Assembly: GCF_026212465.1 (NCBI RefSeq)
Contig: NC_080047.1
Span: forward strand, 40,387,922-40,451,921
Direction of reading: 5' to 3'
Length of the DNA stretch: 64,000 nucleotides
Source: Amaranthus tricolor
Lineage: Eukaryota; Streptophyta; Magnoliopsida; Caryophyllales; Amaranthaceae
Shown: positions 1 to 64,000 of the stretch, piece after piece
Layout of the letters: each line of letters begins with the position of its first letter
Position numbering within the stretch: position 1 is the stretch's first letter
Translations under genes and position numbers: made by a program
The notes under the pieces: generated by a model
Seen by the model: the letters and a program-made list of their open reading frames with translations, nothing else
Databases searched by the model: none
Told to the model about the DNA's origin: nothing

Positions 1-1180
1 ATAGCATTCATTACCTTGATGTTTCATATTAAATGCCATTTGTGTTTTTGTTCTTGTAGTATTTGGAAACTAATGTGTAGTTATTAGTTTACTTGGGTAG
101 TCTTTGGAGCTTATGAAAACAGATCTTGATAATCCAATCACGTTCCTAATTGAGAAACTCGAGTAGTATCATAGTACGACAGTCATAGCTTGCACGAGTA
201 TGACATTTCATTCTATTCGGAATGATTAAACGATATGTTCAACCTTTTTCGTTTATTTTCTTCTCCATTCACATCCTGGCTAAAATTATCGTAGTAAACT
301 TCGTTTTATGTGGAAATCGATAACATTTTTGTTATCACGAAGGCAAGATTGCGTATATCCCAAACCCCGCCTAGGTAGGACCGCAAGAACCTAGGTTGGA
401 GCCAGTTAACGACATTAGGGTAATATTTAATTTTTATCGTAAGGCTCTGTCATCGTCTGACCACTTCTTAGTCGTCATCTGAGTTTGCTCAATGGTTAAT
501 ACTATGGATGAGTTGAAGCATCTAAATGCATCAAATAATGAAAAAGTTATAGTTTATTATAAAAAATCCAACACCTCTCAATAGCTTTTATTCGATCTTA
601 TGATGAAAAAGCGAAGAATTGATCAACTATTCACAAATGTGCACCTAAGGTTTTGAGATTAGTGCAAAAGTACTCTTGAGACTCGATCTTAAGCCTTTCT
701 AGGCATGCACTTGTGCTAAATTTAAATTATGAGTTACGAAATTGCAAGTGCACAATTAAACAAATGACAGTTCAAAATAACAAACATGATATAATCTTTC
801 ATACCTTGTTTCATGGGTGAGCTTGATTTGTGGAAACTTGAATTCATTGCAATTTGAAATTCATACGTTTTATCTCTTCTCTGTTGGTATACCCGACACC
901 TACATGATATTTGATATAAAATCAAGCAAAAGCTAAGAACATGAAATTAAAATACAAACGTAGACATGGCTTCGAGTTGTGTTGCGGTTGAATTCATGGT
1001 CTTGCGGGGTTTAAAAAGGCCTATATTATGCAGTCACGATGGAGAAAATTTCTAATACCCTGCATCTATTACAAAAATCAACCATGAAGTTGTACTAATT
1101 TTTAGCTTGCAATATAATTCGTCGTTGTATTAGTTGTAATGTAATAGCTTGTTCATGCTTAGCATCTAATATTTTGATTG
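1..1180. other. Intergenic, no gene recognised
   Basis: AT-rich sequence without a supported coding region. A short stretch near 355-410 (AAACCCCGCCTAGG...) resembles a C-rich segment in intron 1 of the TBL gene near 54,980-55,090. Both may be scraps of one dispersed repeat, but I cannot define ends. Confidence 0.5.
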
Positions 1181-1183
1181 CAG

Positions 1184-2765
1184 ATCTTTGCCATCAGGGT
1201 TGAACTGTTTGCAGAACGGATTCCCTTGTAACACTGGTGTTGAATGTTGTAAGTATATATTTAGTTCTTTTTTGGCCTTTGGTTTGCCTGTTGTTTGTTG
1301 GGAAATTTAAAAAACTTTATGTAGTGACTAAAGCTTATCAGGCATAGACACTAGACTGTAAGAAGAAACATTTCTAATTCAGCCGGCGGACACAAATTTA
1401 TCTGTTTTCACTTATAATTAATGTCTTAGGCATCAATGAGATATTGAGGTAGCAGCTGCTCTTGATATATTTCTAATCTTATATTCTTATGAAGACGGGT
1501 TTCAGAAGAGAATAAGCCACTTATTTTTTGTGCCAAGCAGTACTAAGTGGGCTGTCAGCAATGTTGGATTCCCAGCATCAAACAACAATGTCACTTATAC
1601 ATTAGACATTCCGCGCCAATTTGCTAGCCAAGACTCTGAATTATTTCAACAGCTAGACTGTCAGCTGGATCCCTACGGTATTATGGACTTGGGCTTCAGT
1701 CTGGTAATTACAGCGTGCTCCTACAGTTTGCAGAGAATCAAATTGAAGACAATGGTACATGGAAAAGTCTTGGAAGGCGTGTGTTTGATATCCTTATTCA
1801 GGTAACAGTTAGAACTTGTGTTTTAAGAGATTGTTCTGATGACATTGTTTGTGCAGCTTACTACTGTTTCTTGTAGCCTAACTTATTGTTGTTGTAAACC
1901 AGGGAAATCGGGTGGAAAGAGATTTTGACATACGCAAGGCGGGTGGGGGTCGTTCGTATAAACCTGTTCAGAGAAACTATACTGCTCGGGTGACTGGAAA
2001 GTTTCTTGAAATACATCTTTTCTGGGCTGGAAAAGGAACATGCTGCATACCTGTCCAGGGAGCTTATGGACCTTTGATATCAGCTCTCAGCGTTACTACA
2101 TGTAATTTAATGTTCATTTGGTAGGATAGTATTTCTATCTGTTTATTTCAATTTTCATGAAGTAATCAACTACCTTCTGATTTGCAGTGTTTCAACCAAG
2201 ACCTATAAGCTGGTATGTCTTATAGGTCTTTTAAAAGAAAAAAGAGATTGCGTGCAGCACAAGATGGTATGTCTAGTATAATTTTTATTTTACTAATATA
2301 TCTCTTTATAACAATGCCAATCATATGAACCTTGAAGTAAGTTATTACTCTAGAATCAACTTTCCAAGCTAAAGAGTCCAAAATAATGTCCATATGATTT
2401 TATATAACTTGCATTGGCCAAAACATCTGCAATCACTTCTGTTAGTATTTAGTAGATTAACAAGGAAATCCATTTGCAGAGTTGGCAGGCATCGATGCCA
2501 AAGCATATAGTTATGCTGAACTGAAGTCAGCAACTGGAGATTTCGACCCTTCAAACAAGCTTGGTGAAGGAGGCTTTGGATGTGTCTATAAGGTAAACTA
2601 ATGTACCTGTTAATAAACTTGTGCTATGTCTGTAATTACAGGGAATCCTGAATGGAAATGTAGTTGCAGTCAAACAGTTGGCTGTAACATCTCATCAAAG
2701 TGAAAGACCAATTTGTAACAGAAATAGCTACGATATCTGCAGTACAGCACTGAAATCTTGTAAAG
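1184..2765 (+). pseudogene. LRR-malectin receptor-like kinase (subfamily VIII-2 type), broken
   Basis: Exon-sized pieces follow the order of LRR-VIII-2 receptor kinases (At1g56130/At1g56140 type). First comes a short piece reading LPSGLNCLQ near 1,187. Next is a malectin-domain exon (about 1,530-1,801, beginning TKWAVSNVGFP) and a second malectin exon (1,903-2,098) with FDIRKAGGGRSYKPVQRNYT and FLEIHLFWAGKGTCC. A juxtamembrane piece lies near 2,190-2,265. The first kinase exons (2,480-2,593 and 2,641-2,758) carry AYSYAELKSATGDF, the glycine loop GEGGFG and the ATP-binding lysine in VAVKQL. Splice-like GT/AG borders survive. The gene is dead: the frame shifts by one base near 1,650 in the malectin exon and again near 2,700, the transmembrane exon is missing, and homology stops at ISAVQH followed by TGA. 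Catalytic-loop and activation-segment exons are absent. Normal members are plasma-membrane receptors of about 1,000 residues. Confidence 0.85.
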
Positions 2766-2769
2766 TTAA

Positions 2770-4446
2770 ATGGATGTTGCATTGATGGGCAAAAGCGTTT
2801 TGGCTTTATACAAATTTTAGTAAATCCTTAAGCCTCATATGGGCAAGATTAAGTTCTATTGCTAGTAAATGTTTCACTAAAAACAATTTACAGGTGTTTC
2901 TGATTCTGATCATTATGAAGAATTAAAGATAATCATTACTAAAGGTATGTTCTAGTATGTAGTATGCAGTAGTTATACTAGTCAACTTCACACTTTTTAG
3001 GATTGTCGATCAGATGAACATGAGCAACTTTCTTCTTAGATAATAAAAGTGTGAAATTTCTTGTAGTTTCTCAAGAACAAGAATTGCTTATCCTTTGTAA
3101 TGTAACTAATTTCTAACAGCAACATTACATTCTTGTATCAGCCAAAGTGAATATAAAAGATTAAATTCTAATGTAAATCTTAAACTAAAGATTAAAGTTA
3201 TTTGGATATGTTTAATATTTGATATTTTATTTGAATAAATAATATGAAGAGAATTTATATAAATATTAATAATGTAATATTTTTATTATCAACTGTAAAT
3301 TTTCCTTATTGATTTTCCCATATATTTTAAGTATATTAAGATATAAAAGTCTAGTTATACTAATATTTAATTCCATGAAAAAAAAAATAACAAGTACTAT
3401 GAAAATAGTAGGACTATAAGAACTATAAACACTCAGCTGGTCTTGGGAGCGACCGTTTCATACTGAGACCGCCCATTTCTCTCCCAAGCCCAATACCATT
3501 TACAAATTAAAAAAACAAAAGGAAATATAGAATAACGGCCATATTTGAAAACGTTATTCATGGAAATGTTTTTAAAACCGCCAAAAACTTCAAGCTCGAC
3601 AATTATCTTCACAAATCTCTATAGATCTTCAAGAAACTATTAAGAACATCGACATTTCATCTGTAAAACTTCATAAATCTCTGCAATTGAGGATTTAATG
3701 AATGAATTCGACATAGAAATGATTTACAGAAATTACGAAAAGATGCATACGAAATTGAAGGTAATATCATGAAATATCGTATATAAAATATGATAATGTT
3801 CAAATGATATGTAAATTGACAATTTACTGATATACAGAGTTAAGGATTGATAGTGATCAAATGATGGAGGTTTATAACGTTGATGGTGAAATCGAAGAAG
3901 ATAAATTCACGAAAAATAATGATTGATACAGGTACTTCGCAAAACACTATCTTCAATTCTATTATTATAGTATTCAGTTGTATGCATATAGTATTCAATA
4001 AGTCTTTGTTATTATATGTTCAAAAATGAATTAATCATAAAATTTCAAAATGTCAATTTAAATATCACAATTTTAATTCTAACATATTCAATTTGAACAA
4101 ATATGTTGCAATATCTCTATTCAATAGGCATATTTATTTTTAAATCAATAATTAAAGATTATAAGTTCAAAATTGAGTTAGATTATAAAACATCAATGTC
4201 AAATTATATGTCACACATTTCCTATTAAGATGTTAAATTGGAACTAAATGATATACAATTGTAATTTTATATGTCACACTTTAACTTTATATGTTAAATT
4301 GAGAAATATCAATTGTAATTTTATATGTCACATTTTAACTTTTAACAAATTCAATTTGAACAAAATCGTATACAATATCTTTATAGACTTTGAATGGATA
4401 TACTTATACTAAGATTAAATTAATCAATTAGAAAAAAATAATAAAA
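2770..4446. other. AT-rich intergenic sequence
   Basis: No coding region recognised. A GAGACCG-type inverted motif near 3,440-3,475 resembles the ends of hairpin MITEs. A short tandem duplication, CAATTGTAATTTTATATGTC at 4,256 and 4,310 (54-bp period), lies just before the solo LTR. Confidence 0.5.
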
Positions 4447-4451
4447 CTAAT

Positions 4452-6310
4452 TGTAACACTCCAAATTTTAAGGAATATAAATAATGATATTTTATTTAAT
4501 TCTAATTTATATTGGATATTATAAAAATATTAATAATAAAAATAATGATAGTAATAATTATAATTTAAGTAATATAGATAACTATAAAGAAAGATATTAT
4601 ATAAATAATGGTAAAGAGTAAATAGGTAGTATTAAACTACCTCCTATTCAATTCATTAGTCCCATTTAGTTTTTCACACTTGTTGAGGCAACATTTTAAC
4701 TTTTAATATCTCTAATTATTCTAAATTAAAAGTTATAAAAAATTGATATTAAGAATCTTTGTATTGAGACGAATTAAACAAGATCTTACATGACTATGTA
4801 TTAACTAATAGACTAAGAATAAAATACAAATTAAGAATGATAAGTAAATAGTGAAAAAAAAATGGAACTAATAGGTAGAATAGGGGGGAGTATTAAAAAA
4901 AAAATACAAAACAAAAGCTAATGAAACACGGTTATATGGCATCTCCTTCACCGCCATTTTCTTATTTCCTCTTCCTACACAGTTATCTTCTCTCATTCTT
5001 TTCCTTCTTCATTTTACATCTTCAATCTTTATCTTTTATAATTAGTTTTGTGATCTTACTAGTATAATACTTCACATCTTCAAAGAGGCTAGAAAAAAAG
5101 TTTCTAAACTTGCGATCTTGGTGCGTTTGGGGCTACTTCAAGAGACGATTTTTCCCGAACTTTGATAGTTTTTAATCATCTTTGGTGTGGATACCGATTT
5201 CATTGAGGAGCCGTATTGATTGTGCTAGTTGGGTTGCTGTAATTTAAAAGTTTAGATTTCTTACTCGAATATTTATTAGTTACGAGAAAAGAGTACAAAG
5301 GTATGTATCTTTCTCTTTAGCTGAGATTGGTTTAAGGACAAGGAGATGCTCTTCTTAATATAGAAAGTGGTTTGAATAGTTTTAGAAAAGTTATAGATTG
5401 TTTAATGTCTTTAAATGGTTGGGATTACCTTTGTGGTGTCTCAAGGAATTGGAACCTCGTCGGGATAATCTTGACGCTACATAATAGTTGGGGTACGTTG
5501 ATCAGTACCTCGGACTTAGATCTTCTGCTACGGTTTGGCCGTTTGTGGGGTCACACTAGGGATCTTTGACTAATAGTTATCCGGAGGGCCTAGCTAGCCC
5601 AATGGAAATAAAATTCGTTCCATTTCATAGATTTGATTGGTGATTCGAAGATTTTGAAAGGAAATGATTTATTAAAGAAAAAAGGAACAGTGTTTGATTT
5701 ATGAAAACAAAAAACGAAGGAAAAGTGATTTTATAATGTATTTTTTTTATAGTATTGTGTTTGCAAAAGTAAATGATTTGTAATATACATGTAATGTATC
5801 CTATCTATATATATGTTTTGGATTCACAGTATGGAAACTAGCTCAGCCTGTTTGGCTGATATTACATGTCATTATACGCAGGTACCTAAAGATTAGAGTC
5901 GGGATACGAGCAGAGAGCTACGTCCATTCATTTTGTGTATAAAGTTATAATATTTCTTTCCGCCTTAGTTTTATGTATAATTAGTATTTTAATTTTTAAG
6001 ACTTAAAGATGTAAATATTTATCTGCGCTAAATCTTTTCGGTTAGGTTGTAATAATTTAACTTAAGTTATGATTTAAATGCTGGATAGATAAGTTCCTTA
6101 GCGATTATTCTTAAAATAATCGTGGGATGACATGCTTGAAATTTCGAGTTAGGAGATGCGTTAGCAATTGAGCTATGTGGAGTTGAAAATTTGAAATATG
6201 GAATGAATATTTTGTTAAAACAAATTTATATTTTGAAGGTCAATCCTAAATTAGTAGAATTATTATATAATATAATATAGTTTAGTTATTCGAAATTGAG
6301 TGGTGTTACA
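4452..6310. mobile_element. Solo LTR, probably Ty3/gypsy (Tekay-like)
   Basis: The segment starts TGTAACACTCC and ends GGTGTTACA, so it has canonical TG...CA ends within an inverted TGTAACAC/GTGTTACA terminus. It is flanked on both sides by the 5-bp direct repeat CTAAT (4,447-4,451 and 6,311-6,315), as expected for a retroviral-type integration. No gag-pol lies inside, so it is best read as a solo LTR left by recombination between two LTRs. The long LTR and its TGTAACAC start are typical of chromoviral Tekay/Del elements; clade is inferred. It carries a nested MITE. Confidence 0.85.
4637..4890. mobile_element. MITE nested in the solo LTR
   Basis: A 254-bp non-coding element with imperfect terminal inverted repeats of about 30 bp: CTACCTCCTATTCA at the left against the complement of TGAATAGG-like TAGAATAGGGGGGAG at the right. 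Both flanks read TATTAAA (4,630-4,636 and 4,891-4,897). The termini and the internal ACAAGATCTTACATGACTAT motif look like Stowaway elements, whose target site is TA; the longer matching flank may be fortuitous. It inserted after the LTR. Confidence 0.7.
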
Positions 6311-6409
6311 CTAATCAAATAGAAAAATAAATAAATTATAAACTCATAAACTAGTTCAATCTTTCTCCCTCTTTCCCTGTCTCTTCTCTCACTTCAATTT
6401 TTCCCTCAA

Positions 6410-6643
6410 AACCCCTTTCTGTATCTCACAAATCCACCTCTCTGCTGCACTCTCGCGGCTCCCTAACCACCGTCGTCCGCTGGTATGTACTCTTGTCTTG
6501 TCGTTTATTTTAATTTTTTTTTGATTATTGTAGGATTTGTTAAGGTTAAACAATTTTATTACTCTATGTTTCAAGATTTTTGAATTTTGGGGATGTTTGA
6601 TTTTTAAGGTTTTGTTTTGGGAATGTTTTATTTTCCTGTTTAA
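6410..6643 (+). repeat. Leader-like repeat, copy L1
   Basis: A stretch beginning ACCCCTTTCTGTATCTC and containing CTCTCGCGGCTCC, ACCGTCGTCCGC and a splice-donor-like GGTATGTACT followed by T-rich sequence. It recurs with few changes at 19,064-19,298, and its second half recurs at 8,673-8,815. The layout (CT-rich leader, then donor-like site) resembles a 5' UTR exon with the start of its intron. It precedes the hAT coding region here and a kelch ORF in the copy at 19 kb. Confidence 0.75.
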
Positions 6644-7422
6644 ACAAAAGCAAGAACAGAACACTCGAATTCCCTGATTCCCTCTCAATTCCTTCTCTTT
6701 CACTCTAACCCTAAAAACTCTACACAACTTTTCCTCCACCTCCACCGTCGCTGCCGCACTCCCGCACCACGCCACCGCCGGTTGCTCCTCCATCACAGAC
6801 GAACACTCGAACTTGGTGCTGCGTTGCTGCTGCTGCTCCTAAAAATCGAAATTTTTGATTTTGTTTAAGGTATTTTCACTCTTTTATCCTAAATCCTAAT
6901 ATTAATCTTGTTCTAATCTTTAATCTTAGTGTTAATCTTAAATTCTTAATCTTGTTGACTTGTGGGTTGATTGCTGGAGTTGCTGGGTATTTTTAAATCT
7001 TGATTGTGGGTTGCTGGGTTCTTTTTGATTTTCAAATATATTTGATTTCAATTCAATAAGTTACTTGAAGACTTTGAAACTGAACAAAGAGACGCATTCA
7101 ATAAATGATAGTCTTGGATTGTAAATCTGTGCTTTCAAGAAATTATTGACTTTGTTGAACAAACTATTACAGCTCTGTGCATTCAAGAAATGATTCACTA
7201 TATTTGATTTCAATTCAATAAGTTACTTGACTTTGTTGAAAAAATCATGTGGTTTGCTTTGTTCTATCATTCATGAAATCTGATTATGTAGCTAAGAGGT
7301 TGTACCAGCAAGTATTATGCAGCTAGAAATGCACAGCAACTGTTTGTTCATATGCATCTTCATTTTTAGCATTTTTTTTAATGTGTTTGTAATTTGATTT
7401 TTAAATTTTTAATTGTGGTTTT

Positions 7423-8377
7423 TTGAATTTGAAGAGTTCAATCATGTCTAGTAGTGGGGCCAGTGGCTCTGATTCATGCAATATTAGTGGTGATGCTACA
7501 AATGAAGAGGGTGATTTCAATTCTTATCCTTTGTGGAAATATGTTGTTAAAGGGAACAAAATGAGTGGGGGTGGGGGTAATTATACTTGGCAATGCAACT
7601 TTTGCAAACAAATAAAGAGTGGTTCATATACTAGAGTTAAAGCACATTTGATGGGTCTTGCAAAAGGTGGAACTAATCAATGTCCTAATGTAACAAATGA
7701 GGATAGAATGCAAATGAGAAACTTAGAAAGACAAGTTGAGCAATATAAAGAATCCAGACAACCAATAAGACCACCACTTCCTAGTCAATCTTTGTTTTCT
7801 GAAACTTCTCTTTCACCAACTTCATATGGCAAGAATAGAAAATCTGATAACCCAATCACCAAAGCTTTTGATATACAAGCTCGAAACAATTTGGATGCTG
7901 AGATAGCAAGGATGTTTTTTACTGGAGGATTGTCTTTCAACCTTTGTCGAAACCCTTACTATATTAGTTCATACAGCTATGCTGCCACAAATAATATTCC
8001 TGGTTACAATAAAATGAGAACCACTTTGTTAGATAGAGAGAAAGATAATGTTGAAAAGCTTTTAGAACCAACAAAGGCTACTTGGAGGGAAAAAGGGTTA
8101 AGTATAGTGAGTGATGGGTGGAGTGATCCACAAAGGAGACTTTTAATTAACCTCATGGTGGCTTGTGTACATTCATAACAATCTTCGTTTGCTTTCAAGG
8201 ACGGGTGAGGCTTATAACAAGGGAAGAACAAGGTTGTGGGATGTTGGAGGAGATGACTTTGGAAATCTAGAAGATTCTATTTGTCTTGGCATGGCGGATC
8301 TTTCTCTTGATGAGCCCGAGTTGGAAACTACTTTTGTATCGGAGGATGATGATGGGTGTCATATGGATGATGTGTGA
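7423..8377 (+). pseudogene. hAT-family transposase, internally deleted
   Basis: The first ORF (7,423-8,178; an internal ATG at 7,444 starts MSSSGASGSDS) encodes a BED zinc finger at about residues 37-90: WKYVV, then WQCNFCKQ and RVKAHLMG. It then enters the DUF659 segment typical of plant hAT transposases (TTLLDREKDNVEKL, LSIVSDGWSDPQ). It stops after MVACVHS. A second ORF in another frame (8,165-8,377) starts in the overlap with IHNNLRLLSR and runs directly into the extreme C-terminus, ending in an acidic LSLDEPELE-type tail. The central DDE/RNase H region, normally several hundred residues, is missing. The piece is therefore a non-autonomous deletion derivative that might still encode a DNA-binding protein. 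Confidence 0.85.
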
Positions 8378-8573
8378 TGATCAAACTTAAATTTACCTAT
8401 TTATTTGGTTTTCTTTGATTTGGTTTGTATGACTTATTTTAAATACTCATGTTGTTTATTTGGTACTTATTTGCATTTTATGTGATTTTTATGTTTTTAA
8501 AGTGTTTATTTACAAATATCAAATGAAAGATTGTAAAATTATCTTTAATTTGATATATTTATTATATTACCAT

Positions 8574-8665
8574 TTTCGTGTCCCCGTGTTCGCCATTTTT
8601 AAGTTGGCGTTTTCCCGTACCCGTGTCGTGTCCGTGTCCGTGTCCGTGTCCGTGTCCCTTTTAGT
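8574..8665 (+). repeat. GTGTCC hexamer repeat, likely near the hAT terminus
   Basis: GTGTCC is repeated about five times after a GTGTCCCCGTGTTCGCC stretch, about 200 bp downstream of the hAT stop codon. Such hexamers are common near ends of plant hAT elements. I could not find a matching inverted terminus or 8-bp target duplication upstream. Confidence 0.5.
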
Positions 8666-8672
8666 GCAACCT

Positions 8673-8815
8673 TGCTCTTGTCTTGTCGTTTATTTTAATT
8701 TTTTATTGATTATTGTAGGATTTGTTAAGGTTATACAATTTTATTCCTCTATGTTTCAAGATTTTTGAATTTTGGGGATGTTTGATTTTTAAGGTTTTGT
8801 TTTGGGGATGTTTGA
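8673..8815 (+). repeat. Leader-like repeat, copy L2 (partial)
   Basis: Starts CTCTTGTCTTGTCG and follows the second (intron-like) half of copy L1 nearly base for base through GTTTTGTTTTGGG. Copies L1 and L2 therefore bracket the hAT pseudogene as direct repeats. Confidence 0.75.
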
Positions 8816-9066
8816 TTTGATTTTTGCTATTTAGATGGTGATTGCTGTATGAGAGTGCTGTTTGTCCAAAGAACTATTTTGGCATAGTTGTTTAGATGAT
8901 GAATATTATGTTAGTTTGATCTGAATTTAAGTTAATAGTTTGAGACAATGATATTTAACTTTTAAAGATCTTGATTTCATGGTAAGTAATGGTGCACTCT
9001 TAAAGTTGTGCTTGTTCATAATGGACTCCTTATTTCTATTCTATTGACCTGTGTTCTTTTTTAAAA

Positions 9067-9597
9067 AGGTGCTTTTTCCACGTTTCGGTGTCTCTCGAGT
9101 GCTCATTAGTGATAATGGGACCCACTTTATTGAGCACAAATTCGAGGCCCTTCTACGGAAATATGGTGTGCGACAGAGGTATGCTCTTTCCTACCATTCG
9201 CAAACTAGTGGTCGAGGTATCGAATCGTGAACATAAGTCCATACTTGAGAAAACGGTGGACAAGTCTGGAAAGAATTGGTCTGACAAGCCTGATGATGCC
9301 TTATGAGCTTATAGAACAACTTTTAAGACTTGTATCGAGACTACACCGTTTCGTTTGGTCTACGGGAAGCATTGTCACCTTCCCGTAGAGCTTGAGCATC
9401 GTGTTCACTGGGCGATTCGAACCCTCAACTATGATTTGAAAGACGCGGTGAAAGTGAAACATGGCTTCCTGATTTAAATGAGCTTGATGAGATTCGCCTA
9501 GATGCTTACGAGAATGCCAGAGTCTAGAAACAAAAGACAAAAAAATGCCTAGGCGTGAGTTTAGGGTAGGCGAGAAGGTTCTTGTTTACGATTCTTG
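9067..9597 (+). pseudogene. Ty3/gypsy integrase relic, unit 1
   Basis: Translation gives an integrase catalytic core: VLISDNGTHF (first Asp motif region), a KYGV..YHSQTSG stretch, then, after a one-base frameshift, EVSNREHKSILEKTVDKSG with the catalytic Glu region. It continues through a Trp-to-stop change (DAL*AYRTTFKT) to FRLVYGKHCHLPVELEH and DEIRLDAYENAR. These motifs are typical of Athila/Tat-type Ty3/gypsy elements. Several frameshifts and stops show it is dead. No LTRs are attached. Confidence 0.85.
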
Positions 9598-10103
9598 CTA
9601 AAGACTATTTCTTGGCAATTTTTGGAACAAAACTATTTCTTTTTAATTTTAATCTTTCACGTATGGATTCTCCAAGTCTCATACATACCGGTTGAAAAAT
9701 AAACAAGTCCCTTTTACATAGGAGCTCAAATAGCTAGTAAAAAGGATTAATTACCCATTACATCCTTATTCCTAAGATTAAGGAAAATTAAGTAAATCTC
9801 TAATCCTTATTCTTATGATATAAACAATCTCAATGTAGTTCACACATAAGAATTATACAAAATCTCCTCAATGACTTACTACTGCAAAGTGCAAACAACA
9901 TTTTCCTCCTTGGAGATTTGGTTAAATGAGGGACTTGGGATAGTTATAAAATATCCACACATTTGTCAGAAAAACAGTAGACGGCTATAAAATATCTACA
10001 CATTTATCAGAAAAATAATTATGATATAGGAATCAATCAAGCAAACAGGTCCAAAAGTATCATTTTCACTAAATATTAGGATAAATTAGAAAGTACCTGT
10101 TGA

Positions 10104-11674
10104 CTAAGAGTTTAAGAACGTGTTGAACATGCACATCCCACAATATATATTCAGTAGGACTTTACAAAAAATCTCTGATAACACCCATTCGACATGTCGG
10201 AGTTCCAAATAATTTCCTCCCGGGGCGTGACGATAGTGATTAAAGACATTTCTAATAAATCTCAGCATGTCTATCACTTCGGCATCGATATACTTGATAT
10301 AATCGCTAGCGTCTTGGACAGTTGGATATCTCAAAATGTGATCAAACACAGAACCCCGGGATATCTTGGCTTGCCATGATAACAGAACGCCTAAACGAAA
10401 ATGGAATGCAGCTTTGAAACAACTAGTCAACTCCACCTTCATCAAGTCATCATTGACATACCGGTGATAAAGGTTGACATAAAATGCAACCCTTTCCTCC
10501 GCATCTCATAACGCCGGATAATTGCGTAAAACTAACGCTTTCAAACCTTTAGCATTGATTAGGGTAGCTCGTAACATTTTAGGCAACTCTAGCAACTCAG
10601 CATCGGGAGTACCACATTCGATATAAAGTCCTCCATGTCTTGGCTTAATCCAGCTGCACCCTCCTTTGGATTTATCAATTCCACCCAAAATTTAACTTTT
10701 TTGGAACCGACATGGTTTTCAACAAACTGAGAAATCTTATAATTTCTAAAATCATTCAACCCTCCATGAGGCTTATCACCAATTATATGATCAAGAATAC
10801 AATTAACAAGTGCTTGTACAATTGCTAATGATTCTCTTGTTAATTTGTATGCATTCCAAGACCTATAATTGGGCAGATATCTCAATTCTACAGATTTGTG
10901 ATTTTTATACCAAAAAGCTAATGAAAAAACTCCCTCGTAAAAATCAATTTCATCGCCCTTGATAAACTTTGGAAAATCATTTAAAACAGTAAGATTATCA
11001 ATCACATTGGAACCGAAAACGACGGAAAATGGGTTATAAAAACGACATGTAAAGAAATCATCCCCATCCCAAATTACACCCTCCTCACCCACTTCAGCCA
11101 CATCCTCTTCGATCGCCACACCCTCACCCTCCTCAGCCACTTCATCCTCCCTCTCCTCAGCCACTTCATCCTCCCTTTCCTCAGCCACTTCATCCTCACC
11201 CTTTTCTACTTCGTTCCCTTCCCATTCACTTTCATCATCCTCCCATACCTTAGACCAATCCACTAGATATTGTTCGTTTTCGGCCTTATTCTGCGCATAT
11301 AACCATTTCTTATACATGGTTATACGCTGATTTTTTCTCACAACCTCAGTCATCCTCTTTCTATAGGAGGATTGTTTCTCAGCTGAAAAAGTGGAATAAT
11401 AGTAAACATTCTCATCACTAAAATCAACCTTGTCTTTCAAAATTTCATTCAGTGCATTACCCCATTCCCCAACGCTAATTAACAAATATCTGTTCAACCA
11501 TTCATGGGAAGAAGGCTTAACTAAAGGGACAGGAATATTTAATGTATCTAAAGTCTCATCAGAAGGAATTTCACAAGTAAAGTTTGCTATCTCAGCATCA
11601 GATACAGAGTCAATAAGCTTTGTTACCTGAGCCACCTTCTTCTACTTCGCTTTAGACTGCCTGTTTTTACCCAT
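10104..11674 (-). pseudogene. KEN-domain protein, minus copy 1, disabled
   Basis: Same protein family as the plus copy at 12,123-13,367 but with the N-terminus present: ATG at 11,674-11,672, MGKNRQSKAK, then TAG where unit 2 has Lys. The body (start near 11,635) contains an acidic linker with three EDEV-AEER-type repeats and the kinase-like segment up to GLSQDMEDFI. There a 19-nt deletion near 10,628 shifts the frame. A second lesion changes Trp to TGA in NYPAL*DAEERV near 10,508. The KEN part resumes to the same stop codon as the other copies, and reads RNVFNHYR. The lesions are shared with the unit 2 minus copy, so they predate the duplication, except the early TAG, which is unit 1 only. 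Confidence 0.88.
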
Positions 11675-12010
11675 GATTAGTAGTTCGCGACTGAGCAGCG
11701 ATTTTTAATAAAGATCAATGCTGTTGAGGATGAACGATGATGATGATGATGATTGTTGATGGTATTTGGTAAGGCGTGAAGCAGCAAAAAATCGAAGATT
11801 AATTTCTGCTAAATTAAATATCGGTTATGGGATTTGGGTTTTAATTTAGATGAGTGAGATGGGGTGAGAGAAAAGGGGGAATAACGGGTGTGCGGTGGAC
11901 TGTGGGGGTGGTGTCGTTCGGTACCTGACGCACTAACGGTGAGTCGAGTACCGCTGGTGGTGGGAGTTTGTCGAGTGAGAGGTGAAAGGGAGGACAGAGA
12001 AACGGAAATA
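11464..12010. other. Spacer (loop) of the KEN inverted repeat, unit 1
   Basis: Holds the first ~70 codons of the minus KEN gene and, beyond its ATG, about 335 bp of probable promoter and 5' UTR for that strand (CT-rich on the minus strand, a GATGAT run, and a CGGTAC...GTACCG inverted motif near 11,919-11,952). The plus arm has no homologous N-terminus; it simply joins this sequence at 12,011. Any promoter here for the minus gene faces away from the plus copy. Confidence 0.6.
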
Positions 12011-12122
12011 GGGTAATGCACTGAATGAAATTTTGAAAGAAGACAAGGTTGATTTTAGTGATGAGAATGTTTAGTTTTATTCCACTTTTTCAAATGAGAA
12101 ACAATCCTCCTATAGAAAGAGG

Positions 12123-13367
12123 ATGACTGAGGTTGTGAGGAAAAATCAGCGTATAACCATGTATAAGAAATGGTTATATGCGCAGAATAAGGCCGAAAAC
12201 GAACAATATCTAGTGGATTGGCCTAAGGTATGGGAGGATGATGAAAGTGAATGGGAAGGGAACGAAGTAGAAAAGGGTGAGGATGAAGTAGCTGAGGAAA
12301 GGGAGGATGAAGTGGCTGAGGAGGGTGACGGTGTGGCGGTCGAAGAGGATGTGGCCGAAGTGGGTGAGGAGGGTGTAATTTGGGATGGGAATGATTTCTT
12401 TACTCGTCGTTTTTATAACCCATTTTCCGCCTTTTTCGGTTCCAGTGTGATTTATAATCATATTGTTTTAAATGATTTTCCAAAGTTTATCAACGGCGAT
12501 GAAATTGATTTTTACGAGGGAGTTTTTTCATTAGCTTTTTGGTATAAAAATCACAAATCTGTAGAATTGAGATATCTGCCCAATTATAGGTCTTGGAATG
12601 CATACAAATTAACAAGAGAATCATTAGCAATTGTACAAGCACTTGTTAATTGTATTCTTGATCATATAATTGGTGATAAGCCTCATGGAGGGTTGAATGA
12701 TTTTAGAAATTATAAGATTTCTCAGTTTGTTGAAAACCATGTCGGTTCCAAAAAAGTTAAATTTTGGGTGGATTTGATAAATCCAAAGGAGGGTGCAGCT
12801 GGATTAAGCCAAGACATGGAGGACTTTATAGATGTTTTGGACAAGTTATTCGAATGTGGTACTCCCGATGCTGAGTTGCTAGAGTTGCCTAAAATGTTAC
12901 GAGCTACCCTAATTAATGCTAAAGGTTGGGAAGCGTTAGTTTTACGCAATTATCTGGCGTTATGGGATGCGGAGGAAAGGGTTGCATTTTATGTCAACCT
13001 TTATCACCGGTATGTCAATGATGACTTGATGAAGGTGGAGTTGACTAGTTGTTTCAAAGCTGCATTCCATTTTCGTTTAGGCGTTCTGTTATCTTGGCAA
13101 GCCAAGATATCCCGGGGTTCTGTGTTTGATCACATTTTGAGATATCCAATTGTCCAAGACGCTAGCGATTATATCAAGTATATCGATGCCGAAGTGATAG
13201 ACATGCTGAGATTTATTAGAAATGTCTTTCATCACTATCGTCACGCCCCGGGAGGAAATTATTTGGAACTCCGACATGTCGAATGGGTGTTATCAGAGAT
13301 TTTTTGTAAAGTCCTACTGAACATATATTGTGGGATGTGCATGTTCAACACGTTCTTAAACTCTTAG
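12123..13367 (+). CDS. KEN-domain (IRE1/RNase L-like) protein, N-truncated, plus copy 1
   Basis: An intact frame of 414 codons. Residues 37-84 form an acidic linker with EDEVAEE repeats. Residues ~115-280 look like a degenerate protein-kinase C-lobe: HGGLNDFRN at 188-196 where kinases have the catalytic loop, KVKFWVDL where they have the DFG region, and DMEDF at 231-235. Residues 281-390 align with the KEN ribonuclease domain of IRE1 and RNase L: WDAEERVAFY resembles the FW..E.R..F start, and MLRFIRNVFHHYR matches the signature LLR.(I/M)RNKKHHYR. Tyr353, Arg366, Asn367 and His371 sit at the spacing of human IRE1-alpha Tyr892, Arg905, Asn906 and His910, the RNase catalytic residues. No transmembrane segment or ATP-binding loop is visible. 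The start Met is internal: upstream homology (DENV*FYSTFS, 12,059-12,122) contains a TAG, so the ancestral N-terminus of about 100 residues is lost. Function as an RNase is inferred. Confidence 0.72.
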   Translation: MTEVVRKNQRITMYKKWLYAQNKAENEQYLVDWPKVWEDDESEWEGNEVEKGEDEVAEEREDEVAEEGDGVAVEEDVAEVGEEGVIWDGNDFFTRRFYNPFSAFFGSSVIYNHIVLNDFPKFINGDEIDFYEGVFSLAFWYKNHKSVELRYLPNYRSWNAYKLTRESLAIVQALVNCILDHIIGDKPHGGLNDFRNYKISQFVENHVGSKKVKFWVDLINPKEGAAGLSQDMEDFIDVLDKLFECGTPDAELLELPKMLRATLINAKGWEALVLRNYLALWDAEERVAFYVNLYHRYVNDDLMKVELTSCFKAAFHFRLGVLLSWQAKISRGSVFDHILRYPIVQDASDYIKYIDAEVIDMLRFIRNVFHHYRHAPGGNYLELRHVEWVLSEIFCKVLLNIYCGMCMFNTFLNS

Positions 13368-13757
13368 TCAACAGGTACTTTCTAATTTATCCTAATATTT
13401 AGTGAAAATGATACTTTTGGACCTGTTTGCTTGATTGATTCCTATATCATAATTGTTTTTCTGATAAATGTGTAGATATTTTATAGCCATCTACTGTTTT
13501 TTTTATAGCTATCCCAAGTCCCTCATTTAACCAAATCTCCAAGGAGGAAAATGTTGTTTGCACTTTGTCGTAGTAAGTCATTGAGGAGATTTTGTATAAT
13601 GCTTATGTGTGAACTACATTGAGATTGTTTATAAATTGCAGTTGAAGAAGAAATCAGGCAGCTGGTAGCCGAGTCGGGAAAACTTAAAGAGCTTGTGAAG
13701 ATGCATGATAAAAGCTGTTCCATGGTCCATCTCCGTGGTGGCTTTTAAGTTCTATGG
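13368..13757 (+). other. 3' flank of plus KEN copy with apparent intron and exon
   Basis: After the TAG stop, CAACAG|GTACTT and TTATAAATTGCAG|TTGAAG look like intron borders. The following sequence stays in the same frame (EEEIRQLVAESGKLKELVK...) to TAA at 13,747-13,749. The stop sits at the same place in every copy I examined, so this may be 3' UTR, or the remnant of a longer C-terminus. Unit 2 has an extra TAG just after the acceptor. Confidence 0.45.
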
Positions 13758-13999
13758 TGCTATTTAGATGGTGATTGCTGTATGAGAGTGCTGTTTGTCC
13801 AAAGAACTATTTTGGCATAGTTGTTTAAATGATGAATATTATGTTAGTTTGATCTGAATTTAAGTTAATAGTTTGAGACAATGATATTTAACTTTTAAAG
13901 ATCTTGATTTCATGGTAAGTAATGGTGCACTCTTAAAGTTGTGCTTGTTCATAATGGACTCCTTATTTCTATTCTATTGACCTGTGTTCTTTTTTAAAA

Positions 14000-14530
14000 A
14001 GGTGCTTTTTCCACGTTTCGGTGTCTCTCGAGTGCTCATTAGTGATAATGGGACCCACTTTATTGAGCACAAATTCGAGGCCCTTCTACGGAAATATGGT
14101 GTGCGACAGAGGTATGCTCTTTCCTACCATTCGCAAACTAGTGGTCGAGGTATCGAATCGTGAACATAAGTCCATACTTGAGAAAACGGTGGACAAGTCT
14201 GGAAAGAATTGGTCTGACAAGCCTGATGATGCCTTATGAGCTTATAGAACAACTTTTAAGACTTGTATCGAGACTACACCGTTTCGTTTGGTCTACGGGA
14301 AGCATTGTCACCTTCCCGTAGAGCTTGAGCATCGTGTTCACTGGGCGATTCGAACCCTCAACTATGATTTGAAAGACGCGGTGAAAGTGAAACATGGCTT
14401 CCTGATTTAAATGAGCTTGATGAGATTCGCCTAGATGCTTACGAGAATGCCAGAGTCTAGAAACAAAAGACAAAAAAATGCCTAGGCGTGAGTTTAGGGT
14501 AGGCGAGAAGGTTCTTGTTTACGATTCTTG
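14000..14530 (+). pseudogene. Ty3/gypsy integrase relic, unit 2
   Basis: Duplicate of the relic at 9,067-9,597 with the same frameshift and the same Trp-to-stop change, so the decay predates the tandem duplication. Confidence 0.85.
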
Positions 14531-15036
14531 CTAAAGACTATTTCTTGGCAATTTTTGGAACAAAACTATTTCTTTTTAATTTTAATCTTTCACGTATGGA
14601 TTCTCCAAGTCTCATACATACCGGTTGAAAAATAAACAAGTCCCTTTTACATAGGAGCTCAAATAGCTAGTAAAAAGGATTAATTACCCATTACATCCTT
14701 ATTCCTAAGATTAAGGAAAATTAAGTAAATCTCTAATCCTTATTCTTATGATATAAACAATCTCAATGTAGTTCACACATAAGAATTATACAAAATCTCC
14801 TCAATGACTTACTACTGCAAAGTGCAAACAACATTTTCCTCCTTGGAGATTTGGTTAAATGAGGGACTTGGGATAGTTATAAAATATCCACACATTTGTC
14901 AGAAAAACAGTAGACGGCTATAAAATATCTACACATTTATCAGAAAAATAATTATGATATAGGAATCAATCAAGCAAACAGGTCCAAAAGTATCATTTTC
15001 ACTAAATATTAGGATAAATTAGAAAGTACCTGTTGA

Positions 15037-16607
15037 CTAAGAGTTTAAGAACGTGTTGAACATGCACATCCCACAATATATATTCAGTAGGACTTTACAA
15101 AAAATCTCTGATAACACCCATTCGACATGTCGGAGTTCCAAATAATTTCCTCCCGGGGCGTGACGATAGTGATTAAAGACATTTCTAATAAATCTCAGCA
15201 TGTCTATCACTTCGGCATCGATATACTTGATATAATCGCTAGCGTCTTGGACAGTTGGATATCTCAAAATGTGATCAAACACAGAACCCCGGGATATCTT
15301 GGCTTGCCATGATAACAGAACGCCTAAACGAAAATGGAATGCAGCTTTGAAACAACTAGTCAACTCCACCTTCATCAAGTCATCATTGACATACCGGTGA
15401 TAAAGGTTGACATAAAATGCAACCCTTTCCTCCGCATCTCATAACGCCGGATAATTGCGTAAAACTAACGCTTTCAAACCTTTAGCATTGATTAGGGTAG
15501 CTCGTAACATTTTAGGCAACTCTAGCAACTCAGCATCGGGAGTACCACATTCGATATAAAGTCCTCCATGTCTTGGCTTAATCCAGCTGCACCCTCCTTT
15601 GGATTTATCAATTCCACCCAAAATTTAACTTTTTTGGAACCGACATGGTTTTCAACAAACTGAGAAATCTTATAATTTCTAAAATCATTCAACCCTCCAT
15701 GAGGCTTATCACCAATTATATGATCAAGAATACAATTAACAAGTGCTTGTACAATTGCTAATGATTCTCTTGTTAATTTGTATGCATTCCAAGACCTATA
15801 ATTGGGCAGATATCTCAATTCTACAGATTTGTGATTTTTATACCAAAAAGCTAATGAAAAAACTCCCTCGTAAAAATCAATTTCATCGCCCTTGATAAAC
15901 TTTGGAAAATCATTTAAAACAGTAAGATTATCAATCACATTGGAACCGAAAACGACGGAAAATGGGTTATAAAAACGACATGTAAAGAAATCATCCCCAT
16001 CCCAAATTACACCCTCCTCACCCACTTCAGCCACATCCTCTTCGATCGCCACACCCTCACCCTCCTCAGCCACTTCATCCTCCCTCTCCTCAGCCACTTC
16101 ATCCTCCCTCTCTTCAGCCACTTCATCCTCACCCTTTTCTACTTCGTTCCCTTCCCATTCACTTTCATCATCCTCCCATGCCTTAGACCAATCCACTAGA
16201 TATTGTTCGTTTTCGGCCTTATTTTGCGCATATAACCATTTCTTATACATGGTTATACGCTGATTTTTCCTCACAACCTCAGTCATCCTCTTTCTATAGG
16301 AGGATTGTTTCTCAGCTGAAAAAGTGGAATAATAGTAAACATTCTCATCACTAAAATCAACCTTGTCTTTCAAAATTTCATTCAGTGCATTACCCCATTC
16401 CCCAACGCTAATTAACAAATATCTGTTCAACCATTCATGGGAAGAAGGCTTAACTAAAGGGACAGGAATATTTAATGTATCTAAAGTCTCATCAGAAGGA
16501 ATTTCACAAGTAAAGTTTGCTATCTCAGCATCAGATACAGAGTCAATAAGCTTTGTTACATGAGCCACCTTCTTCTTCTTCGCTTTAGACTGCCTGTTTT
16601 TACCCAT
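15037..16607 (-). pseudogene. KEN-domain protein, minus copy 2, disabled
   Basis: This copy has the best-preserved N-terminus in the window: ATG at 16,607-16,605, then MGKNRQSKAKKKKVAHVTKL, a lysine-rich start that could act as a nuclear signal (inference). It reads through without a stop for 361 codons: an N-terminal segment of about 100 residues, the acidic EDEVAEE repeats (three), and the kinase-like region. It then hits the same 19-nt deletion near 15,561 found in minus copy 1, which sends it into a short false tail. The KEN part (15,037-15,378) is therefore out of frame, and the same Trp-to-TGA lesion lies at about 15,441. As annotated it could make only a KEN-less protein. Confidence 0.88.
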
Positions 16608-17055
16608 GATTAGTAGTTCGCGACTGAGCAGCGATTTTTAATAAAGATCAATGCTGTTGAGGATGAACGATGATGATGATGATGATTGTTGATGGTATTT
16701 GGTAAGGCGTGAAGCAGCAAAAAATCGAAGATTAATTTCTGCTAAATTAAATATCGGTTATGGGATTTGGGTTTTAATTTAGATGAGTGAGATGGGGTGA
16801 GAGAAAAGGGGGAATAACGGGTGTGCGGTGGACTGTGGGGGTGGTGTCGTTCGGTACCTGACGCACTAACGGTGAGTCGAGTACCGCTGGTGGTGGGAGT
16901 TTGTCGAGTGAGAGGTGAAAGGGAGGACAGAGAAACGGAAATAGGGTAATGCACTGAATGAAATTTTGAAAGAAGACAAGGTTGATTTTAGTGATGAGAA
17001 TGTTTAGTTTTATTCCACTTTTTCAAATGAGAAACAATCCTCCTATAGAAAGAGG

Positions 17056-18300
17056 ATGACTGAGGTTGTGAGGAAAAATCAGCGTATAACCATGTATAAG
17101 AAATGGTTATATGCGCAGAATAAGGCCGAAAACGAACAATATCTAGTGGATTGGTCTAAGGTATGGGAGGATGATGAAAGTGAATGGGAAGGGAACGAAG
17201 TAGAAAAGGGTGAGGATGAAGTGGCTGAGGAAAGGGAGGATGAAGTGGCTGAGGAGGGTGACGGTGTGGCGGTCGAAGAGGATGTGGCCGAAGTGGGTGA
17301 GGAGGGTGTAATTTGGGATGGGAATGATTTCTTTACTCGTCGTTTTTATAACCCATTTTCCGCCTTTTTCGGTTCCAGTGTGATTTATAATCATATTGTT
17401 TTAAATGATTTTCCAAAGTTTATCAACGGCGATGAAATTGATTTTTACGAGGGAGTTTTTTCATTAGCTTTTTGGTATAAAAATCACAAATCTGTAGAAT
17501 TGAGATATCTGCCCAATTATAGGTCTTGGAATGCATACAAATTAACAAGAGAATCATTAGCAATTGTACAAGCACTTGTTAATTGTATTCTTGATCATAT
17601 AATTGGTGATAAGCCTCATGGAGGGTTGAATGATTTTAGAAATTATAAGATTTCTCAGTTTGTTGAAAACCATGTCGGTTCCAAAAAAGTTAAATTTTGG
17701 GTGGATTTGATAAATCCAAAGGAGGGTGCAGCTGGATTAAGCCAAGACATGGAGGACTTTATAGATGTTTTGGACAAGTTATTCGAATGTGGTACTCCCG
17801 ATGCTGAGTTGCTAGAGTTGCCTAAAATGTTACGAGCTACCCTAATTAATGCTAAAGGTTGGGAAGCGTTAGTTTTACGCAATTATCTGGCGTTATGGGA
17901 TGCGGAGGAAAGGGTTGCATTTTATGTCAACCTTTATCACCGGTATGTCAATGATGACTTGATGAAGGTGGAGTTGACTAGTTGTTTCAAAGCTGCATTC
18001 CATTTTCGTTTAGGCGTTCTGTTATCTTGGCAAGCCAAGATATCCCGGGGTTCTGTGTTTGATCACATTTTGAGATATCCAATTGTCCAAGACGCTAGCG
18101 ATTATATCAAGTATATCGATGCCGAAGTGATAGACATGCTGAGATTTATTAGAAATGTCTTTCATCACTATCGTCACGCCCCGGGAGGAAATTATTTGGA
18201 ACTCCGACATGTCGAATGGGTGTTATCAGAGATTTTTTGTAAAGTCCTACTGAACATATATTGTGGGATGTGCATGTTCAACACGTTCTTAAACTCTTAG
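17056..18300 (+). CDS. KEN-domain (IRE1/RNase L-like) protein, N-truncated, plus copy 2
   Basis: Also 414 codons and almost identical to the frame at 12,123-13,367. The one amino-acid change I noticed is Ser for Pro at residue 34. All four residues matching the IRE1 catalytic set (Tyr353, Arg366, Asn367, His371) are kept. The same upstream TAG (16,995-16,997 region) blocks the ancestral N-terminus. Two separately inherited open frames with intact catalytic positions are compatible with retained function, but the duplication is so recent that openness alone is weak evidence. No obvious promoter of its own was found, because the plus arm begins inside the gene. Confidence 0.72.
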   Translation: MTEVVRKNQRITMYKKWLYAQNKAENEQYLVDWSKVWEDDESEWEGNEVEKGEDEVAEEREDEVAEEGDGVAVEEDVAEVGEEGVIWDGNDFFTRRFYNPFSAFFGSSVIYNHIVLNDFPKFINGDEIDFYEGVFSLAFWYKNHKSVELRYLPNYRSWNAYKLTRESLAIVQALVNCILDHIIGDKPHGGLNDFRNYKISQFVENHVGSKKVKFWVDLINPKEGAAGLSQDMEDFIDVLDKLFECGTPDAELLELPKMLRATLINAKGWEALVLRNYLALWDAEERVAFYVNLYHRYVNDDLMKVELTSCFKAAFHFRLGVLLSWQAKISRGSVFDHILRYPIVQDASDYIKYIDAEVIDMLRFIRNVFHHYRHAPGGNYLELRHVEWVLSEIFCKVLLNIYCGMCMFNTFLNS

Positions 18301-18690
18301 TCAACAGGTACTTTCTAATTTATCCTAATATTTAGTGAAAATGATACTTTTGGACCTGTTTGCTTGATTGATTCCTATATCATAATTGTTTTTCTGATAA
18401 ATGTGTAGATATTTTATAGCCATCTACTGTTTTTTTTATAGCTATCCCAAGTCCCTCATTTAACCAAATCTCCAAGGAGGAAAATGTTGTTTGCACTTTG
18501 TCGTAGTAAGTCATTGAGGAGATTTTGTATAATGCTTATGTGTGAACTACATTGAGATTGTTTATAAATTGCAGTTGTAGAAGAAATCAGGCAGCTGGTA
18601 GCCGAGTCGGGAAAACTTAAAGAGCTTGTGAAGATGCATGATAAAAGCTGTTCCATGGTCCATCTCCGTGGTGGCTTTTAAGTTCTATGG

Positions 18691-19013
18691 TGCTATTTAG
18701 ATGGTGATTGCTGTATGAGAGTCCTGTTTGTCCAAAGAACTATTTTGGCATAGTTGTTTAGATGATGAATATTATGTTAGTTTGATCTGAATTTAAGTTA
18801 ATAGTTTGAGACAATGATATTTAACTTTTAAAGATCTTGATTTCATGGTAAGTAATGGTGCACTCTTAAAGTTGTGCTTGTTCATAATGGACTCCTTATT
18901 TCTATTCTATTGACCTGTGTTCTTTTTTAAAAAGGTGCTTTTTCCACGTATCGGTGTCTCCCGAGTGCTCATTAGTGATAATGGGACTCACTTTATTGAG
19001 CACAAATTCGAGG
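18691..19013. repeat. Partial third copy of the 4,933-bp unit
   Basis: Matches the first 323 bp of the unit, into the integrase relic, and breaks off after CACAAATTCGAGG. The next bases (GTGTCCATTACA...) match the kelch ORF at 19,806 instead. Confidence 0.9.
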
Positions 19014-19063
19014 GTGTCCATTACATATACAAGGTTGAAGATACAAGACGACAACGTAAGGTT
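19014..19063 (+). repeat. Scrap of kelch sequence at the junction
   Basis: Reads GVHYIYKVEDTRRQRKV, nearly the same as GVHYTVEYTRRQRKV in the kelch ORF (19,806-19,850). It lies between the truncated integrase and leader repeat L3. Confidence 0.8.
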
Positions 19064-19298
19064 AAACCCCCTTTCTGTATCTCTCAAATCCACCTCTCTG
19101 CTACACTCTCGCGGCTCCACTAACCACCGTCGTCCGCGGTATGTACTCTTGTCTTGTCGTTTATTTTTTTTATATATTATTGTAGGATTTGTTAAGGTTA
19201 AACAATTTTATTACTCTATGTTTCAAGATCTTTGAATTTTGGGGATGTTTGATTTTTAAGGTTTTGTTTTGGGAATTTTTATTTTTCCTGTTTAAATT
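19064..19298 (+). repeat. Leader-like repeat, copy L3
   Basis: Near-copy of 6,410-6,643, including the donor-like GGTATGTACT. Just downstream (19,300-19,400) a run of GGGTTTACATTTT-type repeats follows, then the kelch ORF. Confidence 0.8.
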
Positions 19299-19568
19299 TC
19301 GGAGATTTTTGATTTTTTGGGTTTACATTTTTAAGATTTTTTGTGTTTAGGGTTTACATTTTGAGAATTTTTGATTTTTAGGGTTTATAACTTTAAATTT
19401 AAATATATAGTTTAGCTGAATCCAATTCACTTTTTATTTGAGATAAAGAAAAGAAAATTATGAGATTATTGAATCAAATATTCCTAAAATTACGAGATAA
19501 TTGAATATGAAATTAGATCTCTTTGATTCAATTAAATCTGCCTCAGGGACTGGTTTACGTTTAGGGAC

Positions 19569-20315
19569 ATGGAGCAGCAGGCGCCGACAATTTACTTGCT
19601 GGTGGACCATGCGTTACCAGAGGTGGCACATGCACTATACAAGATTGAACTGCCACTTGATTTATCACACTACGACCAGATGATAGATTCTGACGGCTTC
19701 ATGACTGATTCTAAAAACATTTCTCCTGTCGTAACCTTCAAAGAGCCAGGCCTTATGCCTGCCTGCGCCTCGGTCACTCTTGGCTCCAAAATCTACTATT
19801 TTGGAGGTGTCCATTACACGGTTGAATATACAAGACGGCAACGTAAGGTTCAGTTTTTCGATACTCAACACCCAGAACTAGGAGTGCACACTGTGTCACC
19901 CTTGAATGTTCCCAAGTTGCTTCCTTGCGTGTTTGTTGCTGATGGCATGATCTATGCCCTTGGTGCTTATCTAGCTCCGATTTCGGCTGAGAGGACGCCC
20001 CTTCCCGGTTGTAAGGGTACTGGTTATTTCGAACATTACAATCCTACTTTGGACCAGTGGCAAGTCCTGTCTGACCCTCCGCTTCCAAATTCTGTGTGGG
20101 CAAATGCTTTTTTTTCAGAACGTGCCACCGTGGTAGGTCGTCGGGTTTTCATAGGTGGTCCATATCTCTATGTCGTCTTCAACTTGGATGACCAGGATTG
20201 GGAACAGCTTCCGCCTCCACAACTGGCTCGTAGATTCTATTGTGCCTCCTTCTTTGTGCAGGACTCTGCTTCCCTTTACCACCTTCATCATAGGAAACCT
20301 GTGCTATATGGCTGA
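19569..20315 (+). pseudogene. Kelch-repeat protein fragment, fused to SPT6 sequence
   Basis: A frame starting MEQQAPTIYLLVDHALPEVA encodes about three kelch blades: ACASVTLGSKIYYFGG...VQFFD, PCVFVADGMIYALGA...FEHYNPTLDQWQVL, and ATVVGRRVFIGG...VFNLDDQDWEQLP. Kelch propellers usually have five to seven blades and mediate protein contacts. Here the kelch homology ends near CASFFVQ (about 20,265); the last 17 codons are not kelch-like and overlap in another frame the first recognisable SPT6 codons. The frame is open but truncated, so I call it a gene fragment. A promoter is not evident apart from leader repeat L3. Confidence 0.7.
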
Positions 20316-22790
20316 CAAGGATGATCGTATGCGGGAGATCGATGTACCTGAAAGATTGCGGGTAAATATCCGTGCACCTTGCTCAACAATCTCTTGTAGT
20401 TTCTGGTTTTTGTACTAGAAATGTATTTTTCTGCTGTTGTTGGCATCTGCTGAAATGACGGGTGACTTATTTTGCTACGCTGAAAGATATTCGAGGAGAG
20501 CACAGGTCCTCCTCCTACTGATGCTGAATTCATTGAAGCTGAGACCAAGTGGATCAAAAAGCAGCTAGAATCTGGTCAAATTCCTGGGCTTGCAAATGTA
20601 ACATTTGGAGAAGTAGAAGGTCATATTAGAAATTTTCTGAACTTGACACATGTGCAGAAACTTGATGGGAGTATTGGCTTGCTGCATGCTGTATATTTAG
20701 GAAAGGTAGTGTTTTCATTCTTGTCTGGTTGGTCTTATCATTTCTTAATTTGTTTGAATTTTTTCCAGCTTCCTTATATTGCTATGTACCGCAAGGAGGA
20801 CATTTACAGTTTGTTGAAAGACCCCGAAACAGGTGAAGATGTCAGTCATAATAAGCCTGCTTTAAGAAGGCACAAGGTAACCATGCTTGAAATATAAACC
20901 TTTTGTGGTATGAGAATGAGTTTAACTTTCATTTTGGTTTAAATATCTTTTGGATATTTTTGGTGACTTTAGATTTTTGACTGTGGCAAAGAGAAAAGAA
21001 TTGCAATCATTATGTTGTGAAAACATATTTTTTTATGAAAATGAATGGCTAGCTCTCTCCTCTCCTCACATTACATAATATGTCCCGAGTTCCTTGACTT
21101 TATTGAAAATATCACGTCTCTTAAAAGAGATTGTAGAAAATAATGGTGAGTGGACAAGTCAGGTCACTGTGGTGAAAATCAAGTTACTCATTAGCGTAAA
21201 ACAACACCATTAGCATCTTAGGAGGTTAAAATAACACGCTCCACTAAAATGAATTTGGTAAACATTCAACTTTAAATTTTTGTTTAGTAATGTGCGTATT
21301 GTGTTTGTGTTTGTTTGTTTCTTCTTAAATAATTTTGATAATTTATTGTGGCATTCGATCTTCATGGCCTTTTCTTGTTGCCTAGACAGGACATGCTATA
21401 TGCTTACTTGATAGATAAGTTTTTTGAGACAGATTTGCCTATGCAGGTGCTTTGGGTTGTCTATGACTCAGGTAGAAAATGGTTGCTTCTTCAAAAGCGA
21501 AAGAGTGCTCTTCATGGATATTACAATAAAAGATTCGAGGAAGAGTCTCGCAGAGTATATGACAAGACTAGGTTTAAATCGACAGCTTTTTGAATCAATT
21601 ATTGAAGCCTTGAGACTTGCTGAATCTGAAAGGGATGATGTTGACGCAAAATTTAATTTGCATTTCCCTCCTGGTGAGGCTGGTGTGGATGAGGGGCAGT
21701 ATAGAAGACCGAAGCGTAAATCACTTTATAGCATTTGCAGCAAAGCTGGTTTATGGGAGGTAGGCAGCAAATTTGGCTATAGTTCTGAGCAGCTTGTCAG
21801 GCTGATCTCTTTGAGGTAATGATATTTTTGTGTAACTTTTTTTTGTTTTTGTATTAATATTTGGTAACCTATCAATTTAACTTTCTATCTTCTTAACTTG
21901 TAGACAAAAATGGATGAACCTGAAGATCCAAAGGAGACACCTGAGGATGTTGCCTCAAACTTTACATGTGCGATGTTTGATTCACCTCAAGCTGTTCTAA
22001 AAGGTGCTAGACACATGGTATGTGCTTGAAAAATTAGGAATATATTGTGCCTGGATTGTTATAGCTGCTTTATGAATGGTTTGTGGTTATTTTCAGGCAT
22101 CAGTTGAGATAAGTTGCGAGCCTCGTGTGAAAAAGCATTTTCGCAGTATATATTTTGACAATGCAGTGGTTTCAACATGTCCTGCCTCTGATGGAAATGT
22201 CATCATAGATGCTTTTCATCAATTTTCTGGTGTCAAATGGTTACGCAATAAGCCATTAAACAAATTTGAGGATCAGTATGTTAGCTGTGGTGTTAGTAAG
22301 CTAGCACAGTTGTGGAATGAGCAGAGAAAATTGATATTGCAGGATGCAATTTTTAATTTATATTGCCAACACTGGAGAAGGAAGCTAGAATGTGGTTGAC
22401 TAGCAGGGCTAAGACCTGGTTGCTCATGGACTATGGCGAACATCTTTGGAATAAAGTTTCTGTGGCTCCGTACCAGCGGAAGAAAAGTGATATGAACTCA
22501 AGAGGATGAGGCAGCACCAAGGGTCATGGCATGCTGTTGGGGTCCTGGAAAGCCACCAACCACTTTTGTCATGTTGGACTCATTTGGTGAGGTTATTGAT
22601 GTCTTAGAGGCTGGGTCAATCAGCCTGAGGTCTCAAAATGTTTCTGATCAGCATCGTAAAAAGCATGATCAGATGAATCTTTTGAAGTTCATGACCGAGC
22701 ATCAGCCACAGGTCGTAGTCCTGGGGGCTGTGAGTTTGTCTTGTACCCGGCTTAAGGATGATATTTATGCGGTATCCCTCTTATCTGAAC
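20290..22790 (+). pseudogene. SPT6-like transcription elongation factor, internal fragment, broken
   Basis: Exons match the middle of plant SPT6 (GTB1/SPT6L), a histone chaperone travelling with RNA polymerase II. In order: DRMREIDVPERL (20,323-20,362), GPPPTDAEFIE...LTHVQKLD (20,487-20,660), PYIAMYRKEDIYSLLKDPETG (20,769-20,876), RKWLLLQKRKSALHGYYNKRFEEESRRVY (21,388-21,560). These are followed by SERDDVDAKFNLHFPPGE and SLYSICSKAGLWEVGSKFGY (to 21,815), EDPKETPEDVASNFTCAMF (21,905-22,018), and VEISCEPRVKKHF...DAFHQFSGVKWL (22,097-22,280). The YqgF-like start is SVAPYQRK, VMACCWGPGKPPTTFVML and VVVLGAVSLSCTRLKDDIY (22,460-22,770). The first ~500 and last several hundred residues are absent. 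Frame changes at about 21,560 and 22,500, a mutated donor near 20,661 and a missing segment after FED (22,275) show decay. Confidence 0.88.
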
Positions 22791-22799
22791 TTCGACTTA

Positions 22800-23360
22800 T
22801 TGAACTATAGTTTGTAGATTTGAAGATTGCAGTTGCTACTTATATTTTTTATAGCCCTTCTTTTATTGTACTTTCAAAAATTAACTGATTTGCTATCGAA
22901 AATTGGCTAAGGTTGATGAAGCTATCAAACTCGTGTAATTGATGTAGTCTGTGTGATTATAGTAAATCTGTATTGTCAGCTAGCAAATGCATGATTATTG
23001 ATAGATATAAAACCAAATATCCTCTTTTAATAATTAATTAACAATCGTTATGGAAAGTAGATCAATAGTGTAACTAGTAAAAGAATGGTAAACCTGAAAG
23101 CGCAATTCAATTTTTGTAGTGCAACAAAAAAGAAAGTTATGATGAGATATTTCTTGTTTGGTTGGAGGAAAATTACATAAGGGAATATCGACTAAGATTT
23201 CCTTGGAAGTTTATGCATGATGACATGTTGTTTGGTTGAATAGATTAAATGTGGGACATGAGCCTCCTTGGGAAGTAGAATATGTAATTTACTTGAATGA
23301 ATATATAAAAGTAGTATATACTACCATTATTTTCATACCTAATACAAAATCCAAAAGAGT
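22800..23360. other. Intergenic, no gene recognised
   Basis: AT-rich sequence between the SPT6 fragment and the SABATH pseudogene; nothing supportable. Confidence 0.5.
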
Positions 23361-24350
23361 ATCAAATTTACTTGAATGAATCTTCTGGGAAATGATTTTA
23401 ACACTCTTTTTGGGTCAATCACAAATTTTGAAGATAAACTTTTAGAGCAAATTGGAGATGATTTTGGGCATTGCTTTGTGAATGGTGTTCCTGGGTCTTT
23501 TTATGGCAGACTTTTCCCTACCAATACCTTGAATTTTGTCTACTCCTCCACTACCCTTCACTGGCCATCTCAGGTGATGATCAACTAGTTTGAATTTAGT
23601 GTCAATTATTACTGACAACTAATTCTTAATAAATTATTCCTTAAAGTTGTTTTTATAAGAAATGTTCATGAAAATTAACAAAAATAGAATCTTTTAGACG
23701 GTAATAGATTGTTTTATTGAATAATAAAATTTAAATGAGGAAAGATGGAGATCAGAAGCATTAAAAAAAATATTAAATATAGACCTATCATTGGCGGATA
23801 CATGAAAGGGCTAGCTTGGAAGTGTTATGCCCACTATAAAATATAAATTGTTGTGATTTTCTTAAGAAAATCGTAAAAAAAAATCATGTTGGATATCCTA
23901 CCTAAAAAATAACACTGTCCCTGCATTTTTTGTTTATTTATAATCAACTGCTATGATCTCCTTAGTTAAAATTCTCGGCAAAAGCAAAAATAGAAAACAA
24001 GAGAAACATTTACATGTCAAAGACAAGTCCTCCTAGTGTCCTCAAAGCCTATTATGAGTAATTTGAAAAGGACTTCTTGAAGTTTCTCCATTGTCGAGCC
24101 ATGGAAATGGTGGATGGTGGGAAAATGGTTCTAATATTACTAGGAACACACAATAATCAACATTGTTATGCCAAGAAATCGAGTTACTTGTTTGATTTCC
24201 TCTCTAATGTTCTCAATGATACGGTGTCTAAAGTACGTACAAGCCTGTCATACCTAGCTTGTTCTAATATGTAAATTTCAAAGCAAGTACGATATTTCAA
24301 TTATAAGAGCATGCAAGTATTACTTGCACATATAAACAATCTTTTTATAA

Positions 24351-24358
24351 TAAAAAAT
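24351..24358. repeat. Candidate target-site duplication, left (TAAAAAAT)
   Basis: TAAAAAAT abuts the left terminus and recurs at 29,982-29,989 against the right one. With one further mismatched base this would be a 9-bp duplication, the size made by Mutator-like elements. The A-rich sequence makes chance matching possible. Confidence 0.5.
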
Positions 24359-24460
24359 GGGTGTTGCTATTTTTCGCCACCCCTTTTCATTTTTTCGCCA
24401 CCCCCTCCAAAATTACTTAATTGCCCCTGGATTTAAAAGAATTACAAAAATGCCATTGGA
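24359..24460 (+). repeat. MULE left terminal inverted repeat
   Basis: Begins GGGTGTTGCTATTTTTCGCC; matches the complement of 29,881-29,981 over about 100 bp with a few small indels. Confidence 0.85.
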
Positions 24461-24673
24461 GTTGAAAAATAAGTAATAAATGTAAATCACGCTTAATAAA
24501 TGTAAATCACGCTTAATAACACTATTAAGAATTTAATGAGGATGATTTGTCTATATATATCGAACTCTGAGATGCGTTTGAAATACGAATTGAAACACGG
24601 TACTATCTCACTAAAAACTGGTACTATCTCTCTAAAAAGTGTTAATGAAGTTGTAAGGCGTAGTTGGTTGAAT

Positions 24674-27600
24674 ATGGCTAACGAAAGCGACTATGAGTCG
24701 GATGCGGTACGTAAAATTGCCGTTCGAAGGAAAAAAAAAAAAAAAAAAAAAAAAGTCGCACAAATCTGGGCGACTGAATCATGGTTTAGTCGCCCAGTTT
24801 TGTGCGACTGGTCCATGGGTCAGTCGCCCAGATCTGTGCGACTGCTATTTTCTTTTTTTTTTTTTTAAATTTACGTATTAATGTATTTTTAAATTATTTT
24901 TATAATTATTGTTAGTATTATTATTGTTGTTGTCATTATTTTAATTTTTATTGTTGATATTTTTATTTTTTAAATTTTTTAATATTTTAATTTACGTAAT
25001 TTATTTATTTATTATTGTTATAATTATTATTATTATTGTTGTATTTGTTGTTATTATTATTATTATTATTGTTATAACTATTATTTATTTATTTATTTAT
25101 TATTGTTATAATTATTTATTTATTTATTATTGTTATAACTATTATTATTATTGTTATTATTTTTCTTGTCATTATTTATTTATTTTAAATGTTTTTAAAT
25201 TTTTTTTGTTAACGTAATGTTTTTATTATTATTAAAATTATTATTATTATTATTATTGTTGTTGTTGTTGTTATTATTAATCCAAATATTATTATTATAG
25301 TCATTAATGTACTTAATTTATATCATTTCAAATGTGCAGGAGTTTGAAAATTTTGGAGACAACGTAGACTACTCCGGTCGCTTTGTTACGGATAGGGAAT
25401 TTATCTCCATAGATGAGTTACATAGTTGGGCCGATGCAATAGCAATTACAATCGGTTTTCTATTTACACGTGCTTCTTATAAAAAGAAAGAAGGACGTTC
25501 CAGAGTTAGTTGTTATTTAAGATGTCACCGCTATGGTAAACTTAGGGGTGATGTAGATAATGTAGATAATGCTGCCCGACCTGGTTCTAAAAGTAGGAGT
25601 TGTGGGTGTAAATTTATGATTGTAGGAAGTAGTCGTAAACCAGGAGAAAGACCTTGGACGGTAAGGGTGTGTCCTGGTGTAAAGGGAAAACATAACCACC
25701 CGTTCTTGGTGTACAGAGATGGTCATGTAAGGGCGAGGATTAATGTAGATATTCGGGAGCACATACGACAGCTTAGTGCAACCGGAATGCAACCGGCCTT
25801 TATTATGAATTCTATTAGAGATAATTTTCCTGGTTTTTATGCTAGTATGAATCAGATATATAATATTAGCCAATCAATAAGGAGAGATGAAATGGAGGGC
25901 AGGACTCCCCTTCAACACTGTCTTCATATGGCCACAGAACATAATTATGTGGTCTGGACAGAGTTGGATAATGACGGGCACTTGAGCAGACTTTTAATTG
26001 CAAATCCTACTTCAATCCAAATGATACGTACGTGGCCGTATGTTGTGCTGATAGATACAACGTACAAAACGAACAAATCAAAGTGGCCACTATGTGAAGT
26101 CATCGGAATGACGCCAACAAATCACAACTTCTTGGTTGCGTTTTGTTTGATGCGAGATGAGGCGGCTGTGTCGTACTCGTGGGTGCTGCAGGGATTGAGA
26201 GATATTTTCGGCAGTGCTCAGACTCCTAGCGTCATTGTAACCGATCGTGACGAAGGTTTATCTGCAGCTATTCGTGACGTCTTCCCAGGTAAAAACGCTT
26301 TGTGAGTTCATTATTGTGGTTATATCTATTGATAATGTCTTAATTACGTTCACTGTTTTGTTTAATGTAGATGTACGTCATTTGTTATGCACCTGGCATA
26401 TTGGCAACGATGTTGAGAACATGGTGGACAAGTTGTGCGGCGGCAAGAAAAATCAACAAGGGCAGATATTTAGGAAAAGTAGATGGAACCCCTTGGTTGA
26501 AAGTGCTACAATCCGGGAATATGAAAAGAGATGGGAAGGGATCGTCAGTACGTGGTCGGTTAGGAACCGAAGGGTCGTTCGGTATTTGACTGGAACATGG
26601 ATTCCACTTAGAGAGAAATTTGTGCGTGCGTGGACGAATGATTGTTTACACTTGGGTAACCATACTACCAGCAGAGTGGAAAGCCAACACTCGTCTTTTA
26701 AGTATTACCTTGGTAGCGGTAATAGCTCATTCGATACCCTTTTCAAAAGGGCGCACGCACAGATTACAAATCAACAAGCTAAAATCCGACAATCGCTACA
26801 GGAATCCATGACTTCTGTACCAAGAACGCTACGACAGTATTTCTTTAGACCTCTATATCGCCACGTGTCTCTCTATGCCTTGGAGCAGATCCAGAATGAG
26901 TTCAACCGCATGTTAGAACTGGGTGATTTTGCATTGAACAAATGCGGTTGTGTACTTCTAAAAACCCATGGATTGCCGTGTGCATGTTATTTACAAATAA
27001 AAATTGGATCACATGGTGCTTTGTACTTGGATGACATTCATGAATTCTGGAGTACTTTGTGGTACACAGAGGTAGGAGACGAACCCAATGAAGAAGTACG
27101 AAACGCGAACGCCAATGACAAAGAGTACTTTCAATCTCTGGTCGATGAAGTCCTTAAATCTGATCCCGCTTTTGTTCGCCGAATGGCTGAGGTACTTGAA
27201 TATGAATTACACCCAGATGGTGCGGATATACCTGAGCCTTACGCTAGTCCACCGAGAAAGGGAAGACCAAGCACTAGTAAAACCATGAGAAGGAGAAAAA
27301 GTTCATTTGAATATAGCCGATCATCTTCTCGTGGTCGAGGGTCTAGATCTTCTTCCCGCGGGAGATCAAGTGGCAGATCTAGTGGCCGAGAGACGCAATC
27401 TTCAGTAGGAATTAAGTTCAGTTTCAACTTATCCGGTAATTGAATTAATTTTTAGTTTTTTTCATTAATTATTTGTTATTGTGGTTATATTAACTTGATT
27501 TACATTTATTGTAGATGATCCAGGAGGTCGTGATTTCTCACAGTTTCCATGGCCTGATTACATCCCATTCATGCTTCCTCCTTATTTATTCGACTGGATT

Positions 27601-28191
27601 GATGTGTTAGGTGATGGTAACTGTGGATTTAGAGCAATTGCTGTCACAGAGCTGGGAGGCGAGGAAGCATGGCCTATTTTAAGACGTGCTATGAGTATGG
27701 AAATGCAAATGAACAGAGCGCAATACCTAACTTTGTATCTATCTCATGAGTCACTAGACGAGTCAATATTCAGAGTAGGTTCACACACCGATGGACCTGC
27801 TCCTTTCATGCACTGGTTCGATGCACCGATGGCTTTCTACTCTGCAGCAACGTTTCTTAACATTACCATTGCTTTTTATGGTTCTTCTAACGGTGATTCA
27901 TTAAACAACTGTTTGATTCTTCCTTTAAGAAAATCACAGGCCGCGAGAAGTGTAAATAAACTAATACATATACTTTGGGTTAATCGAAATCATTTTGTTC
28001 AACTTTTTATGAACGACGATTCATCCCCTCTGCCGCCGATCCACCCACGTTGGAAACAAGCAGCTGACAATTTCGCGAAAGATCTTGACACAAATTTCAC
28101 TACGAGGATTATGCAGTGGAATAATCTACGCGGGGCACCCCCACCAACAAATAACACCGCTGACGATGCTGTAAATTTAGATACTCCATAG
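24674..28191 (+). CDS. MULE transposase fused to an OTU cysteine protease (4 exons)
   Basis: Exons 24,674-24,706, 25,340-26,288, 26,371-27,435 and 27,515-28,191, all with GT/AG borders and consistent phase, give 2,724 nt or 907 residues. An N-terminal FAR1/WRKY-like zinc region (Cys/His at about 69-131) binds DNA in relatives. The DDE transposase core has VVLIDTTYKTN (Asp250), VIVTDRDEG (Asp313) and RVESQHSS (Glu431). A SWIM-like finger follows (CGC at 519-521, PCAC at 530-533, the last position Cys not His). Then comes a Ser/Arg-rich stretch at 635-670. Residues ~700-850 form an OTU domain: GDGNCGFRA with Asp716 and Cys719, and WVNRNHFVQL with His842. OTU enzymes cleave ubiquitin-type linkages; some plant MULEs are known to carry one. 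No stop or frameshift interrupts the model, which suggests a young copy. Exon 1 is short and is the least certain part. Confidence 0.85.
24755..24844. repeat. MULE left palindromic array
   Basis: GTCGCACAAATCTGGGCGAC, TAGTCGCCCAGTTTTGTGCG and AGTCGCCCAGATCTGTGCGA alternate in opposite orientations, so the segment can form nested hairpins. It lies in intron 1 of the transposase between an A run and a T run. Confidence 0.8.
24880..25300. repeat. TTA/TTTA microsatellite-like tract
   Basis: Long low-complexity run of ATT, TTTA and GTT units within intron 1 of the MULE gene. The open frame seen across it is a composition artefact. Confidence 0.85.
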
Positions 28192-28441
28192 AATTTATAC
28201 TACAGTGTGTGCTGTTAAGAATTTATTTATTTCTTTGATTAATAGGAGGAATTTATAATGCTGGTAGACAAATATACATGTATTTGTGTGATGTGGGTTA
28301 GTGTGTATATTTATGTAAATTAAATGCAATCATTGACGAAATTAAATGCAATAAATAATGTAAAATAGTTTCAGTACAGACTATTCAGTATGCCATTGAT
28401 CATATAATTCTCTACAATCATTAAGGTATAATTCTCTACAA

Positions 28442-28963
28442 TCATTTAGCTATGTGCCCGCCATAGCTAGGGATCAGTCGCGTATCTGTCGGCCCCCCGG
28501 GCTGGGGTGATGTCACTAACCAGTCTGTGTTAGTGGACTGTGAGGGCCTGCCCCGTGGCGGCTCATTATCGACAAAACTTCCTCCTGCACGCTCAGATGC
28601 GGCGGAAGAACTAGGGCCGCCACGGGCAAATCTGCCTTCGGGGCCACGAACTATAGTCCAGTCCAATGGGGCAGGCTCAGGACCTTGGAACTGAACATCA
28701 TCAGCATCATTATCATCATCACTATAAACCCCCCAACTACTCTGGAGGCTATCACCCTGGTCATCAAAATGAGTACGCACTTGGTTCAGCGTACTCGACC
28801 TTTGGGCCTCACTGTGTCTGGCCGCCTCTTCCTGCCTAGCCCTCCTAGCAGAACCCGTGACCCCTCTCTCATGCGGGTCCCCTCTGAGTAAGGTAGGCCT
28901 AGAACTATTACCTCTCAACAATTGCCTAAAAAAACCCTTTCCTTTTCCTTGATTACCAGCCAT
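28442..28963 (-). CDS. Second MULE ORF, convergent to the transposase, unknown function
   Basis: A 173-codon frame from ATG at 28,963 to TAG at 28,442-28,444. It starts MAGNQGKGKGFFRQLLRGNS, is rich in Gly, Arg, Ser, Pro and Asp, has an acidic patch (DDDNDADD) near residue 85, and contains no motif I recognise. Its base composition is much more GC-rich than the flanking AT repeats, which argues for a real gene. Its 3' end faces the transposase stop about 250 bp away. That layout matches mudrA/mudrB in maize MuDR, where the second protein is poorly understood; no sequence similarity to MURB is claimed. Upstream exons cannot be excluded. Confidence 0.6.
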   Translation of the reverse strand: MAGNQGKGKGFFRQLLRGNSSRPTLLRGDPHERGVTGSARRARQEEAARHSEAQRSSTLNQVRTHFDDQGDSLQSSWGVYSDDDNDADDVQFQGPEPAPLDWTIVRGPEGRFARGGPSSSAASERAGGSFVDNEPPRGRPSQSTNTDWLVTSPQPGGPTDTRLIPSYGGHIAK

Positions 28964-28974
28964 TTTCTACAATT

Positions 28975-29345
28975 TTTTACGGTTTCATTCAATATTATAA
29001 ATAATAATATTTCTAAATACATAATAATCATAAATAAAATATGGAAAAAAATAACAAAAAACAAACAAAAAATTATTAACATTTAATTAAAAAAAATATA
29101 TACAAAACATAAACATATATTTAATAATAAATAAAAATAACAATAACAATAATAATAATAAAATTAATAATAACAACATTAACATATATTTAATAATACA
29201 AAATTAACAATCACAATAATAATAATAATAATAATAATATTAATAATAATAACATTAATATATATTTAATATTAACAAAAATAACAATAATAATTAAATT
29301 AATAATAATAAAATTAATAAAATACATACGGAAAAAATAAAAAAA
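28975..29345. repeat. AAT-rich low-complexity tract
   Basis: Runs of AATAAT and ATATTTAAT, the minus-strand counterpart in composition of the TTA tract near the left end of the element. Confidence 0.8.
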
Positions 29346-29362
29346 AATAAAAAAAATTAAGG

Positions 29363-29488
29363 GAGTCGCCCAGATCTGGGCGGCTCGACCCCGGTTCAGT
29401 CGCCTAAAATTAGGCGACTGAACCGGGGTCCAGTCGCCTAAAATTAGGCGACTGAACCGGGGTCCAGTCGCCCAGATCTGGGCGACTC
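29363..29488. repeat. MULE right palindromic array 1
   Basis: Built from GTCGCCCAGATCTGGGCG-type and CAGTCGCCTAAAATTAGGCG-type palindromes joined by ACTGAACCGGGGTC linkers. The TAAAATTA palindrome is repeated twice in perfect form. Confidence 0.88.
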
Positions 29489-29614
29489 CATTAATTTTTT
29501 TTTTTTTCGTGATTAAATTTAAATATAAGGAAAAAATTAAAAAACAAAAATTTTTATATATACAAAACATAAACATTTATTTAATAATAAATAAAAAAAA
29601 AATAATAATAATAG

Positions 29615-29707
29615 GAGTCGCCCAAATCTGGGCGGCTCGACCCCGGTTCAGTCGCCTAAAATTAGGCGACTGAACCGGGGTCCAGTCGCCCAGATCTGGG
29701 CGACTCC
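29615..29707. repeat. MULE right palindromic array 2
   Basis: A shorter version of array 1 (one TAAAATTA palindrome between two GCCCARATCTGGGC palindromes), about 125 bp closer to the right end. Confidence 0.88.
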
Positions 29708-29880
29708 TATAATATTTTTTTTTTTTCCGTGATTAAATTTAATTACAAATAACTTACCTCGATTGATAAATTCCGGATTGAACTTAATTTTTGCTCCCAA
29801 ATTTTGCTTTTGTATGTTGGTTTTTAGTTGTAGTGAAAGTATTTTTAGTGTGATTGTGGTTTATATAGAAAATTTTAGCT

Positions 29881-29981
29881 TCAATGGCATAATTGTAATT
29901 TTTTCAAAAACCAAGGGCAATATGGTAATTTACTAGGGGGTGGCGAAAAAATGAAAAGGGTGGCGAATTATAAGGATTGGG
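29881..29981 (-). repeat. MULE right terminal inverted repeat
   Basis: Complement of the left terminus; contains GGGGGTGGCGAAAAAATGAA and GGGTGGCGAATTATAAGG. Confidence 0.85.
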
Positions 29982-30997
29982 TAAAAAATTTTGTTCCTGA
30001 TTTTTAGGGGTCTGTTGTCTTATAATATGGGTAATCTGCTATGAGAAACGGGTCTTATCTCAGTTTGAACAAGTACGGTTTTTTTTAAATGAGGTACTAA
30101 GATCGAATCTTACTTATTAACTCTCTCTATTTATGAGGCCTACCCTATGATAAAAAAATAGACCCTATTTATGATGGAAAGGTAAGTTGGTAAAGGAAAG
30201 TGAGAGAGAAGCACTTATTATATATATCCATATTATAATATTATATATTAACCCATATCTTGTAAATTAATGGATATATTAGACTATATTAATACACTTA
30301 AAACTTAATTTAGAACTCAAAAGTTTACTAAAATTCTATCCCAAATCTTAAATTATAAAATTTTAATTAACGCAAAAAATTGATTAAATATTATAACTTC
30401 TAAAATTCTAAAAATATTACATCATTTTTAGCTCTATAGTAGTCAAAATTTCATATCAGGTTAAAAGTCGACAAGTGTAATTTCAACATATACAAAGCCT
30501 CATAATAGTTGATTGCCCTATGAAAATGATAGATTGATTTTGTAATCGATAACACTTCATTTCACCCTTGTGATAAGAATGCAATTCTCACTAAAATTAA
30601 TTCTCTTTCCCGTCTCTTGGCGGTAGGGTCCTTACCGTATAATAATGTGCAGGGTAACATAGATGAAGCAAGGCTAAACGCATTTAATATCGCGGTATAC
30701 ACACCATCACCATTAGAACTTGAGTTTCTAGTGAAAAAAGAAGGGTATTTTAATGTGAATCTAGTTCATGTTTTTCAAGTCAGTTGGGATTGTAATGATT
30801 ACAAGTATGGCAGCACTTTAGACATAGCTTCTAATCAATATGACTTCACAATATGTATAAGATCTGTGCTTGAGCCTTTGATTATTGCTCATTTTGGCCA
30901 ATATATCGTAGCCGTGCGGCGCGCCTCTCCACCCCTCTTCTACATCTTTGTTTCATATGCCCGAGTAAAAAGAAACATTTATTTTGGTATGAGTTAA

Positions 30998-31580
30998 ATC
31001 ACCTCTTTATTTACCGATTAGATAATACTCATTATAGTGTAAATATTTTGGTATGAACAACAAACGAAGTCATCTTTTGAAGCGAAGGTTGATAGCTCTT
31101 TATAACTTGCAATAATTTGCTAGACATTAATGTTGGACGTCGAGTAATTAACAATTCAAGTAATCGATTAATCTTTAATGAACAATTTAAATTTAAATAA
31201 AATAATTTATTTTTAATTAACAATTCCTGTAATCGAGATGATATTTCATGCAACAATTTATCAAAATTCTTTAACATGACAATGTCGTTTTAATGTTTAT
31301 GATATATAAATTAGGTCTTTTAAATCATGCAACAAAAAATAAAGTTTCCAAATTACTAACTATTCACCATATAAACTAATAAGCCATTTTGAATTAAGGA
31401 ATTATCACACTTATGTTAACTCTTACTTTTACATTTGAGCTTATATCGAGTCGTGTAAGTAACTCAATAATCTTGTTTGAAAACAATTCACATAGCACAA
31501 GTCTAAACTATAAACTAAATCTGACTAAATCATAAAATGCTTTGCGATCCCAAAATTACAATTTTGAAAGCAAAAATGTA
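30998..31580. other. Intergenic, no gene recognised
   Basis: AT-rich sequence downstream of the last SABATH exon; nothing supportable. Confidence 0.5.
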
Positions 31581-31581
31581 A

Positions 31582-31680
31582 AATCTGAATCAACGAAATG
31601 GTAGAAGAATTGACAGTTATGTCTTTTTACAAGTTTGTACTTCATATATTTGTATGTGAAGGCTTACATGGAGGCTGACA
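31582..31680 (+). repeat. Inverted repeat partner A (about 98 bp)
   Basis: Contains CAACGAAATGGTAGAAGAAT and CATATATTTGTATGTGAAGG; its reverse complement lies at 34,540-34,637 with few differences. Outer flanks do not match. Confidence 0.85.
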
Positions 31681-31737
31681 CACTAAAATGACAGATATAA
31701 AACGACACACTAAAATGAGCTTAAACAGATATAAATT

Positions 31738-32152
31738 GGTGGGGCTGCTGGCTGCAATACAACCTGCAGAAGCTGCTGTGTCCACTGATGTGCTGACTGA
31801 TGGGGTGATTGCTGTTGGGTCTGCTGGTGTGCTGCTGCTGTGGGTGGTAGTCTGGTGCTGAGGGGGTTGCTGCTATGTCTGGTGGTGTTGTGGCTGTGCA
31901 GGGGTTGGATGGTGGTTCGTTGGATTGTTGTGGTTGCTAGTTTGTCTATTAGTCTAGGTGGGTGTTGGGTTGTTTTGTATCGTTTTTGTATTGAGATGGT
32001 GTTTTGATGTTGATGGTTTTTTGGTGTATGTTTGCGTTTGCACCTCAGCATAGTCCACTCCAATGTTGTTTGGTTGGCCTTGTCTCGGCTTTTACAGTGT
32101 TTTGTTTTTTCTTTTCCTTTTATTATATACATCGAAATTTTCAAAAAAAATC
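31738..32152 (+). mobile_element. Probable LINE 3' end with poly(A)
   Basis: A GT/TG-rich stretch unlike the AT-rich surroundings. It passes through CAGCATAGTCCACTCCAATG and ends in TTTTATTATATACATCG...AAAAAAAA, a layout common for plant L1-type 3' ends. There is no reverse transcriptase here, so the call rests on composition and tail. Confidence 0.4.
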
Positions 32153-34539
32153 TTTGAATCCAAGTTCATTAGCGAGAAATTAGAAGAACACTCAAGAAAC
32201 GCATACAACAAACAATCAATTAAACATAAGGAGTTAAATAGGCAAAAATACTTGACTCTTTAGAGTTAAGTGGATTTCTTCAGCAAATAAAATCACAAAC
32301 CTTACATACAAACATTAATCCATCAATAAACAAACAACACACCAAAAAGCCAAATTCAACGACAAAAATATCATCAAAAAACAAAAGTAAAACAAACCAG
32401 GAGAAAAGTCATTCAGAAACCTCCACCAAAATCATTAGAAACCACTATTGACAAATTTTCTTATCAAAAACAAAATGTTGATAAATTTTAAATTCGTTCT
32501 ACATACCTGAATGCCCTTGTTCAGGGATCATGCAAATATTAAATAAAACAACATCAGTATATTGTAATAGGAGTAAAAGAACAAAAAACAAAGTCGAACT
32601 GTCAAGATTTTCAAAGAACACAAAATCCCAATTTGTTGATCATCCCAAACTTAAAAATTTCCAAATAGATGTGAATCAGTGAATGCATTGCAATTTTGTG
32701 TATATACTTAAAGGTTCCAAAACACTAAAACATGGGCACTCTGAATATGTGTGACAATATAAATCAGCTACTTACTTTGGCAACCACAACAATATTGTAA
32801 TGACTCTTCATTGAGTATCTCCTTGTACATAGACCTCACTTAGGCTGCCAAATTTTACTTTGAATTTATCATCAAGTAGTATGTTTCTTGCTTGTACATC
32901 CCTGTTAAGTTATCAATGATAAGTCATGAACAGATCAATGGGATTATATGGCTATGTTGCATTATGATGCAAAAATGACAAACAAGGGAGATGAAAGATC
33001 CATTATTACCGGGGGTGGAGCAGAGGCAAATGTGCGATATTGGTTTGCTTCTTGTAATAAAAATGGTTATTGATTTAAGAAAGTGAACAACTGGTAATGG
33101 ATTTACTTTCTTGATTCTGTTTAGAATCTTAATTAATAGCAAAACAACCATGCTCAAGTACTATTTGTTACTCCTACAAGTGACTACAGCCCCATGACAT
33201 TGATGAAAAGAACAAAACAATATGAATCAATATAATCATTAGACAATAGTCCTCGACCACAAAACATATTGATGTAACAAAATGCAACATGAAAAAGGAA
33301 AATATGAAGAAAAGAATACGTTATTTTACCATAACTAAGCTAAAGTTTTCTAACATATCTTGTGGGAAGAAGTAATTTCAAAAATTGTATCTTCCATATC
33401 TAAAAGCATCACCAAGCTATGAAAATTAAAAATAAAGTTAACACTTCAATTAAATTTGGGCATTTGCAATTATGAATGAAATTTCATAAATATAGTGCAA
33501 GAAAATACAAACCAACATCAAAAAATCCACAAAAGGAAGAGCACAAAACCAATTTGTTGGAAGGTTAAGCTGCCAACACTCAACAACATGAGGTTCTTGC
33601 CTAGCAGAAACAAATACAAAGAAAATAATGGGATCTTAACAAGCAACAAGATTAAAAAAGCAATTAACTCACACCAAATCATCAACATTCAGAAGGAGCA
33701 ATATATTATGATCTAAAAATCACTCTAAATCACAAAAATAAAGCAAAATGAAACTCACATTTCAGCCTTCCAAAAACCTTTAATTAACCCTCCTCTACAA
33801 TAATGCCGCAACAAATACACGAAATAATTAAGCGCAACAACAGCTAACAAATGCTTAAAACATAACAAACCTACAAAAACTCATTATACTGAAAATGCAT
33901 ATGATCAACAATCATCAATCCAGGCAACCAAAAACCATATCAATCTCCTCTTTGTTGAATCCAAATGTCAAGTAATACTCAATATATATATATAATGAAG
34001 AACAAATCAGAGACCATAACAGTGATTCTTTAAAAATAAATTAGGGAATCATCTTTGTAATTGAGACCTTTATGAAGATTAACAACAGTGGGATGAATTT
34101 TAGAGGCAAAATAGGAGAGAAAGAGCTAAAATTTATGCAGATGCGATATATAGAAGGATGTTTGCTGCAATGAAGACCATATAATACCTTGACATTTTCA
34201 TCAGTATAAAACCCTTAAACTGTCCAACCTTAGCATGAAGGACCAATTTGGTCGTCATTACCTGATTTCGCTCAATAATTTCACAATCAGAACCTGAAAC
34301 GAACATCAAAGAAATGAGAAAGAACATCAGATTTTTAAGAGAGAACATAAAATGAGAGACAACAGAAAGAAATGGCAAAATTAGACGGCGAAAATGAGGA
34401 AGCAAATTGGAAACTCAACCTGATTTCATGAAGAAAAACGGTTTTAGGAATTAAAACATCAACATTTAGAATTAAAACATCTCGTAAACAATTAGCCTCT
34501 CAAGAGCAAGTAGAGCTGGTCTTGTCTAAAAAGAAAAAT
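32153..34539. other. Gene-poor sequence with minus-strand remnants
   Basis: No intact gene. A kinase scrap lies at 32,841-32,906. A 90-codon open frame at 34,133-34,405 (minus), with a hydrophobic start, matches nothing I know and is probably chance. Confidence 0.5.
32841..32906 (-). pseudogene. Receptor-kinase catalytic-loop fragment
   Basis: On the minus strand this reads NRDVQARNILLDDKFKVKFG, which matches the HRD catalytic loop and following strands of WAK-like receptor kinases (HRDV.T.NILLD..F.VKV). It then loses homology instead of giving the DFG motif. The His is replaced by Asn. Only this short piece is recognisable. Confidence 0.6.
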
Positions 34540-34637
34540 GTCAGCCTCCATATAAGCCTTCACATACAAATATATGAAGTAAAAACTTGTAAAAAAGACA
34601 AAACTGTCAATTCTTCTACCATTTCGTTGATTCAAAT
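34540..34637 (-). repeat. Inverted repeat partner B
   Basis: Reverse complement of 31,582-31,680, about 2.86 kb away. It may be a dispersed-repeat pair or the ends of a larger unit. Confidence 0.85.
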
Positions 34638-36968
34638 CCCTCAACAAAGCAACCAAAACAGGAAAAAATAGAAAAGTCACAAAATAACCTACTGTTTAAA
34701 TAAGAATTGGCGAAAGCTGAGCGAAATCATTCAGTCCAAATACATCAATATGCAACAAGTAAACCCAAAAATTAACCACATTCATCAATCACCCATAATT
34801 AACAAAACACCAAATTGGATAGAAATAAAACTGGGCAAATCAACAAGGTTGCCAATCTTCTTTACAGAAGCAGACCAAGAAAAGCTAAGACCCAAGAAAA
34901 ACAATGAAAAAAAAGGAACCCCAAAAGTTCCCAATCTGCACTTGGAAGATAAAACAAAAGCAGATTGAGAGACTAAAATTGTCCGCAAATTCATAAACAG
35001 GATTTTGCTTTAATTGTAGTTTTTCCTTCTACATTTCAAAACTCAAATTAACAAAAGAAAAAGAAAGAAATCATAACTACATACCCATTTTCACAGCAAA
35101 ACCTGCAAATGAACAATATTAAGTCTTTAAAAAAATTGGAATATCAATGTGTTGCAAAGGTATGAAGGATGTAAGGACTGTGGGTGTATGTTGGGGTGTC
35201 AATGTATTGTTGATGTGCCATTGGTGCAAAGAGCTGGTGGATGGGTTGGAATGGGATGTGATCTATTGAAGATGGTTGGTGTGTTATTTAACGTGAGCAT
35301 GTGGACACCATTATTGATGGATTGCTAAGTTGTTTAAACGGGTAGTGGTTGAGCAGTATATGACTATTGTGGACGTTGCTGTTATGATGAGATCGAAAAA
35401 ATAATCAAACAAATATATACTTTGGCATTGCCATAAACTCACTTGATGTTTTCATAAAACCCAAATGAGCAGATAAGAAAAAGACCAAGTATATGCTTAT
35501 AATTTATAAGCTTGCAGAAACTACATTTCATAAACTAAATGACAAACGTTATCCTAAATTAATAAACCACTTACAATTCCCCAAAAATAAAAGAAAATTC
35601 CATCACAAAATTGAAACTTCATAGTTGATAAGAGATGAGAAATCACTAATCATCCATGAAAAATGGTAACCTCCTCCCTCCAAAAACTGAAAATTGACTT
35701 TCTTTATATATACTGCAAGTAGGAGAATCGAAGAGAAAAACGGAAGGCAGCAGGTCATAGCTTGGTCGAAGCTGAGATGAGTTTCGGTCGAAGCTTCATT
35801 CGGCCAACATCAGAGACTTGGGTGCAGCAGCATTTTAACCGAATTGCATCCGTCTCGGTCAAAGTTAGTTAGTCTCGACCGAAATGTGTTAGTCTCGACC
35901 GAACTTAACTCAAAGAAGGTATCATATCATTTTGTACAGCCAAGCTTCGACCGAAATTAAGGGATAGATTTCCATAGCTAAGCAAGGAAAAAAAAATAGT
36001 AGAAGAGTCCAACTAATTCCTTTAGCTTAGATTAAAATAAACCTCTCATTTGATTCAAATTGTGCAAATCACAAAAAAAGTCAAGACACCAGATATTCAG
36101 AGCCTAAGGCACTCTAGTGCATTGTTATCTATTTTCGCAAAAACACAATTTTCTTGACCAATCAGCTAAAACATAGGAGTGCAATGATGGGTAGTAGCTT
36201 TGTAGGTGCTAGCATTTACTATCAAACTGTAATAAATATAGTAAGGTTGACAATTTAGTTCGGTTTGATTTGTAGTTTAGACCAAATACTAAAATTACGA
36301 TTTTATTTGGTTTGATATGCGGTTTAGACCAATTTTAATTAGTTCTATAATCATCAAGAATTAGCTTCACCACATTCAAAATTATAGACAGTGTGAACTG
36401 ACCCCAATGATCATGTTGAATAATGATTAATAAGTAAAATCATGCAAAGGCCAGATATTGGTATCCCCACCAATTAGCATCATCATTTACAAACAAAATT
36501 AAATTTTTACCAAAAAAAATGCAATAACTTAAGTATTTAGCACAACTACAGTCTACAAGGCTACTTAACAGTGTTCCTTTCATGGCTTGAAGCCTCAAAA
36601 TATTATCTGAACCGATATTAGACAAACCTAATAAATTAGAAGTATATCTTTGATTGTTTGTTTAACCATTTAAAGTGACTATATATATTCTGTTTGAATT
36701 CCCCTTCAACATTCTACATAGAAAGTAATAGTATATAAACAACAAATATCATGAAATGAAATTAACCTTTACATTAGAACCCCTAACACATGAAAATTAA
36801 ACTTGAGCAGAAAAAAAAATCAATATATATTGGAAATAGATGAAACTTGCTGACCTTTTTATATAGTTTATGATTTATGATATATCCATGCAAAGTAGCT
36901 ATAAAAAGATTGATTCCAACTAAGTTAGTCAGGTTAAGTCGTTCAAGATCTTCTTTGGTAGATAACTT
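34638..36968. other. Gene-poor sequence
   Basis: No gene recognised. A GT-rich stretch at 35,165-35,400 resembles in composition the LINE-like segment at 31.7 kb. A TCGGTCGAA-rich stretch is listed separately. Confidence 0.5.
35745..35960. repeat. TCGGTCGAA / TTCGACCGA motif cluster
   Basis: GGTCGAAGC, CTCGACCGAA and CTTCGACCGAAA recur in both orientations. The style matches the CGCTCGGTCGAGCG cluster at 38.75-38.9 kb, so both are probably parts of related dispersed elements, perhaps LTRs. Confidence 0.5.
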
Positions 36969-37013
36969 TCAATCATCATACATAGTTGTCTCAGGATTCT
37001 CTTCCCGCTCTTC
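36969..37013 (-). other. Possible last coding exon, unassigned
   Basis: After an acceptor-like TTTGCAG, the minus strand reads EEREENPETTMYDD and TGA, a neat 15-codon terminal exon. I do not recognise the gene, and no neighbouring exon was found. Confidence 0.3.
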
Positions 37014-37657
37014 CTGCAAAGTTAATGTAAAACGCAGTTAAAGATTATCAAGGAATGTATTTATATTTAAAAGGAACACCACAAAACAACTCAAGGAACA
37101 CTGATCAATTTATAGAAGGATCAAAACTATTGCTACTTACTAAAAAGGACTACCTAGGTATATAGTTTGACCATAGCACAGAAAGTACCTTTTCTCATCA
37201 ATAGATCTGGACTTTCTGCAAGTCAATTTATCAAGCTTTGATTTTAGGCTACATAAATTTGTTGCAGATAGCTTCATCTAATCCCTATTTCTAGATTTCT
37301 ATGTATGCTAGCATATTCCATGATCATTCTGGACTTCTTAGTCGTGCTATGTCTATCATGTTTGATAGTAGCCTTCTCCTTGGATTTTGACTTTCCTTTT
37401 TTTTTTTTATGTTTTTTTAGTGCTGAGTTGAAGCTTGCTTTTATTGGGATTAAGACTTCGACATGGTTGAGACTTCTCATGTACTTTTGTTACTTATTTT
37501 GGTTCCCGTTTTCAAAATTATGAAGGTGTCAACATCTGCCTGCCCTTCTCAAGATCTATTTTCCCTTAAACTTTTCTGATTTCCTTAGTTTCAGAAAATT
37601 GTCCTGATGAGTTCTTAGCGATTAGTGCATACAAGATAAATTGGTAAGAAAAGAAGC

Positions 37658-37900
37658 ATGCCCCTGGATGCAGATGTGTGTGATGTGCAAAAGGAATGGG
37701 ATGAGGCTTTGTGCTACATCTGCATAGACCATCCCCATAATGTTGTTCTACTTCTGTGTACCTCACATTCCAAAGGATGTAGATCTTATATCTGTGATAA
37801 TACTCAACAAGTGGCGGGCAGTTCTGCTGCCACTACTGTGCTTGCACACCACAAGGAATATCTAAAATCAATAAAACCACATCACAATCAATTACATTGA
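37658..37900 (+). pseudogene. DUF1644 protein fragment
   Basis: Residues CDVQKEWDEALCYICIDHPHN and VVLLLCTSHSKGCRSYICD match the conserved cysteine-rich start of plant DUF1644 proteins (usual form EWE.A.CP.CM.HPHNAVLLLCSSH.KGCRPYMCDTS). An acceptor-like TTTCAG lies at about 37,593. Homology stops after ICD, where the normal protein continues with SYRHSNCLD, so this is an isolated exon end. Two of the cysteine-region residues differ from the usual pattern (CYIC for CPVC is conservative in Cys spacing). Confidence 0.7.
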
Positions 37901-38379
37901 TAATTGCATCCCAACAACCTTAACTTAATATGGGAAATTCAATCAGTAAACATCAATATCATACAACATACGCATGTAAACTCAACATCCAGATCTAATA
38001 GATATGCATGCATTAAATACTTCCCCTGCCAATTTAACATATTATTGCAGCCCATCATAATTGAATAAAAATCAAGAAAATATCATCAAATTAATAAGAA
38101 AAACAATTTAAAATCAAAAATCAACCTTAATAATTCAATAATCGACCTATAAATGATTCAGATTCTTTTTTAAGTCTTAATTAATTAACTGTTGATGTTT
38201 ATGGTTTATTGATTTTTTTGTTATTTTTATGGAATGGGATGTTAAGGTTACCCTTCACCAGATCAGAATTACCTATTTATCAAAACAAAGTTGTTCAGCA
38301 GCTAATTGGCCTATATAAAGAGCTTTATCAAAAATGAGAACGTTTTCCAAAACCGATACGATGCTAAGAACAATACAAA
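37901..38379. other. AT-rich, nothing recognised
   Basis: Low-complexity intergenic sequence without supported features. Confidence 0.5.
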
Positions 38380-38960
38380 CAACAATGAACAAAACAACGT
38401 TTGACAATGTAAGCTAATCAAAAAGACACAAGGATTTGAGGAGGTTCACCCAATGATGGCTACGTCCTCCGTGGTGTGTAGTTTCTGTTTATTATATCAA
38501 GAATGAGTATAAACAACACTTCTCAAAGAAGAATTACAATTGAGTAAGAGATATAAACAAAAGGCTATGTGTTTGGCTTAGGGGTTGTGTTTGATGTATT
38601 TGATGTGTGAGTATGAGAGCTCTATATATAGTACTAGGTACATGAATATCAATAGCTCACTTGAATATATAGTTAATATTGAGTAATGAATAATATGAAA
38701 TAACTCCAAGAACTTGAAAGGTCGAAAACTAGCCTCCCATGCATGTCAGAACATCCGCTCGACCGAAACAGGGAGCTCGCTCGGTCGAGCGGCTCGGTCG
38801 AGCGAGAATCAGCAGCATTCTGGAGCATTCTGTCTGACCGCTCGACCTACCAAAATAACTCGCTCGGTCGAGCGGGTAGGTCGAGCGACCTTTCTGATCC
38901 TTCTATCAGAATTCGATCGAGCTACCATAAATCAAGTCCCTTCTTCTTCATTAATCTTCA
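38380..38960. repeat. LTR-like repeat with CGCTCGGTCGAGCG palindromes
   Basis: Contains GAGGAGGTTCACCCAATG and TACGTCCTCCGTGG, a TATA-like CTCTATATATAG near 38,620, and then several near-palindromes CGCTCGGTCGAGCG (38,773-38,885). The order resembles the control region of an LTR, but no TG...CA ends or target duplication could be fixed. Confidence 0.45.
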
Positions 38961-39116
38961 TTAACACCCATAATTCATCATGAATACTCACCACATAATT
39001 ACATCCATTTACATTCCACAAACCAAGAGTCACAAACATGATTACACACATTAACTTGTGCACTCAAGTCACACATACCATACATAACAAAAAAGGTAAA
39101 GAAGCAAGTTGGAAAC

Positions 39117-39155
39117 CTTTGGATCATCGGGAGGATCATACTGGACAATCCAATC
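39117..39155 (-). pseudogene. DEAD-box RNA helicase exon fragment
   Basis: A 13-codon piece bounded by TGTAG and GTTTCC reads DWIVQYDPPDDPK, the signature of the helicase C-terminal domain just before the HRxGRxxR motif in RH18/DDX55-type helicases. No other helicase exon was found nearby. Confidence 0.6.
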
Positions 39156-39533
39156 CTACAACAAATTCAAGAAAAAGAACAGATCAATCAACTGTAAAAG
39201 CTGTTGTTAAACTGTTAAACTTGAAACCACCTATAAACAAATGAAGTCACACAACATTTTCCATCTTATTAACCTTCAAGTAATTAATAATTGCAAATTA
39301 CAATTGATTCTATATTTCTGTGTAAATTAATTTATAGGAGTATTAATCTGAATGTTGCCTTGTTCAAAAAATCAAAAATCAAACAATATTCAAGCCACAA
39401 ACACAGAGTTGTGTATAGCATAAAGGGGCAGAAACTCATCTAGAGTTTAACATTGTAATAAATAGCAAAAGAAGATAGTGATCAAGAAGCGCCCATCAAA
39501 AAATTTGTTGCCTTTGTTGAGATGCTGATCTGA

Positions 39534-39840
39534 TTACTGAGATGGACCAAAAATTTGTTTGCGAAGAGCGCACGCATCATCTTGTGGAAGACGAGCATAT
39601 TTATTATTTACTCGGGCTACGTACCGGAACAATTGAGGATCATCCATGTCCCTTTCAATGTAATCTCTTGTAATCAAATCCTCTATCCTCTTCTTGATTA
39701 GCTTAAAAACAGGCTGAAAAAAGAGACGGTGAAAGAACATCAAATCAAATATCAAATAAAGATTAAATAGCCGAAAAGAAACAGCAAGATCACATACCTT
39801 GAAACTGCGAGTTAGCTGCTCAACACACTCGGCGACCAAT
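39534..39840 (-). pseudogene. Cullin (CUL1-type) C-terminal exons
   Basis: Two adjacent exons on the minus strand: 39,840-39,798 reading [14 protein letters not shown] and, after an intron with GT/AG borders, 39,713-39,534 beginning [20 protein letters not shown] and [13 protein letters not shown]. This is the winged-helix end of CUL1, where the [11 protein letters not shown] region follows the neddylation lysine-containing segment. A normal CUL1 ends at YLA; here the reading continues 26 residues past YVA because the stop is lost. All upstream cullin exons are missing, so it cannot make a ubiquitin-ligase scaffold. Confidence 0.82.
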
Positions 39841-40204
39841 TACTGATACCCCAACACCTTCCTACTTTTCATTATTTTCATTTGTTGATTGTTACTTATA
39901 TGGTTATACCAGTTGATGGCAGTGTATTCATTTTCTGATTATTACTCATACAAGTTAATAGCTATGTAGTTGCACAATAAGTTGCTATCAAGCTCCAAAG
40001 ATGGAACAAAGAGAGAGACCATCCCATTAACATATAGGGTGAGGAAATTACATTAATTAAATTGAGTTTACAATAGACGAAATAATAGTAAAGTCACATG
40101 AATATTAATGGCATAAAAAGTCTTTACACAATACCAGTTAAGGTCGTTAATAACATTTACCTTAAAGCTATTACAACGACTGAGGATAAAAATTGTATTT
40201 CCAA
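39841..40204. other. Intergenic, nothing recognised
   Basis: AT-rich sequence between the cullin and KEN relics. Confidence 0.5.
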
Positions 40205-40600
40205 GTAATTAGAATTTGGTGATATAAGGGATTTGGGATAACTATAAAATATCCATACATTTGTCATAGCTATAAAATATATTCACATTTGTCAGAATAT
40301 AAGAATCAATCAAACAAACAGGTTCAAAAAAATCACTCAGACTAAATATTAGGATAAATTAAAAAGTAGTTGTCGATTAAGAGTTTAAGAACGTGTGGAA
40401 AATGCACATCCCACCATATATGTTCAGGAAGAAAATTCACTAAATATCTCGGATAACTTCAATTCAACTTGTCAGAGTTCTAAATAATATCCTCCCGAGG
40501 CCAAATATCAGCATGTTTACCTTATTGGCATCGCTATACTTGATAGAATCGCTAATGTTTTAGACAGTTGAATATCTCAAAATGTAATATTTTCTGACAA
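40205..40600 (-). pseudogene. KEN gene relic, 3' part only
   Basis: Diverged match to the 3' flank and last ~60 codons of the KEN family: complement of TTAAGAACGTGTGG...CACATCCCACCATATATGTTCAG and of TCAGAGTTCTAAATAATATCCTCC. An internal deletion removes the region around the RN..HHY motif. It is older than the copies at 9.8-18.6 kb, judging by substitutions and indels. Confidence 0.75.
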
Positions 40601-41034
40601 AACATCAGAAATTGATGCAATCATGAAACTTTTAATGTTGGTGTATAAAAACCAAACTGAATTTCATTAAATCAATTTTCAAGAACATGTTGGGGACGTC
40701 TTATATTTGATGATAAGTAGATGCACGCATAAAATTTTACAAGCTCAATAGAGTGAGAAATTCTGACACTCTGTTATACTTTGTTTAAGCTAATATGACA
40801 ATTAACAAATGGATCATAGCATCAGTGTTTTCTTGTGTTTCAGAATCTCAGACAATTAAAAAAAACATAAAATACTTGCCGCCAATAAATGATATGAATA
40901 TATATACAACAAAACTACCAATGCAAATCTACAAAGAATAACAAATTATTAGCTATGCAAGAGAATCACCCAAAACATTAAACGATAATGACAAATGTTT
41001 ATAGAATAAGAAATACAAGGACTTAAGAGCCCGG
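40601..41034. other. Intergenic, nothing recognised
   Basis: AT-rich sequence without supported features. Confidence 0.5.
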
Positions 41035-42245
41035 TAGTCAGCACTCACAACTTCTTCCACTTAACGAGGAGTTACTATACTTGGCATCTGCGAGTTGGTA
41101 AGACCCAGCAATGATGTCCATTATAAGACTGTCAGTAGAGACATCAACACTGATGGATCAATCCCAGAATCCATCAACCCTCTAGCTCTTTCAAATGTCT
41201 CTGCACTATTGGATGACATAGCCAACTCCAAGACTTCCTGTAGTTAATCATCTGAAATAACTCCCACTTGTAGCATGAAACGTCAACAAAAATAAAGAAA
41301 TAAATAAATAAACCTTAAATTCAAAAGAACCCTCATGCCTTGATTCTGGTCTGATATATAGTCATATTGAAAAAACACCTCATGTACCCTAGCTATTAGA
41401 CGTATAGTTTTAAAAGATAATGCAGACAAATCAGTAAGGAATGCAAGACAGTAAACTTACAAGTTCATTTACATGAGCAGTGGTAATTCGTTTCCCAAGC
41501 AAACTCAACTGGTCTAGCATAGTTTCTGCATCTCGAAGTGAGCCATCAGCTTTTAAAGCAATCAAATCCAAGGCATCAGAATCAACCTCGAGATTCTCTT
41601 CAGCTGCTATATTTCTTAGTCTACTAACAATATCACCATCTTTAATTTTGTTGAAGAGATACTTCTTACATCATGACAGCACAGTGCGTGGTACATTTTC
41701 AAGATCAGTAGTAACAAATATGAATACAACTCGAGGCAGTGGGTCTTCAAGAAACTTCAGAAACACTGACCAAGTCTTAGATGGGAGCATGTGGGATTCA
41801 TCAATTAACAAAATTTTGTACCGTTGGGAAGCTGATGAGGGTGTAGCCAACAAGCTTTTCAAAATATGTCGCACTCGGTCAACAGCCTTTTTATTTGAGC
41901 CATCAACCTCCACTAAACCCTTACTCCTGCCAGAGATATAATCAGAACAATCCCTAAAGATTCCACAGGGTTTTGTTCCTTCAGTGGCCAAACAGTTCAA
42001 TGCAGCTGCAAATATTTTTGCTGATGATGTTTTTCCAGTTCCACGAGGACCTTGGAACAGATAAACAGGGGCAAGTCTTCCCTTTGATATAAAATTCATA
42101 CGGGACTGGACTACAATATTTTGCCCAATCAACTCATCCAAAAAGATAGACCGATATCTCTGACTTAAGCTCCTAATATTTTCTGTTGAGCTTTCCTCTT
42201 CACCTTCCCCACTGGCACCACAACTAACAGCAGCAAGTCACCAGC
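41035..42245 (-). pseudogene. STICHEL-like (DnaX-type AAA+ ATPase) fragment
   Basis: On the minus strand, ENIRSLSQRYR (about 42,180-42,150) leads into DELIGQNIVVQSRMN and VYLFQGPRGTGKTSSAKIF (Walker A GPRGTGKT). Then come KPCGIFRDC and YKILLIDESHMLPSKTW (Walker B with DES for the usual DEC/DEA) and VVFIFVTTDLENVPRTVLS. At 41,673-41,671 a TGA replaces the usual Arg (S*CKKYLFNKIKDGDIV). The exon continues to VNEL and a GTAAGT donor at about 41,461. A second exon (41,274-41,035) carries VLELAMSSNSAETFERARGL and MDSGIDPSVLM with a stop after SDD. Plant STICHEL proteins control trichome branching; this copy lacks most N- and C-terminal parts. Confidence 0.88.
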
Positions 42246-42410
42246 AGAAAAACACCTGCTGCTGCACAACCAAACATCAACAACGCAACAACACCAGAAA
42301 ACACCACCCTTCCCAAGCTGTCTGCTGCACTCTAACACAGCAGCAGCAGCAGCAACAAGCACCAAACTAAAACCAACAGTAGCTGCACACACAACCTACA
42401 CCAGAAAGTA
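42190..42410. repeat. CAG/CTG-rich stretch abutting the STICHEL fragment
   Basis: Rich in CAGCAGCAG and CACCACC-like words, unlike its surroundings, and similar in composition to the LINE-like segment at 31.7 kb on the opposite strand. It appears to interrupt the STICHEL exon. Confidence 0.35.
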
Positions 42411-43548
42411 CTATAAATCATTATCTTTGATAAGACATGATTTATGAAACAGGAAGCGAGTTGCTGGCATACTGCCATATAAAAGTCGATCAACTCTTCA
42501 AATCTAGTGTAGAACTAATAAATCAGAACACTGTTGAGCAAAATGTTTTGATCATTGGAGGATCATGAATCGATTTAGAATAGATCGCATTCTCAATTCT
42601 TACTGAAGTTGTCAAAGGAAATATCATTACTAGCCTCAAACTAATGAGTAACTAAAGCTAAGTAACTAACACTGGATGACCAAGATGATCAATTTAATCT
42701 ATGGTGTTGGTACCTGAGGAGTTTGCATTTCCCAAAGAGTTTTCACAACAAGAGCGGACATCAAAGGAAATTGATCATCACAATTCACCAACCAGTTAAG
42801 AGTGTGTTAAATCTGTTGTTGTTGATTGCTGAACTGAAGGAATATTGGGCAAGTGACTTGTAATAGCTCTAATCATCAAAGGGTCTTCTAAATTAAGACT
42901 GTCTGCTATTTACATCAATACGGAAAGTCACTGGATATCAATAAAGAATGCAAACAGAACTACAAATGTCAAAGAATAGTTTTAGGCATAAGAAATGTCC
43001 AGGGTTATTAGTTCTGATGAGAAATAATTTGAAACAACATTCTTGCTTCAGAATTCCAGATCTAGCATCAAAATTAAATACAGTGGATTCTATCAAGGAC
43101 GTGCATGAAAAGAAAAGGCTAGTCACATAATCACTTGATAACCTGCAAAAAAACAATTTTAGAGCATGATCAATTTTTGACGATCCTGAGTTCATTGAAA
43201 TTTCACTTGTACTGTAATAGATTGATCCAGGTGTAGGGAGAATATAAGGAATGTAAATAAAAATTTGTTACGAGGTAGCTTGGGAATAAATTTCCAGGTA
43301 GTCAGAGTAGAGAGGGAGGTAAAGGAAGCAGATGATCTATATATAGAGGAGATCAGTGAGATTTTTTCTTTGCTATAGCTTGTAGTTGGGAATGTCCAGC
43401 CACTCGGAGGCATGGAACTCTAGGATTGCATGCTAAATTTATGTATTGAATTACATCAGCACTACAATTAACTTTCATCAAAAATTCAATCTATCATTTG
43501 AAGTTATGATGATCATTACAGATATTTTCCAGCAAGGCTATAACTTAC
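42411..43548. other. Intergenic, nothing recognised
   Basis: AT-rich sequence; short open frames only, none with recognisable motifs. Confidence 0.5.
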
Positions 43549-43617
43549 CTCCTTGATTGTAGCTTTGACAGGCACACCAAATACAGCTGCCCCATGCAGC
43601 CAGCCATCTTTAAGAAC
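43549..43617 (-). other. Possible internal exon, unassigned
   Basis: Flanked by TTTGTAG and GTAAGT on the minus strand, it gives 23 codons: VLKDGWLHGAAVFGVPVKAT and IKE. The splice borders and open phase suggest a real exon of a gene I cannot name. Confidence 0.35.
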
Positions 43618-43769
43618 CTACAAATAGAAATTTTAACAATTAAAGGTATCTCAGCAGAAATCTAAACTGCCACAACCATTAAATAAGTATAAAAATGACA
43701 AAAGAGAAGCGAGTATGTTCATTTGGTTAAATTGAAGAAAAAACACAATAGGGAGAGATTGCTTACAAA

Positions 43770-45130
43770 ATCAAAATCTCCTCAATGACTTACTACTGCA
43801 AAGTGCAAACAACATTTTCCTCCTTGGAGATTTGGTTAAATGAGAAACTTGGGATAGCTATAAAATATCCACAAATTTGTCAGAAAAACAGTGGATGGCT
43901 ATAAAATATCTACACATTTATCAGAAAAACAATTGTGATATAGGAATCAATCAAGCAAACAGGTACAAAAGTATCATTTTCACTAAATATTAGGATAAAT
44001 TATAAAGTACTTGTCGACTAAGAGTTTACAAACGTGTTGAACATGCACATTCTACAATATATGTTCAGTAGGATTTCACAAAATATCTCTGACAACACCC
44101 ATTCGACATGTCAGAGTTCCAAATAATTTCCTCCCGAGGCGTGACGATAGTGATGAAAGACATTTCTAATAAATTTCAGCATTTCTATTGCTTTGGCATC
44201 GATATACTTGATAGAATCGCTAGCGTCTTGGACAGTTGGATATCTCAAAATGTGATCAAACACAGAACCCCGGGATATCTTGGCTTGCCAAGATAACGGA
44301 ACGCCTAAATGAAAATGGAATGCAGCTTTGAAACAACTAGTTAACTCTGCCTTCATCAAGTCATCATTGACATACCGGTTATAAAGGTTGACATAAAATG
44401 CAACCCTTTCCTCCGCATCCCATAACGCCGGATGATTGCGTAAAACTAACGCCACCCAACCTTTAGCATTGATTAGGGTAGATCGTAACATTTTAGGCAA
44501 CTCTAGCAACTCAGCATCGAGAGTACCACCCTCGAATAACTTGTCTAAAACATTTATAAAATCCTCCATGTCTTGGCTTAATCCAACTGCACCTTGGATT
44601 TATCAATTCCACCTAAAATTTAACTTTTTTGGAACCGACATGGTTTTCAACGAACTGAGAATTCTTATAATTTCTAAAATCATTCAATCCTCCATGAGGC
44701 TTATCACTAATTATATGATCAAGAATACAATTAACAAGTGCTTATACAATTGCTAATGATTCTCTTGTTAATTTGTATGCATTCCAAGACCTATAATTGG
44801 GCAGATATCTCAGTTCTACAGATTTGTGATTTTTATACCCAAAAGCTAATGAAAAAACTCCCTTGTAAAAATCACTTTCATCGCTGTTGATAAACTTTGG
44901 AAAATCATTCAAAACAGTAAGATTATCAATCACATTGGAACCAAAAACGGCGGAAAATGGGTTATAAAAACAACAAGTAAAGAAATCATCCCCATCCCAA
45001 ATTACACCCTCCTAGCCCACTTCAGCCACATCCTCTTCGACCGTTACACCCTCACCCTCTTCAACTGCCACACCCTCACCCTCCTCAGCCACTTCATCCT
45101 CCCCCTCCGCCACTTCATCCTCCCCCTCCT
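43770..45130 (-). pseudogene. KEN gene relic, nearly full length but disabled
   Basis: Third KEN locus, minus strand, more diverged than the tandem copies. The 3' flank (43,770-44,030) and KEN domain (44,111-44,569) are colinear with the others. It keeps the fuller form LRNHPALWDAEERVAFY, closer to the HP.FW start of IRE1 KEN domains, and MLKFIRNVFHHYR with Arg, Asn and His in place. The Tyr 13 residues before the RN pair is also kept (IKYIDAKAIEM). Lesions: a stop directly after NYLEL, a deletion near 44,597 that shifts the frame before MEDFI, a stop in the acidic linker (near 45,013), and loss of the N-terminus beyond about 45,130. It shows the ancestral domain arrangement. Confidence 0.85.
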
Positions 45131-45139
45131 CAGCCAAGA

Positions 45140-46210
45140 ACTGCCAAGAACTGTCTCGATACCTTTCCAGCAAATCCACTTGCTTTCAAGTGGGTACATC
45201 TAGTCAACCGTTTGTGTATCTCTCAAGCAGCTGATTGATTTTCATCAGCTTATTACCGTTGGTCAACGCTTTACCTCTCTTTCAAAAACATCTTCGAGGT
45301 ACCGTCTCTCCCATTTGCAACTCTTTCGAGCTTTTTACCGTCTATATATAAATTGTATTGAATAATGAATTCACCCACCACATACATGCCACAGTCTAGA
45401 ACAGTAGTCAGTCGGTCTCCTAGTACGGCTGAGTCTAGGACTAAGGGTGCCACCTGGGGGTGTTTGGACTACCCTTGCTCTTCTCGAATCTAACCGTCTC
45501 TGTGCATGTGCAGGACATTATGGCTCGAACGAAGCGGACGACAATTGACCCACATTATAGATCAAACGGCTCAGTTGAGGCGTCGGCTGACATAGAATAC
45601 TACAATCCTCCAAGTGATGATATTTTGGAGGACTCTGACAGCTGACATAGAATACTACAATCCTCCGTCTAATTGGAGTAACTGAAAAGCAAGTTCTTAT
45701 TTGTTTCCTCCCCATCCAAACGTTTAAATTGTCTCCTTTATCATTACAATAAGGAGTCGACTCTCTTGGGGAAATAGTGTGCCCTTCCGCGTGTTCCTGA
45801 GGAGGCTTGGGCACAAATAAGAGAATCGGAATTTTCCAAGAGGACCACCATGCCTCTGGATGATGGCTCTGAAAAAATTGTTCCAAGAATTGGGTACCCT
45901 GTCTGGACTGGCTCATGGATGAGGCTTACCTCTCTGTTTGTGGCCTTAGTGCCTTTTTAGTAGACATACGTAGACCACCTGATCGACACTTTAATGCCGC
46001 CTCTATGATCCTGTGACTTGTTTTGTATTTAACCAATCGGTTTTCCTTTTGCAAAAAAAGGTCTATAAATGGTTATGCCTGAAAAGACGCCTCCAGGTCA
46101 TCAACCCAAATCCGAAAGGATCAACTTGAAAAGAAAAGGGCTCAATTGGCATCCAAGGATGATGGGGTAAGCTCTAGTTGTGTCCTTAAATTTGTTAAAC
46201 GACTTTTAAT
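45140..46210 (+). mobile_element. Retroelement fragment (possible gag start)
   Basis: After a TATA-like TCTATATATAA at about 45,342 and a possible splice acceptor (GTGCAG) a short frame begins at 45,520 (MARTKRTTIDPHYRS). The layout resembles the leader and gag start of a gypsy element, but no pol is present. A 25-bp direct repeat (CTGACATAGAATACTACAAT...) occurs at 45,587 and 45,642. Confidence 0.35.
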
Positions 46211-46223
46211 CGACTGTGACCCT

Positions 46224-47050
46224 TGTGTTGGGATAAATAAATTAGGGTTGAGGGTTTGTTTTATACACGATTGGTATTTTACGGTTAGTTATTTGTGCTT
46301 TGAGATCTTTTAAAATGCTTGTAGCTTTGTACCTCATATCTTCTAATTTCTTAATATGAACTCGTATTGTATTATTAACAAGTAATTGAGGTTTATAGTT
46401 TATTTGATTCATGATTGGTGTTTTAGAGTTTGTCATTTGTGATTTGATATCTTTATAAATACTGGTAGCTATGTACCACGTGTCTTTTAATTTGTTAATA
46501 TCTACTTGTGTTGTGTTATTAACAAGTAAATTAGGGTTTGTTGTTTGTTTTATGAATGATTGGAGTTTTAAGTTTTGTCGTTTCTGATTTGGATTCTGTA
46601 AATGCTTGTAGCCTTCTACCTCATGTCTTTTAATCCGTTAATATGTACTTGTGTTATGAAAAATAAATTAGGGTTTAGGGTTTGTTTTATGCATGATTGG
46701 TGTTGTAGGGTTTGTCATTTGTGATTCGAAATTTGTTTAAATGCACATAGCTCTGTACTTCTTATTTTTTAATTTTTAAATACGAACAAGTGTTGTCTTA
46801 TTAACAAGTAAATTAGGGTTTAGAGTTTGTTTTATGCATGATTTAGCTTTGTCCCTCTTATCTTCAAATTTATTAATATGAACTCGTGTAGTGTTATTAA
46901 CAAGTAAACTTAGGTTTATATAGTTTGTTTTATTCATAATGGTGTTTTAGGGTTTATCATTTGTGATTTGAAATCTATTAAATACTGGTAGCTTTATACC
47001 TCATGTCCTTTAACCTGTTAATATGTACTTGTGTTGTGTTATAAACAAGT
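46224..47050. repeat. Tandem repeat with ~140-bp unit
   Basis: About six diverged units, each running AGGGTTTGTTTTAT...ATGATTGGTGTTTTAG...GTTTGTCATTTGTGATTTG...GTAGCTTTGTACCTCATGTC...TTAATATG(A/T)ACT(T/C)GTGTTGTGTTATTAACAAGTAA. The AACAAGTAA landmark recurs near 46,378, 46,521, 46,800, 46,903 and 47,043, with one shortened unit. It ends about 155 bp from the VIP5 stop codon. Confidence 0.88.
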
Positions 47051-47206
47051 TAATATGCACCTGAGTCCTGCATAATCCTCAATTTTGGAAAAAGGGAAAT
47101 TTTGAACTAGCAGCGTCTAAAAACTTACTCCTACATTAATTACCTATGACCTACAGTACATAGAAGTATATTGAAAAAACAGTAGGGAAAAAAGAATTTT
47201 CACTTC

Positions 47207-49168
47207 TCAAAGCAATCCTCTCCTTCTCTTATAGTCACCAACTGAAAGAGTCATTGCATGTGTTCTCCCATCATCTACTGGAACTTGGCAACCTATACTC
47301 GCCTCAATCTTTTGTTTTCTGGCCAAAAAAGCGGTTGTCGCTCCATAGACACCTCCAAACCTATTTAGTAGCTTCAGTGAAATAGGTAGATCAAAATCAT
47401 GTAGTGTGTTTGACTCCGTTCCCTTGTCTACTGGTGCTCTTGTATCGACTAATTTGCCTGCTCCAGCTGCAGCCTCCAAAGCTTCAGCTGTAGCAGTAAA
47501 CCCGGCATTTGCACTAGCCTTGGGATCACTACTATCGCCATCAGTAACTCCACCTCCTTTAGCAGCTTCCTCCGTCGATGCAGTCTTGTCTTCCTTGATT
47601 GCCGCAAAGTAGTTTGTAGACCTAGTCCACCGTCTAGAAAAAGGATCATAGCCAGCATCTCCGGGATTCAAACTTCGGTCTACTGCTCTCATAGAGGAAA
47701 CTCGAAAGTTCTCAGCTCGGTTCTTTTTGTTCATCTCTGCAAGCTTAAGGGCCTTCAAATCCCTTTCTTGGCCTTGTCGAGCTTTTTCAAGTTCTTGTAA
47801 CCTGGCTTTGATTCTTTCAACCTCGGCTACTTCCCCTCTGTACACTGCAACGTCCAACTCTCTCCTCAGCTTTTCCTTTTCAGCTGCAATGTTCATCGGT
47901 CTGGCTGAGATTGATTTCTTTTCCTGCAACATTTGTTTAACGGTCTCAGCTGAGTAAACAAAACTATTTATTTTACTGATAGCCTCCTCCTTCTCCTGAA
48001 CTTCACTACTGTGTGGCATTCGGCCACCAGATCGTTCCACCTCTCGTCTCCACTCATTAAACTCTTCCAAAGTAGGTGGAGCGTCAGATATCCGAGCCAT
48101 CTGCCACCGTGCAGCAGAACGATCACTGCCCCACACACAATTCAGATACTTGTGGGTAGTCTTATTCTGGAGCTGGTACCTTTTGTTTGGATCAGATGCA
48201 TCAACATTTTGAACCATACATAACCTGTAAATACTTTGACCATCCTTCATTCCGATACCCACCCTGACAAAGCAACCAATAATCAACTTCTCGAAAAATG
48301 GTTCCATGAACCACTTTGCCAATTTTGACCTCATGATAGTGATGCTCTTTATTTGTTCGTATGTAGGAAGGTTGGAGCTGGTCTTGTCTCTCTCTTCATC
48401 GCTATAATCCATTCCTCCACTTCTGGTTGATCCTTCATCATCACTTTGGGAGTCACTTCCATTTTCACTCTCACTAGAACTCCCTGAGCTAAGAACACCA
48501 ACGCCTTTCCTCTTCTTTGGAGAGTATTCCCGGGAAACGTGATGTTCACTGATTGATCCCAGCTTCCCCTCAGGATCCCGCTTCATTCGTCTCGCTTTCA
48601 ACTCTTTTAAGGCATCAGCCTTGGCTGCTGCACGGTCAGCAGATCTAGCAGAAGAACGCACACCGCGAGAAGCAGTAGGAGGTGACATGTGTTTTATAGA
48701 CTGGGTCTTTTTCTCACTGATCAATCTTGATCGCATCTGTTTGTGCAATTTTTTATCGTCTCTCTTTGCGGCCCTATCGGACAGAATCATTTCCCTCTCA
48801 AGCTCTGTCAACTTCGAGAGCTCTTCCCTATCATCTTCATCCTTGTATAGGTCACTTCCAGTGTCAGAATCATCACTGCTGTAAGCTTCACGATCAGATG
48901 TCCAATCTTTGTTACCCATATCATCATCACTTCCTTGACCATCATCTTTTTTTGATCTTTTCTTCAAAGGAACTTGAGACCCAGATAACTTTCTATTTGC
49001 ATGTCCATGGTTATCATCAGAGTTATCATCCTTTGAATCACTTCCATTGTCAGAATATGAACCCTTGTGCCGCCTTTTAGAAGGTGGATGTGAGTTGTTT
49101 TTTCTCCTGGATGCACCTGTTCTTCCTGCTGCCTCCAAAAGCATGTTCTCTAAATCTGCCCCCGACAT
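47207..49168 (-). CDS. VIP5: RTF1 homologue, PAF1 complex subunit (VIP5-like)
   Basis: Single coding exon of 653 codons. The start at 49,168 gives MSGADLENMLLEAAGRTGAS, equal to the conserved start of plant RTF1/VIP5; the frame stays open upstream, but that part looks like untranslated leader. Residues 20-270 are Ser/Asp/Lys-rich and include TASRGVRSSARSADRAAAKA, a conserved plant segment. Residues ~275-400 form the Plus3 domain (SKLAKWFMEPFFEKLIIGCF, VRVGIG, YRL, NKTTHKYLNCVWG), which binds the phosphorylated Spt5 tail in yeast and human. A coiled-coil-like stretch follows (425-500). The C-terminus YDPFSRRWTRS...LSVGDYKRRRGLL is full length and conserved. The protein acts in the nucleus with PAF1 to support H2B ubiquitination, H3K4 methylation and FLC expression in Arabidopsis. 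No defect is seen. The gene probably has a spliced 5' UTR. Confidence 0.95.
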   Translation of the reverse strand: MSGADLENMLLEAAGRTGASRRKNNSHPPSKRRHKGSYSDNGSDSKDDNSDDNHGHANRKLSGSQVPLKKRSKKDDGQGSDDDMGNKDWTSDREAYSSDDSDTGSDLYKDEDDREELSKLTELEREMILSDRAAKRDDKKLHKQMRSRLISEKKTQSIKHMSPPTASRGVRSSARSADRAAAKADALKELKARRMKRDPEGKLGSISEHHVSREYSPKKRKGVGVLSSGSSSESENGSDSQSDDEGSTRSGGMDYSDEERDKTSSNLPTYEQIKSITIMRSKLAKWFMEPFFEKLIIGCFVRVGIGMKDGQSIYRLCMVQNVDASDPNKRYQLQNKTTHKYLNCVWGSDRSAARWQMARISDAPPTLEEFNEWRREVERSGGRMPHSSEVQEKEEAISKINSFVYSAETVKQMLQEKKSISARPMNIAAEKEKLRRELDVAVYRGEVAEVERIKARLQELEKARQGQERDLKALKLAEMNKKNRAENFRVSSMRAVDRSLNPGDAGYDPFSRRWTRSTNYFAAIKEDKTASTEEAAKGGGVTDGDSSDPKASANAGFTATAEALEAAAGAGKLVDTRAPVDKGTESNTLHDFDLPISLKLLNRFGGVYGATTAFLARKQKIEASIGCQVPVDDGRTHAMTLSVGDYKRRRGLL

Positions 49169-49233
49169 GACTGCAATGTTATAAGGATTTGCTAAGCCGT
49201 AACTCTGAGACAACCTGATCAAGAGCTGTAAAC
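49169..49233 (-). other. VIP5 5' UTR, second exon (proximal)
   Basis: Follows an acceptor (GGCATTTGCAG, minus strand) at 49,234 and leads to the VIP5 ATG. The distal UTR exon and intron are inferred from splice motifs only. Confidence 0.5.
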
Positions 49234-51464
49234 TGCAAATGCCCAAACATAAATCCATACAAAAATAAGTTACAATACAGTACACAAAATCAGTAAATAT
49301 GGATCAAAATGACAGATGGATCAGTGGCACATCTGTAACATAAAAGAATTATGCAGGTGAGTGGAATAGGAGCACACCTCTAGCACAATACAGAAACCAA
49401 GTTACAAAGTTAAAAGAAGTACAGAATATTTAAACAAGGAATTACTATTATATTCCACTCGTCCACATAAAAACTCATGACCTTCAATCGAAAAATTTGA
49501 TCACCTTCAGTCATGTGACAAAAACCCCAATTCTAAAGATACTATACACTATGGCAGCTCCTTCCCTTTCTCTCCGCACCTAACAAAAAGCCAAACCCCA
49601 AATTATAATCCCCAAAAAGTCTTTCTCCCTATCACTCAAGGAGCTCATTTTTGCTCAATTTCAAGCACATCCACTAAAAAGCCAAAACCTACTATTATGC
49701 ATAACAAGCCTAACAGGAAATCATATGTGAAGCTTGAAAAGGTATTCTGCCTACAATTTTTATCATGTGTCCAATCATTCAAATCTAAACCCAATGAGAG
49801 ATAAAAACTTAAAACCTACTATTATGCAGACCCTACTAGGCCATAAGATCCGGATACGATGAACTGAAGTATGATAGATGCATACATTCAAAACTTGTGA
49901 GCAGCATTTAAGGCCCATACTTAGTAAAACATACGTTTCATTTCCAATAATAGTAACCTCGCTTTGCTTTCAACAAGATAGTATAAGTTCAAAGATTTAA
50001 AAATCCATTTTGATCGATTTACACAGAAACACATACACGAAGACACCAAATATCATCAACTAAGAATTATTGATCCAACTAAGGAATTAAATTACAAAGA
50101 ACTTCCAATAGTGTAATATGTAAAAGAATTAATGAGTTTCCTGACTGTCCTCTATTTTAAGATAGTCGCCTAGGGTTCTTTACAAGTTTCCTCAGTTTTA
50201 TGATAGTGGGCTAGGGTTTTTTAAACCGCAGCAAACCCATTTTTTAGCTTTTTAAAAAGTTGGCCCATTTTTTAGTTATTTAAGCCATGAAATGACATTT
50301 CCTGAAATCGATAAAATCGTACTAAAATCGTGATTCCACCGATTTCATCCGATTCCAACGATTCTGTCATCGATTTTTATCAAGGTCCGATTTTATTAGC
50401 GAGTCACTCGATAGGTGTATTTGGGATCGTAAAGCACGATTTTACGATCCAAATCGCGATTTTAACAACATTGGGTACAAAAAGCACCCACTGCAGATTG
50501 TTATCAACCAGTGATGGAGTCATCAAAATAGGGAAAAGGAGCAACAACATTGTAAGGTATTTAAGACAACGCCATTCAACACAAATACCAATTGAATTCA
50601 CGAGTCACCAAAACTTCAAATTTACAATATAATCGCAAAATCACCAATCATATCGACGCATATAATCAATCCAAAAAGTGCCAAATTCAGTAGAAGATTT
50701 CACAAGTCACCAATAGTCCATAAGTCAAATATGACATTGACACAATACAAAAGTCCACGCTATCTCAAATACAGAAAATCAGCACCGTTTCTTTATTTTC
50801 CATACAATTTCAAATTGATTTTTAACTCATGTTCATCATCTATACATGGAATTTTCATCATATTTTTAGATAATAAGTGTATAATTGCTTATAGAAGAGA
50901 AAACCCATAAAGAAATAAATTTTTAAAATTTTATTGTTTTTCTTTTTTACAAATTTTTAAGCAAACATAGTAAAATAATGATCATAAATGAAAAAACCCA
51001 CAAAAACATTCATTTTCATCTAATTGGAAGAAAAAAAAACTGGGTGAAAAGAAGCAATCTTTTATTACTATATTGCTCAAATTTAGTATATATTTAGAAT
51101 AATCATTTAATATTTCTAATAATTACAATAATGAATGAAGTAAATTAAAATTTGGTGATAAAATTACCAAATCAATTGCATCTTCTTGGTGGCTAGATCG
51201 CTGGCTAGATCGAACTGCTTTCGCAAAATACACAAACTTTGTTGAACTTTTGGTTTTATGATCTCTTCCATTATTATTATTTTATTATTAATATTATTTT
51301 CTTGTATAAAAGTTGATATTAATTAACAAAAACATCAAAATTAGAAACTGAAATTTTCATACCCAATTCTCAAAATCATCGTAAACAAAAGTTAAAGATA
51401 AAACTCATTTGAATTTAACATCTAGAACAAGTACAACTGAAATTTATTATTGGTGGGAGTATAC
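49234..51464 (-). other. Probable VIP5 5' UTR intron
   Basis: Bounded on the minus strand by a donor (ATTAAG|GTATACT at 51,465/51,464) and the acceptor at 49,234. It holds no gene. A repeat-like stretch at 50,160-50,640 contains many ATCGAT, CGATTTTA and TAAAATCG words in both orientations, including CGTAAAGCACGATTTTACGA near 50,428. Confidence 0.45.
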
Positions 51465-51960
51465 CTTAATATGGAGGAGAAGATAATGGTGAAGGATGAA
51501 TGCTTCGTGTAGTTGCTCAGGAGGGCGTGGCTAGCTTCAGGCGCCGCTAGGGCTAGTGCGACTGTTGGTTAGCCGGTGCTGTCGGCGGCTGCTCGGTTGA
51601 GGCTAAGACGATGAGACAAGGAACAGAGAAAGAGATTTGAAACTTGAAATAAAAACAAAACCCTAACTTTTGGGAATTTCAAAAATCAAAATAATACCTA
51701 AATTTAATTGAAGGTTGGTTGGTTTGATGGTGGGCCGTCGGCGTTGATGGGCCTGGTGGCCTCGATTTCACGTTCAACGGTTCACGACAACAGAAGTAGC
51801 GTCCAGCAGAGAGGGGTGGCGACTGGCGGGAGACGCCGGCGAGGGTGGCCGTGGGAAACTGGGTTTTAGGGTTTTTGTTTGTGGGTGGGTAATGGTGAAT
51901 CTGAGAAGAGAGGAGGGAGAGAAGTCGAGAACGCACGATTAATTTTCTTTTTTGTTTTTT
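51465..51960 (-). promoter_or_regulatory. Probable VIP5 distal 5' UTR and promoter-proximal region
   Basis: Much more GC-rich than the flanks on either side. On the minus strand it contains CTTCTCTCCCTCCTC, AAACCCTAAAACCC and pyrimidine runs typical of plant 5' UTRs. Two donor-like sites exist (after AAATTTAG near 51,700 and after ATTAAG at 51,465), so transcripts may vary. Open frames here have no recognisable domains. Confidence 0.45.
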
Positions 51961-52009
51961 TTATAAAAAAAAATTTTAATTGAGTAGAGGCACGTGCCCC
52001 CTCTTGCCC

Positions 52010-52390
52010 CTATTTAAATGAGATTTACAAGGTAAATATGGTAAATTACTTTCAACAATTCTTACTTGAAACCGTCTTTTCTATATTGTTATAACCTCAT
52101 ATATATTATGTTATAACCTCAAATATATATATTGTCATAATTTCAAATATATTATGTTATAATCTCAAATAAAATATATTATAATCATCAAATATATGTT
52201 GGTATTACACCAAATACGTTATGTTATAACCCTAAATAAATGTAGTTATAACTCCAAATATATTACGTGACTTTCACATTACACTTACACGCACGCGTCA
52301 GTTTTTTTTTTTAAATTAACATGATGGATTGGGCTTTTGAGAACCGTCTTTAAAAAAGACGGTCTCACAAGAGAGAGGCCGAATTACTTT
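52010..52390. mobile_element. Hairpin MITE-like element
   Basis: TACTTGAAACCGTCTTTTCT near 52,065 and CCGTCTTTAAAAAAGACGGT near 52,346 form the inverted-repeat ends common in plant MITEs (AAGACGGT/ACCGTCTT). Ends are approximate. Confidence 0.5.
52085..52265. repeat. AT-rich short tandem repeat
   Basis: About seven degenerate copies of a unit like TATGTTATAACCTCAAATATAT, roughly 26 bp, inside the MITE-like element. Confidence 0.7.
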
Positions 52391-54038
52391 TAGGTGGGTG
52401 ACAAGTATTTATTGGTTTATGACTTTAACCATTTTGTTTCTTTTTTTTATTTTGATTTTGATTATTTTATTATTATTTTTATCTTTTTATGTGATTTACA
52501 AATAACCGTGATTAACTTAGATTTTCTACATTTGAATCCACCTCATTTAATCATTTCCAATCAACAATATAAGAATACATGGAGGAATTTACATTCTCCA
52601 ATTTTTCAAACGGGTAAATTGTTAATAATAAACTAGTTTTTATTTCATCAAAGTTTTTTTTTTGAATTAAATATTAGGAATGAACAATAGTTGAGTTTAT
52701 TTCAACAATTATACTAAATATATGTGTTTATTTAAAAATAAACAATAGTTGAATTTATTTTCAACAGATCAAGTAAAAATTGATTTATTTTTTTACAATT
52801 TTCACTTTCCAAAATAACAGGTCTACTCACAACTAACTAATAATGCAAGTTTTCACCAAATTTCCAACAATTAGATTATACCATTAATCAAGTTTATGGA
52901 CTTCTCTTTCTAAATGATTAATATAACGAAGTACAATTTTATCAATATATACTTGATGGGCTCACCTGAACTCAACGTGAACACGATACAACCTTATTCA
53001 AAATTAATTCATTTTAAAAATAATCTGACTTGAAATTCACCCGAACAATTATTTTGACTGGTCACAAATACATGTATTTAGTAGGTAATTTTTGACAAAA
53101 TAAATAGGATAAATTAATTTTAAAAACACAAATTCTTAAATGAGACTATCTTTATTAGGCAGATCCACGACACTATGTATATTTAGTCTATTATAAGATC
53201 ACTTACAATTTACAATGATTGATTAGAGAAATGAGTTAATTATATGACTGCATCTCATGATAAGACGATCTCATACATCACTCATATTATTTTAGAAAAA
53301 ATATCAATTTTAAAATATTATATAAAAATCTCAACTTTTAAAACAAATTTTTAAAAAATATATATAGATGGATCAATAAATCGATGTCACATGATTTTTT
53401 TTTCTTTTTAGATAAAAATCACAAAGTTGTTGGAATTTTATAAACGGAGCGCCTTAAATAAGAATTTTAAAATATGTTTTTCAAAATATTATATTAGTTA
53501 ATTTTAGACAAAAATTTCAAATTTTTAGGTAGTTTTCAACAAATTTTTCCTTATAATTAACAAATTTAGTATATTATTAATATAAATGTAATTAAATTTT
53601 GAATAGTTAAATTCTTTGGTTTTTTTGTTTTATCATCATTTTTTTTTTGTTTTATCTATTTATATTTTTCACTATTTTAAAGTTAATTTTTGAATTTCAA
53701 GATCTCTAAATACTTATTATTCATCATAAAATTATAAAAAAAATATAATAAAATTTATACTTCAAGTTTCTTAAAAGCCTATTTTTATGAGGAATATTTC
53801 AAATAAAAAAAAAAACAACCTAGAGAATATTTCGTAAATTTAATGAGTATTTTAAAAAAATTTGACTAGTTAAAATTATATCTTTCCATCTATTTAGGAA
53901 ATTAGTTAAGAATCTTCGTTTATAACCAACATCTCCTAACATTCATCAAATTATTACTCAAACTTTCTCTCTCTACAGCCGCTCTTCTCTCTAACTTTCT
54001 CTGTTTCCCACTTCCCACAGAATCACTAAGCAACAACA
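52391..54038. other. AT-rich upstream region of the TBL gene
   Basis: No gene. The last ~120 bp (CTCTCTCTACAGCCGCTCTTCTC and CTTTCTCTGTTTCCC) look like a pyrimidine-rich 5' UTR. No clear TATA box could be fixed. Confidence 0.5.
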
Positions 54039-57000
54039 ATGGCTGCCCAACTCACAAAATACCAGTTAATTTCAAATAACACCATTATTAATGACTTTAA
54101 AGGTCACTTTTCTCCCTTCAAAACTAGAAAAAGCACTGTTTTTATTTATGGGGTTGTCTTTGTTTTCCTTACCTTTTTTGCTTTCTTAACTTTCTCCCCT
54201 TCTTCTTCTTCCTCTTCTTGGTTCATCAATTTTTTTTCACTTAATAATACTTCTCCTTCTATTTCATCTATTGATTCTTCTAGATCTCATGATTCACAGA
54301 ATTTGATTGAAACCCAAGTTCCTCCTGATAAAAATGAACAATTTCAGTTTAATCATACTGATTTTGTTTACCCTAACCCTAAAATTGATCCTCAAAGTTC
54401 TCCATCAATTAAAGTGGGAAATTTTAGTCTTAATGACACTAAAACTGATACAATTACACCCCAAATCTCCCCAAATAGTACCAATTACCCACGAAATAAG
54501 AACAATAATCAGACTAGTGTAGTTCTAGTTCTTCCCCAAATTACCCCAGAAGTTTCCTCTAATTCAACTGTTAGGGCAAATTCAACACAGAAAGAAGATA
54601 AAGGGGTAAAAGAGAATGAAGGGCAAATTCAACCCACAAAGAAGCAGGATAATAGCAGATCAAACGGCACCGTTTCAGGGAAAAGTTTGATTGATTCATT
54701 GATTGGTTGTGATTTGTATGATGGAGAATGGGTTAGAGATGATTCATATCCTTTATATAAACCAGGATCATGTAAATTAATTGATGAACAATTCAATTGT
54801 TTTGTTAATGGTAGACCTGATAATGATTATATGAAGCTTAAATGGAAGCCTAAAGGTTGCACACTACCTAGGTAATTCTACTTGTCTTGTTTGTTTACAT
54901 CATTTTTGCTAATTTTGTGCAATATTTTTATCATTTTAAATGATAGCGAACTCGTATTGGTCTGCCTTCTTTCCCGTTCTCCCCAAACCCCGCCTTAGGC
55001 GAGACTTGTTCGGAATGATGACGAGGGTATTGGTTTGCCTTTTTTCTGCCCTCCCCAGACCCTTACTTAGGCGGTACCCATTGGAATGATGATGATTACT
55101 TAGGCAGGACCCATTGAAATGATGATGATCAGTTGAGAAAGTTCTCACATGAATTTACTAATATTGTAATTTTAATTGGGTGAAATATTGCTTAATTTAG
55201 TGTGATTTCTTTTCCTAGTTTCCATAAAAGTGTACCTATTTTTATTGTTGATCTTAAATTAAGGCAATTGTAAACATGGTTTAGAATCTATTGAAAGATT
55301 TTAAGAATTAAAATTGTTTCAGATTCCTTTCTTATGGAACAAAAGAAAAAATCTCACTGGTGATATGAACTAGGGTTACCAATATATACTTCATGAACTA
55401 TTTGCATGCATGATGGGAATTTTTTTTAATTAAATTTAACTTAATATGGTATCTCCATCTGTATTAGCAAGCAAATTTATAATCTTTCAGATCAATTATC
55501 AATCTAATTAATAAAACTATGATCGTTGTAGATGATATTTGACACTTATGCCTACCCTCGCGTTATGAATCGGTTCAATAGTCCAACCCCGATATCTTGG
55601 TTTCTGGTGGCAATGCACCGTGAACCTATATATGGGGTGTTTCGATTTGATCTATATGAAGTAGAATCGAATTTGATACAATTTTTTGGTAGATTCGAAC
55701 CCATGACCTCTTGTCACGTTGGCTTCTGATACCATGTCAACGAACCAACTCAACCAAAGGTTTAAGGCCAAGGATATGTTATATACTCAAACAGCGGAAA
55801 ATTAAAATCATCACATTAAACTCTCATATCTCATATCTAGAGACATAAAAGTCCGATAAAGGAAAGTTTAGTTTTGATGAAACTTTGAATAACTTGTAAG
55901 ATCTTCTCTTGATGTTATTTGAATCAAAATAAAGTCTTAGTCTAAGTATAGTTTTTTGTTACTTGTATTTGTTGGCTATGCTGTCATTCCTTGCATCATA
56001 GTTTATATTGATTGCATTTATATTTCTTTAGCTTGAATTAATTAATCATTCAAATAAAATCAACTATTTTATGCTTCATGGGAAAGTCTAGCTTTAATGA
56101 ACATTTGAATATCTTGTATTGATTCACATTCTTTTGTAGGTTAAACGGAAAGCAAATGTTGAAATTATTGAAGGGGAAGCGGCTTGTTTTTGTTGGAGAT
56201 TCATTGAATCGAAATATGTGGGAATCTCTGGTTTGCATTCTAAAGAACTCGGTTAAAAATCCGAAGAATGTATATGAGGCCCATGGTAAACGCCACTTTC
56301 GGACTGAAGCTTCATACTCGTTTGTATTTAAAGTAAGATATGTACCTATACATACGATATTTAGTCTTCGTGTGCACAATTTAATGTTTAATCAACTAAA
56401 TTTGCTTCCTTTTTGGTGCTCGAGTAGGATTATGGTTGTACCATTGAGTTCTTTGTAGCCCCATTCTTGGTTCAACCATGGGATGTCAAAAACCCGGACG
56501 GAACTACCAATGAAACTCTTCGACTTGATATTGTGGTTGAAGAATCTGAACGATTTAAGAGCGCTGATGTATTAGTTTATAATACCGGTCATTGGTGGAC
56601 ACATGAAAAGACATCGAAAGGGTGCGTAATTTGCACTTATTGTTATCATCATATATCTTCGTACATTGTCACGCATGAAAAGACATCGAACGCTAAATTG
56701 TGTGTTTTTGTATGACAGGGAGGATTATTATCAAGAAGGTAGTAATGTTTACAAACAATTGGATGTTAAGGAAGCTTTTCGAAAGGCCATAACGACTTGG
56801 GGGAGATGGGTTGACGCCAATATTAATCCTCAGAGGACGCATATCTTCTTCCGTGGCTATTCCAATACGCATTTCAGGTCCGTATGAACTGAACTTTAAC
56901 GTTTTTAATGGTGTTGCTGAAACTTATTTGTTGCGCTCATTTTTATACATTGAAGGGAATTATACTTCAAATAGCCTTTACTTGAATCTTTAGTCATCAT

Positions 57001-58099
57001 TACATGGATTATTTATGTATTCCAATTAGAAAAGATGTGCGTTGACAAATCTGGATCACTAACTTGCTATTGTGGATCTTACCTTGGATCCGGTCATCCG
57101 AATATAGAGAAATCTAGATAAATCATTGCCACGTAAGCCACATACGTACATCTGCATAATACGGTAACAATTGCGATCGCGGTAATGGACACGGTGATGT
57201 AGTATTGTGAATTATGTAGTATCCCAACGCTAAATTTTGGCCGAAAACCTGAGATCTCCCTCGACAGCCTAATATACGGACTTTTACACATTTAGAACAC
57301 GAGAATTATCGGATCACTTTTTCTGAAAATGAGGCCGATGCAAGGAAGGCTTGCATTAAAATAGTATAGTCATTGTTTATTGCTAGCATTGACAAATATA
57401 GATCACTAACTTGCTATTGTGGATCTTACCTTGGATCCGGATATATAAAGTAATCTAGATAAATTGTTCCCACGTATGCCACATACTTGCATCTGCATAA
57501 TACGGTAACAGTTGTGATCGCAGTAACGGACATGGTGATGCACTTATCCCAACACTAAATTTTGGCCAAAGGTCAAAGATCTCCCTTGAAACAGCCTAAA
57601 ATACGGATTTTTACACTTTTACATCTCTTTTTCTGAAAACCTGTACAATGCGGCACTTACATTAGTCGTATAGTCATTGTTTTTTAGTGAATTATTAAGA
57701 ATTTATGCAAATTCTAACCTATTCATTACTTTTCTATCTTACAGAGGAGGGCAATGGAATTCTGGGGGCCAATGCGACAGCGAGACGGAACCGATTAGGA
57801 ATGAGGCTTACCTAACAAAATATCCATGGAAAATGAGAACTCTCGAGAAGGTAATGAAGGGTATGAAAACACCTATTTCCTTTCTTAATATCACGAGAAT
57901 GACAGATTACCGCAAGGATGCGCACCCATCAGTGTACCGAAAGCTACATGTATACGGAGAAGAGAAAAGTTCGCCATTAAAGTTTCAAGACTGCAGTCAT
58001 TGGTGTCTTCCCGGAGTTCCCGATTTTTGGAACGAGCTTTTGTTTGCCGAAATGCTAAGAAAACAGTACCAGGAGCGACATCAAAACACTAAATCATAA
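54039..58099 (+). CDS. TRICHOME BIREFRINGENCE-LIKE protein (TBR/TBL1-2 group), 5 exons
   Basis: Exons 54,039-54,871, 56,140-56,332, 56,428-56,621, 56,719-56,877 and 57,745-58,099 have consistent phases and GT/AG borders and give 577 residues. Residues 33-53 form a signal anchor, so the protein is a type II Golgi membrane protein. A Ser/Asn/Thr-rich stem (60-220) follows. The TBL domain starts [17 protein letters not shown] at residue 224. The GDS motif is [18 protein letters not shown] (Ser299) and the DxxH motif is [18 protein letters not shown] (Asp542, His545); together they give the Ser-His-Asp triad of polysaccharide O-acetyltransferases. Sequence such as FRTEASYSF and [10 protein letters not shown] places it with TBR, TBL1 and TBL2, which affect secondary-wall cellulose and pectin. 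The exact orthologue and substrate are not resolved. No lesion seen. Introns 1 and 4 carry repeats. Confidence 0.95.
55510..55790 (-). mobile_element. Possible tRNA-derived SINE in TBL intron 1
   Basis: On the minus strand, TGGTTGAGTTGGTTCG (box A-like, 55,756-55,741) is followed about 40 bp later by GGGTTCGAATCT (box B-like, 55,702-55,691), the internal promoter layout of tRNA-derived SINEs. ATGGTATCAGAAGCC between them also resembles an LTR-retroelement primer site, so an LTR fragment is an alternative. No tail or target duplication was identified. Confidence 0.4.
57041..57290 (+). repeat. Intron 4 duplication, copy 1
   Basis: Shares GATCACTAACTTGCTATTGT, GGATCTTACCTTGGATCCGG, CATCTGCATAATACGGTAAC and CTAAATTTTGGCC in the same order with copy 2 about 350 bp downstream. 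Confidence 0.85.
57390..57625 (+). repeat. Intron 4 duplication, copy 2
   Basis: Diverged direct copy of 57,041-57,290 with small indels (for example CGGATATATAAAG for CGGTCATCCGAATATAGAG). Confidence 0.85.
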
Positions 58100-59730
58100 G
58101 CCAAAACGAACACCCACTTGCTCGCTACATTCTTGTGCAACAGTCTTGACGACACAATTTTACCTATTCATTTTCACAGAATGTAAATTCAATGTGATTG
58201 GATTTTATTTTAGGTTTTTTATATATATTTAATTTTTAAGTTTAAATCTAGGAAAGTAAATAGGATTCTTTCTAGAGATTATATATTCGGTTTAGTTTAA
58301 TTTGATTTTAGTTTAGACCGTCGGTTCAGTCCAATTTTGCAGAACTAGTGTTGCAAGGCATTTTGAATTGGAAATATAATCTCTTTTGAAATTTAGTGTC
58401 GGTGATGAAAAATGGAGTCGGCAAATTTGGTGATATTGACATTTTTTGTAATTTTCCTTTCAAGTACATACATGAAGACAATGAAAAAATTCAGTTGACC
58501 GGTGGATAAATTATTTATTATTAATAAATAAATTTATTATATTTATTTGTGTGTCGGATTTAGTATTTATTAATAATGATTAATTTCTCTTGTGGTTAGA
58601 TTAAACAACCATGACGAAAGTGGATGTGAGTTGTATTTATTGACGTCATACGTGATACGTTGGTGGGGATTGGTGAAAGCCCATGTGATTATAGAACATG
58701 AATGGCATGTATCAAGACTTTGGAAGATCTAAAAGTATTGGATTTCCTGATTTCATAATTTTTTTCAAACTCTCGTTATAATATTCTTATGAATGATATA
58801 TTGGATATAATGATGATTGAAGTGACTTTTTCATGATTGAAACTCAAAACTATGGTTTCGTTTTAGATACTTCTTTTAAGTATATTGGTCAATTAGCGTG
58901 TAAAAAATGGTTTAAACACATAGCCTCATCATTATAGGGGGCCCAAATATCCATTTTTATACTTCTAAACTTGTATAATATTCTGCGATGTTATCTCTTT
59001 TTTAAAAATCTCACTTTTGATTAAAAAATAATATATTAAGTAGCTGGATAATAAGTTCAATTAATGGAGAGCTTTTATCATATACTAATATTTTAATTTT
59101 TTTTTCTTAATTGTAAGGGTCTATAATTTTTAAATGGCTCAAGGTCTTAAATCTAAGAGACGACCCTACTTATAAATTGTAATATATTTCGGTTGTATAT
59201 TTGTAATAAAATAATATACCTCTTTTGTTCCTAAAAATTTGTCCATATTAAAATATTCTATTTAAGGAGGGAAAAACTTAAACATGGTTTTTTGTGATTA
59301 CATATAGGTTTAAAAATATTTATGTAAGATTTTGCTAAGTTCATCTTGATGTAAGGAATTTTTTTAATTTAATGTATATTTTTTATGATTTTTTATGAAA
59401 TATTTTAAAGATATTGAGGCTTTAAATACCTTTAAACCCTGCCTTAAATGAGATAAACTTTCAGATGGAGTAAAAATTTGTAATTGGAGAATAAGGCAAA
59501 ATAAAATAAATGTAGTATAGTGTTAACTGTTTATTCACGACATCACGCAAGTGACTTGGGTATGATCACTATCATCAGTGTGTTTTAGACTTTTATAAGC
59601 AAGATATATTTAGTATGATGATGATGAATGGGAGAATAAGATAGAACCAAAAAAAAGAGTAAGAAATAAGTGAATGAGATAGCCAAGATAGTACAAACCA
59701 AATGAAACTAGACAAACTACAACATTTTTC
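58100..59730. other. Intergenic downstream of TBL
   Basis: AT-rich, no gene. The first ~150 bp probably form the TBL 3' UTR. Sequence at 59,215-59,480 (TTTGTTCCTAAAAATTTGTC...) has the style of a Stowaway MITE but no paired ends were found. Confidence 0.45.
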
Positions 59731-60479
59731 ATGCGAGGAAAAGACTCTAGTTCAAGACTTCAAGTTCATGAATCATTAATTCATTATCATAAATGTTGCA
59801 AATCAAGGTCCATAAATATTTCAAAATTAGGAGGAAATTTTATTCATGGCTTGTTTTATCCAAAGACATCAACAACATCATACAAGGGCGGCTTTCGTGT
59901 GGATTATATCAAGCCATCACTCAATCTTATTTGCAATGTTCATCCTCAACAATGTTGGCATGGGCGCACCTTCCTCATAGAACAAGCAATCTTTCAATTC
60001 ACCCTTCAAAGACCATCTCTAATTCAAGTCTTTATCTAGCTTTTAATTTTATTTACTAACTTTAAGTTTGTTTATATTTGAGTCGAACTTTCTGTGTTTA
60101 AGTTAGATGTTTAGTTGTTTAGTTTGAAGTCAGGAACTTTTAATCTTCATTTTACTTTAAGTATTTTTAGAAGTCATTAGGCATGTATGTAAGCACAAGA
60201 TCTCGAAAGCAAACAAATTCAAAGCTCAAGTAAAGGCGTGCAAACACACAAAGAAATTCAGTCCAAAATGTGATCCATTTATGGCGCCAAAGCAGCTCAT
60301 CATCAAGGAAGAATTAATTGTTCTAATCATGCACGGAAAAGGGTCGAAAATTCTAGTCGAGTTTCAAGCATCTTGGCGTGTGAAATATTTGCTTAAAATC
60401 ATCATCTTCAAGTCCAGTTTAGTCCAATTTAGCTAAGGTAGTTATTTGCAGAATTAGTGATAGTTTCTAGAAGTTAAAG
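59731..60479. other. Repeat-like sequence before the copia LTR
   Basis: A 102-codon open frame at 59,731-60,039 has no recognised domain. Its phrasing, low complexity and position suggest another retroelement remnant. Confidence 0.35.
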
Positions 60480-61266
60480 TTAGTTTCTAGTAGTTATTTA
60501 TGGTTATTTGTGGTAGGAAATCATGGGCGGTAGTTATGTACGGAGTTACACATTATGGGAAGTTATTTTCCACAAATGGAGTAAGTGGAATGGCGGTTAC
60601 CAAGCGGTTACCAACCGGCCACTTTTGGTAACCACCAAACGGTTGTGGCCGGTTACTCCTCACGGTTTCCTTAGAAGTTTTAGAAGTAATTTTTTTCGTT
60701 TTTAATTTTCCTATATATAACTTGTACTTCATTTACGGTAGTGAATTTGTTGTTAATGGTGACTCAAACTAGCAAGCACCATTGAAGAAGATGAGTATGG
60801 GTCAAAGATGAGGTCTGCGGGGCACGGAGAAGTCGCTGCCTCAGTCCGCAGAGCGCGAAGTGCGTTCTGTCTCCATTTCGCGGCTCACGTAGTTGTACAC
60901 CGCTCGCGAAATGGCGGTTTCTTTTCACGAGAGGTGTCTTTTGGGACGGTTACTTTGTGTTTATTATGTAATAACTTCCTTTTATTGGGCATTAGCATAT
61001 AAACTCCCATTTTAGGATTAATATATGATGATTCACAAAAATTGAGAGAGATCACAAGAGAGCCATTAATTTGTGAGTGTGATTGAGATTCATCTTGTAA
61101 CTCTTTGCGATCATAGTGAAATTATTTGATTTTGGTGCCGGTGGATGTAGCTATCACATTGATAGTGAACCAAGTTAAATCCCTCTTGTCAATTTCTTAT
61201 TTTGCATTGAATTTTCTTATTGTTTCATTATTGTTCAACGAACTTGCTTCTGCTGTCGCACAACAA
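60480..61266 (+). repeat. Probable 5' LTR of the Ty1/copia element (start uncertain)
   Basis: Ends CTGCTGTCGCACAACA immediately before a primer-binding-like site. It includes GGCGGTTACC, CGGTTACCAACCGGCC and GGTAACCACC repeats near 60,590-60,655 and a TATATATAA near 60,711. The left border could not be fixed. Confidence 0.5.
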
Positions 61267-61286
61267 TTGACATCAAGAGCTCAGGT
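61267..61286 (+). other. Degenerate primer-binding site
   Basis: ATTGACATCAAGAGCTCAGG resembles the common plant copia site TTGGTATCAGAGCTCAGG, complementary to initiator methionine tRNA, with a few changes. Confidence 0.6.
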
Positions 61287-61319
61287 TTAAGTCCTTGGAG
61301 AGTTTTTTTAGTGGAACAA

Positions 61320-64000
61320 TGGTTGGAGATTCTACAATAAGAATTGAGAAATATACCGGGAAAAATAGCTTCGGGCTATGGCAAATAAAGATGAAGGCTC
61401 TATTGAAACAATAGCAAATCTGGCATCAGTTGGCTTCAAAGAGTACTACTGTGGGGTCGGAAGACGGGTTAACTGACGGGCAAGTAGCAGTAATGGAGGA
61501 AAAGGCTCATTCTACCATTTTCCTAAGTTTGGATGATCATATCATCACGGAGGTCGCTGATCAGGCTACAGCGGCGGAACTATGGATGAAATTGGAGTCA
61601 TTGTAATTGACTAAGTCCCTGACCAACAAATTATTGCTGAAGCAGCGGTTGTTCAGCCTCCGAATGCAGTTAGGTACTCCCTTACGGGAACATCTTGAAA
61701 AACTTAACTCTATTTTACTAGATTTTCGTAACTTAGATGTTAAAATAGATGAAGAGAATGCAGCGTTGATTTTACTTGTGTCTCTACCGTCTAACTATGA
61801 GAATTTTGTTGAGTCTTTTGTTGTTGGTAAAGACTCACTGACCTTAGAAGAAGTGAAGGCAGCACTTCATACTAGGGAACTTCGTCAGAAAGTTATAGGT
61901 GATAACGGGAAGAGTGGCAGTGGGTTGTTTGTTAAGTCCAGAAAGTCTAAAAAGAAAAAGGGGGTTAACAAGGGCAACAATACTGGGTCGAGTGCTGGAA
62001 ACGGCAATGAGGGATTTGGTAAGACTGCGGGGAAGGCCTGTTATTACTACAAGGAACCGGGTCACTTTAAGGCTAATTTTCCAGTGAGGAAGGGCAAGTC
62101 CAAAGCTGCTGTAGTTGAGGAAAAATCGAAGGAGAACTATAATTCGGAGGAAGACTTGGCGTTAGTGAGTTCTGCTAACTCTGGGGATCTTTCTGATGAT
62201 TGGGTTCTAGATTCGGGGTGTTCGTTCCATATGAGTCCGCGTCGAGATTGGTTTGACACGTATGAGTCTTGCAATGGGGGTAAAGTTATTGTAGGTAACA
62301 ACGCACCTTGTAAGATTACGGGTATTGGGTCCATGAGATTGAGGACTAGTGATGGGCAAAAGATGACATTGACTAGAGTGCGGCATGTCCCTGCTTTTGG
62401 GAAGAATCTGATTTCATTAGGAAACCTTGGATGATTTGGGGTACAACGGAGTGTTTTCGGATGGGGAGTTGTCCATTTACCGAGGTTCGGAATTGGTACT
62501 TAAGGGTATCAAGAGGAACACCCTCTATGTCTTTGAGGGTGTTACACTGTCCAGTTCTGCGGTTTGCGCATCGGCGTCTCACCAGGAGATGACCAAGATT
62601 TGGCACATGAGGCTTGGTCATATAGGGGAGAAGGGGATGCAGCTATTGTCTAAGAGGGGTCTACTATCTGGAATCAAGGTTGCCAACCTTGAATTTTGTG
62701 AGCATTGTGTGTTTGGGAAGAAACACAGGTCAAAGTTCTGCAAGGGTGCTAACATTACTGATGAAGTGCTCGATTATATCCATTCAGATTGCTGGGGTCC
62801 ATCTAGGGTTGAAGGTATGGGAGGTTTCCGCTATTTTGTATCATTTGTAGATGACAAATCCCCATACACATGGCTTAGGTTGCTTAAGTCAAAGGATGAG
62901 GCCTTCAAAGCTTTTAAACAATGGAAAGCTTTGGTGGAGAATCGATAGGGTAGGAAGATCAAGAAGCTATGAACAAACAATGGGCTAGAGTTTTGCAAAG
63001 AGGAGTTTAATCAGTTCTGTGTAGATGAGGGTATTGGTCGGCATCATACCGTCAGAATGACACCACAGTAGAACGGTGATGCAGAGCTTGGGAGGGCTTG
63101 GGAGGAGGTATTGGAGTGAAGCTGTGATGACAGCTTGTTATATCATCAATAGGGGTCTTCATTCGGGAATTGACTTCAAAATCCCGTTTGAGATCTGGAG
63201 TGGTAAGTTGCCTACTTTCTCTAATTTGAAGATTTTTGGCTGTGTTACTTATTATCATGTGAGTGAGGGTAAGCTGGATCCACGAGCCAAGAGGGCGTGT
63301 TTTGTTGGGTACGGTGATGGTGTGAAAGGGTTTAGGATCTATTCACCTTCAGAGGGTCGGGTCATTCTTAGTAGGGATGTCACTTTTGATGAAAGCACCA
63401 TGTATTCCAAGAAGAGCTCGGAGTCTTCTGATCTGAGAAAGGAAGGGAAGAACTTGCTGTAAACAGATGGAGTACTTGAGGTACATCAGTCATCCATTTT
63501 TGATTTACCTCGAGTGCAATTTATTGATGATGATGCTGAGGTTCCAGTGCCGAATACTCCTGAACCTGAGGTTGTTCCATCTCCTCCTAACTCTAGGGAG
63601 GAGGTGGAGTCGTCTAATCAGGGGTCATCTAGTCAATCTGACACTATTCTTGAGAAACCTAGATGAGTCATCAAGAAGCCTGTTAGATTGATTGAAGAAA
63701 TGGAAGGAAGAAACTGCTTTGTTGAGAATTTGACAGGTTATGCATTGAGTGTAGCTGATGATGTAGAATCATATGAAACTGCCACGTATATACAAGCAAT
63801 TATTTGTAGTGAGTCGGCGCAATGGCTTGCTGCAATGGGTGAAGAGATGCAGTCTCTTTACAAGAATAGAGTGTGGGAACTTGTGAAGGTATCAGAGGGG
63901 AGAAAGCTTATAGGGTACAAGTGGATTTTTAAGAAGAAAGAAGGATCATCTAAATCTGAGAAAGTTCATTTTAAGGCTAGGCTAGTTGCAAAGGGGTTCA
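61320..64000 (+). pseudogene. Ty1/copia gag-pol, decayed, runs off the window
   Basis: Order of domains: gag start MVGDSTIRIEKYTGKNSF; UBN2-type gag (LREHLEKLNSILLDFRNL, VSLPSNYENFVESFV); a damaged zinc knuckle CYYYKEPGHFKANFP, where the second Cys is Tyr and the last Cys is Phe; protease DWVLDSGCSFHMSPR; GAG-pre-integrase WHMRLGHIGEKGMQLLSKRG with FCEHCVFGKKHR. The integrase has DYIHSDCWGPSRVEGMGG and FVSFVDDKSPYTWLRLLKSKDE and, further on, CYIINRGLHSGIDFKIPFE. Reverse transcriptase begins with RVWELVKVSEGRKLIGYKWIFK and is cut by the window edge. Stops near 61,412, 61,604, 62,432, 62,946, 63,069 and 63,664, with frameshifts, show it is dead. The order protease-integrase-RT defines Ty1/copia. 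Confidence 0.9.

Follow-up and report, generated by a model that had tools for sequence, protein, structure and literature searches.

The soybean I allele, GmIRCHS, is an inverted pseudoCHS3 repeat arranged tail-to-tail around a 78-bp spacer, with the GmJ1 promoter region; its CHS targets are live and dsRNA has been detected (PMC13051633). Copy number at the soybean I locus changes by non-allelic recombination (PMC6710647). In rice, inverted paralogous pseudogene pairs have stems of 155-185 nt to which small RNAs map (Guo et al., 2009; PMC2708354). PAI1-PAI4 of Arabidopsis Ws is a tail-to-tail inverted repeat, and its unlinked homologues become methylated (PMC3431836). The KEN domain, for its part, has expanded apart from the IRE1 kinase in several monocots, e.g., rice (PMC3710099).

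The locus described here lies in a 64,000-nucleotide stretch of the Amaranthus tricolor genome (the window). It is probably a decaying cluster of one lineage-restricted KEN gene family, consisting of inverted pseudogene pairs that are capable of folding back but appear to lack a live target family. Like GmIRCHS, it is prone to rearrangement and contains pseudogene copies, about 1-1.6 kb long and inverted, that could form dsRNA (PMC13051633, PMC6710647); in contrast to GmIRCHS, the KEN pairs stand head-to-head within the units and a target was not found. The rice pairs are likewise adjacent opposite-strand pseudogenes, and the KEN copies fall within the limits used there (stem >100 bp, loop <2 kb; PMC2708354), but the KEN stems are about 1.6 kb long rather than 155-185 nt. 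With PAI1-PAI4 the locus shares a gene-sized inverted repeat and a pair in tail-to-tail orientation (PMC3431836), whereas unlinked homologues, present for PAI, were not found for the KEN arms. As in the monocot expansion, KEN occurs without a kinase (PMC3710099); the Amaranthus family differs in being eudicot, in having one named database relative (quinoa LOC110735184) and in being degenerate here. The inverted pseudogene pairs are best read as a kind already known from rice and soybean GmIRCHS.

Tandem units and opposed arms

A first-pass annotation had proposed a KEN gene arranged as an inverted repeat inside a recent tandem duplication, and this anatomy holds almost exactly. A 4,933-bp unit does occur twice in full, followed by a 323-bp third piece; the spacing is exactly 4,933, and 16 of 5,256 ungapped positions differ when each unit is taken with the next 323 bp. 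The array and its repeat-derived parts are:

8825-13757, no strand: tandem unit 1, 4,933 bp
13758-18690, no strand: tandem unit 2, 4,933 bp, differing from unit 1 at 11 of 4,933 positions
18691-19013, no strand: partial copy 3 (segment A3), 323 bp
9057-9547 and, in unit 2, 13990-14480, plus strand: retroelement integrase fragment (rve E 2.6e-5, under the Pfam cut-off)
9612-9805 and, in unit 2, 14545-14738, no strand: dispersed repeat fragment adjoining the 3′ end of the left arm

Of the 323 positions of segment A3, 4 differ in A1 (8825-9147) and 5 in A2 (13758-14080). A reading of the 323-bp repeat as an LTR was rejected because A ends inside the integrase fragment and begins beside the 3′ region of the right copy. 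The integrase fragment has many relatives at 70-75% elsewhere in the genome, and the dispersed repeat has other copies at 82-88%. Rfam gave no matches in 8000-20000.

In each unit one KEN-domain (PF06479) gene is present twice, in opposite orientations, and the arms of about 1.6 kb claimed for the two copies are recovered by BLAST:

9819-11469, minus strand: left arm of unit 1 (L1), KEN pseudogene
11470-12003, no strand: spacer of unit 1, containing the left-copy ATG (11674), the first N-terminal codons and a 326-bp 5′ flank
12004-13633, plus strand: right arm of unit 1 (R1), 5′-truncated copy
14752-16402, minus strand: left arm of unit 2 (L2), with the same deletion and KEN stop as L1
16403-16936, no strand: spacer of unit 2, from the BLAST ends
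16937-18566, plus strand: right arm of unit 2 (R2), open frame 17008-18300

Identity between the arms is 93.7-94.0% in an alignment of 1,673 columns, 65 of which are gaps, and the BLAST E-value of 0 excludes a chance match. In one compared stretch, 990 of 1011 coding and 252 of 258 intron positions are identical. The locus shares this long, almost identical inverted gene repeat with natural silencing loci of the PAI, GmIRCHS and Muk type. The spacer between the arms is also present, although its length is 534 bp by the BLAST ends and not 547 as first given.

Family identity and damage of the copies

The KEN match of the arms is real but modest. Scored with PF06479, the right arm reaches 28.1 bits, above the curated cut-off of 23.3 (E 2.4e-6; profile positions 33-80 of 127), and the left KEN fragment 27.8 bits, while a broken KEN relic elsewhere in the window (C3, below) and the quinoa relative, at 18.8 and 15.5 bits, stay under the cut-off. 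A comparison by hhalign with the IRE1-like KEN from this same genome, made on very thin profiles, gave E 2.2e-4 and 34% identity over 85 columns at a probability of only 45%, reaching IRE1-like residues 148-238 of 289 without the C-terminal part. No Pfam kinase was found in the quinoa protein P0001 or in R2 at E <= 10, and hhalign aligned the KEN part only, so the kinase-before-KEN order of IRE1 was not seen by either method. A degenerate kinase upstream of KEN, suggested by eye, is unsupported by both, and the AlphaFold2 model (pLDDT 34) is unusable, too poor to judge the presence of a kinase. Profile search of the PDB returned one chance-level match (E 2.3) and single-sequence search two IRE1 sequences (E 0.66-0.70); NCBIfam matched no families, and DUF547 matches in the KEN region are under the cut-off. 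Protein homologue searches recovered only quinoa P0001 and a fragment, P0002, which by eye corresponds to the end of the left-arm frame. A search for literature on LOC110735184, or on 'Ribonuclease 2-5A' with Amaranthus, found none. The family of the locus, from an Amaranthaceae-like eudicot, is best read as lineage-restricted; it is poorly known.

None of the four copies is complete: in each unit a 3′-truncated left copy, broken in its KEN part, stands head-to-head with a 5′-truncated right copy that has no start. Aligned to quinoa P0001, the left copies match residues 1-350, then lose 19 nt and meet a stop at W394. In L1 the 19-nt deletion sits near 10621, the candidate last exon is absent, and an extra TAG occurs at 11644, near the N-terminus and in the spacer outside the arm. 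In L2 the N-terminal ORF (15522-16637) is open from the ATG at 16607. Alignment of the right copies begins at residue 79 of P0001 with a TAG at residue 99, and the family start codon is absent. Right-copy features and two further relics are:

12075-13367, plus strand: R1 open frame, 430 codons from stop to stop, PF06479 above cut-off, closely preceded by a TAG in the family frame
13641-13742, plus strand: candidate last exon, assigned by eye, with 3′ splice site gcag, beside the right copies only
43772-45127, minus strand: relic C3, fifth KEN copy, 92% to the arms, with several stops, a frameshift and a 5′ truncation
40214-40588, minus strand: relic C4, sixth KEN copy, 375 bp, 73%

A C-terminal frameshift considered for the right copy was dropped because the open frame reads 'VLLNIY', which by eye resembles the KEN end. 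The first-pass annotation mentioned neither the damage to the copies nor the two relics.

Divergence and order of events

The arms have diverged neutrally since the inversion, without detectable protein constraint: dN is 0.022 and dS 0.025 between L2 and R2, and the 11 nonsynonymous and 3 synonymous changes of the R lineage match the expectation from site numbers (p = 1.0). Towards C3, dS is about 0.22 and dN/dS 0.47-0.48, values set aside since homology does not extend to the 5′ part of the alignment. Differences amount to 27/1,269 between left and right arms, 4/323 between A1 and A3 and 11/4,933 between units (Fisher p = 2e-11 for arms vs. units, p = 0.011 for A vs. units), which gives the age order of arms, then A repeats, then units, although the A-B-A step depends on just 4 differences in 323. 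An inverted duplication probably produced the left-right pair. The unit, carrying 323-bp direct repeats on both sides (A-B-A), would then have become A-B-A-B-A by unequal exchange.

Fold-back, targets and alternative readings

The capacity for hairpin RNA is strongly supported by prediction. The head-to-head RNA (3,815 nt) folds at -2,982 kcal/mol with 1,581 inter-arm pairs, compared with -810 to -969 kcal/mol for five control stretches of the same length, and perfectly paired runs reach 278 nt. The tandem duplication adds a tail-to-tail pair, R1/L2, with a loop of 1,118 bp; its RNA (4,399 nt) folds at -3,133 kcal/mol with 1,580 inter-arm pairs. If the locus is transcribed, the tail-to-tail hairpin would be the likeliest one: L2 still has its 5′ flank but no longer the candidate last exon and 3′ UTR, which makes read-through into antisense R1 plausible. 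One AATAAA in each direction between R1 and L2 (about 14631, plus; about 14064, minus) would speak against read-through, at a number estimated to be near chance in such AT-rich DNA. In the 326-bp 5′ flank of the left copy, a TATTTAA situated 143 bases before the flank ends gives only a weak hint of transcription.

The first-pass annotation went further and suggested that arm-derived siRNAs would repress expressed IRE1-like or KEN-only RNases in trans. Inverted pseudogene repeats do act in this way elsewhere (GmIRCHS, PMC13051633; PAI and Muk, PMC3431836) and the predicted fold-back is very strong, yet the proposal is unsupported and unlikely here, all four copies being damaged or truncated and no intact target having been found in the comparisons made. 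The unit, used as a DNA query of the 520-Mb genome, gave 43 matches with 39 of 292 candidates scored; four are KEN matches, namely C3 and C4 in two rows each, both broken and within the window, and the others fall on its integrase or dispersed-repeat parts. The PF06479 search returned five matches (one at C13, two exons at C8 and the two right arms). Neither search found an intact family member, though a distant intact paralogue could have been missed. The IRE1-like stretches L001-L003 (3.1-3.4 kb around KEN exons) have no 19-mer in common with the arms, the longest match being at most 12 consecutive bases, whereas C3 shares 410 of 2,541 arm 21-mers and C4 one. With those stretches sharing no 19-mer and the sole other KEN relatives from the DNA search broken, these comparisons revealed no RNase family under regulation in trans. 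Within the unit, moreover, the left-copy 5′ flank lies in the loop and faces outward. Even silencing in cis is disfavoured: no methylation-decay signature was found in the arms, CpG o/e being 0.69-0.74 against 0.65 for the window, and one of 12 polarised C>T/G>A changes lies in a CG. A 'ghost' silencing locus, whose siRNAs repress a KEN RNase that is intact, perhaps harmful, missing from the reference and segregating in other haplotypes or interfertile relatives, is less probable still; if true, crosses would reveal it, like PAI-type epialleles or hairpin suppressors of drive genes.

The right copies could instead be functional and encode a KEN protein with a shortened N-terminus, the inverted layout being incidental. 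Open 430-codon frames in both units, a KEN core above the Pfam cut-off and a methionine about 17 residues into the frame would allow such a truncated product, which would count against the preferred reading; but dN equals dS between the arms, the R-lineage changes are mostly nonsynonymous (11 against 3), the family start codon is absent, a TAG lies upstream and no promoter of their own is recognised, so this is improbable. There is a similarly small chance that misassembly created the tandem duplication, a single A-B-A unit having been assembled twice, e.g., from two haplotypes. The differences between units are few (11 of 4,933 positions) and nine of them cluster within 1.1 kb, a haplotype-like pattern, and the 323-bp repeats could misguide an assembler; against this, unit and array fit within the span of long reads, if these were used, and the inverted pair within each unit is independent of the tandem duplication. 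On the preferred reading of a decaying cluster, any siRNAs would target mainly the locus itself and perhaps relic C3, not a live RNase gene family.

The locus illustrates a way for a long inverted repeat to form from a gene and later double, with tail-to-tail fold-back as its second geometry. It brings to light, too, a little-known family of KEN RNases, lineage-restricted and decaying here. If siRNAs from the arms exist, the locus would test whether hairpin pseudogenes stay processed once their target is lost.

Structure and formation of the array

The genome searched comprises 519,850,330 bases in 45 contigs, with the window at C1:40387922-40451921. The tandem array of opposed gene copies described in the first-pass annotation was confirmed: two 4,933-bp units lie head-to-tail and are followed by a third piece of 323 bp. 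Aligned without gaps, and each taken with the 323 bp that follow it, the units show 16 differences in 5,256 positions. Every unit carries a left copy (-) and a right copy (+) of one gene, arranged head-to-head around a 534-bp spacer, with 93.7-94.0% identity between the arms. A dispersed repeat fragment (copies elsewhere 82-88% identical) adjoins the 3′ end of the left copy, with an integrase fragment farther out (rve, E 2.6e-5, 24.8 bits, under the 32.6 cut-off).

Features of the array and its surroundings
7405-8178, DUF659 frame
8825-13757, unit 1, with left arm L1 (9819-11469, -) and right arm R1 (12004-13633, +)
13758-18690, unit 2, with left arm L2 (14752-16402, -) and right arm R2 (16937-18566, +)
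18691-19013, third piece (A3, copy of A1 at 8825-9147)
25301-28191, Mutator-like transposase frame (MULE, PF10551), then further frames
24731-25333 and 29000-29748, repeats, inverted and direct copies either side of the MULE region
40214-40588, KEN relic C4, broken (vs P0001, a quinoa protein)
43772-45127, KEN relic C3, broken (vs P0001)
61607-63462, Copia-type retroelement frames (gag, Pol_BBD, gag_pre-integrs, SH3_retrovirus)

Divergence is 27/1,269 between left and right copies, 4/323 between A1 and A3 and 11/4,933 between units; by this ranking, the left-right pair is the oldest event, the A repeat the second and the unit duplication the youngest. With the 323-bp segment A flanking the remainder B on both sides, unequal exchange between A copies would convert A-B-A into A-B-A-B-A, the simplest account we infer. 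Copy-number change by non-allelic recombination is described for the soybean I locus (PMC6710647). Nine of the 11 unit differences fall within 11177-12290, around the hairpin centre (p = 5e-5, for a 1.1-kb stretch picked after the data were seen); the cluster may reflect a locally high mutability, errors in sequencing or conversion from a different haplotype.

A separate repeat occurs on both sides of the array (6408-6644, 8675-8818 and 19064-19296; 88-97% between copies). Its last copy lies upstream of a kelch-repeat gene at 19536 and just after a short, weak kelch-like match (19007-19066, E 0.048). The DUF659 frame, presumably hAT-like, is almost without CpG (o/e 0.08), in contrast to the KEN arms. 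The final frame of 25301-28191 appears OTU-like by eye, with no Pfam match.

Identity and decay of the KEN copies

The 430-codon frame of the right arm scores 28.1 bits against PF06479 (cut-off 23.3), the match spanning positions 33-80 of the 127 in the profile, and the left-arm KEN fragment scores 27.8 bits; relic C3 (18.8 bits) and P0001 (15.5 bits) fall under the cut-off. The family profile aligns to the genome's own IRE1-like KEN over 85 columns that are 34% identical (E 2.2e-4), at a probability of only 45% from very thin profiles, and neither Pfam nor profile comparison detected a kinase domain in the family. The earlier label of KEN-domain gene is thus right, though remote from IRE1. 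Plant KEN expansions separate from the IRE1 kinase are described in PMC3710099. Searches of 5.8 billion proteins returned P0001 (Chenopodium quinoa LOC110735184), the sole named relative, every time (91% of the query aligned, at 73% identity), and a 112-residue fragment (P0002) once. By eye, from its protein sequence alone, P0001 ends in a frame different from the arms directly past the KEN core, which would fit a frameshift in this protein's gene as well.

Against P0001, the left copies align over residues 1-350, followed by a 19-nt deletion and a stop replacing W394; L1 has an additional TAG near the start. Alignment of the right copies begins at residue 79; they lack the family start codon and carry TAG at residue 99, remaining open thereafter. 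Between L2 and R2, dN is 0.022 and dS 0.025 (400 codons, one stop codon omitted). Polarised by C3, the right lineage shows 3 synonymous and 11 nonsynonymous changes, matching neutral site numbers (p = 1.0), and the left 3 synonymous, 5 nonsynonymous and 1 stop; five changes are unpolarisable with C3. All 28 arm changes (7 synonymous) show no departure from neutral site numbers (p = 0.48). Between the arms, coding sequence and intron have diverged to the same degree (2.1% and 2.3%), whereas towards C3 coding (~6%) is below intron (9%); the pattern suggests constraint on the KEN gene before the inversion and none following it.

Fold-back capacity and silencing

The computed fold of the 3,815-nt hairpin reaches -2,982 kcal/mol, where five segments of equal length from the window give -810 to -969; the arms form 1,581 pairs with each other, and their longest perfect run measures 278 nt. 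This capacity is extreme; for silencing it is necessary, not sufficient. Within a unit, the loop holds the recognisable 5′ flank of the left copy, which points outward. As a result of the tandem duplication, R1 and L2 also stand tail-to-tail around 1,118 bp. L2 keeps its 5′ flank and has neither the candidate last exon nor a 3′ UTR; a transcript reading through from it would give an R1/L2 hairpin (computed fold of 4,399 nt, -3,133 kcal/mol, 1,580 pairs), against which counts one AATAAA per strand between R1 and L2. Among known loci, this geometry is nearest to PAI1-PAI4 and GmIRCHS, as described in PMC3431836 and PMC13051633.

The first-pass annotation had proposed that the hairpin silences IRE1-like or KEN-only RNases in trans. 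This reading is partly supported: the inverted KEN pairs and strong fold-back hold, but no intact homologous target outside the repeat was found by DNA search (39 of 292 candidates scored), PF06479 search or k-mer comparison with the IRE1-like stretches. The DNA search with the unit gave at least 43 matches; among those listed, four are KEN (two each at C3 and C4) and the other 39 belong to integrase or dispersed-repeat parts. Of the five PF06479 matches genome-wide, two are the right arms, two are IRE1-like exons at C8 and one lies at C13. The arms share no 19-, 21- or 24-mers with 3.1-3.4-kb stretches around the IRE1-like exons (longest run 12 bases). C3 has 410 of 2,541 arm 21-mers in common, yet is broken. 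A diverged intact paralogue may have escaped the DNA search; such a gene would probably differ too much to be targeted efficiently by siRNAs. Silencing in cis gains no support either, since the arms show no CpG trace of earlier methylation: among 12 polarised C>T/G>A arm changes, 1 lies in CG, and CpG o/e is 0.69-0.74 in the arms and 0.65 in the window. Hairpin suppressors of drive genes are reportedly present in Drosophila.

With the target lacking in these searches, the array is not classed as a natural silencing locus. It is of the same kind as the inverted pseudogene pairs described for rice in PMC2708354, but long and apparently recently doubled, and works like a potential hairpin source.
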